NCBI GenBank assembly: GCA_903896545.1
Contig: CAITYF010000161.1
Coordinates: 124,001 to 188,000, forward strand
DNA: 64,000 nt
From: an uncultured Myxococcales bacterium
GTDB lineage: Bacteria > Myxococcota_A > UBA9042
Direction of reading: 5' to 3'
Below the pieces are notes generated by a model. The model worked only from the letters and a program-made list of their open reading frames with translations. It was not told where the DNA came from and did not search any database. Within the stretch, counting starts at the first letter, position 1, and every line of letters begins with the position of its first letter. Of the stretch, positions 1-64,000 are shown one piece after another. Both the position numbers and the translations under genes were made by a program.

Positions 1-2019
1 GGAGCACGCCGCGCTGGTGTTCGCGTGGACGCAGCCGTTGATCGGGTCGCAGGTGTCAGCGGTGCAAGGGTTGTTGTCTTCGCAGGTTGCCGCCGAGCCG
101 GGCACGCAAGCGCCACCGGCACAGACGTCACCCTGGGTGCAGCCATTGTTGTCTGAGCAGCCGTCGCTGTTGAACACAAACGTGCAGCCCAGTGCCGGAT
201 CGCACGTGTCGGTCGTGCAGGGGTTGCCATCGTTGCACGGCAGGCTCGCGCCCGGTACGCACGCGCCAGCGGCGCAGACGTCGCCGACTGTGCAGAGGCT
301 GTTGTCGCTGCAACCCAGCGTGTTGTTGACCGCCGCGCAACCCGTGGTCGGGCTGCAGGTGTCGGTCGTGCAGAGGTTGCCGTCATCGCAGGTGCTCGCG
401 GCGCCCGGCTCGCACGCGCCGGCGGTGCAGACATCGCCGACGGTGCATGCGTTGCCATCTGAGCACGGCGCGCTCGTGGGCGTGAACACGCAGCCGCCCG
501 CGTCGGTGCAGGTGTCGGTCGTGCAAGGGTTGCCGTCGTTGCAGCTCAAGTTGCTGCCAGCGGCGCAAGTGCCGCCCGCGCAGATGTCACCCGCCGTGCA
601 GGAGTTGCCGTCAGAGCAAGGCAGCGTGTTGTTCGACGTGACGCAGCCCTTGATCGGGTCGCACGCGTCCGTGGTGCACGGGTTGCTGTCGTCGCAGGTG
701 CTTGACGTGCCGGGCACGCATTGGCCGCTCACGCACGCGTCGCCCACGGTGCAGACGTTGCCGTCGGAACACGTGTCGGTCGTCGTCGCGTTGACGCAGC
801 CCAAGGTCGGATCGCACGCGTCCGTCGTGCAGGGGTTGCCGTCATTGCAGGTCGGGGAAGCGCCGCCGATGCAAGCGCCGTCTTTGCACGTGTCGTTTAC
901 GGTGCACGCGTTGCCGTCCGAGCAGCCCGCGGCCGTCGGCTGGAAGACGCAGCCCTTGATCGGATCGCAGTAGTCGACCGTGCACGCGTTGTCGTCCGCG
1001 CAGGTCGTCGGATCACCGGGCATGCAGACGCCGGCCGTGCACTTGTCGCCCACGGTGCAGGCATTTGCGTCGCTGCAAGTCGCGGCGCCGTTGCCGGACA
1101 CGCATCCGAGGGTCGGATCGCACACCAAATCCGTGCACACGCCGGCGTTGGCGCAGTCTTTCACAACACCCGGCTGGCAAGAGCCCTTGGAGCACGCGTC
1201 GTTGGTTGTGCAGGCGTTGCCGTCATCGCAAGGCGCGGCATTGTTGGACGCTTGGCAGCCGGTCTGCGGCAGGCAGAAGTCCGTGGTGCAGGGGTTGCCG
1301 TCGTCGCACGCCGTGTCGCTGATCACGCCGGGGAGGCAGGTGCCGCCGGAGCACGCGTCGCCGACTGTGCAGGCGTTGCTGTCCGTGCAAGTCGCGGTGT
1401 TTGCCAAGTGCACGCAGCCCGTCTGCGCGTTGCAGGAGTCGTCGGTGCACGGGTCGCCGTCGTTGCAGGTTCCCTCGTCGGTGTTGCCATCGCAGTTGTC
1501 GTCAATGCCGTTGCAGACTTCCGGAACGACCTGACCAGGCTGGCAATTCGCGGTGCAGACTTTGCCGGTGCCGTTGGGGGACGCCGCGCAAATGCCGCTG
1601 ATGCAGTCGCCCAGCACGTTGCACGGGCAGCCCAACTGGCCGCCGCAGCTCGTGTCGGGGCTCACGTCCGTGTCCTGCGTGGTCGCGTCGGCGATGTCCG
1701 CCGTGTCCGCGACGTCGGCCGTGTCGGGGAACTGCAGGTCGAGATCGATGCCGTCCGGCTGCGTGTCGCCCGTGATCGTGTCGGTCTGAATCAGGTCGTT
1801 CGTAATCACGCCGTCGAGCGTCGTGTCGCCCACGACCACGCCGTCTTGATCGACAATCGCGTCTGGCAAGAGGCCTGTGCCCTCGATCGCAAGATCGTCT
1901 TCGCAGCCGCCAATCGCGACGCTAAAGGCCACTGTGGTCAGCATTCCGAGCAAACGGATCATCCGCGTCTGACTCGGGAGACAACCAAGCAATTTCATGC
2001 CACGCGTTTCACTACACAT
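1..2019 (-). CDS. Cys-rich tandem-repeat lipoprotein, 3' end outside window
   Basis: The frame is open from an ATG at 2019 to the window edge (673 codons visible), so the C-terminus is missing. The ATG has AGGAG six bases upstream. A signal peptide ends in a lipobox-like IGGC near residue 40; an internal Met nearer the hydrophobic stretch is an alternative start. Next come an Asp/Thr-rich linker, then a segment with a DxxCDGxxDEG-type motif, then repeats with the pattern CDDGNxCTxDxCDPxxGC...CxDGNACTVGDxCxxGxCxPG. Unit length is almost always exactly 51 residues. I expect a surface-exposed, disulfide-rich lipoprotein anchored in the outer membrane; its ligand or role is unknown. Such proteins are common in Myxococcota. 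The long plus-strand ORFs over it are shadows. Confidence 0.85.
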   Translation of the reverse strand, partial: MCSETRGMKLLGCLPSQTRMIRLLGMLTTVAFSVAIGGCEDDLAIEGTGLLPDAIVDQDGVVVGDTTLDGVITNDLIQTDTITGDTQPDGIDLDLQFPDTADVADTADIADATTQDTDVSPDTSCGGQLGCPCNVLGDCISGICAASPNGTGKVCTANCQPGQVVPEVCNGIDDNCDGNTDEGTCNDGDPCTDDSCNAQTGCVHLANTATCTDSNACTVGDACSGGTCLPGVISDTACDDGNPCTTDFCLPQTGCQASNNAAPCDDGNACTTNDACSKGSCQPGVVKDCANAGVCTDLVCDPTLGCVSGNGAATCSDANACTVGDKCTAGVCMPGDPTTCADDNACTVDYCDPIKGCVFQPTAAGCSDGNACTVNDTCKDGACIGGASPTCNDGNPCTTDACDPTLGCVNATTTDTCSDGNVCTVGDACVSGQCVPGTSSTCDDSNPCTTDACDPIKGCVTSNNTLPCSDGNSCTAGDICAGGTCAAGSNLSCNDGNPCTTDTCTDAGGCVFTPTSAPCSDGNACTVGDVCTAGACEPGAASTCDDGNLCTTDTCSPTTGCAAVNNTLGCSDNSLCTVGDVCAAGACVPGASLPCNDGNPCTTDTCDPALGCTFVFNSDGCSDNNGCTQGDVCAGGACVPGSAATCEDNNPCTADTCDPINGCVHANTSAACS
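32..1420 (-). repeat. 153-bp in-frame tandem repeats
   Basis: The anchor hexamer CAGCCN (plus strand) or its variant recurs at 32, 185, 338, 491, 644, 797, 950, 1103 and 1256, a step of exactly 153 bp every time. The next anchor is at 1415, a step of 159 bp. The units encode the 51-residue Cys-rich repeat of the lipoprotein. They differ by many substitutions, so this is an old protein repeat kept in register, not a recent DNA duplication. The array continues past the window start. Confidence 0.9.
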
Positions 2020-2063
2020 CGAGAACTCCTGATCGGGCAAAATACAGCGCCGATGCCGCAATC

Positions 2064-2092
2064 ATACTAGGTTTGCCTGCGAATTGGCGCAA
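2064..2092 (-). promoter_or_regulatory. candidate sigma70 promoter of the Cys-rich lipoprotein gene
   Basis: On the minus strand a TTGCGC box (2092-2087) is followed after 17 bases by TAGTAT (2069-2064). It lies about 45 bp upstream of the ATG at 2019. The -10 is reasonable and the -35 weak, so this is a candidate only. Confidence 0.35.
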
Positions 2093-2140
2093 GTTTGTGA
2101 AGTCTACTGGACAGCGCGCGAACGCGGGTGTGCTGGCTGT

Positions 2141-2608
2141 TTAGCGGTCGGGACGGACTTGAAAAGACCGCGGCGTAAAAGCCAGAGGCAGGAGGGAACT
2201 CAATTGAAAACGCGCGACTGCGCCATTGACGCTGATCAAGGTCACCGGCAGGTCGCCGCCGTCATCCGCCAGCGCGAATTCCGCTAACGTCTGGCGACAA
2301 ACCCCGCACGGCGCGGCGGGTTGTGCCGCATCTGTGACGATCACGATTTCGCGAAATCGCCGTTCACCTTGCGCGACAGCGGAAACCACAGCGGTTCTCT
2401 CGGCGCAAACGGCCACGCCGTAGGACGCATTCTCAACGTTGACACCGAGATAGACGCGCCCTGACATACCGACAAGCGCCGCGCCAACCCGAAATCCTGA
2501 ATAGGGAGCCCACGCGCGCTCACGAGCCGCAAACGCCTGCGTTGCAAGTGCAAGCAAGTGTGCATCTGTTAGCAATTCAGGCGCATCTTGCCACGGCGCG
2601 GTGCTCAC
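2141..2608 (-). CDS. cdd: cytidine deaminase
   Basis: This 155-residue protein hydrolyses cytidine and deoxycytidine to uridine and deoxyuridine in pyrimidine salvage. The signature is complete: NVENASYG at 58-64, then CAE (zinc ligand Cys68, catalytic Glu70), then PCGVC with zinc ligands Cys101 and Cys104. Length fits the homotetrameric class. The frame stays open upstream into the purine phosphorylase gene, but the GTG at 2608 has GGAGG five bases before it. It also overlaps the upstream stop as GTGA, which indicates translational coupling. The two genes form a nucleoside-salvage operon. Confidence 0.93.
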
Positions 2609-3462
2609 GGCAGCCTCCGTACGCCCGGTGTATTGGGTATGGCTCGGACAATTCCACCCAAAAGTTCCACCATTTTCTGTGTCGCCTTTCCGGCCACTTC
2701 CCCCACGTGGGCATGATCGAGCGTCCCGACGCCCAAGCCAGCGCCCAGATTGGTGATACACGACAGCCCCAGCACGCGCACGCCCATGTGACGCGCGACG
2801 ATCACTTCTGGCACCGTGGACATCCCGACCGCGTCGGCACCCATCGCTGCCAACATGCGAATTTCTGCCGGCGTCTCGTAGCTGGGTCCGAGCACCGCGG
2901 CGTAGACGCCTTCTTGCAGCCGCAACTGCTGTTCAGCCGCGACGCGATGCGCCAGCGCCCGCAGTTCGGCGTCGTATGCGACGGTCATGTCGGGAAAGCG
3001 CGGTCCCAGACGTTCGTCGTTGCGACCGACGAGTGGGTTGGCGCCCTGGAAGTTGATGTGATCGGCGAGCAGCATCAGATCGCCCGGCTGCAAGCGCGTG
3101 TGCACCGACCCCGCGGCGTTGGAGACGATCAGCGTGTGGATGCCCATTGCCGCCAGCATGCGCACGGGCAGCACGACCTGCTCCATCGAGTGACCTTCAT
3201 ATCGGTGAACACGTCCAGCCAGGACCAACACGTCGCGCCCTTGCCAACGACCCGCGACGAGCTCGCCGGCGTGACCTTGCACGGTAGAAGCCGCCAGATG
3301 CGGCAAGCGCGCATAGGGCACGCGTTTGGCGTTCTCGATTTCATTGGCCAGGCCGCCCAGACCAGAACCGAGCACCAGACCGATGCCCGCCGTGGACTTG
3401 CCGATGTGCTGATCGACCGCGCCAATCAACTCGCGCAACGCCGCTACCGTAGAAAATGCCAT
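2605..3462 (-). CDS. purine nucleoside phosphorylase
   Basis: The 285-residue protein phosphorolyses purine nucleosides to base plus (deoxy)ribose 1-phosphate. It belongs to the trimeric PNP/MTAP family: LGSGLGG near residue 30, [14 protein letters not shown] followed by [12 protein letters not shown], then GPSYETPAE and the base-binding ITNLGAG. The Asn in the last motif is typical of 6-oxopurine (guanosine/inosine) specificity rather than methylthioadenosine. The frame extends further upstream, but the ATG at 3462 has GAGGA just before it and gives the usual family length. Its stop overlaps the cdd start by 4 bases. Confidence 0.93.
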
Positions 3463-3613
3463 GTCTTCCTCGCTTTTGGCCGCAAAGCCGGGGGTACTGT
3501 CGCATGGTTGTTGCTTTTGTCGAGTTTGACCTGCGCTGCGTCGCCGGGCGCGCACTTTTCTTGCCAACGGGCAGCGGATGCGGCACACAGGGTGAAGTAC
3601 GTCGGAGCACGCC

Positions 3614-4342
3614 TTGACCGTCAGCCCGCACCCAACAGCGCCAACCCGCGCCCACATTCTCATCGTCGAGGACGATCCGGCGATCCGCGAAGGGCTGGAG
3701 TTGAACCTCTCGCTTGAGGGGCACCACTGTGAGACCGCCGCGGACGGTGAACAGGCCATTTCCGCGCTGGAACGTCACGCCGTGGATCTGGTGCTGCTGG
3801 ATGTGATGCTGCCCGGGCGCAACGGCTTTGAGGTGCTGCGTATCATTCGCGCGAACCGGCCTGAACTGCCGGTGCTGTTGCTCACGGCCCGCGCGGAAGA
3901 AGCCGACAAGATCCTGGGCTTGGAGTTGGGCGCAGACGACTACATCGTGAAGCCGTTTGGTCTGGGTGAACTGCGGGCGCGCATTCGCGCGGCTTTGCGG
4001 CGGGCGGGATTGCAGTCGCACGTGGGGCAGCCCGTGCGCGCGTTTGGCGACGTCGAAGTGGATCGCGACGGCCATCGCGTCAGGCGCCACGGCGAAGACG
4101 TGCCGATGACTGCGCGGGAGTTTTCGCTGCTGCTGCACTTTTTGGACAACCCCGAACGTGTGCTGAGCCGCGAGGCGCTCCTGAGACGGGTTTGGGGTCT
4201 GGAGCACGCGACGTTGCGGACGGTGGACAACTTCGTCATGCGACTGCGGCAGAAGCTGGAGCCCGATCCCGACGCGCCGCGCCATTTGGTGACGGTGCGC
4301 GGTGTGGGGTATCGCTTTGCGCCAACTGGCATCGAGATGTGA
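3614..4342 (+). CDS. OmpR/PhoB-family response regulator
   Basis: A two-domain DNA-binding response regulator of 242 residues. The receiver domain has the acidic pair Asp20/Asp21, phospho-acceptor Asp63 in LLDVMLPG, Thr91 and Lys113 in DDYIVKPF. A winged helix-turn-helix follows (about 145-238) and ends in the typical VRGVGYRF. Start: TTG with GGAG eight bases upstream. No histidine kinase is encoded nearby. The only other two-component gene is the convergent HPt protein at 4481-4894. The regulon cannot be read from the sequence. It is divergent from the purine phosphorylase gene across about 150 bp. Confidence 0.92.
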   Translation: MTVSPHPTAPTRAHILIVEDDPAIREGLELNLSLEGHHCETAADGEQAISALERHAVDLVLLDVMLPGRNGFEVLRIIRANRPELPVLLLTARAEEADKILGLELGADDYIVKPFGLGELRARIRAALRRAGLQSHVGQPVRAFGDVEVDRDGHRVRRHGEDVPMTAREFSLLLHFLDNPERVLSREALLRRVWGLEHATLRTVDNFVMRLRQKLEPDPDAPRHLVTVRGVGYRFAPTGIEM

Positions 4343-4480
4343 ACCCAACGCGCTGACCGAAGTTTGAGATCATCGGTTCTCGACTCGCGGCGCGCCACCG
4401 GAAGCAGTTGTTCGCGGTCCAAGTCCGAAGCGCAACAGATCCACTCGACGATCGTTGGTGTTGGACTCGTGTCCTTGAGC

Positions 4481-4894
4481 TTAGCTCGGTTCTACGTGGG
4501 CGGCCGCCAAACGCCGCACGCTGTCTGCCACTTCTGACCACCGCTCGCTGACCAGGGTTGCGGCTTGTTCACGACGCTCCGCATCGCTCCAAGCGCGTTC
4601 CGATTCAGCCAAGGTTTCAATCGCTTCGGCCGCCGCCGCCAGATCCAGCGCGCCCAAGTTTGCCGCGGAAGAACGCAGGGAATGCGCCGCCCGTACTACG
4701 CCTGGCCGGTCATTGTTGGCCACGCCGTGGGCAATGAGCGCAAGCCGCGCCGGTGCGGTTCGCGCGAGTAGCGCCGCGAGGGCCGCCACCAGCGCCGCGC
4801 CGCCTTCGGCTCGCAGCCGCGCCAGAACGTCACTTTGCAAGCCTCCAGCCACGCGCACCTCCAGATGCCGTCCTTGGTGCGAAGAGTGTCGCAC
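4481..4894 (-). CDS. stand-alone histidine phosphotransfer (HPt) protein
   Basis: A 137-residue, Ala-rich, mostly helical protein containing AAHSLRSSAANLGA around His71. This is the phospho-accepting helix of HPt domains (family pattern AHxLKGxSxxLGA). HPt proteins relay phosphoryl groups between hybrid kinases and response regulators in the cytoplasm. The GTG start at 4894 is the furthest possible and has no convincing ribosome site, so the true start may be one of the GTG codons a few residues in. It converges on the OmpR-type regulator gene; partnership is plausible from position only. Confidence 0.7.
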   Translation of the reverse strand: MRHSSHQGRHLEVRVAGGLQSDVLARLRAEGGAALVAALAALLARTAPARLALIAHGVANNDRPGVVRAAHSLRSSAANLGALDLAAAAEAIETLAESERAWSDAERREQAATLVSERWSEVADSVRRLAAAHVEPS

Positions 4895-5038
4895 ACCTCG
4901 TGGAAATTGTGAAGAATCCTTTAGGGTCGTCGCCGTTCAACTTGCGGGATCGCGGGCCGTTCCCTACGCTTGTTGGCCGCCGCATTGCTGCGGCTCTCAC
5001 GCATTCCGGCCAACGACAGACCGCGGCCCGAGGTACCC

Positions 5039-7372
5039 ATGTTCAGTTCATCTCGTTTTTTCCTATTGTCTGCCGCGGCGTTGACGTTTGGTCTGGTCGG
5101 TTGCGGAGAAGATGGGGCCATTACGCCTGTTGGGACGTCTGATGGGACGTCGACCGACGACAGCCAAATGCTGGGAACCGATGACAGCATGGCCGGCGCC
5201 GATGGCGTCACGCCGACAGACGACGCTGCTGTGACGGACGCGGTCGACCTCGATACGCTCAACTTGCCGGACGGCGACACGTCCGCGAGCGACGCCACCG
5301 TGGGTCCCGACGCCACCGGCAATCTCTGCTTGGACGCCAATGGCGGCGCCCTGACCTGCGACGACGGCAACACATGCACGACTGACACGTGTGACCCGGC
5401 GAAGGGCTGTCAATACACCGCGATCGCGGGATGCAAAGGGGGCGTGTGCCTGAACGACGACGCGTGCAAGCCGGCAAGTCAGGTGTGCAACACCGCCGCG
5501 CACGTCTGTGTCGACTGCACCGCTGCCGCAGGCTGCGCACCGGGCACGATCTGTGAGCTCGGCAAGTGCGTTGCTGCGAGCGGTTGCGCCTCCGACAAGG
5601 ACTGCAAGGCCACCAACCAAGTGTGCGACACAGCCACCAAAGTCTGTGTGGATTGCCTCGCCACGGCTGATTGCACAGCGGGTTTGACGTGCGTCAGCCA
5701 CAAGTGCACAGCGCAGACCAAGTGCGCGTCGTCCAAGGATTGCGCCGCGGTGTGCGACAAGCAAAGCGGGCTTTGCGTCGACTGCTTGTCCGACACGGAC
5801 TGCAAGACCGAGCAGTTCTGCGGCGCCGACAAAGTCTGCCATGCCGACATCTGCGCCGGCAGCGTTTGCAGTCCTCAGGGCTTTTTTGCCTGCGCGGCCA
5901 ACGGATCAGGCTTCTCCGTGCCGGTTCTCTGTGACGACGGCTCCGTGTGCACAACCGATACCTGTGACACGACCGCGGGCTGCACGTTCACGGCACAGCC
6001 CGATGGCACAGCGTGTGGCGGCGACGGTTCGGTGTGCGGTGCTTTGTCGAAGTGCCAGGCGGGCAAGTGCTTGACCGTGCAAAGCGCAGGCTGCGACGAC
6101 CAAAATGTCTGCACCAACGACATCTGCGACCCCACATCGGGTTGTGTGCACACGCCGCAGCCCGGTGGCAAATGCACCGGACCCAAGGACGGTAGCCCGT
6201 GCACCAGCGGCAACGTCGCGTGTTTGGCATCTGGCGCCTGTGGGGAAGCGGCTTCACCCGGCTGGGTCTGCTGCGGCGGTACGTTTGGCGGACCCTGCGA
6301 CGCCGACACGGCGGGCTGGGCTTTGTCCGGTGACGCCGCCACGGCGGAGAAAGTCGGCGATTCAAAGACCGCAGACGCAGCAGCAGATTTTCTGGCTGTC
6401 GGGACAGCGCCAACGGAGTCTGGCAAGGACGGCTCAGCCACGCACGCGCTGGCCTCGACCGGCCAGAAGTCCGGCGTGCTGACCCTGAGCGTTCAGGTCA
6501 TCAGTGAAGAATTTGCTGCGGGCTGTGGGCAAAACCAGAACCAGTCCTACCAGGATTCGTTGACCGTGCAGATCGATGGCGCCCCGGTGCTGACGCTCAC
6601 GATTGGCGATTTTTGCGCCAAGACGTTCATGCTGCCCAGCAATGGCACCATCGTTGCGGCGCAGCCAGGCGCCAAAGGCACGTACCCGATGGGTCTGTAC
6701 GACGCCGGCACGAATCCCACGGGCAAAGCGGCGCAGCGCACGCCGTGGATCGTGTTCAACGTGCCGGTGAGCGGTCTGAATCCGAAAGCGCCGATGACGG
6801 TGTCCGTGACCGCGAAGTCGGTCGGCGATCAGAAGAATCGGACGCTCTATCTGGTGGACGGTCTGCAGTTGCAAACGGTGGCGCAAACGACGTGCGTGGA
6901 TGGCAACTGCTGCCAGACCGCAGCGGCGTGCGACCTTTGCGGCGGTGGCAAAACGTGCGCAACGTGCGCTGGCAAAGACTGCGACGGCGACGGCATTCTC
7001 ACCGCGAATGACAACTGCCCGATCAACAGCAATGCCGACCAGAAGAACGCCGACGGCGACGTGCTGGGCGACGTGTGTGATCCGTCCAACTGCATCAAGA
7101 TGACGTGCGCCGATTCACTGCGGCAGGAATGCCTGAATGGCACTTCCGTTCCGAATTGCTGCAAGTCGTCGGCTGACTGCGGCGACGCCAACGCTTGCAC
7201 CTCGCCCACCTGCTCTGGTGGCGGCTTTGGCGGCAGCGGCACGTGCGGTCAACAGACCACCCAGAACTGCTGCCAGTTCAACAGCCAGTGCGACGACAAG
7301 AACGCGTGCACGCTCGACACGTGCAGCGGCAACAAGTGCCAGCACCAGAACATCCCGAACTGCGGTGGCTAG
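5039..7372 (+). CDS. Cys-rich lipoprotein with beta-sandwich and thrombospondin type 3-like segments
   Basis: A 777-residue lipoprotein. The ATG at 5039 has GAGG six bases upstream and gives a short signal peptide with lipobox LVGC; an in-frame start at 4970 would only add a non-signal tail. Order: Asp/Thr-rich linker (about 25-90); Cys-rich repeats of two kinds (CDDGNTCTTDTCD and CDTATKVCVDC), about 95-430; a Cys-poor stretch of about 200 residues that looks like a beta-sandwich; a thrombospondin type 3-like, probably calcium-binding segment (DCDGDGI, DNCPINSNADQ, DVLGDVCD); and further Cys repeats. It is probably surface displayed, with adhesion or recognition as the likely role. It resembles the lipoprotein at 1-2019 in style but not in repeat length. 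Confidence 0.85.
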   Translation: MFSSSRFFLLSAAALTFGLVGCGEDGAITPVGTSDGTSTDDSQMLGTDDSMAGADGVTPTDDAAVTDAVDLDTLNLPDGDTSASDATVGPDATGNLCLDANGGALTCDDGNTCTTDTCDPAKGCQYTAIAGCKGGVCLNDDACKPASQVCNTAAHVCVDCTAAAGCAPGTICELGKCVAASGCASDKDCKATNQVCDTATKVCVDCLATADCTAGLTCVSHKCTAQTKCASSKDCAAVCDKQSGLCVDCLSDTDCKTEQFCGADKVCHADICAGSVCSPQGFFACAANGSGFSVPVLCDDGSVCTTDTCDTTAGCTFTAQPDGTACGGDGSVCGALSKCQAGKCLTVQSAGCDDQNVCTNDICDPTSGCVHTPQPGGKCTGPKDGSPCTSGNVACLASGACGEAASPGWVCCGGTFGGPCDADTAGWALSGDAATAEKVGDSKTADAAADFLAVGTAPTESGKDGSATHALASTGQKSGVLTLSVQVISEEFAAGCGQNQNQSYQDSLTVQIDGAPVLTLTIGDFCAKTFMLPSNGTIVAAQPGAKGTYPMGLYDAGTNPTGKAAQRTPWIVFNVPVSGLNPKAPMTVSVTAKSVGDQKNRTLYLVDGLQLQTVAQTTCVDGNCCQTAAACDLCGGGKTCATCAGKDCDGDGILTANDNCPINSNADQKNADGDVLGDVCDPSNCIKMTCADSLRQECLNGTSVPNCCKSSADCGDANACTSPTCSGGGFGGSGTCGQQTTQNCCQFNSQCDDKNACTLDTCSGNKCQHQNIPNCGG

Positions 7373-7439
7373 AGACCCGACCAAGTTGACGTCGGAACGA
7401 CGTTGGCCGCAGTCGACGGCATAATGGGTCGGGTCTCTA
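7370..7439. repeat. 70-bp inverted repeat forming a possible three-way junction
   Basis: The arms TAGAGACCCGACC (7370-7382) and GGTCGGGTCTCTA (7427-7439) match over all 13 bases. The left arm begins with the stop codon of the lipoprotein gene. Inside are two further hairpins: ACGTCG-GAA-CGACGT (7389-7403) and GCCG...CGGC (7406-7420). It could be a bidirectional transcription end, since the next gene converges on it, but neither side has a T-tract. A mobile or recombination-related hairpin is an alternative. Confidence 0.6.
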
Positions 7440-7503
7440 GGACCGCGAGCGCGCACCAGTCGTCCCGTGCCGCGGTGTCGGCTGCTTCGACGTTGGAATT
7501 CGG

Positions 7504-9018
7504 TCAGCGCGCCTCGTCCCGCAGCGACGACAGTTCCGCAAACTTCGGCAAGAACGCGCGATGTTCGGCGGACAGCCACTCGAAGTTGACTTGCCGGTCT
7601 GTCACTTCCCAAAACGCCCGCTCGTTCTGCTCGACGAGTTCGTCGCAAATCTTGGCGATGACCGCGACGGGCAGGTCCTTCAGGTCGTCTGCGACGCGTT
7701 GTGCTTGCGCGGCGTGGCCCCGCTCCAGCAACCCAGAGCCGAGGATAAACTTGGCCTTGACCAGCAGCGTCAGCGGCTGCTGCGGATTGCCGTGGCTGAA
7801 TGAAAGGACTTCCGTCAGCAGCTGATCGGCCGCCGCCGAGTTGCGCTTGGTCGCCTCCAGGGTCAGCCAACCCAAATCAAAACCGGCAATTTGCGTGGCA
7901 AACGCGATGCCCACTCCAGCCGCCTGTTCCGCGTAGCCGCGAAATCGCTTGCCGACGCCGCGCAGCAGGTCGGGTTTGTCGGTCAGCTCCGAGCCCAACT
8001 GCCTGTATTGGTAAAACAGGTCGTAGAGCGCGTGCACATCCTTGCGCTTGATCGCCTCGCGCAGGTAGTTGTGGAAAAAGCGCTGCGCCACCACAAAGGC
8101 TTCCACATCACCCCGCGCTGCCGCTTGGCTTGCCACGACGCGCGTCGCATCGCTGATCGCCGGGATCGCATCGGTCGACTTGGCCAAGGCGTTTTGGTAC
8201 GCGAGGTACATTTGCGTCATGACGCGCAGTTCAAACCAGTTGCGTTCGTCGTTGATGATCGAAAGCGCTTCTTGCGACGCGCCGATGAAATCGCCGCGAT
8301 CGACTTGAAACCACGCGGCGGGCAGCTGCGACTTCAGTTGGCCGTACTGTTCCAGCAACACTTTGCAGCCCCAGATGCCTTCGAGCGCCACGCTGCGGTC
8401 GGCGCGGTCGATTGACTTCAAGATGATCGTGCCCGTTTGGTGCATGCGCTCGTGCACGATGTCCTGGGCTTTTTCCACCGGAATTGAGCCGTTCAGCGCG
8501 CCTTTGACCGCGTTGAGCGTGTCTTTGTGTAGCCGCTCCAGGATGGTTGACGGATCGAGGAAGCGCACGACGTAGAAGAAGTAGGGAATCAATGCTGCCC
8601 AGCCGACCATCGCGCCAAAAACCGCCAGACGAATCGTCCACATCGGCGCAAAATCCGGGCCGACCATCCACGCTGCCCAGAGCACGTGCGCGGCGCCAAA
8701 GGCGATGAGTCCGAGCATGATCTGGTTGGTTCGATCGCGCAGGAACATGTCGATGAGCTTGGGCGTGTGCATGTTCGCCGTCAGCGGAATCGCCAGACCG
8801 ATCGTCGCAATCAGCATGGCCAGCACGTTGTTGTAGGCGCGCGCCATGGGCGAAAGGATGTCGACCAACTTGGCGTTGTTCTTGGCGACCCACGAGACCT
8901 TGTCCATGCCGGGACTGCCAGCGTGCCACCATTCGAGCAAGAATTCACCGATGAAGAACACGCTCATGGCGAGCGCGGCCCACACGAAACTGCGGACAAA
9001 GCGTGCACGCGATTCCAT
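7504..9018 (-). CDS. membrane protein with DUF2254-like N-terminus
   Basis: A 504-residue protein whose ATG at 9018 has AAAGGAG before it. The first 155 residues carry about four membrane segments. Between segments two and three lies TPKLIDMFLRDRTNQIMLG, which resembles the SPRLLRNFLRDRGTQ region of DUF2254 membrane proteins. The remaining 350 residues are soluble and helical, probably cytoplasmic, with no motif I can name. DUF2254 has no established function. It follows the STT3-like gene by about 100 bp on the same strand and may be co-transcribed with it. Confidence 0.75.
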   Translation of the reverse strand: MESRARFVRSFVWAALAMSVFFIGEFLLEWWHAGSPGMDKVSWVAKNNAKLVDILSPMARAYNNVLAMLIATIGLAIPLTANMHTPKLIDMFLRDRTNQIMLGLIAFGAAHVLWAAWMVGPDFAPMWTIRLAVFGAMVGWAALIPYFFYVVRFLDPSTILERLHKDTLNAVKGALNGSIPVEKAQDIVHERMHQTGTIILKSIDRADRSVALEGIWGCKVLLEQYGQLKSQLPAAWFQVDRGDFIGASQEALSIINDERNWFELRVMTQMYLAYQNALAKSTDAIPAISDATRVVASQAAARGDVEAFVVAQRFFHNYLREAIKRKDVHALYDLFYQYRQLGSELTDKPDLLRGVGKRFRGYAEQAAGVGIAFATQIAGFDLGWLTLEATKRNSAAADQLLTEVLSFSHGNPQQPLTLLVKAKFILGSGLLERGHAAQAQRVADDLKDLPVAVIAKICDELVEQNERAFWEVTDRQVNFEWLSAEHRAFLPKFAELSSLRDEAR

Positions 9019-9124
9019 CGCAACTCCTTTCGATTGGCAGGCGAGCCAAACAAAGCGTGCGCTCGGACTGGGGGAGGGTCAACGGCTCCAATTGCGGAAG
9101 CAGCGTGAAATCCTCGTCAATTCG

Positions 9125-11242
9125 TCAGGGAATTGTCACGTTCGCGCCTTCTTGCACCGCGCGTTCGGGCACCTGCACATCGCGCGTTTGCCCGCCAAAG
9201 GTCACACGCCAAGGCGAGCGCGCGACCAAACCGTACGGCATGTCCTGCGTGGCATAGGGCACTTGAAGCGTGAACCGACCGGCCGCGTCCGCCTGTCCGA
9301 CTTGCCGGAACACAAAGGCGGGCGGCCCCGGGTGCTTGATCTCCACCGTCGCAGTGACCAACGTCCCCGCGGGCGCTTGCCCCACAAGCCGCGCACCGCG
9401 TACGCGCTCAAAGAGTGCAATCTCGCGCAGCGGTCCGCGCACCTGGCCCTGCCAAAGCGACGGGAGCTCCAAGGGCGAGACGTGGACGCGACGCAGCGTT
9501 CCGGTGCCGACGGCAGAACCGCGTGCCGTCCCCGCGTCGAGCAGTAACCGCGTTCCCACGTAGGCCAGCGCGTGCTCGAGATCGGGGCGCTGCATGCCGA
9601 TTTCCTCGGCGTTGGCGGTGAGCACTGACCACGGGGTCGCCATCGTCCACAACCAACGCACTTGGCGTCGCTGCAGCACAGGTTCGGCACGCGCGAAGTC
9701 GCTTGCGAGGAGCACACGCATGGCGTCCTGCAGCGCGTCGCGCTCTTTTAGTTCTGTGAAATTGCTGGCGATGACCGGTTGGCCCGTCACGTGCAAGATC
9801 TTGTGCCCCACGTCCCACGGCGCGAGCACACAACGGTTGCCCGTGGACGGTGGCGGCAGGCGGTCGCGCATCCAGACGAGCATGCGCCAGACCGATTCCT
9901 CGTGCGCGCTCCAGTGATCGGCCTCAACGAGCGGCGGTACGAGCGTCAAGACGCTGAGGGCGCCCAGCACCGCCAGCGTTCGTCGCAATACGACCGCTTG
10001 CAGCGTCAGCACCGCCGACCACGCCAGCACGTACGGCACGGCAAAGACGAGGCCAAAACGCGTTTGCAGGAGCGCGAGCGCCGCCGTCGCGACGTAGAGC
10101 CAGATCAGCCAATGGCGCCGTAGAGGCGGCAGGTGTGCAAACCCCAGTGGCAGGAGCGGCAGCAGCACAACCGCGCCACCCAGGACGAAGAACGGCTGCG
10201 GCAGTGGCTGACGCCAGAAAGGCTTGCTTTCTTCGATCGTGGCGACCATGCCCGCACGCCCGGAAAAATCGAGCAGCGCAGCGAACGCGTGGCGCATGTC
10301 CGTGTCCGTCAGCGCGGCCAGCGCAACAGCCGCGGCACCGGTGAGCGCCGCCAACGCCAACGCACGCGAGCGCTTGTCTGCGTCCGGACCGATGCCGGCG
10401 AGACCTGCGGTCAACGCTGCCACAAAGCCACCCAGCAGCCACAGCGTGAACCGCGAGGGTGCGTGCGGCGCGACGAGACCGTGCACGAAATACGGCGCCT
10501 GAACGATGACCGGCGTCGCCAGCAGCGCACCCAGCCCCACAGCCAGTACCATCGCGCGCAGCACGCCGCGGCGGTCGGGACCTGCGGGAAGCGCCGTCGT
10601 CGCGGTCAGAAGCGCTGCGGCCGTGACAACGAGTTCGGCGATCCACGCCTCCGTCATCAGTGCGTGCCCCAAGCCGAGGATGACACCCAGCAGCAGGGTT
10701 TCACGCCGCGCGGGCCTGTCCAGAAGCGCGTCGACCGACCACGCGAGCGCCGCCAGCCAGAGGCCGAGCAGCATGTGGTGGTCGACAAAGCCAAAAGCCG
10801 TGTACCAGATGTGCAGCGGCAGCAGACCCAACAGCAGTCCCGCCAGCAGACCTGCTAGCGCACCGAGCCACGCGGTCGCGAGCGCCCAAGTCGCAGCCGC
10901 CGTCACAACGCCCGCGACGACCGGGGTCCACGCGGCCAGCCGCTCGACGTCGCGGACCGGCGCGCTCGCGGGCAGCACCAGGTGAGCCAGACCCGCAGTG
11001 AGCCGCTCGATGCCGCCCGGCCACGGCGGAACTGTGCCTTCAGGGCAGCCCAGACCGGCGTCCCGATCGGGCACATGGGGGAAATTCTGATACGTCGCGA
11101 CGATGCGCCGCAGGTAATAGTGCGAGTCTGACGAGACGGGGCGCACAGTGCCGTCGGGCTGCCGCATCGCGGACGTACCCACAACGCGTGCCGTCAGCGC
11201 GACCGCCACAACGACGATCAACGCGCCCAGACGTCGCCCCAT
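9125..11242 (-). CDS. STT3/PglB-type oligosaccharyltransferase homologue
   Basis: A 705-residue GT66-family membrane protein. Enzymes of this family move a lipid-linked glycan to Asn of secreted proteins. Visible signature elements: the first acidic motif SSDSHYYLRR (Asp39), FVDHHM (154-156), the external-loop Glu in TIEE (335-338), and PWDVGHKI (475-482) in place of the canonical WWDYG. About 11-13 membrane segments are followed by a periplasmic domain and a final beta-rich region of about 100 residues. The ATG at 11242 is chosen because GGAG lies six bases upstream; a GTG precedes it directly. It starts 3 bp after the RNase D stop, so the two form an operon. The glycan and targets are unknown. 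Confidence 0.85.
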   Translation of the reverse strand: MGRRLGALIVVVAVALTARVVGTSAMRQPDGTVRPVSSDSHYYLRRIVATYQNFPHVPDRDAGLGCPEGTVPPWPGGIERLTAGLAHLVLPASAPVRDVERLAAWTPVVAGVVTAAATWALATAWLGALAGLLAGLLLGLLPLHIWYTAFGFVDHHMLLGLWLAALAWSVDALLDRPARRETLLLGVILGLGHALMTEAWIAELVVTAAALLTATTALPAGPDRRGVLRAMVLAVGLGALLATPVIVQAPYFVHGLVAPHAPSRFTLWLLGGFVAALTAGLAGIGPDADKRSRALALAALTGAAAVALAALTDTDMRHAFAALLDFSGRAGMVATIEESKPFWRQPLPQPFFVLGGAVVLLPLLPLGFAHLPPLRRHWLIWLYVATAALALLQTRFGLVFAVPYVLAWSAVLTLQAVVLRRTLAVLGALSVLTLVPPLVEADHWSAHEESVWRMLVWMRDRLPPPSTGNRCVLAPWDVGHKILHVTGQPVIASNFTELKERDALQDAMRVLLASDFARAEPVLQRRQVRWLWTMATPWSVLTANAEEIGMQRPDLEHALAYVGTRLLLDAGTARGSAVGTGTLRRVHVSPLELPSLWQGQVRGPLREIALFERVRGARLVGQAPAGTLVTATVEIKHPGPPAFVFRQVGQADAAGRFTLQVPYATQDMPYGLVARSPWRVTFGGQTRDVQVPERAVQEGANVTIP

Positions 11243-11245
11243 CAC

Positions 11246-12433
11246 TTACTCCAGAAACCGCAGCTGCAGTGTCCCGGAAGTCTGGCGCTGACACCGAACC
11301 GCCAACTGCCCGTCCAACAGCGTCCACAGCGGCTCGACAAGCAGGTCTGCGCGCCACCCCGATAGGCTCAAGGCCTCCGTTAGCGACGCGCGCGTGCTGA
11401 GCGGTTCACGGACGGCGTTCAGCAGCGTCTCGCGCTTGACCAGCAGTTGCGGCGCCAGGTTTTGCTTCACCGCGATGTCGTTCACCAAAAGCATCATCAG
11501 CGCTGCGACGGCTTCCAGTTCCCAGCCCGGCGGCGGTCGTCCCGGAGGCCGGTGGTGCGGCTCCGCCAGCCCGCGCGTAACGGCGTCGATCCAGCGCTGC
11601 GCGTGACGGTACACCGTGCGGTGGTTCAGACGACGGTCGTTCTCCAAGTCGCTGCGCCGCACGGGGGCGACGCGCGCCAAGGTGTGCAGCATTTCATCGG
11701 GCAGCAGAAAATGCGGGACAATGTCTTCTTCTTGGGCGATCTGCTCGCGCTCTGCGGCCAGCGCGCGGACAACACCGGCTTCGCGCGCGTCCATTCGCCT
11801 TGCGCCTGCTACACGCTGGAACGCCGCATCGGGATCGCGCACGTACGGTGCCGAGTCGGTGAGCGCTGCGCACTCTTCAGCGACCCATTCCTCACGACCG
11901 AGTCGGGTCAGTTCCGCCTGCAACAGCGCGTGAAGCGGCAGCAGGTTCGCCACATCCCCCGCGGCGTATCCGACCATGCGGTCCGGGAGCGGACGCTTGC
12001 TCCAGTCGGCCATCTGATCGCCTTTGGGCTGATGCACGCCGAGCATCGCTTGCAGGAGCCCGCTCAGGCCGATCTGCAACCCGTGGCCAAGAAATGCAGC
12101 CGCGATTTGCGTATCAAAGACGCGTTCCGGGAGCAGGTTGAACTGCAACCACAGGATCCGCAGATCGTTGCGCAGGGCGTGGCCGATCACCGTCAAGTCG
12201 GGCCGCCGCATCGCCGCGACGAGCGGCTTCAGGTCGATGTCGGCCAGCGGATCAACGAGCCACAGGCCATCGTTCGTCGCGAACTGGAGGAGCATCAGCC
12301 GCGGCACGTAGGTCCGTTCGCTGTGGAACTCGGTATCAAAGCCCACCAGCTCAGCACGGCCCAGCGCGTCCACGAGCTCCTGAAGCTGCGGCTGTGTGGC
12401 GACGATCGGCGGAGTACGCGGCTGCGGTGGCAT
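11246..12433 (-). CDS. rnd: ribonuclease D
   Basis: A 395-residue DEDD-family 3'-5' exoribonuclease of the kind that trims tRNA 3' ends and other structured RNAs. Exonuclease motifs: FDTEFHSERTY (DxE), HALRNDL (with its Asp) and YAAGDV (YxxxD). Two HRDC-like helical regions follow in the C-terminal half, as in E. coli RNase D. The ATG at 12433 gives a sensible N-terminus; ATG 12460 and GTG 12475 are in frame, and none has a strong ribosome site. It is the first gene of the operon with the STT3 homologue. Confidence 0.88.
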   Translation of the reverse strand: MPPQPRTPPIVATQPQLQELVDALGRAELVGFDTEFHSERTYVPRLMLLQFATNDGLWLVDPLADIDLKPLVAAMRRPDLTVIGHALRNDLRILWLQFNLLPERVFDTQIAAAFLGHGLQIGLSGLLQAMLGVHQPKGDQMADWSKRPLPDRMVGYAAGDVANLLPLHALLQAELTRLGREEWVAEECAALTDSAPYVRDPDAAFQRVAGARRMDAREAGVVRALAAEREQIAQEEDIVPHFLLPDEMLHTLARVAPVRRSDLENDRRLNHRTVYRHAQRWIDAVTRGLAEPHHRPPGRPPPGWELEAVAALMMLLVNDIAVKQNLAPQLLVKRETLLNAVREPLSTRASLTEALSLSGWRADLLVEPLWTLLDGQLAVRCQRQTSGTLQLRFLE

Positions 12434-12527
12434 GGTCGAGGGCCTTTGGCGAGGCGGCATGACGCGCCACGGCACGCGACTTTAACAGGACTCAAAGAAT
12501 CGGTGTAGCGGCATGTTGTCGCATTTC

Positions 12528-12571
12528 TTGACACGGCGGATGATGTGCGGTACTGAACATTTGTGCGGTAC
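12528..12571 (+). promoter_or_regulatory. lexA promoter with overlapping LexA-box-like site
   Basis: TTGACA (12528-12533), a 17-bp spacer and TACTGA (12551-12556) make a good sigma70-like promoter. The -10 overlaps CTGAAC (12553-12558). On the minus strand this reads as the GTTCAG half of the myxobacterial LexA box known as CTRHAMRYBYGTTCAGS; I count 13 of 17 matches, with the remainder extending to about 12568. The decamer TGTGCGGTAC is also directly repeated at 12544-12553 and 12562-12571. Together this suggests autorepression by LexA. Confidence 0.6.
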
Positions 12572-12595
12572 CAAGTCGCACCGACGGTGGCAATC

Positions 12596-13342
12596 ATGGC
12601 AAACACGGAGCTGACCCCGCGTCAGCAGAACATTCTCGATTTTGTACATGAATTCCAGCAGCAGCACGGATATCCGCCGTCGATTCGCGAGATCGGTGAG
12701 TTCTTTGGCATTCGCTCGACCAACGGCGTGTCGGACCACTTGCGCGCGCTTGAGCGCAAAGGTTTTCTGAGCCGCAACGGTCACCTCTCGCGTTCCTTGC
12801 AAGTGGTGCGCGATGAGACGCGTTTTGTGCCTGAGGCGGAAGAGCAAGACGGCGACGACGTGCCCGTCATTGCGCGGACGACGGCGACGGGGCGAACGCT
12901 CTCGCTGGCCGCCAAGCAGACGAAGAGCCCGGCGCTGCAGCGCGGCAATGCCGTGGCGGTGCCGGTGATGGGACGCGTGGCCGCGGGCCAGCCGATGTTG
13001 GCGGTGGAGGACAGCGAGGATTCGCTCGTGGTCGACAGCTACCTACTGGGCGGTCCGGGTGAAGTTTTTGGCCTGCGCGTCGTCGGCGAGTCGATGATTG
13101 ACGCGGGTATCCTGCCGGGCGACTTTCTGTTCGTGCGCAAACGCTCGACCGCGCAGTCGGGCGACATCGTCGTGGCGATGATTGAAGGCGAAGCGACGGT
13201 GAAACGCTGGTTCCCCGAAGGCGACCGCATTCGTCTGCAGCCCGAAAACGCGACGATGAAGCCAATCTACGTGAACCGCGCGGATTTTCGCGCCGTGGAC
13301 TTGCTGGGAACCGTCGTCGGCATCTACCGCAAGCTGGTGTAA
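12596..13342 (+). CDS. lexA: LexA repressor
   Basis: The 248-residue SOS repressor binds operators as a dimer and self-cleaves when stimulated by RecA filaments. The winged helix-turn-helix is at 1-70 ([17 protein letters not shown]). The cleavage site is Ala130-Gly131 within GRVAAGQP, with nucleophile Ser166 (VGESM) and base Lys203 (EATVKRW). The linker between the two domains is about 50 residues, longer than in E. coli LexA (202 residues in total). ATG 12596 is preferred over the in-frame GTG at 12563, because the promoter -10 at 12551-12556 puts transcription start at about 12563. Confidence 0.96.
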
Positions 13343-13345
13343 CGG

Positions 13346-14167
13346 TTGGCTGTTCCGCATGTCATACCCTACCAGGGGTCCAAGCGCCTGCTGGCGCCGG
13401 CGATTTTGGCAGTGCTGCACGAGCGGCTCGCCGGCCAACCCGTGCACAAGCTGTACGAGCCGTTTGCGGGCTCCGCAGCGCTGAGCCTGGCGGCTGCGAG
13501 CGCGGATTTGGCCCAGTCACACGTCGTGGCAGATTCCTACGCGCCGCTCGTCGGACTTTGGCAAGAGATCGTCGATGCGCCCGAACGCTTGGCGGACGCC
13601 TATCGGCTGCTCTGGAATGCCGGTGAGTACGAGGCTGTCCGCCACGCGTTTCACACGGAACCCACGCCGGAACGGCTCTTGTACCTGCTGACGCGCTGCG
13701 TGAAGGCGGCGGTCCGTTTCAATCGTCAGGGCGCGTTCAATCAGGCGGCGGATCGACGGCGCCGCGGCACGCACCCCGACCGTGTGGCGCAACAGACAGC
13801 GGCGGTGGCGGCGCTGCTCCGCGGGCGCACGACGTTGCGAACCGGCGAGGCGCTCATCACCACAGCGGACGCACAGGCGGGTGACGTGGCGTACTTGGAC
13901 CCGCCCTGGCATGGCACGACGACTGGTCGCGATGTGCGGTACCACAGTGGCTACGCGCAGGACGACCTTGTCGCGCTGATCGAGGCGCTCCATGCGCGCG
14001 GAGTCTTGGTGCTACTGAGCTACGACGGCAAGCGCGCGGGCCGTGATTTTGCCCAGACGCTGCCGACCTCGTTGGTCCGCCTCGACCTGCCGGCGATGCG
14101 ATCGGCACAAGCGACGCTGCTTGGTCGCGCAGAGTGGACAACGGAGTCGCTGTACGTCACGCGTTGA
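13346..14167 (+). CDS. D12-class DNA N6-adenine methyltransferase, solitary
   Basis: A 273-residue Dam-like methyltransferase. The N-terminal PYQGSKRLL matches the PLxxxGGK region of the D12 class. Motif I is YEPFAGSAAL (37-46) and the catalytic motif IV is DPPW (185-188, usually DPPY). It uses S-adenosylmethionine to methylate adenine; GATC is a common target of the class, but the target here is not readable. The TTG start lies 3 bp after the lexA stop, so the two should be co-transcribed. No restriction endonuclease gene is nearby, which marks it as an orphan enzyme possibly under SOS control. Confidence 0.85.
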   Translation: MAVPHVIPYQGSKRLLAPAILAVLHERLAGQPVHKLYEPFAGSAALSLAAASADLAQSHVVADSYAPLVGLWQEIVDAPERLADAYRLLWNAGEYEAVRHAFHTEPTPERLLYLLTRCVKAAVRFNRQGAFNQAADRRRRGTHPDRVAQQTAAVAALLRGRTTLRTGEALITTADAQAGDVAYLDPPWHGTTTGRDVRYHSGYAQDDLVALIEALHARGVLVLLSYDGKRAGRDFAQTLPTSLVRLDLPAMRSAQATLLGRAEWTTESLYVTR

Positions 14168-14192
14168 CTGAAACTGTGGCGCGGGAATCGCG

Positions 14193-15239
14193 CTACGGCA
14201 ATGTATCCAAAGCCCGTTCAAACGCGTCCAACTCAGCCAATTGCCAGTGTTGGACATCCAGCAACAGGCTGGGACCGTCCTCGCTGGCTTGCGCCCCGCC
14301 AACCGCGAAGACTTGCACGTCCCCTTCACGTGAGCGAAACGTCATCTGCTGCGGCTCACCCGGCATGTCATCGCGTTCAACGTGGCGCGCGTCCCCGTCC
14401 AGACGGACCATCACCGCGTGTGCGTCGCGATCGACGGTGATCTGCGCGCGCTTCAGATACAGCCCGTCCAAATCGAGCGCGGCCACGAACGGCTCCGTGA
14501 CTGCGCGCGAACGGTGACGAGCGGGCGGCTGGCCCTGTGCGGGTGCGATTGTCGGCAGATCGTGTGGCGTCGCCAGCGGCACGAGATCGCGCGGGTCTTC
14601 CGGCTCAAGCGGACGCGCAGGCGGCTGTGGCGCCATCGATTGCGTTTTCGAGAGTGGCGACATCCGCGAGGTCCGTCGTTTCATCGACCGTGGCAGAAGC
14701 GCGCCGTCAGCTGCCGCATGTTCGCCTGGCGTCATCGTTACGGTCGGTCCACGGGCGACGCTGATCGTTTCCTTGGCCAACTTCGCCTGTGGCAGCTCAA
14801 CGGTCAGGCGCCACTCGTCAGTGTCCGTCCGCGGCGACTTGCGGTCATCCAGCGACAACTGCGGCGCCTCGACGTGCCGATCCAGCGCCGCGCGCGGCTT
14901 GGGAGGCGGCTGCTTGTGGGCACGTTCACGCAACTTGACGGCGTCGGCCACCGCGTCCAACTCCATCTGCCACAGCAGGAGCGCCGCTTCCTCCGCGCGC
15001 ATCGCGGTGAGTCGCCGTTCGATCAGCGCCGACCGTGCGGCCGCGATCTCCGCACGTTCCCTCGTCAGCGATTCCGACCACGCGGCGGGCGGAAGCAAAG
15101 AACGTGTCTCTTCGGGCAGCCAGCGATCCAGCCACTGCAACCGCTCCGTGAGATCTTCCGCCACAGCGCGCAAGTGATTGTGTCGCAGCCAGAGTTCAAC
15201 CTCGGTCTGCGCGATCGCGATCTCGTTGTCCAGAGACAT
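14193..15239 (-). CDS. hypothetical protein with helical N-terminus
   Basis: A 348-residue protein I do not recognise. Residues 1-110 are charged and helical, and may form a coiled coil (runs of RERAEIAAARSALIERRL type). Then follow a Pro-rich linker (about 110-240) and a compact C-terminal domain of about 105 residues with alternating beta-like strands (YLKRAQITVDRDAHAVMVRLDG). The ATG at 15239 overlaps the upstream TPR gene stop as TGATG, so translation is coupled. It probably works with that TPR protein in the cytoplasm. No signal peptide or membrane segment. Confidence 0.75.
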   Translation of the reverse strand: MSLDNEIAIAQTEVELWLRHNHLRAVAEDLTERLQWLDRWLPEETRSLLPPAAWSESLTRERAEIAAARSALIERRLTAMRAEEAALLLWQMELDAVADAVKLRERAHKQPPPKPRAALDRHVEAPQLSLDDRKSPRTDTDEWRLTVELPQAKLAKETISVARGPTVTMTPGEHAAADGALLPRSMKRRTSRMSPLSKTQSMAPQPPARPLEPEDPRDLVPLATPHDLPTIAPAQGQPPARHRSRAVTEPFVAALDLDGLYLKRAQITVDRDAHAVMVRLDGDARHVERDDMPGEPQQMTFRSREGDVQVFAVGGAQASEDGPSLLLDVQHWQLAELDAFERALDTLP

Positions 15240-17152
15240 CAGCTTTCCCGTCGCATGTTGCTCACGCGCGCCCGGTAACCTGCCAATTCTGGCGCGCCAG
15301 GGTGACGCTGATCAAGCGCGTCCAGCAGGGCTACCGCGCTGTCGTGAAAGCCGCGTTCGATGAAGAACTCCAGCGTGCCGATGTCCCGGCTCATGTCGCG
15401 CGGCGCTGGCGTGGAATCCACCGCGCCGCCGCCCTGACGCGACAACCGCGGGCGCGGCAGAATCTTGGACCGTGGCTGGGCGGGCGCGACCGGGTTGAAC
15501 GCTGGTTCCGGCTCCGCCACCGTCTGCGGCTGGGCGCGCGGCATCACGGGCATCATCAGATCCGGCAGGGGCTTGTCTGCGAGGCGCAAACCATGTCGTT
15601 CCAGCACATCGGAGTTGATTTCCTCCACCAGCGTCCGCTCGGCCGTCTCAAAACCGGCCTCGTCATCCCAGTCCGCATCGTCGCCGTCGGAATCGTCCAG
15701 TTCCGAGAGCGCGTCGAGCGCCGGCTGATGCGTCACGCGGATGGACTGCGAAACCGCGCGCGCGGGTGCCAAATCCGCGCTTCGTTGCGCGTTCTCGGCT
15801 GGTCGCGCGGGCTGAATCGTCGGTGTCACGGCGTGCGTTGGCGTGGCGGCCTGCGGGGGCGGGGCCTGCACCGTTGGTGCCCGCGGCTGTGGCGCCGTTG
15901 GCTCGTTCACGTGGCGCCCGGTGATGGCCTGCGCGGCAGTGGGTGCGTGGACGATCGCCGGCATGGGCTTCGTCGCATTTGCCGGTTCCGGGCGCGTGTC
16001 GCGTATCAGCGGCGTTGTAGGCACCGGCGGTGGCTCGTCCGCCGGTAGCGGCGGCGCGTCGTCCAGCAGCGAGGCCGATTTGTCCTGTGCCTGACGCGTG
16101 ATCGCGGCCTGCAACCGCGCTAGATCCGCTTCTGGCAGCGCCATCGTGCCCGGACGGCTGCGTGCCACGGTCAAGCCGCTCTCCCCGGCTTCCGCGCTGT
16201 GACCTTGCACCACCACCGGCGCACTGCTCGACCCAGCCTGCAATTCGATGACCGTGCCGCCCTGCACGGACGGGGCCATCACGCCGATGTGCGCACGCGC
16301 GCGCTCGTCGTCCGGTGCCAACCAGTAGAGCCGTTCTAGCGCCTTGTTCGCTTCCTCGCGCAGGCCATTGCGTTCGAACGTTCGAATCAACTGCCGACAG
16401 ATGACCGCTGCTTTCTCTCGCTGGCCCAACTGTTCGAGCGACTCGATGATGAGTTCCAACAATTCCGCATCGTTAGGCACCGACTCATAGCAGCGCAGCA
16501 ACTTGCCTAACGCCAAGGACGGCCGACCAGAACGTACGTAATGCAGCGCCAGATCGTGGGCGAGCGTCACGTCGGTCGCTTCCAAACCATGGGCGCGCTC
16601 AGCGACTTTTTCCCAGTCTTCAACCGAGCCTTTGCGCAGGAGCGTCGCCGCCAGCGTGCGCATGAGTTCGGCCGCCTCGTGGTTGTGACCCGCGCGCGCC
16701 AGGTGTTCGGCGAGTTGCAGTTGCCCTGCCAGATTGTCTGGATCCAGCTCCAGGAGTCGACCCAGCACCTGCATCATCTCGCCAAACTGCCGTGCCCGTT
16801 CGTAGATCTCAAAGGCCGAGGCGTATTCGCGCGCGGCGTCCTCCACCATGCGCAACTGCTGCTGGACGTCACCCAACGCGACGCGAATCTCCGCTGCTTC
16901 CGGACGAATTTTCGCTGCTTGCCGCAATACTGCGACCGCTTTTACCGGCGCGCCACGGGTTGCATAGGCCTCGGCGATCGACAGGAGTTCCGCGACGGCT
17001 TCTGCCGACTTGCCCGCCGCTTGCAGCCCTTCCACCTTCTTGAGCCGATCGCGAACGTCCTGAACGCTGCCCACGGCATCGCCAACCCGCGTGACTCCAG
17101 AGGTCAGCGGGCGACGGAAACGATTCGGATCAGCACTGGCGGGCGCGGCCAC
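15239..17152 (-). CDS. TPR protein with low-complexity middle
   Basis: A 637-residue protein. About 35-290 consists of tetratricopeptide-like helix pairs (AGKSAEAVAELLSIAEAYA, RGAPVKAVAVLRQAAKIRP, ALGKLLRCYESVPNDAELLEL). A Pro/Ala/Thr-rich disordered part spans about 300-540. The C-terminal 55 residues form another TPR-like pair (ERGFHDSAVALLDALDQRHP). The GTG start has GGAG six bases upstream. It is probably a cytoplasmic scaffold; no catalytic motif is visible. It lies 29 bp downstream of efp and is coupled to the next gene. Confidence 0.8.
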   Translation of the reverse strand: MAAPASADPNRFRRPLTSGVTRVGDAVGSVQDVRDRLKKVEGLQAAGKSAEAVAELLSIAEAYATRGAPVKAVAVLRQAAKIRPEAAEIRVALGDVQQQLRMVEDAAREYASAFEIYERARQFGEMMQVLGRLLELDPDNLAGQLQLAEHLARAGHNHEAAELMRTLAATLLRKGSVEDWEKVAERAHGLEATDVTLAHDLALHYVRSGRPSLALGKLLRCYESVPNDAELLELIIESLEQLGQREKAAVICRQLIRTFERNGLREEANKALERLYWLAPDDERARAHIGVMAPSVQGGTVIELQAGSSSAPVVVQGHSAEAGESGLTVARSRPGTMALPEADLARLQAAITRQAQDKSASLLDDAPPLPADEPPPVPTTPLIRDTRPEPANATKPMPAIVHAPTAAQAITGRHVNEPTAPQPRAPTVQAPPPQAATPTHAVTPTIQPARPAENAQRSADLAPARAVSQSIRVTHQPALDALSELDDSDGDDADWDDEAGFETAERTLVEEINSDVLERHGLRLADKPLPDLMMPVMPRAQPQTVAEPEPAFNPVAPAQPRSKILPRPRLSRQGGGAVDSTPAPRDMSRDIGTLEFFIERGFHDSAVALLDALDQRHPGAPELAGYRARVSNMRRES

Positions 17153-17181
17153 GTTGGCTCCGGCAGACAGCGGTTAAGACT

Positions 17182-17754
17182 CTACTTGGTGCTGACACGC
17201 TCGACGTACCGGCCGTCGCGGGTGTCGATCTTGAGCACATCCACATCGGTAATGTACAGCGGAACTTGCAGTTTGTAGCCGGTTTCCACCGTCACCGACT
17301 TCGTCGCGCCTTGGGCCGTGTTACCGGCGATGGCGGGCTCGCATTCGGTGATCTTGGCGATGATGAAGTTCGGCAGTTCGATCGCGATCGCGCGGCCGTT
17401 GTACAGCAGGATGTCGACCTTCAGGTTTTCGGTCAGGAAGTTCTTGGCGTCACCGACGGCGGCGTCGGGCACGTCGAAGCTCTCAAACGACTCAGAATTC
17501 ATGAAGTTGTACGCGCCGTCAAAGTACATGAACGTCGCCTCGATCTCCTCGCACTCAGCGGCGTCGACCTTGTCGCCCGAACGGAACGTCTTGTCGATGA
17601 CGTTGTTCGTCAAGAGGTTTTTGATGCGGGTGCGCACAAACGCGGAGCCCTTGCCCGGCTTGACGTGCTGGAAATCGACGATCTCCCACGGTCCACCGTC
17701 CATCTCGAACTTGAGGCCTTTCTTGAACTCTGAGGTATCGATCGTTGAAGCCAT
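17182..17754 (-). CDS. efp: elongation factor P
   Basis: The 190-residue factor rescues ribosomes stalled at polyproline stretches by entering the E site. Three beta-barrel domains can be followed. The tip loop HVKPGKGSAF carries Lys35, equivalent to the E. coli Lys34 that receives beta-lysine. The window shows neither the modifying enzymes nor the Arg used by the rhamnosylated class. The ATG at 17754 has AGGAAAGAG upstream. Its neighbour aroQ lies 50 bp upstream on the same strand, a frequent bacterial pairing. Many proteins here have Pro runs, so the factor should matter in this organism. Confidence 0.96.
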   Translation of the reverse strand: MASTIDTSEFKKGLKFEMDGGPWEIVDFQHVKPGKGSAFVRTRIKNLLTNNVIDKTFRSGDKVDAAECEEIEATFMYFDGAYNFMNSESFESFDVPDAAVGDAKNFLTENLKVDILLYNGRAIAIELPNFIIAKITECEPAIAGNTAQGATKSVTVETGYKLQVPLYITDVDVLKIDTRDGRYVERVSTK

Positions 17755-17804
17755 GTCTTGGTCTCTTTCCTAAGTCAAATGAATTGGTTGGCGCGCCAAA
17801 CCGT

Positions 17805-18251
17805 TCACGCGTGTTGTGACGCCCGCAGATGCGCGACGAGCGCTCGAAGCGCCCATTCGTACCCTTGTGCGCCCAGTCCTTGGATGCGGCCCATCACCAC
17901 ATCTGCCAGCAAGGACTTGTGCCGAAACGCTTCTCGCGCTTCCGTGTTGCTCAAATGCACCTCGATCGCCGGCTTGGCGACCGCGATCACCGCGTCACGC
18001 AGGGCGACGCTGGTGTGAGTATAGCCTGCCGGATTGAGGATGTAAGCGTCTGTCAGCTTGCGCGTCGCATGCAGGTAGTCGATCAGCGCACCCTCGTGAT
18101 TGCTCTGGAACGTCCTGACTTCACAAGACAGTTCCTGACCAATCGCGGCCAAACGCGCGTCGATCTCCGGCAACGTCACGTGGCCGTAGTGCGCCGGTTC
18201 GCGTTCTCCGAGCAAGTTGAGGTTGGGGCCGTGAAGGACGTCGACGCGCAT
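17805..18251 (-). CDS. aroQ: type II 3-dehydroquinate dehydratase
   Basis: A 148-residue enzyme of the shikimate pathway that dehydrates 3-dehydroquinate to 3-dehydroshikimate. The class II family signature is complete: HGPNLNLLGEREPAHYG with catalytic Tyr22, FQSNHEGALIDYLH, NPAGYTHTSVALRDA and the substrate-binding EVHLSN. The family is a dodecamer in the cytoplasm. Start ATG at 18251; the ribosome site is weak. It is the first gene of the aroQ-efp-TPR-unknown run. Confidence 0.95.
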   Translation of the reverse strand: MRVDVLHGPNLNLLGEREPAHYGHVTLPEIDARLAAIGQELSCEVRTFQSNHEGALIDYLHATRKLTDAYILNPAGYTHTSVALRDAVIAVAKPAIEVHLSNTEAREAFRHKSLLADVVMGRIQGLGAQGYEWALRALVAHLRASQHA

Positions 18252-18295
18252 GCCGTGGGTTGTCGCCTGTCGCGGCCGATCGTGTCAACTGCGCT

Positions 18296-19528
18296 TTACG
18301 CCGTTGCGGCCATCCGAACTTCCTTGACGTAGCGGAAGAATGTGCCGCGCGGCAAACCAGACTTGCGCCACGCCGTCGAGACTTGCGACTCGCCCGCCAG
18401 CAGATCGGCGACCGCGCGGTGCCGTTCCGCCTTGCGGTCGGTTCGGCCGCCTTGCAGCAGACGGAGCGGCGCTTGCCCGGGCGCGACATCCTCCAGCAGC
18501 GCGCGCAGATCATCCAACCGCAGTTGATGGAAATGACCGCGCAATTGCAAGCGCTTGGCGACGTTGCGCAGCTGCCGCACGTTGCCTGGCCAGGGCTGCG
18601 CTTGCAGAAGCGACGCCGCGCCGACGGGCAGAGGCAGTCCGTCGAGGAACTGCGTAAACAAGGCGACGACGTCGTCGGGACGCTCGCGCACAGGGGGCAG
18701 ATGGATGTGCGCGACGTCGAGTCGGTGCAGCAGGTCGAGACGGAAACGACCGTCGGCGACGTGGCGCGGCAAGTCGCGGTGGGTCGCGCAGACGATCCGG
18801 ACGTCGACCTGGCGGACCGGGCCACCCAGCACCTGCACTTCACCCACCTCCAGCACGCGCAGCAGCATCGCCTGTGCGTCTGCGGGCAACTCGCCGATCT
18901 CGTCCAGAAACAGCGTGCCACCGTCCGCGCGCTCGAACGCACCTTTGCGGTTCTCCGTTGCGCCTGTGTACGCGCCGCGTTGGGCACCAAAAAGCTCGGC
19001 TGCCACGGTATCGCCCGTCAGCGTGGCGCAGTTGACGGCGAGCCAGGGACCGGAACGCCGATCGGAGAGCTTGTGAATCGCGCGCGCCGCCAGCTCCTTG
19101 CCCACGCCTGACTCGCCCGCGATCAGCACCGGCCACGCCGTCGTCGCCGCGACCGCCAGCTCCTGCATGGCCGCAATCATTTTGGGCGCGCTCGATCCGA
19201 GATCGCCGATCTCGACACGGTCGCCGCGCGCCGCCAGCACGAGCACCGGAATCGCCCCCAAACGCAGGAGATCGCCCGACTGCAGCGCGATCGGCCGCGC
19301 AGTGAGCGACTTGCCGGCCAGCGTCGTTCTGCCCTCGCCCGCGAGATCCACAGCCTCCAGCCGTTGGCCGCTCGCTTGCAGCCGGAGATGCCGCGTGGCG
19401 ACGCCGGGTCGCGCGATCCGCACGTCACAAGCCGGACTACTGCCCAACTCCAGCCGCGTGCCCACGTCCAGCCGCCGCCACCCGTTCGTACCTGGCACAC
19501 ACACCAGCCAACGCAAATCCTGCATCAT
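18296..19528 (-). CDS. FHA-domain sigma54-dependent transcriptional activator
   Basis: A 410-residue enhancer-binding protein. The N-terminal 100 residues are a divergent FHA domain ([19 protein letters not shown]); the usual Arg before the Ser-Pro is replaced. The AAA+ domain has Walker A GESGVGKE (138-145), the sigma54-contacting loop GAYTGA (185-190), Walker B GGTLFLDE (203-210) and the [10 protein letters not shown] sensor. A short C-terminal DNA-binding region follows ([19 protein letters not shown]). FHA domains read phospho-Thr, so a Ser/Thr kinase input is likely. ATG 19528 has AGGAGG six bases before it. It is 21 bp downstream of the small gene at 19550-19930. Confidence 0.92.
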
Positions 19529-19549
19529 GGTCGCCTCCTGGATCCGTCG

Positions 19550-19930
19550 TTACGCCGCCAACTGCGCGTCGTGCGCGCACAATTCCATCATCAACTCGCG
19601 ACGTCCGTGCGCGCCCGCGGGCACACAGGGCAGCGCGTTCAGCAGTGCGATGCCCGCCGCGTGATCGCCCGTCGCGGCCAGGCCGATCGCGACGTTGAAC
19701 AGCCAGAACGCCAGCTCATCGCGTCGTTCGTGTGCAGCCACACGCCAGGCCATCGGCGTGATCGCCGCCAGTTCCTGCAGCGCCCCCAGACGCACCAGCT
19801 CATCCCCCACGCGATCCCGCGATTGATGCGTCAGCCGCGCGATCGACACGGTCTGCGCCACCGCATCCCGCACCACCTGCAACCGCCGCGTTTCTTGCAT
19901 CCCCAGACCGATCTTGCCGTCAAAGCCCAT
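19550..19930 (-). CDS. small hypothetical protein upstream of the sigma54 activator
   Basis: A 126-residue protein with no motif I recognise, mostly helical and TPR-like in composition (AAGIALLNALPCVPAGAHGRRELMMEL). It has no signal peptide. The ATG at 19930 is preferred over an upstream in-frame start because GGGAGG lies six bases before it. It sits 21 bp before the FHA-sigma54 activator and is surely co-transcribed, so a regulatory or sensory partner role is possible but unproven. Confidence 0.65.
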   Translation of the reverse strand: MGFDGKIGLGMQETRRLQVVRDAVAQTVSIARLTHQSRDRVGDELVRLGALQELAAITPMAWRVAAHERRDELAFWLFNVAIGLAATGDHAAGIALLNALPCVPAGAHGRRELMMELCAHDAQLAA

Positions 19931-19984
19931 CTGACCCTCCCTTGTGTCCGCGCTTCTCTGTGCGCGTCGTCCAAGGAGGTATTC

Positions 19985-20016
19985 GTGCCGTTGCGGTTTT
20001 TGCCGCGGCACTTTTT
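19985..20016 (+). terminator. intrinsic terminator-like hairpin on the plus strand
   Basis: GTGCC (19985-19989) pairs with GGCAC (20007-20011), and GCGG pairs with CCGC inside it. The hairpin is followed directly by TTTTT, and a second T6 run comes later. No rightward gene ends here, since both neighbours are transcribed away from the gap. It may therefore block antisense transcription, end a short RNA or be chance. Confidence 0.35.
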
Positions 20017-20069
20017 GCACTTTTTTGCCGAAGGTGCGTTTTTGTGGCGATCGGCTACACTCACAGGCC

Positions 20070-20216
20070 GGGAATTCTTCGAATTCCCAACCTCTGAGCT
20101 TGATGTTTGATCCCGCGGCCGAGAATCGCCTGAAGTGAATTCAGGCGGTTTCAGCCGCTGCCCGTCCGCAGCCGCGGTCTGGGAGAGCCTGCGAAGACAA
20201 GCTTTCACAGGCTCTC
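20070..20216 (+). repeat. 147-bp palindromic intergenic repeat, copy A
   Basis: By-eye alignment with the reverse complement of 54451-54597 is gap-free over 147 bp with about 15 mismatches (roughly 90 % identity). Hairpins: GGGAATTC-TTC-GAATTCCC at the left; GCCTGAA-GTGAA-TTCAGGC in the middle; and a long imperfect stem from GAGAGCCTG to CAGGCTCTC at the right. It ends 45 bp before the O-antigen ligase start and encodes no transposase. The outermost stem present in copy B is missing its left arm here. Confidence 0.85.
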
Positions 20217-20260
20217 ACGCGCGCTTTTGCCCTCGCTGGCTACAGCCCAGGAGCTTGTTC

Positions 20261-22981
20261 GTGTCCAAGAAAATCCGTAATCGTCCCGAAGACTTGAAGT
20301 CCACTTCTACTGCGGAATCCGACGCCCCCGTCGTCCGCAAGGTTGTGCCCGTTGCGCCGCGCCCGCTGACCGTCAACAGCGAAGAAGACTGGAAAGATCA
20401 CGTCCTTCCGCTGCTTTTGGGCTTCATCTGCGCGTACTTGCCCTACAAGGTCGAGCCGCACATTCGCGATCTGTTCCAGTTGCCCAAGCAGATGATCATG
20501 GCCGAAGCCGCGGCGTGGCTCGTGCTGCTGGCCGGTGCTCTGGCGCTTGCCGGGCGTCCGCTGAAGCTGCCCAAGACGCCGATGATCTGGCCAGGGCTGG
20601 TGCTCATGCTCGCGATCGCGGGCGGCGTCTACATCGCGCCGCAGCAGACCGGCGGCGTGCTCTCGATTTTTGCCCGCATGGACGCGCACCGGTGGGTGTC
20701 GGCGGCGGTGATCTTTGTGATCGCGCTCTTGAGCCTGACCACGCCGAAGCGGCTCTGGTACATCATCGCGGGCAACTTGTTGGGCGGCCTTCTGGTATCG
20801 CTCATCGGCATTGGCGAGCAACACAACATTCGCGGGCTGCTGCCTGACCCGCACTGGAACCTCATCACGATGCCGGGCTCGACCTTTGGCAATCGCAACA
20901 TGGCGGCCCAGGAGATCGTTGCGGTGATGCCCGCGGCGTACGTCGTGATCATGCTCTGCGTGCGCTGGATTCTGACTGGTCGTGTCTGGCAGGGCCTTGT
21001 TCTGGGCATTTCGTCGGCCATCGGCCTCATCACGATGCTCTACTTCCTTGTGCTCACGGTCACGCGTTCGGCGTGGCTGGGCGCGGGAGCGGGCGTGGCT
21101 GTGGCGGCTGGCGTGCTTCTCGTTGGCGTCTTGTGGCGCGCACGTCGCGACGCTTTTGCTGAAAGTCAGGAACGGTCAGGACTTTCCGCGCTGTTTGGCG
21201 CGTCGACGCGCAACGTATTGAGGACGGCAGCGGGCGTGGCCATCACGCTGTTGACGATCGTCGCCGTGGCCGACCACTTCAAGCCCGCGGATACCGGCGC
21301 TTCGGCCGACGACAAGAAGAAGATGTCGGTGCCCGAACTCTTCAAGTCCTTCTTTGACAGCAAGGCGAACCACTACCGTTGGCGCATCGGCATGGCCGAA
21401 TCGACTGTCGAAGCGATCAAGAAGAAGCCGCTGGGCGGCGGCGCGGGCAACTGGCGCGTGATCTATCCGCAGTACGTGACGCAGCGCGAAAAGAACGAGA
21501 TGTTCAACATCGCCAAGCAGCCGATCCGCGCGCACAACGACTTCCTGCAGTTTGGCTCGGAATTTGGCGTACACGGTCTGCTGGCGCTGCTCACGCTGTT
21601 GGGCATGGCGGCTTGGATGACACTGCGGACGGTGCGAAAAGCGGCATCTTCTGACGACAAGGATCAGGACGACGCGGCTTGGCTGGCGTTTTGTGCGCTG
21701 GCCTCGTTGGCGTCGCTCGTGGCGATCTGCGGCGACGCCATGGCGTCGTTCCCGCTGCAACTGCCTGGACCTACGTTTCTTTTTGCCTTGCATTTGGCGA
21801 CGATCGCTAGCGCGGAGGCGATCCTCTACAAACGCGGCTTCTTCGGTGACGGCGAGAACCGCACCGTGGTCACGCCGATGTGGCTGGGCGGCGGCGTGCT
21901 GGCAGCCGGCGTGATCGGCCTGAAATTCCTCGGACCGATCTACCTGGTGCCGGGCGACGTGCACCTGGACACGTATCGCAGCTTGTCGGTGGAAGAAGCC
22001 AAGGAAAAAGGCCTGCACCAGCGCTGGCTTGTGGCGGAACTGGGCTTTACCGATGGCCGCGCGCTGCAAAAAGGCGGTCGTGCACAGGCGGGTCTGCTGG
22101 CGATTCAAAGGGCGATCGCGCTGAACCCGGACGACTTCCAGAATCACTTCATTGAAGGCCTGAACCTGAACAGCCTGGGTCAGACCAAGGGCGCGATCAC
22201 GAGCATCGAAAACTCGCTGAAGCTCTATCCGAACCTGCTGAACGCTTGGGTGAATCTGGCGATGTTCAACCGCCGCTTGGGCGACGACAAGAAGATGAAC
22301 GAGGCGATCGACATCGCGATGAAGTTGAAGCCCGACGAGCTGATCGCGCTGAACGTGCGCGCGGCTTGGCTGGAGGAAAAAGCCGAATACGCGACAGAGC
22401 TGAAGATTCTGAAGCCGCAGATCAAGCCGTACGCGGAATACCGGCTCTCGCCGAATTGGCCGACCGATGACAACGGGCAGCTGCTGGGATCCTGGAAGAC
22501 GACGCTGACGCACTGCGTGACGGCGGCGCGCAAGTCAGAACAGTGGGCGGATCTGGCGGACTTCTTGACGCTTCTCTACGCGGAGCCCGTGGCCAACGAC
22601 GGCCGGTCCGAGGAACAGAAGGACAAGGAGAAGATGGATCGCGCAACGGATCTGGGCGAGGTGTTGGGCAAGCTTGGCCGTTGGAACGAGGCGCTGCCGC
22701 ATTTCAAGGAAGCCGCGGAACTGGCGCGCGCGCAGTACCCGGATCAGAAGAAGAACTACGCGCTGGCGCTGATTTACAACGACGGCTTTGCCGAGGCGCA
22801 GCACCAGATGCAGGTCGCGCTGCAGGTCGGGATGACCAAGGACAAGGCCGGCGAACTGCTGGACGAATGGGCGAAGGGGCTGCCCGCCAAGGCGGCGGAG
22901 ATTGGCAAGATCCGCGAGAAAGTTGTCGGCAAGCCGGCCGCACCAGTACCCGCAGCCGCGGAAGAGTTGAAAACACCGTGA
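20261..22981 (+). CDS. O-antigen ligase/polymerase-like membrane protein with TPR tail
   Basis: A 906-residue protein. The GTG at 20261 has AGGAG eight bases upstream; the open frame to 20135 reads repeat sequence. About 12 membrane segments (50-610) include MPGSTFGNRNMAAQE, typical of the Wzy/WaaL O-antigen ligase family, and a long periplasmic loop with the family-like RAHNDFLQFGSEFG. The last 300 residues are TPR repeats (AINPDDFQNHFIEGLNLNSLGQ type). Such proteins polymerise or ligate surface glycans at the inner membrane. The stop overlaps the rluD start as GTGA. The substrate is unknown. Confidence 0.88.
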   Translation: MSKKIRNRPEDLKSTSTAESDAPVVRKVVPVAPRPLTVNSEEDWKDHVLPLLLGFICAYLPYKVEPHIRDLFQLPKQMIMAEAAAWLVLLAGALALAGRPLKLPKTPMIWPGLVLMLAIAGGVYIAPQQTGGVLSIFARMDAHRWVSAAVIFVIALLSLTTPKRLWYIIAGNLLGGLLVSLIGIGEQHNIRGLLPDPHWNLITMPGSTFGNRNMAAQEIVAVMPAAYVVIMLCVRWILTGRVWQGLVLGISSAIGLITMLYFLVLTVTRSAWLGAGAGVAVAAGVLLVGVLWRARRDAFAESQERSGLSALFGASTRNVLRTAAGVAITLLTIVAVADHFKPADTGASADDKKKMSVPELFKSFFDSKANHYRWRIGMAESTVEAIKKKPLGGGAGNWRVIYPQYVTQREKNEMFNIAKQPIRAHNDFLQFGSEFGVHGLLALLTLLGMAAWMTLRTVRKAASSDDKDQDDAAWLAFCALASLASLVAICGDAMASFPLQLPGPTFLFALHLATIASAEAILYKRGFFGDGENRTVVTPMWLGGGVLAAGVIGLKFLGPIYLVPGDVHLDTYRSLSVEEAKEKGLHQRWLVAELGFTDGRALQKGGRAQAGLLAIQRAIALNPDDFQNHFIEGLNLNSLGQTKGAITSIENSLKLYPNLLNAWVNLAMFNRRLGDDKKMNEAIDIAMKLKPDELIALNVRAAWLEEKAEYATELKILKPQIKPYAEYRLSPNWPTDDNGQLLGSWKTTLTHCVTAARKSEQWADLADFLTLLYAEPVANDGRSEEQKDKEKMDRATDLGEVLGKLGRWNEALPHFKEAAELARAQYPDQKKNYALALIYNDGFAEAQHQMQVALQVGMTKDKAGELLDEWAKGLPAKAAEIGKIREKVVGKPAAPVPAAAEELKTP

Positions 22982-23994
22982 GTGAGACCATTCGGATTGA
23001 GGTCCAGCCCCATGAAGGCGGCACGCGGCTGGATGCGCTGCTTTGTTTGCGCGTGGACGGCTTGTCGCGGGCACGTGCGACGGAGCACCTTGCGGGCGGC
23101 CACGTGCGGCTGATCGCGGGCGCGGCCAAGGCCAACACCAAGCTCAAGCCGAGTCTGCTGGTCAACAAGCAGCACATCTTCGAGATCGACGTGCAGGCGC
23201 GCGTGGAGTTGTCGGCGGAGCCGCAGGAAATTCCGCTGAATGTGGTCTACGAGGATGGCGATCTGTTGGTGATCGACAAGCCCGCAGGGCTCGTGGTGCA
23301 TCCGGCGGCGGGTCACGAAGACGGGACGCTGGTGAACGCGCTTTTGCACCTCGTGCCCGAAATGGCCGCGATGAAAGGCAAAAGCGAATACCGGCCAGGG
23401 TTGGTCCACCGCATCGACAAGGACACGTCGGGGCTGCTGGTCGTGTCCAAAAACGAAACGGCGATGAAGAAGCTGGCGGCGCTGTTTGCGCTGCACCACA
23501 TCGAGCGGCGGTATGTGGCCATCGTGCTGGGGCAATTGCCGCAGGAGAAAATAACGTTTCGTACGCTGCACGGGCGGCACCCGACAGAGCGCAAGCGGTT
23601 CAGCGGCAAGGTGACCGAAGGCAAAGAGGCGGTCACGCACGTCACGGTGCTGGCGCGGTCGGCACTGACCACGCTCGTGGTGTGTCAGCTGGAGACGGGG
23701 CGGAGCCACCAGATTCGGATGCACTTGGCGGAGTCGGGGCATCCAATTGCGGGCGACCACCTCTACGGCGGCATGCGGCCGCACGCCAAGACGACGCGGA
23801 CGATCGGCGATGCGACGCTTTTGGCCAAGGTCACGCGGCAGGCGCTGCACGCCTACGCGCTGGGGTTTCAGCACCCGCGAACCGGAATGCAGCTCCGGTT
23901 GGAGCTGGGCTGGCCGGAGGACTTGCTCGAGATCGCTGTGGGGCTGTATGGCGCGCAGAATATCGCGCTGCCGCCGCTGAGTGAGACTGTGTAG
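22978..23994 (+). CDS. rluD: RluD-family 23S rRNA pseudouridine synthase
   Basis: A 338-residue enzyme with an N-terminal S4 RNA-binding domain (GTRLDALLCLRVDGLSRARA) and the RluA/RluC/RluD catalytic domain. The catalytic Asp lies in LVHRIDKDTSGLL; YEDGDLLVIDKPAGLVVHP and LETGRSHQIRMHL are also present. S4 plus this length fits RluD (helix 69 of 23S rRNA) better than RluA. The start is the GTG at 22978, overlapping the stop of the ligase-like gene by 4 bases with GGAAGAG upstream. Confidence 0.92.
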   Translation: MSETIRIEVQPHEGGTRLDALLCLRVDGLSRARATEHLAGGHVRLIAGAAKANTKLKPSLLVNKQHIFEIDVQARVELSAEPQEIPLNVVYEDGDLLVIDKPAGLVVHPAAGHEDGTLVNALLHLVPEMAAMKGKSEYRPGLVHRIDKDTSGLLVVSKNETAMKKLAALFALHHIERRYVAIVLGQLPQEKITFRTLHGRHPTERKRFSGKVTEGKEAVTHVTVLARSALTTLVVCQLETGRSHQIRMHLAESGHPIAGDHLYGGMRPHAKTTRTIGDATLLAKVTRQALHAYALGFQHPRTGMQLRLELGWPEDLLEIAVGLYGAQNIALPPLSETV

Positions 23995-24089
23995 CTGCGC
24001 TTTCACCGTTAGATCCTTCCGCTGCCCCGCGCGTCAGAACTCGCAAGCGCACCTGCGCTGCAGTTCCCCACCCACGCGAAGGAGCCAGC

Positions 24090-25967
24090 ATGAACACCCG
24101 CATTCTCTTCACGGTTGCCGTGAGCCTTTTGGGGCTTGCCGCCTGTGACAAACGCTCCGAGTCTGGTCCGCCAGATGAAGGCCATGTGTCCCTACACGCC
24201 CGCGCGACTGACGAGCCCATCGCGCCAGTGGCAGCCGCGCCGCGCGCGACGGTGGAAGTGGCGGTTGAACAGCCAACAAGTGCCGCGCAACCGGCTGAGC
24301 CGATGGATCGCCTCGCGCAAGCGGCGGCGCTGCCGGACATGGCGCGCAAGGCTGCCGACGCACCGGGGGCCAAGGTGGCAGATGAGAAGTCCGTTGGCCG
24401 CGGACGGGCCGTCGCACTGGGCAAAGCTTCTGGTAGCCTGGGCATGGTAGGCATTGGCTCCGGTGGCGGCGCGGCAACGGGCGGCACGCGCATGTTCGTC
24501 GTCTCCGCTGGCGACGCTGTCCCGCCACCGCCCGTGCGCGAAGAACGCGAGCAGTACGGCAAGATCGACGAGAACCCCGTGCGTCGCGCCAGCGAGGTGC
24601 CCGTTTCCACGTTCAGCATCGACGTCGACACCGGCAGCTACGCCAACGTTCGCCGCTTGATTCGCGAGGGTCGCCGACCGCCGCAGGACGCCGTGCGCGT
24701 CGAGGAACTCATCAACTACTTCACCTATGACTACCCCGTCGCGCGCACAAGCGGTCACCCGTTCGCCGCGAGCACCGAAGTTGCGCCTTGTCCTTGGAAC
24801 AGCCAGAATTTGCTCGTGCGCATCGGTCTGCGCGCGACCGACGTGGACAAGGCCGAGCTGCCGCCTGCGAACCTCGTCTTTTTGGTCGATGTATCCGGGT
24901 CAATGCAGCCCGAAGAACGCCTACCACTGCTGCAGAAGTCTTTGAAGTTGCTAGTGGATCAGCTGCGTCCTCAGGACCGTGTGTCGTTGGTGACCTACGC
25001 GAGCGGTACGCGCGTTGTTTTGACGCCGACGAGCGGCGCGGAGAAGTCGACGATCCTGAACGCGATTGACGACCTGCGCGCGGGCGGGAGCACTGCCGGT
25101 GAGGCGGGCATCCAGCTTGCGTACCGGATGGCGCAGTCGGGCTTCATCCAGGGTGGAATCAACAGGATTCTTCTGGGCACGGATGGCGACTTTAACGTCG
25201 GCGTGACCAACTTTGAGGACCTCAAGACGCTCGCGGCGGACAAGCGCAAGACCGGCGTCTCGTTGACAACTCTGGGGTTTGGCGTGGGCAACTACAACGA
25301 GCACCTGATGGAACAGCTCGCCGACGCGGGAGACGGCAGTTACGCGTACATCGACACGCTCAATGAAGGTCACAAGGTGCTTGTCGAGCAGATGACGCAG
25401 ACGCTCGCCGTTGTGGCCAAGGACGTGAAGATTCAGGTCGAGTTCAACCCGGCTGCCGTGAGCGAATACCGGCAAATCGGATACGAGAACCGGGCGCTCA
25501 AACGCGAAGACTTCAACAACGACAAAGTTGACGCCGGTGAAGTGGGTGCGGGCACAGTGGTGACGGCGCTCTACGAGGTGACGCCCGCTGGGCAGAAGGG
25601 GACGGTCGATCCGCTCCGTTACGCGCCCCAGACGGCACCGGCGACTCCGCGGGGCGAATCGGGCGAACTGGCTTTTCTACGGGTCCGCTACAAGGCGCCG
25701 ACCGGCGGCGCTTCGCAACTTCTGGAAGTGCCGATCGCCCAGCCGGACGATCGGATTCAGAACCGCGAGGCCAGCCAGGATATGCGCTTTGCGGCCGCGG
25801 TCGCGGCGTTTGGGCAACTCCTGCGCGGTGGGAAGTACTTGGGCCACTTCGGCTGGGAACAGATGCTCGAGCTCGCGTCGTCCAGTCAGGGGCAGGATCG
25901 CTTTGGCTACCGCGGCGAGTTCGTGCAGGTCGCTCGTCTGGCGCGGTCGCTGCGGATCGGCGAATAG
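24090..25967 (+). CDS. von Willebrand factor A domain lipoprotein (YfbK type)
   Basis: A 625-residue protein. Signal peptide with lipobox LAAC near residue 19, and AAGGAG before the ATG. An Ala-rich linker leads to the vWF N-terminal module (about 155-230: PVSTFSIDVDTGSYANVRR), a vWA domain with an intact MIDAS site (DVSGSM, then the Thr in GGST and the Asp in GTDGDFNVG), and the C-terminal domain found in YfbK-like proteins. It is probably anchored to a membrane facing the periplasm or surface and binds a divalent metal and a protein partner. Function of the family is not known. It stands alone, with about 95 bp before it. Confidence 0.9.
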   Translation: MNTRILFTVAVSLLGLAACDKRSESGPPDEGHVSLHARATDEPIAPVAAAPRATVEVAVEQPTSAAQPAEPMDRLAQAAALPDMARKAADAPGAKVADEKSVGRGRAVALGKASGSLGMVGIGSGGGAATGGTRMFVVSAGDAVPPPPVREEREQYGKIDENPVRRASEVPVSTFSIDVDTGSYANVRRLIREGRRPPQDAVRVEELINYFTYDYPVARTSGHPFAASTEVAPCPWNSQNLLVRIGLRATDVDKAELPPANLVFLVDVSGSMQPEERLPLLQKSLKLLVDQLRPQDRVSLVTYASGTRVVLTPTSGAEKSTILNAIDDLRAGGSTAGEAGIQLAYRMAQSGFIQGGINRILLGTDGDFNVGVTNFEDLKTLAADKRKTGVSLTTLGFGVGNYNEHLMEQLADAGDGSYAYIDTLNEGHKVLVEQMTQTLAVVAKDVKIQVEFNPAAVSEYRQIGYENRALKREDFNNDKVDAGEVGAGTVVTALYEVTPAGQKGTVDPLRYAPQTAPATPRGESGELAFLRVRYKAPTGGASQLLEVPIAQPDDRIQNREASQDMRFAAAVAAFGQLLRGGKYLGHFGWEQMLELASSSQGQDRFGYRGEFVQVARLARSLRIGE

Positions 25968-26057
25968 GCTTCGCACGTCGAGCGCTTGACCAATCGGGCC
26001 CTGCTGGCGCACCCTTCTTCGGCGCGGCTTCGCGATTCGCCCCTGGACTCGACCACT

Positions 26058-27296
26058 ATGCCAGCAGACTTGACGGACCCTCCGCTCTTCGACCGAGCCG
26101 GTGCCGCGCCGCAGCCGGCGGCGGTCTGGCGCCTGCACGTTGTCGCGTCGCCCGATCCTGACTGGCGCGGCGCGATTCTCGACATGAGTGATGACGGCGT
26201 GCTGCGCGATGGCACACAGATCGGCCGCATGCCGGATGCGCCATTTTCGCTGCGGATCGACGATTCTACGCTATCGCGCCGGCATGCGTCGTTCACCAAG
26301 GCGAACATGCTGCTGCGGGTGACGGATCTGGGCAGTTCCAACGGCACGTTCTGCGCCGGTCAACGCGTGCAAGCGGCGCTTGTGGGCCACGGCGCGGTTG
26401 TGCGACTCGGCTCCAACGTGTTCGTCGTTGAGCGCGACACCGGGCTACGCACCGCGTGCGCGGAGCCCACAGCCGACCTCCCTGGTCAATCAGAGCGTGT
26501 CCGCCAAGTTCGCGGCGCGTTGGAGGACGCGGCGCACGACCCGTTGCCCGTGCTGCTGCGCGGCGATGCGGGTACGGGCAAGGGGCACGCGGCGCGCGAA
26601 CTTCACAAGCGCTCCGGTCGTCCGGGTGCGTTTGTTCGCGTGAACGCGTCGGCGATTCCGGAGTCACTGCTGGACGCCGAACTATTCGGTCATGCGGGCC
26701 ACGGCGCGCTGGCGGCACGGCCGGGTCGGGTGTGCGAAGCGGATCGCGGCGTGTTGATGCTGGACGAACTGGCGGCATTGCCCCTCCCGCAGCAGGCGAA
26801 GCTCTTGCAACTTTTGGACGAAGGAACCGTGCGCGCTGTGGGCGGCGTCAGCGATCAGCGCCTTGACGTGCGGGTATGCGCGTCGACCCAAGTGGATCTG
26901 GCCGCGTACGCGCGAGATGGCCGTTTGCGCAGCGACCTGCTGGCGCGCTTTCACGCGCATGTTGTGGATCTGCCATCTCTGACTGAGCGCCGGATGGACC
27001 TGTTTGCACTCGCGGATGCGTTGCTGCCTTTGCGCGATCCGACAGGTGCTCCTGCGGCGTGGTCGACTGTGCTGCACGAAGAAACCGTGGAAGCGCTGTT
27101 GCTCTACGATTGGCCCGATAACTTGCCGGAATTGGCCGCGACGCTGGTGCATCTGCGACGGCACATCGGCGAACAGCCCGTGCCGCGATCGGTGCTGCCG
27201 TCGACGATTCTGCGGCATTCGACGGTGCGACCTGCTTCAGAAGAAACCGCGAGACTGCGTACGGGGCCGCGGTCGCTGCAGCCCAAGAACAGTTAG
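26058..27296 (+). CDS. FHA/AAA+ regulator lacking the sigma54 loop
   Basis: A 412-residue relative of NtrC-type activators. The FHA domain is canonical (IGR, STLSRRHASF, DLGSSNGTF). The AAA+ domain keeps Walker A GDAGTGKG and Walker B GVLMLDE. However, the sigma54-binding GAFTGA is replaced by HGALAARPG, and no helix-turn-helix is seen at the C-terminus. It can therefore hardly activate sigma54 promoters and may be an ATP-driven signalling or assembly protein. ATG 26058 is chosen; an in-frame TTG at 25986 is possible, and neither has a strong ribosome site. Confidence 0.82.
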   Translation: MPADLTDPPLFDRAGAAPQPAAVWRLHVVASPDPDWRGAILDMSDDGVLRDGTQIGRMPDAPFSLRIDDSTLSRRHASFTKANMLLRVTDLGSSNGTFCAGQRVQAALVGHGAVVRLGSNVFVVERDTGLRTACAEPTADLPGQSERVRQVRGALEDAAHDPLPVLLRGDAGTGKGHAARELHKRSGRPGAFVRVNASAIPESLLDAELFGHAGHGALAARPGRVCEADRGVLMLDELAALPLPQQAKLLQLLDEGTVRAVGGVSDQRLDVRVCASTQVDLAAYARDGRLRSDLLARFHAHVVDLPSLTERRMDLFALADALLPLRDPTGAPAAWSTVLHEETVEALLLYDWPDNLPELAATLVHLRRHIGEQPVPRSVLPSTILRHSTVRPASEETARLRTGPRSLQPKNS

Positions 27297-27322
27297 GCGT
27301 GGGCGCTGAGATGCCGGGCAGT

Positions 27323-28609
27323 TTACGCAGGTTCAGGCGTAGGCTTGCGCAGGCCCAAGCGCATGGCCACCAGCGCGGCGGCACTGCAGGCGGCGGCCGT
27401 GAGCAGGATGATTTCACCCGTGTCCAGTTTACCGCCGAAGAGCCCCTTGGGCAGCTGGCTGTGCAGCAACAAGATGCCCAGTGAACCGAGGATGTAGCCG
27501 ACAGAATACGTGCTGCCCTCGACCAACGCCGCGACGCGACCGCGCAAGTGGGCGGGCGTCTTCACGAGGTACGCGCTGACCGCCGGACTTTCCACCGCGC
27601 CGGCGATGACCAGGAACGTGCTGACGCCGATGGCCATGAGCTCACCCGGCCAGATCGCGACGGCACCAAGCGCCATGAGCAGCGAGACCGGCGTGACGAT
27701 GAACACGCGCTCAAAACCAAGGCGACGCACCAAATACGCGGGCAATACTGAGCCTGCGGTCGCGGCGACCGCGCAAATCAGCATGCGGTATTCGCCATAA
27801 GGTGCCTGCAGCTCGGCCATTTCACCTGCCGACCAGATGTTGGTTTTGCCGTACATCGCCTGGATCACGTGATGCGCGACCGCGGTCTCCGCGATGCCGT
27901 TGGTCAGGAGCAAGAGGGACACACCGCGCAGCACCGGTGAGTGCAGCAGATAACGCAGCGGCGAGTCTGTGTGCTGCGAGACCTCCGCGGGATCGTCGGG
28001 CGTCGGCGCCGGGTCGGAGAGCGACACATGACGCAGGGCGCGAACCCGCCGCAGCGCCAGCGCCGCGCCCACGAGACTGAGACCACCGATCGCGATCATC
28101 GGATCCGCCGCGATGTGCGAGAGACCTGCCCAGATGGCGAACGCGCCGCCGATGAAGGAGCCAACGTAGCTGAGTGAGTTGATGGGACCGAACCAGGTGA
28201 TGGCTTCGTCGTCGGTCATCATGTCGCGGGCGAGCGCCCAGACAGTTAGCGGCACGAGGCGGCTTTCCACGCTGTTGATCGAGTAGAGAACGGCGTAGCA
28301 GGTCGCCGGCGCGACGCCGTACGAGCGGAGCCCCCAAATACCGACGTAGGCCAGCCCGAACACGGCCAGAAGACCGATCGCCAGCCGACGGCGCGGCGAT
28401 CTGTCGATGATGAGCCCCAGGCCCAGCGCGCAGATGACCGCGATGACGGCGTCGAAGACCCACAGGCCGAGCAACGGGTCGACGCCGGCGTCCGAGACTA
28501 CGCCGCTGGTGCCGATGATGCCGGCGAGCTCTTGCATCAAGGCAGAGCACGTCAGCACGGCAGCAATGGCTAGTGCGCGTTTGCGGACGCTGGGGACGGG
28601 TTGACTCAC
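27323..28609 (-). CDS. MFS transporter
   Basis: A 428-residue inner-membrane protein with about 12 hydrophobic segments in two halves separated by a charged loop near the middle (PAPTPDDPAEVSQHTDSP). The RSPRRRL loop after segment two matches the cytoplasmic loop 2-3 position of major facilitator proteins. The substrate cannot be inferred. The frame is open to 28750, but the GTG at 28609 gives a normal N-terminus, with AGGAAA about 11 bases upstream. It converges on the FHA/AAA+ gene with a gap of 26 bp. Confidence 0.85.
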   Translation of the reverse strand: MSQPVPSVRKRALAIAAVLTCSALMQELAGIIGTSGVVSDAGVDPLLGLWVFDAVIAVICALGLGLIIDRSPRRRLAIGLLAVFGLAYVGIWGLRSYGVAPATCYAVLYSINSVESRLVPLTVWALARDMMTDDEAITWFGPINSLSYVGSFIGGAFAIWAGLSHIAADPMIAIGGLSLVGAALALRRVRALRHVSLSDPAPTPDDPAEVSQHTDSPLRYLLHSPVLRGVSLLLLTNGIAETAVAHHVIQAMYGKTNIWSAGEMAELQAPYGEYRMLICAVAATAGSVLPAYLVRRLGFERVFIVTPVSLLMALGAVAIWPGELMAIGVSTFLVIAGAVESPAVSAYLVKTPAHLRGRVAALVEGSTYSVGYILGSLGILLLHSQLPKGLFGGKLDTGEIILLTAAACSAAALVAMRLGLRKPTPEPA

Positions 28610-28673
28610 GACTGCGTTGTTTCCTCGAAGCGTTCTGGCTCGGTTGAGAGCTTGCGGGCGTGAACGCGCGCGG

Positions 28674-28850
28674 TCAAGTCGCGGGCGCGATCCGCCGCTT
28701 CCGGCGCATTTCGGCGTCGCCGCGCCAAAATCGCCCCTCGACGTGGCCATTTCGCCAGCAACCTTTGGTCGCGGCGGTGCTGTCGCGCCAGACGAGGTCT
28801 GGCTTGCCGGTCGCCTTCGGGACGATTTTGTCTAGCTCCTTGAACTGCAT
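28674..28850 (-). CDS. possible small basic protein
   Basis: A 58-residue ORF with third-codon-position GC bias like its neighbours. It starts MQFKELDKIVPKATGKPD and ends in a very basic tail rich in Arg and Trp (WRNGHVEGRFWRGDAEMRRKRR). There is no clear ribosome site at the ATG, and the frame continues upstream into the lipoprotein gene. I do not recognise it. It may be real, or a remnant in an otherwise empty 260-bp stretch. Confidence 0.35.
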   Translation of the reverse strand: MQFKELDKIVPKATGKPDLVWRDSTAATKGCWRNGHVEGRFWRGDAEMRRKRRIAPAT

Positions 28851-28873
28851 CCGGAATCGGCGGTCGCGGCTGG

Positions 28874-29233
28874 TTAGGGTGGGGTGTTTTGGCAAGCGAG
28901 GTCGATGGGGGTCATGTCGCAGGCGAGTTGGGTTCCCCAGTATTCGGTTGGGCACTGTGAAGGGCTGACGTCGGTCTCGAAATTTTCACCCACCAGCACA
29001 CCTTTGCCGTCGAAGAATTCCCAGACGTTGCCTGTGCCAAAAGCGTACATCGCCCAACCGGTGCCGTCCTTGCACGCGTAGCCCTGATATCCGTCCTTGC
29101 ACCCACGCGCTTTGGCTTCGGTCCAGTTGCTGCCTATGAGCGCGGGTCCGCAACAGTCGTGATGGCAAGCGTCAACAGTCGCCGCCGAGTTGTGACACGC
29201 CGCGACGAACACCAGCCATCCGAACCGGCGCAT
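28874..29233 (-). CDS. small Cys-rich lipoprotein
   Basis: A 119-residue protein. The signal peptide MRRFGWLVFVAAC ends in a lipobox (VAAC). The mature part has eight further Cys (CHHDCCG, RGCKDGYQGYACKDGTG, SQCPTEYWGTQLAC, LACQN), which suggests a small disulfide-bonded fold. The ATG at 29233 fits the signal peptide; an ATG at 29245 would add four residues and overlap rpoD. It directly follows rpoD on the same strand and may be read from that operon. Function unknown. Confidence 0.72.
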   Translation of the reverse strand: MRRFGWLVFVAACHNSAATVDACHHDCCGPALIGSNWTEAKARGCKDGYQGYACKDGTGWAMYAFGTGNVWEFFDGKGVLVGENFETDVSPSQCPTEYWGTQLACDMTPIDLACQNTPP

Positions 29234-29237
29234 GACT

Positions 29238-31964
<2,727 letters not shown>

Positions 31965-32007
31965 AAAAACCCCTGATGCTTGCGATTCTGAACCCAAAAC
32001 CTGTGAA

Positions 32008-33951
32008 CTAGATACCCGATGCCGCTTCAACGGCTTGTCTGGCGCCCGCCTTGGCGAACTCCCGCAACTGTCGTTCCACGTCTGACTTGCGGCCTTGCAG
32101 CTCGACCAGTTCTTCCAACGGGAGCCCCGTCTGCTTCATCCGCTGCGAAAGTTGCTCGCGCTGGCCGCGCAGTTCGCGCTCCTTGAGCCGCCACGTCACT
32201 TGCACCAGCCAACCGAGCGCCTTGTCTGGCGCACACGGCGGCGCACCGACCAAGCGCTGCATGATCAGCCGCCGCGCCCGACCGTCCGGCAGTGCTTGCG
32301 CCCAGGCCGCGACCTTGTCAGCGTCGACCTCTTCATCCCGCGCGATCGCGTTCAGGTCGCGCAACGCGAGGCGCACACCGGCGTGTTCCAGCAGATCCAG
32401 CGTTCCGTACTGCTCCGCGTGGCGGCATAGCGCCGGATACCAGACCAGAACGGCGCAGACGTCCTGTTCCAAAATCATCACTTCCGGTTCGCCGAAGGTC
32501 GGGTCCGGCCGCAGTTGCCGGGGCGGTTCGGGCTTCTGCGTCGGCGGCGCGAGTCCTTGCAAGTAGCGGTCAAAAGTCGCGCGATGCGGCTCAATCGCGC
32601 CTTTGGTCAGTTGCGCCTGCAGGTGGTTGCGCGCCATGTCGCGGCTGATGCCGTCCTGAATCGCCGTGAGCAGCGGTCCCGCTTTTTGCAGAATCACGGC
32701 GTTTGCTTGCAGCGAATGGTCAGACTCCGCGACGAGTGCGTCGATGTAGCCCTCGATCAGCGGTGGCGCTTTTTCCAACAACTCGCGGAAGGCGTCGACG
32801 CCGAACTTGCGAACAAAACTGTCGGGATCTTCACCCTGTGGCAGGACCACGTAGCTGCCTTCCAGACCGGCGGCCACGACAACGGGCACGGCCTTCATCG
32901 CCGCCTTGCGCCCGGCGTTGTCACCGTCAAAGACCAGCGCGACACGGTCGGCAAATCGTTTGATTTCCTTGGCCTGTGCGTCCGTCAACGCCGTGCCCAT
33001 CGCGCACACCGCATTGGCAAAACCGGCCTGCGCCAGCGTGATCACGTCCAGATTGCCTTCCACCACGATCGCCGTCTTCGACCCGCGGATGGCTTCACGC
33101 GCTTGCCAGAGGCCAAAAACGCAGTCGCCTTTCTTGTAGAAGTGCTTGAATCGGCTGTTTTCTTCCTCGCTGTCCAAGGTGATTTCACTGGAGTTGATGT
33201 ACTTGGCGACTTCTTTTTCGCCGGTCAAATCACGGCCACCAAAGCCAACCAGATCGCCGGCCGACGTGTAAATCGGGAACATCAGCCGGTCGCGGAAACG
33301 GTCGTACGTGCCGCCCTTGTCGCCAACTTTGGCCAAGCCGATCGCGATGATGTCGTCCCGCTGGAAGCCGAGTCGTGTCAGGTGATCCAGCAGGTCGGTC
33401 CAGCCCGTTCCTGCGGCGCCAAGGCCAAACCGCTCGATCGTCGCCGTCGTCAAGCCACGCGCTTCCGCGTACGCCCGCGCTGTGCGCCCTTCGGGCAACT
33501 GCAAGCGACCGCGAAACCACGCTTGTGCGGCGCGATCCAACTCCAGCATGCGGCCACGCGCCGACTTGGCTTCCGCCCGGCGCGCGCTGTCTTCTGGGCG
33601 TTCTGCGACGCGTTCCAGCGTGATGCCCACCCGTTCAGCGAGGAATTCAACCGCTTCCACAAAGTTCAGACCGCGCGTTTCCTGGACAAAGCGGATCACG
33701 TCGCCGCCGGCGCTGCAGCCGTAGCAGTGATAGAGCTTGAGACCCGGATTGACGTGAAAGCTCGGCGTTTTTTCGGCGTGAAAGGGGCAGCAGCCTTTGA
33801 ACGACGCGCCCGCCTTCTTCAGTTCGACGACTTCACGCACGACAGCCAGCATGTCGGTCTGTGCGACGACGTTGCGAATCGACTGCGGCGGAATTCGGCC
33901 GTGATCGCCCCGACCGTGATCCGCTCGATGTCCGTGATCCGTGCCGTGCAT
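32008..33951 (-). CDS. dnaG: DNA primase
   Basis: A 647-residue primase that makes RNA primers at the replication fork. The zinc site is [11 protein letters not shown]...YHCYGC (Cys55, His58, Cys76, Cys79). The TOPRIM core has VVEGNLDVI and [10 protein letters not shown] helicase-binding C-terminal helical domain follows. An unusual feature is the His/Asp/Gly-rich extension of about 20 residues ([17 protein letters not shown]), built on repeated GATCACGG-like DNA, before the conserved PPQSIRNVV start. ATG 33951 has AGGAATAGG upstream, so the extension is probably translated. First gene of the dnaG-rpoD operon. Confidence 0.96.
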
Positions 33952-34134
33952 ACGCGCCTATTCCTGGACTGGGCACCCTGGGTGACCCGCACTCACCGAC
34001 CCGTACAAACCGACGTCTGCCTTACACGAACGCATCGCGGCGCGCGCAGGGGCTTCTTACACGTCGGAACCGGGAGCCGCACTCGCTGCCACCTGGGTTT
34101 CGCTGGTAGGCTTGGCCTGACCAGCGAACGCATC

Positions 34135-34162
34135 ATTCTAGGCGCATGCGCCCATTTGTCAA
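34135..34162 (-). promoter_or_regulatory. dnaG promoter P1 with palindrome in the spacer
   Basis: On the minus strand TTGACA (34162-34157), a 16-bp spacer and TAGAAT (34140-34135). The spacer contains GGCGCATGCGCC (34141-34152), a perfect 12-bp palindrome that could be an operator. It is about 185 bp upstream of the dnaG ATG. Confidence 0.65.
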
Positions 34163-34202
34163 GGGGTCGGCAAGAGGTGTTGAAAGATCAAGCCGTGTAA
34201 TT

Positions 34203-34231
34203 TCAATACTTTGTGCGTTTTGGCTTGTCAA
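34203..34231 (-). promoter_or_regulatory. dnaG promoter P2
   Basis: On the minus strand TTGACA (34231-34226), a 17-bp spacer and TATTGA (34208-34203). It is about 69 bp upstream of P1 and points the same way. Tandem promoters are usual for the dnaG-rpoD operon in other bacteria. Confidence 0.55.
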
Positions 34232-34347
34232 GGGGTCTGCACATCTTTGTCAAGAGGCGCGATCTCGGCTCCTGCGCGTTTGCCACCCCCGACAGCCATG
34301 CTAGACTTCAACCCCTTTTGCGCGTCCCGCGCCAAGACGAGCCGACC

Positions 34348-37300
34348 GTGTCCGACCAATCGCTTTTCTCCAAAGCAGCTGCAGCCGATCGTCACTGGTG
34401 GTGGCTTACGCCGCTGCTGTTGTCGCTCCTGATTCTGCCGGGCTTGGGCTCGGCGGGTTTGTTGGATCCGTGGGAGATGGACCGCGCGGCGGTGGCCCGC
34501 AAAATGGCCGCGGTTCCGGCAGTTTTGGTCGTCGAGCCGGGTCAGGGTCACCTGCTGGAAACGATCAACAAGCAGGCGGGTGGGCGCTACGCATTGGCGC
34601 ACCCGTTTGACCAAAAAGACGCGACGGCAGGGGCGGCCATGCAGCTGGCCGTGGCGCGTGCCGGTCGGCAAGTGGCGCACGCGGTGGTCGTCGATCTGGA
34701 CGCGGTCGTGTCAGGTGCGGATGACAAGCAGCTGAAGGCGATGGCGGGGCACCTCGCAACGCTCGAAGCGCAAAACCGCAGCACGGCGATTCTCCTCGTT
34801 TCGTCCGGCAAGGACTTGGACCGCGTGCGCTGGCCGCTCGCGCTGTCGCGCGCCCATCAGCTCGCTGAGACGTTTCGCGGTTCGGCCGTCCACAGCATTT
34901 TTGAGCCGGAATCGCAAGAAATCGTGCTCGCGCCGCTCTTCTTGACGACGCTGGACGTGGTGGCTCCTGCCAACGTGCAGACCGCTCTCGACGCCCGCTG
35001 TCCGTCGCCCATGACGATGCCGGCTTTCAAACAGGATTCCGTCTCGGTCTCCGCGCCTTGGCTGGATTCGGCGCTCGCCGCTCTGGCGATCAGGGTCTTT
35101 GGCGTCAACGAGTTTGCCGTGCGTTTCCCGGCGGCACTCTTGGCGATTCTGGTCGGCTGGGCCCTGGTCTTTACCCTGCGGCGGCTGTGGCGGCCGCGCA
35201 CGGGTTGGCTGGCGCTGGCGGCGTACGCCACGTTGCCGATGACGTGGGGATTGGCACGCACGCTGACGCTGCAGGCGACCGAGTCTGCGGGCCTCGCGCT
35301 CTTTGCCTTTGGTCTCGCTTTGGGCGCGCAACGCGCGGCGCGTGCGTGGCCGGTGCTCGCGGTCCTTGGCCTCGCGCTGCTGGCGGGCGGCGCGGGCATG
35401 GGCGGCCTCGCAACTGCCTGCGTCATCGCGTTCGGTGTGATTCTCGCGACAGGTCAGGTTCGCGGCGCGCTTGGCGCGGGCGCACTTCTGGCCGGCGTGG
35501 CCACCGCGGTGCTGGCAGCAGCGGTTTATACGGGCGACCCTGAGAGCCTGCTCCTGCGCAGTTTCCGCCTCACTTCATGGCCGTTTGGCGGCGGTCCCGA
35601 TCAGGTTCACCGCGATTTTGCGTGGGTCATCGGTCAGGTCGGCTTCGGCCTGTACCCGTGGAGCGCGATCGTCGTTCTGGGCGCGGGCAAGTTGCTCACC
35701 GACGACGAAGAAGGCGCGGATCGCCAGCGCGCGCGCGCCGTGCTGCTGATCGCGCTTGTCGCCAGCTTGGTCGTCAACGCGCTCCTCATCCACAAGTTCG
35801 CGCATTTCGTTGCGCCCGCTGGACCTCTGGCTGCCGTTGCTGCGGCTGTGCTCCTCCACGCTTTGCTGGCAGGCACGGTTGGCGGCCGTACGGTCGCCAT
35901 CTTTGCTGTTCTGGCGACGCTGCTCTTGCACCGTGAGATTGGCAAGGGCGCTGAGGCGGTCGTTCGTTTCATCGTCTTCGATCCGCCATTTTCTGGCGGT
36001 TCGGGCAACCATCCGTGGCCGGCTGAGTTGGACATGCCGCGCGCACTTCGCGCCATTGCGCTCCTTTCCGTGCTCGCTTTTGCGCTGGGTGCCGCGCGTC
36101 CGGCGGAGACGATTCGCAACGCTGCACAGAAGCTACGCACCGCGACAGGTGCCGCTTGGGCGTTTGGCGTCATCGGCATCTTGTGGGCGCTGGACGCGAT
36201 CATCTCGTTGGGCACCAAGCTCGACGTCATGTTGAAGACGCTGGCGACGACGTGGAACTACCCGTACGACCGCATTTGGGTGACGATCCTCGGTATTCGC
36301 CCTGAAATCATCGCCGGTGCGGTCCTCTTCTTCACGCTTTTGCTCTACGCCATTCTGACGACGGTGGGTCCGCGCGCGCTGAACCGTGTGACGACCTTGC
36401 CGCTGCGTCTGGCGCGGCCTTTTGCGTCCCCGGTGCTCAGTTTGTCGCTGGCTGCCGTTGGCGCCGCCGCTGTGCTGTTTGGCGGCGTGGCTCGGCTCAC
36501 GGAGGTCTCCCACGTTGGTGCTGGTCAGGCGATCGTCGTGGGTCTGCAGTCGCTCGCGTTTATTTTCCCGCTGCTGGGGCTCATCAAGCTGGCTGTGCTG
36601 AAGGCGTTGGTCAAGCCGGGCGGGTTCCTCGACCCGGAAGCTGAAGACGACATGTTGCAGCCGCTTGCCTTTGGCCTGACCCGCGGCACCGCGCTGATTT
36701 TCGGTTTTCTTGGTCTCTGGGCGCTCGCCGGCCTCGGCATCGGCGCGGGGCAAGCATCTGGCACCTGGAACTGGCCGTACCTACTCGGGATGTGGCTGTT
36801 GGCGATCGCCACGCTGCTGACGGTCATGGGCGTGGCGCAGGACAAGGCTGCGGGCTACGGCTACCCGCTCGTGACGATCGGCTTCACGGTTTTTGCGACC
36901 GTCATGGGGCCGATGGGCGCCCGCTACATGGATGAAACGCTGCAGGCCGCCATCAAGGGTCAGGAAGGCGCGGCACTGAAAGACGGCGTGAAGTACCTCG
37001 TCCACGTGCTCCTGACGGCGCCGGATACGGGCGCGTTTGTGGTGCTGGCGCTGGGCGTGCTCGTCAATCGCTTGGCTGGCAAGAAGCCGCTGGCGGCACG
37101 GCTTGTGGGCTGGGGGCTGACGGGCGTGGATCGCTTGGAACAGCCGCGGGTCGCAGCGCTGGCGCTGATTGTGGCGGGCACCGTCTTCACGGCTGGCTAT
37201 AGCTGGTCGCTGCTGCCGGGCTTGTCGGTGCACTATTCGCAAAAGCACCTGTTGAACCGCATTGCGGAGGCGCAGGGATTGCAGAACGGCGCGACCGGAC

Positions 37301-38460
37301 CGCGTACGTTTACGCATGGTTCGGCCAAGACGGGCGGCGAGAGCAACTTTTACACCGCGTCGATTCCGCAAATCGACGATCGGCCGTCGGTCCTGGCGCT
37401 TCTGGCGGACAAGAACGTGGCGGTGTGGGCCAGCGATGCGATGGAAGGCAAGCGCGTCGGACCGTTGGCGCTGCCGGGCTGGTCAGCCGCTGTGGATGCC
37501 AACCACGACGGCCAACGCGACGCGCCCGGTTGGTTTGGCGTTGCACAAGCGGTGGATGGCGCGCGCATTGACCTCAATGGCATGGGTGTCGGTTTGGCTA
37601 CGGGCATTGGCACGCCGGGCGACTGGCGCGGCGCGCAATTTGTCGGCCCCAGCGGCACGCCGCGTTCCGTCGTTAGCTACGATGGCCGTTGGCTCACGCT
37701 CGACGGTGCCCCGGAATTGGTCGCTGGAGATCCGGTCAAGGGCGCTTTTTCGATCGACAAATTGACCAACGTGGCTGAGTCCGCTTCGCACAGTGGCCAA
37801 AAGTCGGAACAGCGCTTTGTTGTCGTTCCAAAGGACGCGTTCTCCGAGCTCAATCACGCGTTTCGCGAGGCGTACGGCCGACATATCGCCGTGATCGACG
37901 CGGCATCCTCCCGCTTGGTCCTGACGGCCAATCACCTGGCGGCGGGTCAAGCGGACCAGAACTGGCTGAAGAAGGCGCTGCTGACTCAGGCGGAATTCAA
38001 CGCGCTTCCCGGCGTGAAGAAGGTCTTTGCCAACTTCGACAACAGCATTCACCTGATCGGCTTCAAGATGGCCGAATACTCCGTGCAGCGTTCAGGCAAG
38101 TACAAGATGACGCTGTACTGGAAGGTTGTGAAGCCGACGGCGACGTCGTGGAAGCTGTTCATGCACCCGCATCCGCTGAACGCGGACCGTTGGCCGCTGA
38201 CCGATCCGGACAACAGCGAGGATGAAAACAAGCCGTGCAGCGGCTGCTTTGCGACCAACCACTGGATGCAAGGTGACATCATCGCGGACAGTTTCGAGCA
38301 GGAAGTCGCGCTGGGCACGCAGTCGGGGCCCAACGACATCATCATGGGCTGGTACAACCCATCCAGCGACACGCGGATGCCGCTGCTTGCCGCGAGCGGT
38401 CAAGGCGTCGTGAAGCACGGCGACAACCGCGTGACGATCGGCCAGATTCAAGTGCGCTGA
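34348..38460 (+). CDS. giant ArnT/PMT (GT39-like) membrane glycosyltransferase
   Basis: A 1370-residue protein. Near the N-terminus, after the first membrane segment, lies GLLDPWEMDRAAVARKM. It resembles the first-loop acidic motif of ArnT/PMT-type enzymes, which use polyprenyl-linked sugars. A soluble insert of about 200 residues follows, then SAPWLDSALAALAIRVFGVNEFAVRFPAA (a typical second family block). Many membrane segments follow in two clusters, up to about residue 960. A C-terminal soluble domain of about 400 residues ends with CSGCFATNHWMQGD. The GTG at 34348 is chosen because upstream codons lack coding character. Acceptor unknown. Confidence 0.82.
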   Translation: MSDQSLFSKAAAADRHWWWLTPLLLSLLILPGLGSAGLLDPWEMDRAAVARKMAAVPAVLVVEPGQGHLLETINKQAGGRYALAHPFDQKDATAGAAMQLAVARAGRQVAHAVVVDLDAVVSGADDKQLKAMAGHLATLEAQNRSTAILLVSSGKDLDRVRWPLALSRAHQLAETFRGSAVHSIFEPESQEIVLAPLFLTTLDVVAPANVQTALDARCPSPMTMPAFKQDSVSVSAPWLDSALAALAIRVFGVNEFAVRFPAALLAILVGWALVFTLRRLWRPRTGWLALAAYATLPMTWGLARTLTLQATESAGLALFAFGLALGAQRAARAWPVLAVLGLALLAGGAGMGGLATACVIAFGVILATGQVRGALGAGALLAGVATAVLAAAVYTGDPESLLLRSFRLTSWPFGGGPDQVHRDFAWVIGQVGFGLYPWSAIVVLGAGKLLTDDEEGADRQRARAVLLIALVASLVVNALLIHKFAHFVAPAGPLAAVAAAVLLHALLAGTVGGRTVAIFAVLATLLLHREIGKGAEAVVRFIVFDPPFSGGSGNHPWPAELDMPRALRAIALLSVLAFALGAARPAETIRNAAQKLRTATGAAWAFGVIGILWALDAIISLGTKLDVMLKTLATTWNYPYDRIWVTILGIRPEIIAGAVLFFTLLLYAILTTVGPRALNRVTTLPLRLARPFASPVLSLSLAAVGAAAVLFGGVARLTEVSHVGAGQAIVVGLQSLAFIFPLLGLIKLAVLKALVKPGGFLDPEAEDDMLQPLAFGLTRGTALIFGFLGLWALAGLGIGAGQASGTWNWPYLLGMWLLAIATLLTVMGVAQDKAAGYGYPLVTIGFTVFATVMGPMGARYMDETLQAAIKGQEGAALKDGVKYLVHVLLTAPDTGAFVVLALGVLVNRLAGKKPLAARLVGWGLTGVDRLEQPRVAALALIVAGTVFTAGYSWSLLPGLSVHYSQKHLLNRIAEAQGLQNGATGPRTFTHGSAKTGGESNFYTASIPQIDDRPSVLALLADKNVAVWASDAMEGKRVGPLALPGWSAAVDANHDGQRDAPGWFGVAQAVDGARIDLNGMGVGLATGIGTPGDWRGAQFVGPSGTPRSVVSYDGRWLTLDGAPELVAGDPVKGAFSIDKLTNVAESASHSGQKSEQRFVVVPKDAFSELNHAFREAYGRHIAVIDAASSRLVLTANHLAAGQADQNWLKKALLTQAEFNALPGVKKVFANFDNSIHLIGFKMAEYSVQRSGKYKMTLYWKVVKPTATSWKLFMHPHPLNADRWPLTDPDNSEDENKPCSGCFATNHWMQGDIIADSFEQEVALGTQSGPNDIIMGWYNPSSDTRMPLLAASGQGVVKHGDNRVTIGQIQVR

Positions 38461-38481
38461 GTTCCTTGGCGCCCGGGTGTT

Positions 38482-39585
38482 ATGATGCCATTCACCAGTC
38501 ATTTCCAAGCTGTTTCCTGGTCCGATACGGGGCCGTTTGTCCGGCTGTTGGACCAGCGGCTGCTGCCGGGTCAGACGGTCTATCTGGAATGCGGTCAGCC
38601 CGACGAGGTCATGGAGGCGATTCGGACGCTGACCGTGCGTGGCGCGCCGGCGATCGGCGTGGCGGCAGCGTATGGCATCGCTCTGGCGATGCAGCTCGCG
38701 GTGCGTACCAAGGATCTGCACGCCAACAGCTTCAACGCCATCTTTGACGAGACCTGCAAGCGTTTTGCGGCGACGCGACCGACGGCGGTAAACCTGTTTT
38801 GGGCGATCAAGCGCATGCAGGAAGCCAACCACGCGTGGCATATCCGCGGTGTGCACGAACGCGCGGCGATGTTGGTGGAAGAGGCCAAGCGCATTCACGC
38901 GGAGGACATCGAGATGTGCCTCGCGATTGGCCGCCATGGCGCGCCGCTGATGCCGGATGCCGGTGGCGTGATCACGCATTGCAATGCCGGTGCGCTGGCC
39001 ACCGGTGGTCACGGCACGGCGCTGGGCGTGATTCGGTCGGCGGTCGCGCTGGGCAAGAAGATCCACGTGTGGTCGGATGAGACGCGTCCGCTGCTGCAAG
39101 GCGCGCGTTTGACGGCGTGGGAATGCGTGCAGGACGGTATCCCGGTCACGGTCATCACCGACAACATGGCGGCGCACGTCCTGAAGTTGGGTCACATCAA
39201 AGTCGCAGTAACGGGCGCGGACCGCATCGCGCGGAACGGCGACTCTGCCAACAAAATCGGCACGTACGGGCTGGCGATCTTGTGTAAGTACCACAACATC
39301 CCATTCTATATCGCTGCGCCGACGTCGACAGTCGACATTGGCTGCGACACGGGCGCGCACATCCCGATCGAAGAGCGCAAGCCCGACGAAGTGACCCATC
39401 TGGGCGGACAGCGTGTTGCTGCGGAAGGGGTCGAGGTGTTCAATCCGGCGTTTGACGTGGTGCCCCACGAGCTGATCGCCGGTATCATCACCGAACATGG
39501 CGTGGCCCACGCACCTTTTGAGCCGGATCTGGTGGCGATGGTGGCCCGTGCACGGGTACATCACGCGCAGGTCGAGCCAGCGTAA
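38482..39585 (+). CDS. mtnA: S-methyl-5-thioribose-1-phosphate isomerase
   Basis: The 367-residue enzyme isomerises methylthioribose 1-phosphate to methylthioribulose 1-phosphate in the methionine salvage pathway. Family motifs: TVRGAPAIGVAAAYG, THCNAGALATGGHGTALG with the catalytic Cys, and TGADRIARNGDSANKIGTY with the catalytic Asp. It belongs to the eIF2B-alpha-related fold. ATG 38482 or the adjacent ATG 38485 is the start. No other methionine-salvage gene is nearby, and the gene fits between the glycosyltransferase and the M16 peptidase with very small gaps. Confidence 0.95.
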   Translation: MMPFTSHFQAVSWSDTGPFVRLLDQRLLPGQTVYLECGQPDEVMEAIRTLTVRGAPAIGVAAAYGIALAMQLAVRTKDLHANSFNAIFDETCKRFAATRPTAVNLFWAIKRMQEANHAWHIRGVHERAAMLVEEAKRIHAEDIEMCLAIGRHGAPLMPDAGGVITHCNAGALATGGHGTALGVIRSAVALGKKIHVWSDETRPLLQGARLTAWECVQDGIPVTVITDNMAAHVLKLGHIKVAVTGADRIARNGDSANKIGTYGLAILCKYHNIPFYIAAPTSTVDIGCDTGAHIPIEERKPDEVTHLGGQRVAAEGVEVFNPAFDVVPHELIAGIITEHGVAHAPFEPDLVAMVARARVHHAQVEPA

Positions 39586-39603
39586 CGCTTGGCATTGGAA
39601 CTT

Positions 39604-42168
39604 ATGCAGAGTCAAAAACTGGTTACAGGTCAGACGTTTCTGGCCATCCCCGTGCCCGAAATGCCCGTTGTGGCGATTCAGGTGTGGATTGGTGTTGGCA
39701 GCTACGACGAACAAGAAGGCGAGCGCGGGCTGGCGCACTTGCACGAGCACATGCTGTTCAAAGGCACGGAGCGCAACGGAGTGATCCACCGCGGTGTAGG
39801 CGACGTGGCGCACGCGGTAGAAGCGGTTGGCGGTCAGATCAACGCGTGGACGAGCCACGACCAGACTTGTTACCACGTGGTCATGCCCGCGACGCAGTGG
39901 CGCGTCGGGTTGGACGTGCTGGCTGATGCCGTGTGTCACCCAGCGTTTGATTCGGAAGAACTGGCGCGTGAAATTGAGGTCGTCGTTGAAGAGCAGCGCC
40001 GCGCTGCGGACGACCCGGGGAGCGTTGCGTTCGAACGGCTCTTCGCGCGCGCGTTTGCCGGTCATCCGTACGCGCTGCCGATTCTCGGTACGCCTGAGAG
40101 CGTGCGCGCGGTGACTTCAGACACGATGCGGCGCTTCTGGCGGCGGCATTACGTCGCTGAAAACACATCGATTGTCGCTGCTGGCGATTTTATCCCGGCC
40201 GAACTGCATGCGGCGGTGACGGAACTCTTTGCCGGACAACTCCACCGCCAAGACGAGCGGCTTGGGCGGATCCCTGCGCCGCGTCCGGCGGCGGGCGTTG
40301 AGCTCGTGGACACGGCGTTCTCCGAGGCCAAAGTGTTGCTGGCGTGGCCGGTCCCGTCGCTTCTGGAGCACGATGTAGCCGCGCTGGACGTGGCGGCAAT
40401 CGCTCTCGGACAAGGCGAGTCGTCTCGGCTGGTGCGTCAGGTGCTGCGTGACAAGGAACTGTGCAACGACATCGGCTCGGCGACGTGGACGCCGCCGCGG
40501 GCGGGCCTCTTCACGGTTTCATTTTCGACCAGTCAAGAGCGTTTGGAAGCGGCCGTGCTGGCAGCGGTGACCGTGCTTCAGACGCTGCGAACCGGTGGCA
40601 TCGAAGAAGCGGAGTTGGACAAAGCGCGTGTGAACCTGCTGAGTGACGCCACGTGGAAACGCGAAACGGCGCAAGGTCTGGTGCAGAGTCACGGTTATTT
40701 CCTGATGGCAACGGGCGACGCGGACTGGGAGCGGCAATACCACGCGCGGATCAACGAACTGACGACGGCGGAAGTGCAGCGCGCGGCGCACAAGTGGCTG
40801 ACGCCGGATACCGTGCAACTCGTCGTGCTGCCGGGCAAGTCCGATGCACCGCCGATTGACACGCAGGCGCTGCTAAAGAGCGTGCAGCACGTGCTTCGTC
40901 CGGCCCCCGCGTCTTTGGCGCTGCACCAGCCGGACGTGCTGGACGGCATCGAGCGGATTGTGCTGCCAAGCGGTGACGTGCTGCTGGTTCAGCCGGACGC
41001 GAGCGTCCCGGTTTGGGGGCTGCGCGTGGCCGCGCTGGGTGGGCAACTCGCTGAAGATCCAGCGACGGTCGGTCGTACGTGCATGCTGGGGCAACTGTTG
41101 ACACGGGGCACAGATCAACTGTCCGGTGACGCGATCGCGGCGAAGATTGAAGGCTTGGCGGCGGGCGTGCAGGGCGTCGCAGGCCGCAACAGCCTTGGCC
41201 TTAGCGCAGTTTCGCTGAAGACGACCACTGACGCGGTGCTGGACCTTGCTTGCGGGTGTCTCTTTGGCGCAACGCTGCCGGACGACGAGATCGCCCAGCA
41301 GAAGAAAGTCCAGCTGGAAGAGCTGCGTCATGAAGAGGATGCGCCGAGCCGTCGCGCGATGCGGGCCATGGCGCGCACGCTCTACGGCGATCATCCCTAC
41401 GGTTTTGGCATTCTCGGCTCGCCGGAAAGCCTCGCGCGGCTTCAGCGACCAGAGCTGCTCGACTACTTGCGCGGTCGGTTGGTACCGGGGCGGCTGGTGT
41501 GGGCCATTTCCGGCGACGTACACCCGCAGCGCATGGCCGAGGCGATCGCGGCGCACACGCCCAGTGATCGCGTGCCCCTGCCCGCGCCGCCCAGCCAGAA
41601 CGTGCCGTTCCTGCACGAAAAAAAGCAAATCCGACTGCACGCCGACAAGCAGCAGGCGCACATCGTGCTTGGATTCCGCGGGGCGACGCTTTACGAGCCC
41701 GAGCGCTACGCGCTGGAGGTGCTCGCAACCGCGCTGGGTGGCCAGTCCGGGCGGCTGTTCCTGGAACTGCGCGATCGCCAGTCGTTGGCCTACTCGGTGG
41801 GCGCGATGAACGTGGACGGCGTCGACCCAGGCTATTTTTCGTTCTACATCGGAACGACGCCGGACAAGGTGCCGCAGGCGCTCGCAGGGCTTTACGCGCA
41901 GTTGGAGCGTGTCCGGCAGGAACCGCTGCATGCGGGTGAACTGGAGCGGACGCGGGCTTCTTTGGCGGGCGGTCACCAGATCGGGCTGCAGCGTCGGTTG
42001 GCGCGCGCGGCGACCTTGTGTCTGGACGAGCTCTACGGTTTGGGTCGTCCGGCGTGGCAGGGGCACCTGCAGCGGCTTTTGGCCGTGACAGCGGACGACG
42101 TGCTGAAGGTGGCGCGCGAGCGGTTGGATCCGCAGCAGTGTGTCGAAGTCATTTTGGCCCCGGAGTAG
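39604..42168 (+). CDS. double-domain M16 (pitrilysin-like) zinc peptidase
   Basis: An 854-residue fusion of an active and an inactive M16 half. The N-terminal half has the inverted zinc motif HxxEH in LAHLHEHMLF and the downstream acidic ligand region EIEVVVEEQRR. The second half (from about 440, VLLVQPDASVPVWGLRVAALGG) repeats the fold without HxxEH, as is usual for these clamshell enzymes. No signal peptide is seen, so it is probably cytoplasmic. ATG 39604 is preferred; a TTG at 39589 is in frame. It lies 18 bp after mtnA and 15 bp before selB. Confidence 0.9.
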   Translation: MQSQKLVTGQTFLAIPVPEMPVVAIQVWIGVGSYDEQEGERGLAHLHEHMLFKGTERNGVIHRGVGDVAHAVEAVGGQINAWTSHDQTCYHVVMPATQWRVGLDVLADAVCHPAFDSEELAREIEVVVEEQRRAADDPGSVAFERLFARAFAGHPYALPILGTPESVRAVTSDTMRRFWRRHYVAENTSIVAAGDFIPAELHAAVTELFAGQLHRQDERLGRIPAPRPAAGVELVDTAFSEAKVLLAWPVPSLLEHDVAALDVAAIALGQGESSRLVRQVLRDKELCNDIGSATWTPPRAGLFTVSFSTSQERLEAAVLAAVTVLQTLRTGGIEEAELDKARVNLLSDATWKRETAQGLVQSHGYFLMATGDADWERQYHARINELTTAEVQRAAHKWLTPDTVQLVVLPGKSDAPPIDTQALLKSVQHVLRPAPASLALHQPDVLDGIERIVLPSGDVLLVQPDASVPVWGLRVAALGGQLAEDPATVGRTCMLGQLLTRGTDQLSGDAIAAKIEGLAAGVQGVAGRNSLGLSAVSLKTTTDAVLDLACGCLFGATLPDDEIAQQKKVQLEELRHEEDAPSRRAMRAMARTLYGDHPYGFGILGSPESLARLQRPELLDYLRGRLVPGRLVWAISGDVHPQRMAEAIAAHTPSDRVPLPAPPSQNVPFLHEKKQIRLHADKQQAHIVLGFRGATLYEPERYALEVLATALGGQSGRLFLELRDRQSLAYSVGAMNVDGVDPGYFSFYIGTTPDKVPQALAGLYAQLERVRQEPLHAGELERTRASLAGGHQIGLQRRLARAATLCLDELYGLGRPAWQGHLQRLLAVTADDVLKVARERLDPQQCVEVILAPE

Positions 42169-42183
42169 TGGTCGGAGAGTGCC

Positions 42184-44151
42184 ATGCTGACGCTCGGCAT
42201 CGCAGGGCATGTGGACCATGGCAAGACGTCGCTTGTGCGCGCGTTGACCGGGATCGAGACCGACCGGCTGCCCGAGGAACAGCGCCGCGGGATTAGCATT
42301 GAGTTGGGTTTTGCCTGGCTTGACGTGGCGGATCTCGGACGCGTCGCGCTCATCGACATGCCAGGGCATGAGCGGTTTGTGCGGCGGATGATCGCGGGCG
42401 CGGTCGGCGTCGACGCGCTGCTGCTCGTCATCGCCGCGGACGAAGGCGTCATGCCACAGGGACGCGAGCATCTGGCGATCGCGCAACTTCTCGGTGTTCG
42501 TCACGGGGCAGTTGTGCTGACCAAGACGGATCTGTGCGATCCCGACATGTTGGCGCTCGCGCGAGACGACGTGGCGCTGCTCACCGCCGACACGTTCCTG
42601 GCCCACGCGCCGGTGTGGCCGGTTTCCGTGCGCGACCAGGACGCCGTGTCGGCGCTTCAGACGCAGATCGCGGAATTCTGTCGGTCCTTGGAGCGCGCGC
42701 GGCAGACGGAGTTGGACGTCGTGGGCCGGCCGTTTCGCTTGGCGATCGACCGCAGCTTCAGCCTGAAGGGGCGCGGGACGGTTGTCGCGGGTACGGCGGT
42801 TGCCGGTCAAGTGGAAGTGGACCAGGTGCTGGAAGTGTTGCCGCAGCACACGACCTTTCGCGTGCGCGGCGTGGAGCGACACGGCGTGGCGCACCAGCGC
42901 GTGCAGGCGCCTGGACGGGTCGCGCTGAATCTGGCGGGCGCGACGCTGGACGACGTGCCGATCGGCGCGATGCTCGTCACGCCGGGAACCGTGGCGGTCA
43001 GCGATCGCCTTGACGTCGCGCTCACGCTCCTGTCGCACTGCAAGCCGCTGCCGAACCGACGTCGCGCCGCGATCCAGCTGGGTACAGCGACGGTCGAGGG
43101 CACCATCGTGCTGCTGGACGGGGAGCCGTTGCAGCCCGGCCAAACGAAGGCGGCGCAGCTGCGCCTGGACTCAGCGCTGCCCGTCGCCGCGGGGGAAGGC
43201 TTTGTCGTGCGCGGTTCCCGCGTGGAGCCGCGTTTTGGCCAGACGCTAGGTGGCGGTCGCGTGCTGCATCCCCAGCCGTTGCGCCACAAGTTGCGGCAAG
43301 CGGGCGTGTTGGAGGCCTTGGCTCAGCTCGCCGAACCGCACGCCGAGGCGCAGATTCTGGGCGCAGTACGATTGTCGCAGGGGCGCGGCCTGTCGGAGGA
43401 AGAGACGCTGCGCATTTGTACCTCGCCGCCCAGTCAGATGCAGAAAGCGCTTAAGGCGCTGACGGATCGCAAGCTGTTGCAGCGCCTTGGGTCGCCGCCG
43501 CGGTGGCTGCAGCCGCAGGATGTCGAGGCGCTGAGTCAGGCGATCGTCGCGGCGGTGCGGCAGACCCACGTGGCGCAGCCCACGCGCGTGGGCGCCGAGA
43601 TCGCGGATCTGCACCGGTTGCTTGCGCCGTGGCTGGAGGCGTCCGCATTTGCACAGGTCGGCGCGTTGCTGGTTCGGCAAGGGCTTCTGGTCACCCACGG
43701 AACCGCGCTCGCTTCGCCCGGCTTCGTCGTCAAGGCCGTTGCGTCGGCGGCGCTGGTGGCGCGCGTCGAGGCGCTGCTGTTGGCTCAGGGGCTGGCGACC
43801 GAGACACCCGCTCAGTGTGCGGTTCTGTTGGAGACCGACGCGCGGGCGGTGCTCCTGGCGCTACAGGCGGCGCAAGCAGCGGGTCGGGTCGTGCGCGTGG
43901 CTGAGGACTACTGGATCGCGCATTCGGTTGCGTCAACGGCGCGGGAGTACGTGCTGGCGGCGTTCGTCGACGCGCCGAGTTTCGCCATGGCAGAGTTCAA
44001 GGAAGTCGTTGGCCTGACGCGCAAACACCTCATCCCATTTGCAGAATTCCTCGATCGCGAACGCGTGACTTCGCGCGACGCCGCAGGCAACAGGCGCATT
44101 CGGGAGCCTGCACGCGCGGCATTTCTGGCGAGTCGCGCAGGTGCGCCATGA
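42184..44151 (+). CDS. selB: selenocysteine-specific elongation factor
   Basis: A 655-residue translational GTPase that brings selenocysteinyl-tRNA to UGA codons followed by a SECIS hairpin. G motifs: GHVDHGKT (8-15), DMPGH (59-63) and TKTD (113-116). EF-Tu-like domains 2 and 3 follow, and the C-terminal 300 residues are the winged-helix array that binds SECIS RNA (ending AEFKEVVGLTRKHLIPFAEFLD, a known SelB ending). It implies selenoprotein synthesis. selA, selD and the tRNA-Sec gene are not in the window. The stop overlaps the ogt start (ATGA). Confidence 0.95.
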   Translation: MLTLGIAGHVDHGKTSLVRALTGIETDRLPEEQRRGISIELGFAWLDVADLGRVALIDMPGHERFVRRMIAGAVGVDALLLVIAADEGVMPQGREHLAIAQLLGVRHGAVVLTKTDLCDPDMLALARDDVALLTADTFLAHAPVWPVSVRDQDAVSALQTQIAEFCRSLERARQTELDVVGRPFRLAIDRSFSLKGRGTVVAGTAVAGQVEVDQVLEVLPQHTTFRVRGVERHGVAHQRVQAPGRVALNLAGATLDDVPIGAMLVTPGTVAVSDRLDVALTLLSHCKPLPNRRRAAIQLGTATVEGTIVLLDGEPLQPGQTKAAQLRLDSALPVAAGEGFVVRGSRVEPRFGQTLGGGRVLHPQPLRHKLRQAGVLEALAQLAEPHAEAQILGAVRLSQGRGLSEEETLRICTSPPSQMQKALKALTDRKLLQRLGSPPRWLQPQDVEALSQAIVAAVRQTHVAQPTRVGAEIADLHRLLAPWLEASAFAQVGALLVRQGLLVTHGTALASPGFVVKAVASAALVARVEALLLAQGLATETPAQCAVLLETDARAVLLALQAAQAAGRVVRVAEDYWIAHSVASTAREYVLAAFVDAPSFAMAEFKEVVGLTRKHLIPFAEFLDRERVTSRDAAGNRRIREPARAAFLASRAGAP

Positions 44152-44669
44152 CGACCTACACGCGTCTCGACAGCCCGATCGGCCCCCTCCTGCTGACCAG
44201 CGACGGCGAGGCGCTGACCGGCGTTCTGATGGGCGGTTCAGAAAGTCCGCAGATCGCCCAAGACTGGCGACGCAACGACGACTTGCCGCTTTTTGCCGCC
44301 GCCCGGACCCAATTCACCCGCTATTTTGCCGGCGAGTTGCGGGTTTTTTCGCTTCCACTCTCGCTCATCGGGACGCCCTTCCAGCGCCGCGTCTGGCAGG
44401 CGCTTGCCGCTGTTGCGTACGGGCAGACAACGACTTATGGCCGACTTGCGGTAGCACTTGGCATGCCCACCGCGTCCCGCGCCGTGGGTCTCGCCAACGG
44501 CCAGAATCCCTTGGCGATCGTCGTGCCGTGTCATCGCGTGATCGGTGCTTCGGGTGCGCTCACCGGCTACGCTGGCGGTTTGCCACGCAAAGCCTGGCTC
44601 TTGGCGCTGGAACAGGGGCGTCCGCTGCCGTCGCTCGCCGGCACAGAGCAGCTCAGGCTTACGCTTTAG
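44148..44669 (+). CDS. ogt: methylated-DNA-protein cysteine methyltransferase
   Basis: A 173-residue suicide repair protein that removes methyl groups from O6-methylguanine. The active site PCHRVIG holds acceptor Cys128; upstream are TPFQRRVWQAL and YGQTTTYGRLA, the DNA-binding part. A single-domain Ogt-type protein without an Ada regulatory domain. ATGA overlap with selB shows coupling. Its last 11 bases overlap the convergent unknown gene. Confidence 0.95.
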   Translation: MTTYTRLDSPIGPLLLTSDGEALTGVLMGGSESPQIAQDWRRNDDLPLFAAARTQFTRYFAGELRVFSLPLSLIGTPFQRRVWQALAAVAYGQTTTYGRLAVALGMPTASRAVGLANGQNPLAIVVPCHRVIGASGALTGYAGGLPRKAWLLALEQGRPLPSLAGTEQLRLTL

Positions 44670-45051
44670 CCCCCGATTTCACGCCCGTAATGCGGCGTTC
44701 GTCGGCTGTCTCGATCGCCGGCGGTTCGTCCGGGACCAGCAACGGGCCAGCGCCCACGTGCGGCACTGGTCCCCAGGTCTGCCACTTGCCAGTCGGCGTA
44801 CACAGGCGCATGCGCCGGGGCTCAAAGCCGCGGTGCTCCAATTGGCCGACAAAACGCTGCAGAAGTCCGTCAAAATCAGGCGCGTCGCGGATGATGAACT
44901 GGATCACGAGGTGAAATGGATCGGAGCACTGCGTCTCCGCGAAGTACCTTTTGCGGCGGCGTTCTTCTTTCTCAAAGACCGTCACTTGAAACACGTGATC
45001 GCGGCCGAGCTTGCTGGCTTCGAGCTGGAATCGTGCGTGTTCGTTGATCAT
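44659..45051 (-). CDS. hypothetical protein
   Basis: A 130-residue protein that I do not recognise. It is soluble and mixed alpha/beta: MINEHARFQLEASKLGRDH, FQVTVFEKEERRRKRYF, then FHLVIQFIIRDAPDFDGLL, and a variable tail. The ATG at 45051 has GGAAG five bases upstream; a longer in-frame start exists at 45084. It overlaps the end of ogt by 11 bases on the opposite strand. No functional partner can be named. Confidence 0.65.
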   Translation of the reverse strand: MINEHARFQLEASKLGRDHVFQVTVFEKEERRRKRYFAETQCSDPFHLVIQFIIRDAPDFDGLLQRFVGQLEHRGFEPRRMRLCTPTGKWQTWGPVPHVGAGPLLVPDEPPAIETADERRITGVKSGAKA

Positions 45052-45175
45052 CGGGCTTCCACGCGGCGGTGTCGCGCCGACCATTCTGTGAACCGCGCGC
45101 GGTTGGTGTCAAGCCGTGGATCCTCGCCGCGGCCAGCGGTGAAAGCAGTGAACCACCGACGCCTACAGGATTCCA

Positions 45176-45204
45176 TTGACACTACGGCCGCTCGCCCCTA
45201 GCAT
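45176..45204 (+). promoter_or_regulatory. sigma70-like promoter of the yceD-rpmF run
   Basis: TTGACA (45176-45181), a 17-bp spacer and TAGCAT (45199-45204), about 57 bp upstream of the GTG at 45261. It is the only good promoter between ogt and the riboflavin genes and may drive the whole run to ribE. Confidence 0.65.
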
Positions 45205-45260
45205 ATGGCCCCCTTTCCGGCCGGTAGCTACCTGCCGATCTTGGGAATTTTGAGGAATAC

Positions 45261-45812
45261 GTGGCCGTTTCACTTGCCATCTCCAGCTTGAACGCGACGC
45301 CGCAAACGCGAGAGGCAAGCCTCACGACGTCGTGGTGCGCCGAGCGTTTGGTGGGCGTGTACGAGGCGGCGACCCCGACTTTGGCGATCGCCGTGACCGC
45401 GACGCGCCATGCGGAAGTCGTGGAGACCCACGTGCGCGTGCAGGGCAAGTTCCGCTGTGCGTGCAGCCGTTGTGCGGAACCCGTTGAACTGGATGTGGAT
45501 ACCGAGTTCGATCACCACTTTGTGGGCCCCGGTCAGTTGGACGCGGGCGACCCGCTGGACGCGGATTCTGCTGGTCTGGACGACGATCCGGACGTCAGCG
45601 AACACGACGGTGCGAAGATTGAACTCGACGAGTTGTGCATCGAGCACGTGATTCTGGCGCTGCCGGACGTGCCGCTGTGCGATGACGACTGCAAGGGTTT
45701 GTGCCCGCGCTGCGCCATCAACCGCAACCACGAGAGCTGCTCTTGTGATCTGCGCGAAGAGCGCTCGTCGCCATGGGCCAAGCTCGCCGAATTGCGGGTG
45801 CAAAAAGACTGA
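45261..45812 (+). CDS. YceD/DUF177-family protein
   Basis: A 183-residue protein of the family linked to 23S rRNA accumulation and almost always located before rpmF, as here. The middle has FRCACSRCAEPVELDV, and the C-terminus has LCDDDCKGLCPRCAINRNHESCSC, a Cys pattern typical of the family and probably zinc-binding. GTG start with GAGGA five bases upstream. It is cytoplasmic. The Asp-rich stretch in the middle (DAGDPLDADSAGLDDDPD) is common in this family. Confidence 0.9.
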   Translation: MAVSLAISSLNATPQTREASLTTSWCAERLVGVYEAATPTLAIAVTATRHAEVVETHVRVQGKFRCACSRCAEPVELDVDTEFDHHFVGPGQLDAGDPLDADSAGLDDDPDVSEHDGAKIELDELCIEHVILALPDVPLCDDDCKGLCPRCAINRNHESCSCDLREERSSPWAKLAELRVQKD

Positions 45813-45884
45813 GCGGCGCGAGCCTCGCAGGACGAGAACGTGGCAGCGAAAGTTGCCCAGTAGTGAATGTAACCGGAGGATAAG

Positions 45885-46094
45885 ATGGCAGTTCCTAAGA
45901 AACGCATGTCCAACTCGCGCACCGCCATGCGCCGCGCGCAGTGGGACAAGATGCCCGCGCCGACGATCTCGACCTGCAAGAACTGCGGCGAGGCCCTGCG
46001 TCCGCACCGCATTTGTGGCAGCTGCGGCCACTACGCGGGCAAGGAAATCATCGCCGGTCTGCAGCCGGATGCCGCTGCGTCGACCGAATCGTAA
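45885..46094 (+). CDS. rpmF: 50S ribosomal protein L32
   Basis: A 69-residue ribosomal protein with the family start MAVPKKRMSNSRTAMRRAQW and a zinc ribbon of Cys31, Cys34, Cys44 and Cys47, so it is the zinc-binding (C+) form. A strong GGAGG lies just before the ATG. It follows the yceD-like gene by 72 bp, the conserved arrangement. Confidence 0.97.
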   Translation: MAVPKKRMSNSRTAMRRAQWDKMPAPTISTCKNCGEALRPHRICGSCGHYAGKEIIAGLQPDAAASTES

Positions 46095-46106
46095 GTCGCG
46101 AGGCCG

Positions 46107-46541
46107 ATGATGCGCATCGCCATCGCCTCCGATCACGCGGCCGTTGAGCTGCGCCAGAGCGTCGCCAAGCGATTGGCGGAGCTGGGCCACGTCGTGGACG
46201 ATCTAGGCTGCGGTCTGGGCGAGCGCGTCGACTACCCGCGTTACGCTGCTGCCGTTTGCGGTGCTGTCGTACAAGGCGCGGCCGATCGCGGGATCCTGCT
46301 TTGCGGGACCGGCATCGGCATGAGCATCGCGGCCAACAAGATCGTCGGCATTCGCGCTGCGCTTGTGCACGACGTGACCACTGCGCGGCTCTCTGCTGAG
46401 CACAACAACGCCAACGTGCTGTGCCTCGGCGCGCGTTCGACTGGGCCGATGATCGTCCAGGAATGCGTGGAGACGTGGCTCGCGACGGCGTTTGATCCCC
46501 GCCATCAAGCCCGTCTGGACCTGATTTCCCAGATGGAGTGA
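46107..46541 (+). CDS. rpiB: ribose-5-phosphate isomerase B
   Basis: A 144-residue enzyme that interconverts ribose 5-phosphate and ribulose 5-phosphate. Motifs: ASDHAAVELR with the sugar-binding Asp-His, GILLCGTGIGMSIAANK with the catalytic Cys, and AEHNNANVLCLGAR. The frame starts at ATG 46107; the adjacent ATG 46110 is equally possible. It sits 12 bp after rpmF and 6 bp before nrdR, clearly in one transcription unit. Confidence 0.95.
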   Translation: MMRIAIASDHAAVELRQSVAKRLAELGHVVDDLGCGLGERVDYPRYAAAVCGAVVQGAADRGILLCGTGIGMSIAANKIVGIRAALVHDVTTARLSAEHNNANVLCLGARSTGPMIVQECVETWLATAFDPRHQARLDLISQME

Positions 46542-46547
46542 GTTCTT

Positions 46548-47024
46548 ATGCGTTGTCCCCGCTGCGGTGATGAGGCCGACAAGGTCGTCGATTCGCGGCT
46601 GTTGCCCGGAGGCGATGCCATTCGCCGTCGGCGCGCGTGCGAAGCGTGCAACCACCGCTATACAACCTACGAGCGCATTGAGCTGCAGCTCCCGCTGATC
46701 GTGAAAAAACAGGGTCAGCGCGAGGAATTCGGCCGCGACAAGCTGCGCGGCGGCATCGTCAAGGCGATGCACCGACGGCCGATTCCCGCGGATACCGTCG
46801 ACGAATTCCTGCGCAGCGTGGAGACGCGTCTGTCCGAGTCGGGCGAGCGCGAGGTGCCCTCGACGCTGCTGGGCGACTTGGTGATGGAATTCCTGCGCAA
46901 ACAGGATCACATCGCGTACGTGCGGTTTGCCAGCGTGTACCGAGAATTTCGCGATATCACAGAACTTCTGGATGAAGTGCGGCAACTGGCGGACGACGAG
47001 TCAGCCGCGAGCGGCAGTCCGTGA
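46548..47024 (+). CDS. nrdR: ribonucleotide reductase repressor NrdR
   Basis: A 158-residue zinc-finger/ATP-cone repressor of ribonucleotide reductase genes. Zinc ligands are Cys3, Cys6, Cys31 and Cys34 (MRCPRCG...RACEACNHR), followed by RYTTYER. The ATP-cone spans about 47-135 (IVKKQGQREEFGRDKLRGGI). It binds NrdR boxes in response to dATP. The stop overlaps the ribD start as GTGA, a common nrdR-ribD neighbourhood. Confidence 0.96.
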   Translation: MRCPRCGDEADKVVDSRLLPGGDAIRRRRACEACNHRYTTYERIELQLPLIVKKQGQREEFGRDKLRGGIVKAMHRRPIPADTVDEFLRSVETRLSESGEREVPSTLLGDLVMEFLRKQDHIAYVRFASVYREFRDITELLDEVRQLADDESAASGSP

Positions 47025-48115
47025 ATTCGGCCGCAGATCGCGCGTTCATGCAGCGGGCGATCCAACTGGGCGCCGAAGGTTCGCGCGCCGTGCGTCCCAA
47101 TCCGCGCGTCGGCTGTGTGCTCGTGCGAGATGGTGTGGTCGTCGGGGAAGGTTTTCACGCGGTTGTCGGTGGCCCGCACGCAGAAGCTGTGGCGCTTGAG
47201 GTCGCCGGTGATCGGGCGCGCGGCGCGACGGCGTACGTGACGTTGGAGCCTTGCAATCACTTTGGCCGGACGCCGCCGTGTGCTCAGGCGCTGATCGCTG
47301 CGGGCGTGGCACGCGTCGTCATTGCGGTGCGCGATCCCCATCCGGAGGCATCCGGTGGCGTCGAGACGCTGCGCGCCGCGGGTGTCGCGGTCACGACGGA
47401 TGTGTTGACGGTGGAAGCGGGAGACCTCGCTGAGGTGTTCTTGACCGGCGTACGCCACCGTCGCGCCTTTGTGCAACTCAAGACCGCGATCACAGCCGAC
47501 GGTCGGGTCGCAGCGGACGATGGCACGACGCGCTGGATTTCTGGACCGCAAGCCCGGCTGCAAGTCCACATCTGGCGCGCAGAAGCGGATGCCGTGTTGA
47601 TCGGTGCGGGCACCGCGCTCGCGGACAACCCGCGGCTGGATTGCCGTGACCTGCCGCAACCGGCGACGCATTTGCCCGTCCGCGTTGTGCTCGACCGCCG
47701 GGTGCGTTTGCCGCTGGAGAGCCATCTGGCTGAAACCACAGCGCAGCGCACCCTCGTGATCACAGATGATTTCGCGCACGCCACTTCGTCGCACGCTGAA
47801 GCGCTGCGTCAACGCGGTGTGGAGATCGTCCGGGTGCCGCCGAGCGAAGCCTGGCTGGCCGACGTCCTGCGGTTGCTGTTGCAGCGAGGGCTGCACCACG
47901 TGCTGTGCGAGGGCGGTCCGACTCTGGCGACGGCGCTCTGGCGCGCGGCGTTGGTCGATCGCATGGACTTGATTCTGGCGCCCAAATTGTTGGGCAGCGG
48001 TACGCCGTGGCTGCAGCCGCTGGGCTTGACCACGCTGGATGCGGCGCGCCCGCTGCGGTGGACCGGCGTCGCACAGTTGGGTGACGACGTGTGGCTAACG
48101 GCGCGGCCACGTTAA
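47021..48115 (+). CDS. ribD: bifunctional riboflavin deaminase/reductase
   Basis: A 364-residue two-domain enzyme for the second and third steps of riboflavin synthesis. The deaminase domain has zinc ligands in HAE (53-55) and LEPCNHFGRTPPC (Cys78, Cys87). The reductase domain (about 150 onwards) has VQLKTAITADGRVA, ADAVLIGAGTALADNPRL and LCEGGPTLATAL. The GTG start overlaps the nrdR stop by 4 bases. ribE follows after 24 bp. ribBA and ribH are not within the window. Confidence 0.96.
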   Translation: MNSAADRAFMQRAIQLGAEGSRAVRPNPRVGCVLVRDGVVVGEGFHAVVGGPHAEAVALEVAGDRARGATAYVTLEPCNHFGRTPPCAQALIAAGVARVVIAVRDPHPEASGGVETLRAAGVAVTTDVLTVEAGDLAEVFLTGVRHRRAFVQLKTAITADGRVAADDGTTRWISGPQARLQVHIWRAEADAVLIGAGTALADNPRLDCRDLPQPATHLPVRVVLDRRVRLPLESHLAETTAQRTLVITDDFAHATSSHAEALRQRGVEIVRVPPSEAWLADVLRLLLQRGLHHVLCEGGPTLATALWRAALVDRMDLILAPKLLGSGTPWLQPLGLTTLDAARPLRWTGVAQLGDDVWLTARPR

Positions 48116-48139
48116 TCCAAACAGCAGAAGGGAGGCGAA

Positions 48140-48775
48140 ATGTTCACAGGGTTGGTGGAAGCGGTGGCGACGGTGACAGCGGTCGAGTTCGCGGGCGGTG
48201 GGGCGAGGCTGAGCGTGGCTGTGCGCTGGCCAGAAGTCGACGGCCCGACGCGACTGGGTGACAGCATCGCGGTCAACGGCGCGTGTCTCACAGCGATTGC
48301 GATTGCTGCGGCCGAAAGCGCGGAGACGCTGACGTTTGACCTGTCCCACGAGACTTTGGCACGCACAACCTTTGCACACGCGACTGCGGGCCAGCGAGTC
48401 AACGTCGAGCGCGCGTTGCTTGTCGGCGATCGCTTGGGCGGGCACATCGTGACGGGGCATGTGGACGGGGTCGGTCATCTGGTCAGCAAGACCGCCCATC
48501 CAGCTGGCTGGGACTTGGTCTACGGTCTTCCTGCGGATTTGCTGCCAGAAATTGTGCAAAAAGGCAGTATTTGTCTCGACGGCGTGTCGTTGACCGTCAA
48601 CCGTGTGGGCGGCGATCTCCCGACGCATTGCGTTGGCGTTACCATCGTGCCGCATACGAGTCAGCATACGCAGCTTTTGGAAGGCGAAGTCGGCAAAGCC
48701 GTCCATGTGGAAACCGACATTTTTGCAAAACATATTCGGCGTTTGACAGAGTTCACGCGGCAAAATGAAAAATAA
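48140..48775 (+). CDS. ribE: riboflavin synthase alpha chain
   Basis: A 211-residue enzyme that forms riboflavin from two lumazine molecules. It shows the internal duplication of the family: MFTGLVEAVATV and GDSIAVNGACLTAI in the first half, GHIVTGHVDGVG and GSICLDGVSLTVN in the second. AGGGAGG lies six bases before the ATG. It closes the nrdR-ribD-ribE unit. No FMN riboswitch was seen upstream of ribD or ribE. Confidence 0.95.
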   Translation: MFTGLVEAVATVTAVEFAGGGARLSVAVRWPEVDGPTRLGDSIAVNGACLTAIAIAAAESAETLTFDLSHETLARTTFAHATAGQRVNVERALLVGDRLGGHIVTGHVDGVGHLVSKTAHPAGWDLVYGLPADLLPEIVQKGSICLDGVSLTVNRVGGDLPTHCVGVTIVPHTSQHTQLLEGEVGKAVHVETDIFAKHIRRLTEFTRQNEK

Positions 48776-49015
48776 TGTCGCGGGGCTTGAATCCTGTGAT
48801 CACCTGAGTTCTTGCCGAGTCGGCGGTCCTGACAGACACTAGGGGATCAGCACCGCACTTGTGCGGCGCGCCACAGAGCGGGTAAGGTGCGGGCGTGCGC
48901 TTGCGCGAGCTTGCTGTGTGGCTTTTGGAGTGCGTCGTGGCCCTGTGCCCCAACGCCCGGAGTGTTTGTGATTCGAGAGCGATCGAGCCAACTGCACCCT
49001 GCGTGTCGTGACTTC

Positions 49016-50830
49016 ATGTCCCCTTTCGGGCTGCGTGGTTTGGCCGTATTGGTGCTTGCGGTTTTTCTGATCGGGTCGCCGGTGAGTTGGGCTGCCGGTA
49101 AGCGCGGCAAAGCGGTACATGCTGCGGCACATGCCAAGAAATCGGCCAAGCGAGGCAAAGAAAGTCGGCAAAAGGCGCCGCTAGCGGCCACGCCCGCGCT
49201 CGCACCTGCGCCTCCGCCAGCGCCCGCGCGGCGACCGACATCTGCGGCGGTTGTGCCCGTGGCATTGCCCGCGCCCGTGACGCCCGTCACGGCAGTTTCC
49301 CTGCCGGTTGCGTCGACACCTGCGGTCGCCGTTGCCAAGCCCGTCGTCGTGAAGCCCGCGCCAGCAGCGCCGAGCAAACCCGCCAAAGCGGTCAAGCCGA
49401 CGGCCAAGGTCGCGCCTGCAGTTGCCTTACCTGGTGCTGCGACCGCCACGGCAGCGCAACCGGTCGCCTTGCCACAGGGTGCTTCGCCACCGGCGGCCGT
49501 TGGGCTGCCCGGTCACCCCACGCCCAGCGCGCACGCCGCTGTCGAGCTGCCCGCACATCCCACCGCGACGACCGCGCCTGCGCCGCCGCGCGCCAAGCCA
49601 CTCCCGACGCCGGTCGCCACGGCGTGGGCGCTCCCCCAGGTGCCTCAGGCCAAGCTGCAGAGCGATCTGAAATTTCAGTCGATTATCCGGCTGATTCAGG
49701 CCAGCAAGTTCAGCGAAGCCCTGGCTGAAGTCGACGCGCTGCTGGAAAAGAGCCCCAACGACGACGAACTGAAAGTGCAGCGCGCGCGCCTGTTGTACTG
49801 GCTGGATCGGCGGCAGGCTTCGCGTGAGTATTTGGCCCCTGTGCAGGCTCGCCATCCGGAGGACGCGGAAATTCGCGAGTTGGACGCCCAGCTGAAGCTT
49901 GCCGACGGCGACATCGTGGGTGCACTGGCGCAGTACCGTGCGCTGGAAATCGCCGGTGACGGGCGGCCGGAGCTGCACCAGCGGATCATCGACTTGTCGC
50001 TGGAGTTGGACGAAGGCGCCGCGGTGACGAAGTCGCTGAAGTTTGGCGGCCATCTGAGCGACGAACAGGAAATGGCCTACACGCGCATGGTGCACCCGTG
50101 GTTTGTCGACGTGGCCGGTGCCTCGACGTTGCACAGCGGCTCTGCGTGGTGGCGTGCCGATGCCCATTTGGGTCGGCGGATCAACAAGCGGTGGAGCGCG
50201 CTGTTGGGCGCCATCTACGAGCAGCGTTATTCCGGCGTCGATCTGGAGCGCGCCGAGGCAGTCAAAGGTGAGTTGTACTTTGGTTTCAGCCGCATCGACG
50301 GCATGTTGCACCTCGAATCGTCGCCCAATAAGGCGTTCCTGCCGATCTTTGACGGCCGCCTCGATCTGGGTTTTTCCATCATCAAAGAATTGTCCGTCGG
50401 CGTGTATGGTCGCTACGCCCGCTACGCGACGACGCCCACTTCACAAGTTCTGCCCTCGACGGCTTGGTCACTGGCGCCTAACCTGATCGTGTACTGGAAG
50501 GAATGGACGTTCCAGCCGGGCTACATGCTGATCAATCTCGACCCAAGTCTCACGACGACGACCACCTACTACCACACGGGCTTCTTGAAGGCGCGTTGGG
50601 AGCCGACCCCGCGCTGGATGGCTTTTGCGTGGCTGTATCTGGGCACCGACCCGACTTTTGTCGAGCGCTACGGCGTTCGCACGCCCGTCGGTACGTCGAT
50701 GGTGCTCGGCGGCGAGCACTGGTGGACCCCGCGCTGGGGCACGCGCGCTTCGATCGCCCGTACCCAGCCTTTTGACAGCAAGAACGATCCGTTCACGGAA
50801 TTCACCGTCGTCCTGCGAGGTCGGCTGTGA
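49016..50830 (+). CDS. secreted TPR protein with YaiO-like outer-membrane barrel
   Basis: A 604-residue protein. Signal peptide of about 27 residues; a Pro/Ala/Val-rich low-complexity stretch to about residue 205; TPR-like repeats (SKFSEALAEVDALLEKSPND, then GALAQYRALEIAGDG), about 215-330. The last 230 residues consist of alternating amphipathic strands with aromatic ends (RWSALLGAIYEQRYSG, ELSVGVYGRYARYA, SMVLGGEHWWTPRWG), ending in VVLRGRL. This is the layout of YaiO/PgaA-like polysaccharide export proteins. Upstream in-frame starts exist to 48887; ATG 49016 is chosen for the signal peptide. The stop overlaps the HEAT gene start (GTGA). Confidence 0.8.
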   Translation: MSPFGLRGLAVLVLAVFLIGSPVSWAAGKRGKAVHAAAHAKKSAKRGKESRQKAPLAATPALAPAPPPAPARRPTSAAVVPVALPAPVTPVTAVSLPVASTPAVAVAKPVVVKPAPAAPSKPAKAVKPTAKVAPAVALPGAATATAAQPVALPQGASPPAAVGLPGHPTPSAHAAVELPAHPTATTAPAPPRAKPLPTPVATAWALPQVPQAKLQSDLKFQSIIRLIQASKFSEALAEVDALLEKSPNDDELKVQRARLLYWLDRRQASREYLAPVQARHPEDAEIRELDAQLKLADGDIVGALAQYRALEIAGDGRPELHQRIIDLSLELDEGAAVTKSLKFGGHLSDEQEMAYTRMVHPWFVDVAGASTLHSGSAWWRADAHLGRRINKRWSALLGAIYEQRYSGVDLERAEAVKGELYFGFSRIDGMLHLESSPNKAFLPIFDGRLDLGFSIIKELSVGVYGRYARYATTPTSQVLPSTAWSLAPNLIVYWKEWTFQPGYMLINLDPSLTTTTTYYHTGFLKARWEPTPRWMAFAWLYLGTDPTFVERYGVRTPVGTSMVLGGEHWWTPRWGTRASIARTQPFDSKNDPFTEFTVVLRGRL

Positions 50831-51906
50831 ACAATTTCCGCCTCGAACTGCTCACGCTGCCTGAGCTCCTCATCATCTTGTTCGTGACGCTCGAGCTCAT
50901 CATCGTACTCGTGGCGCTGACGGCGATGTTGATCGTGCGTGGCCGCGCAATTCGCCGTGAAAAGGCGTTTCAGGCGACCCGCGCGACGTTGCTGGAGTCC
51001 ATCCAGCGCATGACCGGCTTGGAGCCAGATCCGACGGCCAAGTCCAAGGCGCTCGCGGCGTTGGGCGCGTTGTCCCGCGACTTTGCCCGGCGTCTGCTCA
51101 CGGAAATGGCCGAGCTTGCCGGTCCAGGCGGAACATCGGCGTTTGAAGAACTGTACGCAGCGTCCAACCTCGCCGTCGAAGCGCGTGCCAACGCGGTTGC
51201 GCGGCCGTGGGAACGCCTGCGCGTGATCCGTGAAGCGCGCGCGCTGCACGACCCCGCGCGTCTGCTCGCTGGTTTGGTGCGCGATGAAGTGCCGGATGTG
51301 CGTCTGGGTGCCTTTGAGGCCCTGTGCGCGCTGAGCCGCGCCGATGAAGCGGTGGCCGCGATTCCGCTTCTGGCGGCGGACGGTCGTCTGAACCGCGTGC
51401 GCGCGATCGACGCAATGTCGGTCGCCAGCCCGTTGCCGGTGCAGTCGCTGGTGGAATTGTCGAATTCAGAAATCGCCGACGTGCGGCAGATCGTCGTCGC
51501 GGTGCTTGGCAACGCGCGCGTACGCCAAGCCGTGCAGGTGGTCGTGCACGCCGTGACCGATCCAGAAGCCGAAGTCCGTATTCAGGCGGTGAAAGGCCTG
51601 CGCGAGATGGGTGACGCCTCGGCGTTGCCCGTGTGCCTCAGCGCGCTCCAGGACGAACGCTGGGAAGTGCGGTCTGAGGCCGCGCGCACCTGTGGTGCTT
51701 TGGGCGGCGGCGGCGCGGCAGAGTCAATCGCCGTGCTTTTGGATGACGAAGCCGAGTGGGTCCGTCACAATGCATCGCTCGCGCTTTCGCGTTGTGGTCC
51801 CGCCGGCATTGCCGCGCTTCGTTCTGCTGCTGCTCGTGGCAACGAATCCGCGTCCAGCGCGCTGGCGGAAGCCCGTCTGTCCGTTACGGAAGATTCTTTG
51901 GTCTAG
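50827..51906 (+). CDS. membrane-anchored HEAT-repeat protein
   Basis: A 359-residue protein with one N-terminal membrane segment (about 10-38) and a cytoplasmic helical-repeat domain. HEAT units are clear in the second half: DVRLGAFEALCALSR, EVRIQAVKGLREMGD, EVRSEAARTCGALGG and WVRHNASLALSRCG. It is probably a scaffold at the inner membrane. It is coupled to the barrel protein before it by GTGA overlap, and the GT2 synthase starts 47 bp later, so it likely organises or regulates that synthase. Confidence 0.82.
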   Translation: MNNFRLELLTLPELLIILFVTLELIIVLVALTAMLIVRGRAIRREKAFQATRATLLESIQRMTGLEPDPTAKSKALAALGALSRDFARRLLTEMAELAGPGGTSAFEELYAASNLAVEARANAVARPWERLRVIREARALHDPARLLAGLVRDEVPDVRLGAFEALCALSRADEAVAAIPLLAADGRLNRVRAIDAMSVASPLPVQSLVELSNSEIADVRQIVVAVLGNARVRQAVQVVVHAVTDPEAEVRIQAVKGLREMGDASALPVCLSALQDERWEVRSEAARTCGALGGGGAAESIAVLLDDEAEWVRHNASLALSRCGPAGIAALRSAAARGNESASSALAEARLSVTEDSLV

Positions 51907-51953
51907 TTCTTTTGGGTTCTTCACAGGTTTACGGAGGTTGAGAGAACGCGCGC

Positions 51954-54452
51954 ATGTTGATGGATATCTTCAATATCCTTGTGCTTCTCTACTTCGTGTT
52001 GCTCACGTCGGGCTACATCGCGCTTTTTGTCGCGGCTTCCGTCGGCATCATCCAGGTGCGCCGTGACCTGGAGGGCAGCTCGCCGGAATCCGTGTCGATG
52101 CGCGGTCGCGCGACGCTGCCCATTTCCATTTTGGTGCCCGCCCACAACGAAGAAAAAACGGTGGTGGAGTCGGTCCGCGCACTCCTGAAGTTGCGTTACC
52201 CCGAACACGAAGTGGTCGTGGTAAATGACGGTTCGTCGGACAAGACGATGAAACGTCTGCGTACAGCGTTCGCGCTGGAAGCGGTGCCCATCGACATTCG
52301 CCTCGATTTGCCGTGCAAACCGATTCGCGCGACCTACCGCTCTGCAATTTACAATCGCCTGATCGTCATTGACAAAGACAACGGCGGTAAGGCCGACGCC
52401 TTGAATTGCGCGATTAACGCGAGCCGATTTCCGCTGGTGTGCGCCATCGACGCCGACACGCTGATTTTGCCCGACGCACTTCTGCGCCTCGTCCGCCCGT
52501 TCCTGACGGACGTCGACGTCGTCGCGGTCGGTGGCACGATTTGCCTCGCAAACGGCTGCACGATTGAGCGCGGCGCCGTCGTCGAAATGGGCTTGCCCAA
52601 GTCCTGGCTGGCGCGTTTTCAAGTGGTTGAATACCTGCGCGCCTTCCTCGTCGGACGCTTGGGCTGGGACCGCATGGGCGGCAACCTGATTATTTCTGGC
52701 GCTTTTGGCCTGTTCCGCCGCTCCGCAGTGACGACTGCGGGTGGCTACGCGCACGACTCCGTCGGTGAGGACATGGAGCTGGTCGCGCGCCTGCGCCACC
52801 AGATTCCGCAGTGGCTGCAAGGTCGCGCGATCGCGCACCTTCCGGATCCCGTCGCGTTTACGGAAGCTCCAGAAAATATTCGCATTCTCGGCAACCAGCG
52901 CGACCGCTGGCAGCGCGGCTTGGCTGACACGCTGTGGCGTCACCGCAAAATGGCGTTCAACCGCCGCTACGGGCCGATTGGCCTCGTGGTGATGCCGTTC
53001 TTCATCTTTTTTGAACTGTTCGGGCCGATCATTGAGATGTTCGGCTACTTCTACTTCGTGCTGATGCTCGTCGGCGGCTTCATCGAGCCCGTCTTCACGA
53101 TTCTCTTCCTGATCCTCGCGGTCCTCATCGGCTTCCTTCTGTCCTTGGGCGCGATTTTGCTCGAAGAACTCTCGCTCTCGTTCTTCCGCGAACGCGGCGA
53201 CTTGTGGCGTCTCGTGTCCGTCGCGCTACTCGAAAACATGGGCTATCGCCAGCTCATTTTGTGGTATCGCCTCCGTGGGCTCTGGGGTTACCTCCGCCGT
53301 CGTAAGACGTGGGGCCGCATGACGCGTCTCGGTTTCGCCGGCGGTACGGGTCCGCGTGGTGGCGAACAGCGTTCGAGCGCTTTGCCGATTTTGACCACGC
53401 TCCTTTTGGCCGCCATCGTGATGCTGCCCGTCGGTTGGCTGATCAAGCCGCGCCCGACGGTCAAGCCGCAAATTCTCGACAAGACTGTGCCTTTTGAGAA
53501 TCGCCGCGAGCACTTGCGGTTGATGTGGTTGCTGACCCAGGCGAAGGTCCAACCGCCCAAGTCGCGGTTCATGTGGGACTCGGTGACCGATTACGTCGGC
53601 TGGAATCCGACGACCAAGGCGCACCGCGAGCTCGCCGACGAAGATCTGAAAGATCGCAATTTGCTGTTTATTTCCGACACCTATGGTGTGTACGTCGACG
53701 ACTATGACGCGATGCCGCGGCCCGTGGCGCACTTGGAGTTGTCCAAGCGCATCTTCGGCGGTCTGACGGACGCGGAAATGGACGTCATCGAGCGTTTTGT
53801 CGCGCGCGGTGGTCGAGTCTGCGGCGAGTTCAACACATTTGCCACGCCCACGCCGTACAGCGCGCGGTTGCGGGCGGAGAAAGTCTTCAACATCAAGTGG
53901 TCCGGCTGGGCCGGGCGCCGCGTGGACGACTTCTCAGACGACCGCGAAATCGCGCAGTGGGTGCAAAAGCGCTGGGCCGAAGAGACGGGACGCCCGTACG
54001 ATCTAGAAGGTCCAGGAATTCTGCTGATTCACGAAGATGGGCGCGTCGTCTGTCTGCAAGAAGAACTGGATATTCCCAAGAACCCGCTGGTGCTGACCCA
54101 CGGCCCGGATTCCGTGCCGGTGACCTACTGGTTTGACATCAACGAGGCCAACGACCCGAAAGAAGTGCGCGCGACCTACAAGCTGCACACGATGGAACCC
54201 GGCATGGTGCTGCTGTCCAAGTTTGGCATCCCAGACGCATTCCCCGCGATCGTCTACGACGACAAGATGAAGCATACGTACCTGGCGGGCGACATGACGG
54301 ATGCGGAGGCGAACCTCGGTCCGCCGTGGCTCGCGTTCATCCCGACCGTCCGCAAGTGGATGGCGCAAACGGGCATGGTGCCGGAGGACATCCGCCTGCT
54401 GTGGCGCGTCTATTCGCCGACCATCACGCGCGTCATCAACGGCGAGATGTGA
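51954..54452 (+). CDS. processive GT2 polysaccharide synthase fused to a periplasmic domain
   Basis: An 832-residue fusion. One membrane segment, then a cytoplasmic GT2 domain with VPAHNEE (61-67), VVVNDGSSDKT (88-98), DKDNGGKADALN (140-151), the DxD motif DAD (166-168), ED (272-273) and QRDRW (315-319). This set marks processive beta-glycan synthases such as PgaC, NodC and hyaluronan synthase. Membrane segments follow (about 341-410), then another at 477-496. The remaining 335 residues are predicted periplasmic, with RNLLFISDTYGVYVDD and DVIERFVARGGRVCGEF, recalling class I glutamine-amidotransferase-like folds. ATG start; repeat copy B begins at its stop codon. Confidence 0.85.
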   Translation: MLMDIFNILVLLYFVLLTSGYIALFVAASVGIIQVRRDLEGSSPESVSMRGRATLPISILVPAHNEEKTVVESVRALLKLRYPEHEVVVVNDGSSDKTMKRLRTAFALEAVPIDIRLDLPCKPIRATYRSAIYNRLIVIDKDNGGKADALNCAINASRFPLVCAIDADTLILPDALLRLVRPFLTDVDVVAVGGTICLANGCTIERGAVVEMGLPKSWLARFQVVEYLRAFLVGRLGWDRMGGNLIISGAFGLFRRSAVTTAGGYAHDSVGEDMELVARLRHQIPQWLQGRAIAHLPDPVAFTEAPENIRILGNQRDRWQRGLADTLWRHRKMAFNRRYGPIGLVVMPFFIFFELFGPIIEMFGYFYFVLMLVGGFIEPVFTILFLILAVLIGFLLSLGAILLEELSLSFFRERGDLWRLVSVALLENMGYRQLILWYRLRGLWGYLRRRKTWGRMTRLGFAGGTGPRGGEQRSSALPILTTLLLAAIVMLPVGWLIKPRPTVKPQILDKTVPFENRREHLRLMWLLTQAKVQPPKSRFMWDSVTDYVGWNPTTKAHRELADEDLKDRNLLFISDTYGVYVDDYDAMPRPVAHLELSKRIFGGLTDAEMDVIERFVARGGRVCGEFNTFATPTPYSARLRAEKVFNIKWSGWAGRRVDDFSDDREIAQWVQKRWAEETGRPYDLEGPGILLIHEDGRVVCLQEELDIPKNPLVLTHGPDSVPVTYWFDINEANDPKEVRATYKLHTMEPGMVLLSKFGIPDAFPAIVYDDKMKHTYLAGDMTDAEANLGPPWLAFIPTVRKWMAQTGMVPEDIRLLWRVYSPTITRVINGEM

Positions 54453-54605
54453 GAGCCTGTGAAAACTTGTTTTCGCACGCTCTCCCGGAGAGCGGCTGCG
54501 GGCTGGCAGCGGCTGAAACCGCCTGAATTCACTTCAGGCGTCGCTTGGCCGCTGCATCAAACATCAAGCTCAGAGGTTGGGAATTCGAAGAATTCGCAAC
54601 CTCTG
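54451..54605 (-). repeat. palindromic intergenic repeat, copy B
   Basis: The inverted partner of the element at 20070-20216 (147 bp aligned without gaps at about 90 % identity). It begins inside the TGA of the GT2 gene. At its right end it has a complete hairpin, CAGAGGTTG and CAACCTCTG, enclosing GAATTCGAAGAATTC. The next gene starts 18 bp further on. It could serve as an RNA end or stabiliser for the GT2 transcript; no T-tract is present. Confidence 0.85.
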
Positions 54606-54622
54606 AACACCGCCGCACCTTG

Positions 54623-55912
54623 ATGCCGAGATCTGGCCACTTTCACTGGCTCTGTGCGGGCGCGCTGCTCCTGTGCGCGTGCGGGACAACGCGGATGAGG
54701 CGTCAGGACGTGCCCGCGCGCTGCGAAGACCCCGATGCCCGCGCAGTGCTGAACGCCGCCCGCTCGTCGCTGGTCTTTTCGCCTTATCGCCCCAAGAAAG
54801 TCTATGATCTGGACGCCAATGGCCGTGCAGTGCTGTTCCAGCCGGGGCGCCTGTCGGCAGACGCGCTTGCCATTCTCAGCTACCCCGATCCGCAGCGGTT
54901 TGCCGGAGGCGACAGCGACTTCCATCGTTTGGCGCAGCGCTCGTTTGTCTACGACGACGCGCTCGCGGTGCTCTGGCTCACCCACGACGGCGATCTGGAT
55001 CGCGCTCGACGTGTACTGGCGACGTTGGCTGCGCTGCAGCGTCCCGACGGCGCGTGGGGCTTCGGCTTCGGTGCGGGGCCGGAAGACGGGTTCTACAACG
55101 CCGCGTATGTCCGGACAGGGACGGTGGCGTGGGTCGTCTACGCGCTCGCGCACTACCGCGTGGTGAGTCGCGATCCGCAGTTTGACGGCGTCGCCGAACG
55201 CGCCACGCGTTGGCTTCTCGCGCAGCGCGCGCCGGGCGACCCGCTCCTGCGCGGTGGGGCAGGACGCTGGCGCGACGCGGCGCATTTTGAGCCGGACTGG
55301 CGCGCGGACTTTGTCGCCACCGAGCACCAGGTCGACGCGTGGTTTGCGCTACGCGCCGCGAGTCGCGCGTGGCCAGAGCTGGCGCAGCGTCTGGATCTGA
55401 CGACCACCGCTCAACAGCTGGCGATCGCCATGCGGAGGTCGCTGTGGCTTCCAGAAGGTCGCTACGCCCAGGGTTTGGGACCTGCCGGTACACCCGACCG
55501 TGAGAGCGCGCTGGATGCTGCCGGAACGTGGACCGCGCTGTGGGAAATCGCGGAGGCGCGTCCCGAATACGCCCAGCAGATGCTGTCCTGGGTCACGCGT
55601 GTGCACGGGATCGACGTGGACGGCTGGCCCGGGCTGCGCCCGTATCGCGACGCGCCGCCGGAGACGTGGTTTGTCGAAGGAAGTGTCGCCTTGCCGCTCG
55701 CGTACAAGCGCCTTGGCCTGATGGAGACGGCGAGGCAGCGTTGGCAACCGCTCGTGCAACTCGCCTGCGCTGCTGGCCTCCCCCTGGTCTACGCGCCCAA
55801 CTGGCACGCCGATTTTCCGTTCACGCCGGCCGCCGCGCCCACGCTTTGGTTGCTGCTCGCGGGTCAGGAGATCGTCGAAGGCGGAGCGCCGTGGCTGTGG
55901 GCAGAGCGGTAG
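54623..55912 (+). CDS. lipoprotein resembling (alpha/alpha)6 glycosidases
   Basis: A 429-residue protein. The signal peptide ends in a Cys-rich lipobox region (LLLCACG). The mature part is made of helix pairs with aromatic and acidic residues at the turns: FVYDDALAVLWL, LQRPDGAWGFGF, ATEHQVDAWFALRAA, DAAGTWTALWEIAEA and WFVEGSVALPLAYKRLG. This pattern is typical of six-hairpin glycosidase-fold proteins, and the Asp/Glu in YDD and TEH would be candidates for the active site. ATG 54623 is chosen; the frame upstream reads the repeat. Its position after the synthase suggests trimming of the polymer. The enzyme class is inferred. Confidence 0.65.
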   Translation: MPRSGHFHWLCAGALLLCACGTTRMRRQDVPARCEDPDARAVLNAARSSLVFSPYRPKKVYDLDANGRAVLFQPGRLSADALAILSYPDPQRFAGGDSDFHRLAQRSFVYDDALAVLWLTHDGDLDRARRVLATLAALQRPDGAWGFGFGAGPEDGFYNAAYVRTGTVAWVVYALAHYRVVSRDPQFDGVAERATRWLLAQRAPGDPLLRGGAGRWRDAAHFEPDWRADFVATEHQVDAWFALRAASRAWPELAQRLDLTTTAQQLAIAMRRSLWLPEGRYAQGLGPAGTPDRESALDAAGTWTALWEIAEARPEYAQQMLSWVTRVHGIDVDGWPGLRPYRDAPPETWFVEGSVALPLAYKRLGLMETARQRWQPLVQLACAAGLPLVYAPNWHADFPFTPAAAPTLWLLLAGQEIVEGGAPWLWAER

Positions 55913-55945
55913 CCGGAACCAGGCGCAGGCGATAAACTGGCGCGC

Positions 55946-56884
55946 ATGACGACTCCGCTTCTCGATTTCAAACGTTTTCCCGGTCGGCGCTGGTCTCTCG
56001 GTTTTTCCGCCGAGATGCGCGAGACCTTGGAGAGAATCCCCGACATGGCGACCGCCGTGCGCGCGCGGTGGGCCCAACATGTGCGGGCGCGAACTGACGA
56101 TATTCTGCTCTTTGCCACGGCTGAAGACGCCATGCGCGCCGCGGTACACGCGCTGCTTGCGCCGAACGACGTGGTCCTGCTGGCTCGTCCGCTGCCGCCC
56201 GATTGGATCGCGTGCGTGCTGCAGGCTGGCGCGCGGTACGTCGACGTCGGCCGTCGCTACGACGGGTTTGCCCAGACCGGTGGTTGGAATGTCGCAGCCG
56301 CCCAACGCGCCGCCGCTGCACACCCGGAGGCTGTTGCCATCGCCGAGACGTGCACGTGGGGCGGCGCGGATGACGCAGCCGTTGCCGCTGCGCTTCCCCT
56401 GCGCGCGTTCATCAAGGATGCCCGCAACACCCTGCATTGTCTTGGGCCCGTGTTGGGTCTGGAGCGCGCCACGGTGACGCTCGTCGCACTCCGCGACCCC
56501 GACGCGCCGTCACCGGCCGTTCTGTACGCGCTCATTGCACCCGACCAGCACGGGGCAGCGTTGCGCGCCGCCGTTGGGCCCACCGCGGTTCCGGCTGTGC
56601 TGGCTGAACACGCGTTTGCTGTGCTGGAGGGGGTCGATCGTGACCCGACTTGGGCGGATCGCGCCATCGCACGGATCACCGAACGCAACGCTGCGTGGCG
56701 AACGGCGCTTGCGGGACGCCCCGGTGTAGAAGTGCTCCCTCCCGCTGGGACGGAGGCCGCTGCCCTCTGTTTAGGTGGCGACGGGGACGCGATCGCCGCT
56801 GATTTGGTTGGGCAGTTTCTGACGGTGCGCGCGTGGCCGACAAGTGCGATGCGCGCGCTTTTGACGGCAGATCTGGCACGTTAA
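55946..56884 (+). CDS. aminotransferase-fold-like protein, probably degenerate
   Basis: A 312-residue cytoplasmic protein. The middle resembles the large domain of fold-type I PLP enzymes (HisC/CobC group): FATAEDAMRAAVHALLAPNDVVLLARPLPPDW, then AIAETCTWGG and FIKDARNTL where the cofactor-binding segment should be. The usual S-x-x-K lysine context is not evident, so it may be inactive or misassigned. ATG start, 33 bp after the glycosidase-like gene and on the same strand. I put the family at about one in three. Confidence 0.5.
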   Translation: MTTPLLDFKRFPGRRWSLGFSAEMRETLERIPDMATAVRARWAQHVRARTDDILLFATAEDAMRAAVHALLAPNDVVLLARPLPPDWIACVLQAGARYVDVGRRYDGFAQTGGWNVAAAQRAAAAHPEAVAIAETCTWGGADDAAVAAALPLRAFIKDARNTLHCLGPVLGLERATVTLVALRDPDAPSPAVLYALIAPDQHGAALRAAVGPTAVPAVLAEHAFAVLEGVDRDPTWADRAIARITERNAAWRTALAGRPGVEVLPPAGTEAAALCLGGDGDAIAADLVGQFLTVRAWPTSAMRALLTADLAR

Positions 56885-56921
56885 GCGGACGGAGCGGGCC
56901 GGAAAGCGACGGGGACTGTGG

Positions 56922-58022
56922 CTAACGGCCCAGCACGCGGCTCAGGACCACGTAGAGGCCGGCGCCCAAGCCTGCAGAGACGGGCAACGTCAGCACCCAA
57001 GCGATGAGGATGTTGCCGGCGACGCCCCAGCGCACCGCGCTCAGGCGCTTCGAGGCGCCAACGCCCATGATCGACGACGAGATCACGTGTGTCGTGGAGA
57101 CCGGGGCCTTCAACCACGACGCGGTCAGGATCACCAGTGCGCCTGCGGTCTCCGCTGCAAAACCGTGAATTGGCTGTAGCTTGATGATTTTGCTGCCCAT
57201 CGTGCGGATGATGCGCCAGCCGCCCGCTGCAGTACCGGCTGCCATCGCCGCTGCGCATGCGCCGATCACCCAGAACGGCACGACGAGTTCGCCTTTTTGC
57301 TGATACGCCGCGAGGTTCAGCCACGGCGGCAGATCGGCGGTGTGCTTGGCGTAATAGGCGACCAACGACATCGTCACGATGCCCATTGCCTTTTGCGCGT
57401 CGTTCGAGCCGTGGGACAGCGCCATGGAACTTGCTGAAAGCAGCTGCAAATGGCGAAACAGGCTGTTGACCCTGGACGGACCGGTGCGGCGCACGATCCA
57501 CGTCAGGCCGACCATGATGGCAAAGCCGATCAAAAAGCCGGCGATCGGCGAAATGATGAGGCCGAGCGTGACCTTGGTGACACCCTTGGAGTGCATCAGC
57601 GTGCTGAAGGCTTCGAAGAAGTTTGCGTTTTCATCCATCACGCGGTGGCACGCGACCGCGCCGATCAGGCCGCCGACCAGCGTGTGGCTGGACGACGACG
57701 GCAAACCGAGCGCCCACGTCACCAAGTTCCAGATGATACCGGCCAAGAGCGCGCAGACGACGACCGTTTGCGTGATAGAGACAGGGTCGGCGATGTCGCC
57801 GCCGATGGTCTTGGCCACGCCGGTGCCGAGGAATGCGCCGCCAAAATTGAACACAGCGGCGAGCATGACCGCCGTACGGGGCGACAGGACGTTGGTCGAG
57901 ACGACCGTCGCGATCGCGTTGGCCGTGTCGTGGAACCCGTTGATGTAGTCAAAAACCAGCGCCGTGATAACGACGACCACGAGCAGGATAAACGGGTCTA
58001 CAAGCGGGGCCGCATCAACCAT
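56922..58022 (-). CDS. pit: low-affinity inorganic phosphate transporter (PiT family)
   Basis: A 366-residue inner-membrane protein with about ten hydrophobic segments and the duplicated family signature: GFHDTANAIATVVST near the N-terminus and LSHGSNDAQKAMGIV in the second half. PiT proteins import metal-phosphate with protons or sodium. The ATG at 58022 overlaps the upstream PhoU-like gene by 8 bases, the standard PhoU-like/PiT pairing. Confidence 0.94.
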   Translation of the reverse strand: MVDAAPLVDPFILLVVVVITALVFDYINGFHDTANAIATVVSTNVLSPRTAVMLAAVFNFGGAFLGTGVAKTIGGDIADPVSITQTVVVCALLAGIIWNLVTWALGLPSSSSHTLVGGLIGAVACHRVMDENANFFEAFSTLMHSKGVTKVTLGLIISPIAGFLIGFAIMVGLTWIVRRTGPSRVNSLFRHLQLLSASSMALSHGSNDAQKAMGIVTMSLVAYYAKHTADLPPWLNLAAYQQKGELVVPFWVIGACAAAMAAGTAAGGWRIIRTMGSKIIKLQPIHGFAAETAGALVILTASWLKAPVSTTHVISSSIMGVGASKRLSAVRWGVAGNILIAWVLTLPVSAGLGAGLYVVLSRVLGR

Positions 58023-58665
58023 GCTTCACGACCACGGAACGAATGAGATCGCACACGTCGTCGCAGGCATCGACGGCTTTCTCCAGCGAGTCGAGGATCT
58101 CTTTTTCGCGGATCAGGTCGATCGGGTCCGGCGGCGACTGGAAAAGCCGACCGACGGCGTTGCGGTACGCCGTGTCGCCCTCGTTTTCCAGGGCGTGCAC
58201 GCGCACAAACCAGACGTGTAACTCCGAGTGGTTGTCGCTGCCCGAACGCAGCAATTGCACGCAGTGCGCCACGGCATGCGCGGATTCGCGCGTGATGCGT
58301 ACCAGATCGCGCATCGCGTCAGTCAGGACGCCGACGCGGTAGATCACGATAAGACCAGCTGTTTCTTCCATCAAATCAATGATGTCGTCCAGCGCAGAGA
58401 CCAGCGCGTGCAGGTCTTCGCGATCGATCGGCGTCACAAACGTCTTGTCCAACTCGTCGTACACAACGTGAGCGACTTCATCGCCTTCGTGTTCGATTCG
58501 CCGCATGGCTTCCGAAACGCGCGCAAAGTCCTCGGCGGTTTCTGCGGAGGACAACTTGGCGAATTCGTCGGCACCAACCGTCAGGTTGCGCGCCAGCGCA
58601 TCGAGGTAGCCGAAGAAACGATTTTCCTGTGGTAACAATGACTTAATAATGCGATCGAGCCACAT
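58015..58665 (-). CDS. PhoU-like (DUF47/TIGR00153) phosphate transport regulator
   Basis: A 216-residue all-helical protein of the family found next to PiT transporters. Conserved blocks: RRIEHEGDEVAHVVYDELDKTFVTPIDREDLHAL, LDDIIDLMEETA and LENEGDTAYRNAVGRLF. The acidic EGD motifs bind metal in relatives. It is thought to modulate the transporter. ATG 58665 with AAGG upstream is preferred over the start at 58683. It overlaps pit by 8 bases. Confidence 0.92.
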   Translation of the reverse strand: MWLDRIIKSLLPQENRFFGYLDALARNLTVGADEFAKLSSAETAEDFARVSEAMRRIEHEGDEVAHVVYDELDKTFVTPIDREDLHALVSALDDIIDLMEETAGLIVIYRVGVLTDAMRDLVRITRESAHAVAHCVQLLRSGSDNHSELHVWFVRVHALENEGDTAYRNAVGRLFQSPPDPIDLIREKEILDSLEKAVDACDDVCDLIRSVVVKHG

Positions 58666-58854
58666 GCGGTTGCCTTGGCGCACTGTTGAGGCGCGCGGAG
58701 GACAGAAGTATCGGCTAGCTTGTGGCTGGCGTCACCCCTTCGTCGCAGCAATGTCGCATTTCTGACACGCAGAGGCGGAATGACACATTCGTTTGACCGC
58801 ATCGCAAGGCGCGTTTACGCTCACGCGTCGATGAGCGGAATCTGTCTTCAACCG

Positions 58855-60207
58855 ATGCGTGATTTTTGCCGAACAGGAGGCTTCGTCCTCTTGGCCCTCG
58901 CGGCCTTTTTGTCGGCATGCGAGACGGAAAAAGGCGAGGCCAACGAATCGGCGATCGTGCTGGCGCGGCACATTGACCAGCTCCTCGATGACCCAAGCCC
59001 GCTGCCTCGTGAAGCGACTGGCGTGAGCCTGGCGGCTGACGCGACGCCGGTGCAACTCGCTGCCGTGGTGACGCCGATCGCCGCGCCCGACGTTGTCGTG
59101 GCAGTCGACGTTCAAACAGCACCCGATGTGGAAGTCCCCAAGGACGTGCCCGCTGTTCAGGTAGCGGCGGATGTGAAAGTCGCCGTTGACGTGGCGACCG
59201 TCGTGGATGTGAAGGCCGCGCCGGACGTGCAGACTGCGCCGGACGTCGTTGCGAAACCGGATGTGTCAACGCCGATTGTGCCGATCCCCGTGCGCCGCGA
59301 CGGCACGCCGATCGTCAAGGCTGACGCGACGCTGAAGCCCGATCCGAAAGTGATCAAGCCAGAGCCGCCGAAGGTGGTGACCCCGGTTCCTGTGGCCAAG
59401 GTCGAGCCCGTCGTGAAGCCGACGTCCAAGGTGGTTGTGGCGACGCCGGTGGTCAAGGTGGAGCCGAAGGTTGATCCCAAGGCGAAACTGGTCAAGTTGA
59501 CCGCGGCAGAGCGCAAGAAGCAGGCCAAAATCGCGGCCGCGGCCAAGAAAGCTGAGGCCAAGGCGGCGCTGAAGAAGGCCGCGCTGGAAAAGAAGAAGAA
59601 GGCGCAGATCGCGGCGCGCGACAAGAAGAAAAAGGCGGCAGCGGCGAAGCAAAAGAAGGCTGATGCGAAGTTGGCGGCGGCGGCGGCCAAGAAGGCAGCG
59701 ATCGCGGCGAAGAAAGCGGCAGCTTGGGCCAAGAAGCACCCCAGCGCGGCGCCCAAGCCGGCACCGGCGCCGACGCCAGCGCCTGTCAAACCGACCAAGC
59801 CCGAACTTCCGGCGAAAACGGAACCGACCAAGCCGGCTGTGACTGTCAACCCGGCCCCGGCAGGGAGCGGCGACGCGACGGAGCTGTTTTTCAGCGGCAA
59901 GCGCAAGCTCGACGCGGGCGACTTCAAGGGTGCGATCGCCGATCTCAAAGCGTCGCAGGTCGCGCGCCCAAGCCCGCGCACACTGACTGCGCTGGGCCGC
60001 GCGTATTTTGACGCGGGAGAAATGAATTCGGCAGCGGGTGCGTTGCGGCAAGCGGGTAGCAACGAGGACGCGCAACTGCTTCTCGGCGCGCTTTACCAGC
60101 AGACGGATAAGGCGGACAAGGCGCGCAAGGTGTATGAAGACTTTCTGAAGGCGCATCCGGATCACGCCAAGGCGGACTGGGTTCGGCGCCTGCTCAAAAC
60201 GCTGTAG
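58855..60207 (+). CDS. Lys/Ala-rich lipoprotein with C-terminal TPR
   Basis: A 450-residue protein. Signal peptide with lipobox LSAC at residue 22. Order: a Val/Asp/Pro stretch with repeated APDV and VDV units (about 60-150), a PKV/VVKP-rich part, a highly charged Lys/Ala helix of about 110 residues (AERKKQAKIAAAAKKAEAK type, TolA-like), a Pro-rich hinge, and about 100 residues of TPR repeats (AGDFKGAIADLKASQ, KARKVYEDFLKAHPDH). The charged helix could span the periplasm, as in TolA. ATG 58831 is an alternative start. Confidence 0.82.
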   Translation: MRDFCRTGGFVLLALAAFLSACETEKGEANESAIVLARHIDQLLDDPSPLPREATGVSLAADATPVQLAAVVTPIAAPDVVVAVDVQTAPDVEVPKDVPAVQVAADVKVAVDVATVVDVKAAPDVQTAPDVVAKPDVSTPIVPIPVRRDGTPIVKADATLKPDPKVIKPEPPKVVTPVPVAKVEPVVKPTSKVVVATPVVKVEPKVDPKAKLVKLTAAERKKQAKIAAAAKKAEAKAALKKAALEKKKKAQIAARDKKKKAAAAKQKKADAKLAAAAAKKAAIAAKKAAAWAKKHPSAAPKPAPAPTPAPVKPTKPELPAKTEPTKPAVTVNPAPAGSGDATELFFSGKRKLDAGDFKGAIADLKASQVARPSPRTLTALGRAYFDAGEMNSAAGALRQAGSNEDAQLLLGALYQQTDKADKARKVYEDFLKAHPDHAKADWVRRLLKTL

Positions 60208-60266
60208 ACGTCCGCGATCGGGCGACAGCACTGGCACCGACGCAACGGCGTCGCGCGGATCGAAGC

Positions 60267-60896
60267 ATGATGAAAAGTACGTTTCGCGGGGCTGCTTGTT
60301 GCGCTTGTTTGGCGATCGCGTTGGCTGTTTCCGCGTGTGGCAAGTCATCTGGCGTGACGTCGACCGCGCCGCAAAGCCCGTCTCCCGGCACCGCCGTCGC
60401 AGCGGCAGCAGCCAATGCCGCAGGCAACGTGACGGCCCAGCCCAGCGAGTCCATCGCGACAAACGCGGCGGACCCGAATTGCCCCGATTGCCAGCGTCCG
60501 GACGTGACAAGCACCAAGGACGTGACGATCGTGCCCCTCGATCCGGTGTTTCGCGATGATCTGAAGCTGACAATCAGCAAGACCTGTCAGGTGCTTGAAG
60601 ACGGCGTCGCCATCCTGGAGACCCACGCCAAGCAGCCTGAAACGGCGCAGGCGGCGCTGGAAGCCTACCGGGAGAAGAACAAGACGGTGATGGCGGAGCT
60701 GGCCACCAAGACCCAAGACATGACGGTGCGGCTGAAGGCGCTGGGGTACGAGTCGGACATTCCGGAGGAAGTGAAGCAGGACTACGAAGAGCGCATGAGC
60801 AAGGTCTTGGCGCGTCTGGAAGTTGTGCGGGCGGTATACGCCAAGCATCCGAAGGTCTTGGAAACGTTTGGACCCTTCATCCGGTCGGCTGAGTAG
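60267..60896 (+). CDS. small lipoprotein with helical C-terminus
   Basis: A 209-residue protein. Signal peptide with lipobox VSAC; Ala/Ser/Thr-rich linker; a CPDC pair near residue 74. Then a helical, charged domain of about 120 residues (LEAYREKNKTVMAELATKTQDMTVRLKAL type), probably a helical bundle or coiled coil. I recognise no family. It lies 6 bp before the rhomboid gene and is likely co-transcribed. Confidence 0.78.
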   Translation: MMKSTFRGAACCACLAIALAVSACGKSSGVTSTAPQSPSPGTAVAAAAANAAGNVTAQPSESIATNAADPNCPDCQRPDVTSTKDVTIVPLDPVFRDDLKLTISKTCQVLEDGVAILETHAKQPETAQAALEAYREKNKTVMAELATKTQDMTVRLKALGYESDIPEEVKQDYEERMSKVLARLEVVRAVYAKHPKVLETFGPFIRSAE

Positions 60897-60902
60897 CGCG
60901 CC

Positions 60903-62507
60903 ATGGCGTTACCCGACGGGGACTCGCCGTCCAACGACGATCGCGCGTACCAGCGTCAGCAGATCCTCTTTCACCACTTGCTGCTGCGCACCCTGCGGCG
61001 CAAGCCTCGGCTTATTCCGCTGCTTGTCGCGGGGCTAATTGCCGCACAATTCCTGCTACCGTCACTGGGACGCGATGGCAGTGAACACGCCGTGCTGCGC
61101 GTGATTGTGGCGTTCGGGCATCTGGACGAGGCCATCCGCGCGGGGCAGTGGTGGCGTTTGTGCTCGTCCTGGATCGTGCATCAGGGCGGGTTTCACCTGA
61201 TCGGCAACGTGCTTTTCATGCTGGTGTTGGGGCGTCCTGTGGAGGCGGTCTGGGGGCCCGGACGCACGTGGCTCATCTGTCTGGCCGCCGGCCTGACGGG
61301 GAGCCTGCTGGCGCTTCACGCGCACACGCCGATCATGGTCGGCGCGTCGGGCGTCGTCATGGGCCTCTGCGGTGCAACGATCGCGCTCGGCATTCGGCTT
61401 TGGTCGAGGCTGACCGGTCCGTTGCGCACGGCGTTGGTCTTTGTGCCGGGCGTGTTCCTGATCATGCGGCTGACGTTTGACGGCCTGTCCGGCGATGTCG
61501 AACACCTCAACCCCTACGCGCATCAAGGCGGCGCGCTGGCCGGGTTCGTGCTGGGTCTGTGGTTGCAGCCTGACCTGCCCGGCATCGAGGGCGAGAGGCT
61601 GCCGCGTCGGTGGACGCGTTTGGCCGTGGCGCTGACTTCGTTCTTCTTTGCCGTGGCGATTGGCCAGGCACTCGGGCATCTGCGGCATCCGGTTCGCCTG
61701 CCGTCTGTGTTGACGCAGGAAGTGACCGTTTCGGGCCAGAACCTGGTGCTCCCCGCCCAGCTTCGGCGCGGCCTGCTGAGCCGTGGCCAGTGCGTCGGCG
61801 AGCACACGAGCATCGAATGGGCGCTGGAAACCGGGCGTACTGTGTGTTTTCCGCTGGAGCCGTTTGGTCTGCTGCTCCTGGATCGCCGCGATCACCTGTT
61901 GACCGTGGACACCAACGATCTGGCGGCCATGCGCGCCGCCGATCAAACCGGGCGATTTGTGCAAAGCGAGCCTGGCATCATGCTCTACCCGCTGGGTGAA
62001 CGCCTGCTGTGGGTGCTTCAGGCGCCCGACGGCGCGCTGCGCTGGCACGCTTCAGCGCTGCTGCCGCTCTTGCCGCCCCCCGGATCTGCGATTGTGCGCG
62101 CGCCGCCGTTGTCGGGTCACTGGCTCCTGCCGTGGTCCATCGCGCTGGCGTTGGTCGTGGAGCAACCCCTGCCGCATGCGCTGGACCTGGGCGATGGTGT
62201 GCAACTGCTCATCGGCGACACCCAAGCGCTTCAGGATCCCACCGGTCGCGACGCCATTCCACTGTCGGTGGCTGGTCGATCGCGGCACTTTGCGCGCATT
62301 CAGTCCGGCGTCATGGTGTATCCGCTGCCTGCGGGGCGCGTGGCGGTGCTGCTCGGTCCGGATTCGCGGCTGGACGATTTTGCCATTCGCTTGGAGTCCG
62401 TTCTCCCGCCGACACTCGTGCTGCTGCCACCACCGTTTTCCGCGTGGGTGAACTGGCTCGGCGTGCCCTTTGGCCTGCCGCGTTTGGCGACGCAGGACGT
62501 GCAGTGA
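60903..62507 (+). CDS. rhomboid intramembrane serine protease with duplicated soluble tail
   Basis: A 534-residue protein. The rhomboid domain (about 35-270) has HQGGFHLIGNVLFMLVLG (93-110), the catalytic Ser149 in GASG, and His207 in NPYAHQGGALAGF. It cleaves transmembrane segments of other proteins. The C-terminal 260 residues are soluble and contain two related units: EPGIMLYPLGERLLWVLQ (about 360) and QSGVMVYPLPAGRVAVLL (about 475). Each is followed by similar leucine/proline-rich ends. ATG start 6 bp after the lipoprotein gene. Confidence 0.9.
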   Translation: MALPDGDSPSNDDRAYQRQQILFHHLLLRTLRRKPRLIPLLVAGLIAAQFLLPSLGRDGSEHAVLRVIVAFGHLDEAIRAGQWWRLCSSWIVHQGGFHLIGNVLFMLVLGRPVEAVWGPGRTWLICLAAGLTGSLLALHAHTPIMVGASGVVMGLCGATIALGIRLWSRLTGPLRTALVFVPGVFLIMRLTFDGLSGDVEHLNPYAHQGGALAGFVLGLWLQPDLPGIEGERLPRRWTRLAVALTSFFFAVAIGQALGHLRHPVRLPSVLTQEVTVSGQNLVLPAQLRRGLLSRGQCVGEHTSIEWALETGRTVCFPLEPFGLLLLDRRDHLLTVDTNDLAAMRAADQTGRFVQSEPGIMLYPLGERLLWVLQAPDGALRWHASALLPLLPPPGSAIVRAPPLSGHWLLPWSIALALVVEQPLPHALDLGDGVQLLIGDTQALQDPTGRDAIPLSVAGRSRHFARIQSGVMVYPLPAGRVAVLLGPDSRLDDFAIRLESVLPPTLVLLPPPFSAWVNWLGVPFGLPRLATQDVQ

Positions 62508-62549
62508 CGGGAAGCCGCTCTTGCGCTACCCTTTCCCCAGCGGGCGGAG

Positions 62550-63221
62550 ATGCCCGATGAGCCGACCATGACGCCCAAGCCTCCACCGCCGCCCCCAGGT
62601 ACAACGTCCCGCAAGGTGCCGCGCTGGGTGTACCTGGTGCTGTTTGTTGTCGTTGTCGCGCTGCCGTTCTTGGGCGGCCTGAAGTCGCGCACGTCCGCGG
62701 ACAAGGAAGCGCTCGCCACGCTGGTCGACATGGGCGCCGAGCCGATCAATCGGCCACTACGCGACGACGAGCTGGACATGCCGATCCAGACCCACGACGG
62801 CAAAAGCACGAACTTGCGCACGCTGATGTCGAGCGGCGACACGATTATTCTGCACTTCTGGGCAAGCTGGTGCGGGCCGTGCATGCAAGAGTTGCCAGAG
62901 ATCGGCAAGTTGGCACAGGCGCTGAGCGGCCGCCGCGTGCAGGTCGTCTCCGTGAGCCACGACGACGCGTGGGCTGAAGCCGACGCCGCGCTGGTCAAGA
63001 CCAACGGCAAGGCGCAGCCGGAGCCCGGCGTGTGGCTGCGCGAGATCGAAGGGCAGTCTGGCGATGACAGCAAGATGCTCCGCGTCCGCTTGGGCACGAT
63101 GCAGCTGCCGGAAACCTACATTTTGGTCGACGGTCAGGCACTGGTGCGGCTGATCGCCAGCCAGCCGTGGTCCAATCCGCGGCTGTTGCGGGCGCTGGAA
63201 CGCTTGGCGCCGGCGCGGTGA
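62550..63221 (+). CDS. TlpA/ResA-like membrane-anchored thioredoxin
   Basis: A 223-residue protein. A short cytoplasmic Pro-rich tail, one membrane segment (about 26-44), then a periplasmic thioredoxin domain with WCGPC (Cys108, Cys111) and the cis-Pro region LPETYILVDG. TlpA-like proteins reduce disulfides in the periplasm, often for cytochrome maturation or Cys-rich partners. Start ATG 62550, with ATG 62568 in frame as an alternative. The stop overlaps the next gene as GTGA. Confidence 0.9.
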   Translation: MPDEPTMTPKPPPPPPGTTSRKVPRWVYLVLFVVVVALPFLGGLKSRTSADKEALATLVDMGAEPINRPLRDDELDMPIQTHDGKSTNLRTLMSSGDTIILHFWASWCGPCMQELPEIGKLAQALSGRRVQVVSVSHDDAWAEADAALVKTNGKAQPEPGVWLREIEGQSGDDSKMLRVRLGTMQLPETYILVDGQALVRLIASQPWSNPRLLRALERLAPAR

Positions 63222-64000
63222 GCCCAAAGGACGACGTGGACGACGCCCCGCACCCAACTGCCGAGGAAGCCGACTTGGCCGAGCCCGTCCTCGTGCCGCC
63301 GCGCGGCTTGTGGGCGGTCGCGCTGGCTCTCTTTGTGCTGAGCGCAGCTGCGGCGATCCTGTGGGCGCCGCCACTGCGCCCGCGCTTGAAGCCGAGTTTG
63401 GTGCTGGACACGTGGCGCAACGCCGACATTGCCGGGATGCGCGCCGCTGACGACGCGCTGCTGAAACGCGTGCCGACTGCGCCGGAGCAGGTCGCGCTCG
63501 AAAAGACGATCTTGGCGCAGTTTGGCCAATTCCTGCAGCGAGAAGCCACGCTTTCCGGACAAACGGCGGATGACCCAGCCGCGCGACTGGCGCTGGGTGC
63601 TGCCGAGGAGTCGGTTCGCGCGCTGGTTCAGCGTCACGGCCGCGACGCGCTGAGCCGCATGGCCGTGCAGTTTGGGCGCGACGTCCGCGCGGCCGTCGAC
63701 AAATCGCTGATCGCCTCGCGCGCGGCCCAACAGCCCTTTGCTCAACGCTTGGTGGCCCAGCCCCTCCCGGAGGACGTCTCCGCGCTCGCGGCACTGGCGG
63801 GCGCGCTGGGGCCGACCTTGGAGCGCACCGGCATCGAGCGGCAATTTCACGACGGCCATCTGGATCCCGCCGCGGGTCAAGTGATCGAGACCATCGCGCA
63901 GATGCGCTTTCTGCTTCTGGGAGCGCGAGTACAGGGCGGGCCGCCACAGTTGTCATCGACCGCGATGCTTCTGGTGCAGCATTTCCGCTTGGAGGCGCAC
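63218..64000 (+). CDS. membrane-anchored helical protein, 3' end outside window
   Basis: The frame is open from a GTG overlapping the thioredoxin stop (GTGA) to the window end, 261 codons. An acidic N-terminus is followed by one membrane segment (about 33-53: LWAVALALFVLSAAAAIL). The rest is helical and rich in Ala, Arg and Glu, probably periplasmic. No motif is recognised. Translational coupling to the thioredoxin gene suggests related work at the membrane. The C-terminus is missing. Confidence 0.75.
   Translation, partial: MSPKDDVDDAPHPTAEEADLAEPVLVPPRGLWAVALALFVLSAAAAILWAPPLRPRLKPSLVLDTWRNADIAGMRAADDALLKRVPTAPEQVALEKTILAQFGQFLQREATLSGQTADDPAARLALGAAEESVRALVQRHGRDALSRMAVQFGRDVRAAVDKSLIASRAAQQPFAQRLVAQPLPEDVSALAALAGALGPTLERTGIERQFHDGHLDPAAGQVIETIAQMRFLLLGARVQGGPPQLSSTAMLLVQHFRLEAH

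Follow-up and report, generated by a model that had tools for sequence, protein, structure and literature searches.

A candidate polysaccharide synthesis and export locus of the HEAT-GT2 type, with a fused GATase1-like tail, in an uncultured Myxococcales bacterium

The question raised by a row of four genes in an uncultured Myxococcales bacterium is whether they encode one machine that makes and exports a surface polysaccharide and, if so, which type of synthase lies at its core and what the unusual C-terminal tail of its GT2 protein might do. The genes lie in the window, by which we mean the whole analyzed stretch of 64,000 nucleotides, which comes from a 6.75-Mb assembly in 272 contigs. An earlier note on this DNA described the genes as a row on a single strand with the first two coupled, and both the coordinates and the order were confirmed, the GTG start of the HEAT gene overlapping the TGA stop of the barrel ORF by 4 bp. 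The features are listed here:

49016-50830, + strand: gene 1, barrel ORF, 604 aa, secreted, proposed outer-membrane exit
50827-51906, + strand: gene 2, HEAT gene, 359 aa, GTG start, membrane-anchored, proposed constant partner or regulator of the synthase
51954-54452, + strand: gene 3, GT2 gene, 832 aa, 47-bp gap after the HEAT gene
51954-53342, + strand: GT2 synthase domain and membrane helices, residues 1-463
53388-53444, + strand: extra hydrophobic segment, residues 479-497, connecting synthase to tail
53448-54449, + strand: tail, residues 499-832, GATase1-like fold, proposed periplasmic glycan-binding or processing domain
54623-55912, + strand: gene 4, putative lipoprotein, 429 aa, 170-bp gap after the GT2 gene, proposed glycan-cutting or -modifying enzyme
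55946-56884, + strand: 312-aa ORF with no Pfam match, present behind the locus in part of the relatives, outside the core

Of 22 family genomes, the window's own included, 21 have the barrel, HEAT, fused GT2 and lipoprotein genes side by side and in this sequence, with the G003 barrel and the G020 lipoprotein cut by contig ends, so that the predicted joint conservation of barrel, HEAT and GT2 is borne out; in the 22nd, G006, the locus is cut by the ends of a contig of only 3.6 kb, which carries parts of the HEAT and lipoprotein genes. The full-length fusion of GT2 and tail is present in all 22. A genome of another family, G023 (locus L016), has the same five parts in the same order, but with GT2 and tail as two genes. 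The proposed architecture for polysaccharide synthesis and export is supported, and the cluster very probably serves to make a surface polysaccharide and bring it out of the cell, its product being presumably a polymer. A promoter and terminator scan was uninformative (2 promoter-like matches against 0.8 expected, 3 terminator-like against 8.2), and an inverted-repeat-like sequence seen by eye in the gap between the GT2 and lipoprotein genes (54453-54622) is absent from the matches of the terminator scan. Elsewhere in the window are an STT3/AglB-type oligosaccharyltransferase match (9128-11245, - strand; PF18079 E 4.3e-17, PF02516 E 1e-8), an O-antigen-ligase-type protein with C-terminal TPR repeats (20135-22978, + strand; Wzy_C E 3.3e-15) and a 1415-aa open frame with no Pfam match at 1e-5 (34213-38457, + strand).

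The extra membrane segment described for the GT2 protein is present as the hydrophobic stretch at residues 479-497, and for the tail that follows it an amidotransferase-like fold had been suggested; structure prediction does give a defined fold, and it is GATase1-like, though Pfam finds no match on this region. Amidotransferase chemistry is nevertheless unlikely, because 15 of the 34 distinct tails have no Cys at all; none is invariant, and the catalytic Cys of the Cys-His-Glu triad is not conserved. A comparator is the CBM87 domain of the fungal deacetylase Agd3, described as a GATase1-like fold with no catalytic residues that sits beside a carbohydrate enzyme (PMC7229062). The tail is similar to CBM87 and to the trimerization domains of GH42 enzymes in combining this fold with a neighboring carbohydrate enzyme, but it is fused to a synthase, its profile finds no match among PDB sequences up to E 10, and only about 180-200 of its 334 residues align. 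One alternative is that the tail has a catalytic activity of its own, perhaps as a glycan esterase, a transferase or a transglycosylase helper, and that conserved charged residues where the central strands end make up a non-canonical active site replacing the Cys triad. Residues E519, H520, D575, R655 and D783 are identical in 34/34 distinct tails and K510, E625 and D780 in 33/34, and three of these, K510, D575 and E625, stand at the end of a predicted strand or just after it (strands 7-11, 72-76 and 123-127, where model residue 1 is residue 499), which speaks for this reading; many of the nearest folds are, however, accessory domains of glycosidases, and no known family's catalytic motif was recognized, which together make an enzymatic tail rather unlikely, if worth keeping in view. 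We favor a tail that would lie in the periplasm and bind, guide or help process the chain; the positive-inside test on the fused proteins (9/21) is ambiguous as to the side on which it lies.

The history of the tail bears on the claim that the system works without a separate PgaB-like or BcsB-like component, which does not hold as a matter of design, since elsewhere the tail has a gene of its own and it was fused in one clade. Separate tail genes occur in L016, L049, L053 and L136-L138 and in Bacilli, usually beside the GT2 gene outside the window's family, and in Bacilli a tail homologue is also joined to a glycosidase-like protein, the profile of whose glycosidase-like domain matched no PDB sequence up to E 1. 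In all seven genomes outside the family that have the tail in a 282-genome sample of the phylum (G023, G078, G143, G179, G226, G273 and G278) it is a separate gene, adjoining GT2 in six and on a different contig in G226. The genomes of L069 and L049 contain it as well, and none was found in that of Brevibacillus L118. In a quick GT2 tree of 95 rows, in which 22 of 92 forks are open and of which only the fused clade is used here, the seven fused proteins included, which are not all 22 family members, form one clade with support of 100. Because of this single clade and the fusion in all 22 family genomes, the fusion most likely goes back to a single event, in the window's family or before it, and because the tail is elsewhere a separate gene or joined to the glycosidase-like protein, the fusion is a derived event in one clade. 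One family genome, G014, also carries, on two further contigs (L017 and L018), an unfused tail and another GT2 that is unfused, and in the tree this additional GT2 clusters with the unfused-tail proteins. A locus labeled as a Klebsiella pneumoniae MAG (L043, CAMDBH010000018.1) contains the whole myxococcal locus with a synthase 75% identical to that of the window and groups with the family in the tree, and its label is very probably wrong.

Processive GT2 enzymes are recognized by their D, DxD, ED and QxxRW residues together with membrane helices. The synthase domain matches Glycos_transf_2 (5.3e-20), has hydrophobic segments at residues 1-35 and 339-411, and carries D92, D96, D166, D168, E272, D273, Q315, R316, R318 and W319, each identical in 95 of 95 aligned relatives, in agreement with the claim that every processive motif is present. 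Weak matches to the NodC and HpnB models among NCBIfam would be compatible with a GT2 that makes a short oligosaccharide or a glycolipid rather than a polymer for export, with the barrel exporting something else; the invariance of QxxRW and the other processive residues, the sugar-enzyme-like toroid lipoprotein that follows, and the absence of TPR/barrel matches where an outer membrane is absent make this improbable. That last pattern comes from a scan of 84,980 genomes of a species collection, which gave 93 relatives, of which the best 80 by likeness to the window's GT2 were kept: a TPR/barrel-profile match within 6 kb was found in 0/25 loci of Bacillota, Izimaplasma and haloarchaea and in 40/55 others, 33 of the 40 on the same strand, although some of the 40 may be TPR only because the barrel profile includes the TPR part. 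A bin labeled Actinomycetes (L045) is counted among the 55 and has no barrel match. The absence from Bacillota, Izimaplasma and haloarchaea is as expected for an outer-membrane exporter.

Gene 1 consists of a signal-peptide-like start, a long Ala/Pro-rich linker, a TPR region at about residues 226-317 (TPR_19, 3.3e-6) and a C-terminal barrel at about 370-604. The predicted barrel is supported by a match to the YaiO model TIGR04390 just below its cut-off of 32 (29.6 bits, E 6.1e-7), by a comparison of its profile with that of the YaiO family in hhalign (94.5% probability, E 7.5e-8, 222 columns), and by matches in 5/5 tested barrel proteins from other family genomes, all likewise below cut-off (17.7-27.0 bits, E <=0.0026). 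Processive GT2 and a TPR-plus-barrel exporter are also the shared features of the window and the poly-GlcNAc systems PgaABCD and IcaADBC, and among NCBIfam models the synthase matches PgaC_IcaA (TIGR03937) best; however, a variant Pga (PNAG) system built from a PgaC-like synthase and a PgaA-like TPR barrel is very improbable, since that match reaches 123.8 bits against a cut-off of 422.3, the TPR parts match PgaA only weakly (gene 1 with 14.4 bits against the 366.65 of TIGR03939), and the four genes contain, by Pfam and NCBIfam, no PgaB- or PgaD-like protein, with a HEAT partner instead. The cellulose system was rejected together with PNAG on scores far below cut-offs (CelA/BcsA model TIGR03030, 38 bits against 699.1) and on the absence of a BcsB match (PF03170) from the window's own genome, which is 94.75% complete, while control matches were found in E. 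coli and B. subtilis; nor does Pfam find PilZ on the GT2.

What the window has in place of those components is gene 2, a HEAT-repeat protein (HEAT_2, 1.1e-27) with a membrane anchor. Of the 80 related loci, 71 have a HEAT gene immediately upstream of GT2 and in the same orientation, or 65/74 without the window's family, a count that describes this clade and not all GT2, because the loci were picked by likeness to the window's GT2. The nine misses include L060 and L098, which have fewer than 600 bases upstream, L100, with a longer HEAT-bearing ORF adjoining GT2, L082, with HEAT 1.5 kb upstream, and L054, L056 and L058, with HEAT 3-4 kb off on the other strand; in L099 and L115 no HEAT was found near GT2. 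A hydrophobic segment near the start is present in 67 of 71 HEAT homologues tested, and since the side after this anchor is the more positive in 64 of the 67, the repeats most likely face the cytoplasm. The HEAT protein is therefore probably a partner or switch of the synthase and not a periplasmic scaffold.

Gene 4 has a lipobox-like N-terminus (LLCAC ending at residue 20, by eye), and its predicted fold is an (alpha/alpha)6 toroid as in (alpha/alpha)6 glycosidases and GlcNAc 2-epimerase-like enzymes, MmpH being among the enzymes matched, with conserved acidic residues D111, E234, D238, D298 and E352. Its description as glycosidase-like stands as to fold only: neither Pfam nor NCBIfam matches gene 4, ten members of the protein group give only TPR_6 (E 0.0042) and GDE_C (E 0.065) in one member each, and lipoprotein profiles from two alignments match no PDB sequence up to E 10. 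Going by the fold, the lipoprotein may cut or modify the polymer, and a trimming role is a guess. In a phylum sample of 282 genomes, drawn evenly, GT2 was found in 46 (E 1e-40), lipoprotein in 32 (E 1e-8), tail in 29 (E 1e-6) and HEAT in 27 (E 1e-15), all of the last three sets falling inside the 46. For HEAT, 27 is a minimum, because L134, L135, L138, L139 and L144, from genomes outside the 27, proved in profile searches to have HEAT adjacent to GT2. That gene 4 is an independent enzyme merely neighboring the trio is suggested by the 170-bp gap, by a lipoprotein in only 6 of the 80 species-collection loci, all of the window's family, and by its distance of about 6 kb from GT2 in G154 and G255, but is quite improbable given that 32/32 lipoprotein genomes have a GT2 match and that, in loci of families f1, f3, f18, f29 and f52, the gene either adjoins GT2 or is parted from it only by a separate tail gene. 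Because the lipoprotein follows GT2 with no tail in L134, L135 and L139, tail and toroid are independent additions to one core. After the tail gene, L137 has a glutamate-cysteine-ligase-family protein (8573-9952; GCS2 E 6.6e-53), and L136, of the same family f27, a like-sized ORF of 464 aa.

The HEAT-GT2 core is present in Bacteria, Bacillota included, and in haloarchaea. Four of 12 plasmid records found give annotated examples: Mesorhizobium ciceri (response regulator, YaiO barrel, HEAT, GT2), Haloarcula halophila (response regulator, HEAT, GT2, histidine kinase), Deinococcus radiophilus (TPR, HEAT, GT2) and Erythrobacter aureus (response regulator, TPR, HEAT, GT2), the TPR protein of the last scoring above the YaiO cut-off (43.9 bits). 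GGDEF-receiver proteins are encoded just upstream in Bacillus L069 and nearby in Gallionella L085; in the window, the region up to 6 kb from GT2 showed no ORF belonging to the response-regulator cluster. In Brevibacillus L118, genes for a nucleotide-sugar dehydrogenase (TIGR03026, 425 bits), GlmS (TIGR01135, 829.5) and GlmU (TIGR01173, 581.4), all exceeding their cut-offs, follow GT2 on the same strand with one ORF between GT2 and dehydrogenase, hinting at a HexNAc or HexNAc-uronate polymer there; by analogy, a hexosamine-containing polymer would be our guess for the window's system.

Taken as a whole, we think it likely that the locus encodes a synthase-dependent polysaccharide machine of an uncharacterized HEAT-GT2 type. 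The GT2 would polymerize a nucleotide sugar at the cytoplasmic face and push the chain through its own membrane helices, while the HEAT protein, a near-constant partner that would be tethered to the membrane next to the GT2 and extend its repeats into the cytoplasm, would hold or gate the synthase, possibly on a signal that in several other organisms may come from a response regulator or diguanylate cyclase encoded nearby. At the periplasmic exit the fused tail may bind, guide or help process the emerging chain, a role that unfused homologues encoded beside the synthase may share; the TPR part of gene 1 would then hand the chain to the YaiO-type barrel, through which it would leave the cell, and cutting or modifying it would fall to the toroid lipoprotein. 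More tentatively, and with slightly less than even confidence, HEAT-GT2 could be a distinct synthase class shared by Bacteria and haloarchaea, its synthase gated by a cytoplasmic HEAT protein that answers to a phosphorelay and stands in for PilZ, BcsB or PgaD. To this core, lineages would add an outer-membrane barrel, enzymes with a toroid or TIM-barrel fold, and a new kind of carbohydrate-active, GATase-like domain at the exit, the last being fused to the synthase in this myxococcal family.

To our knowledge, ydaJKLMN of B. subtilis has no HEAT protein. Both that system and cellulose Bcs are similar to the window in pairing a GT2 with an extracytoplasmic sugar enzyme, and GGDEF proteins lie near some HEAT-GT2 loci; ydaJKLMN is taken as an analogue only (PMC13274460). 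Another comparator is the YaiP-YaiO locus of E. coli, where a YaiO barrel and a GT2 are encoded near one another, with the putative deacetylase YaiS nearby, and where YaiP is 28% identical over 231 residues to the window's GT2; yaiX, broken by IS2 in K-12, lies between, and the HEAT gene, the tail and the toroid are missing among the annotated genes of that stretch. A literature search by full text and by the titles and abstract starts of the papers listed, with bioRxiv and most subscription text outside its scope, found no study of HEAT-GT2 loci, and the type is apparently widespread and unstudied.

The machine is ordinary in outline, as a case of synthase-dependent export, and the HEAT-GT2 core is more interesting than the fusion, which is its local variant. 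If the proposed reading is true, one conserved gene pair would serve, across many phyla, as the marker of a polysaccharide machine, and processive GT2 enzymes would have in their HEAT partner a means of control other than PilZ/BcsB or PgaD. The fused tail would offer a single-chain handle on the exit of the polymer from its synthase, and two protein families with no Pfam name, the tail and the toroid lipoprotein, would gain a testable role.
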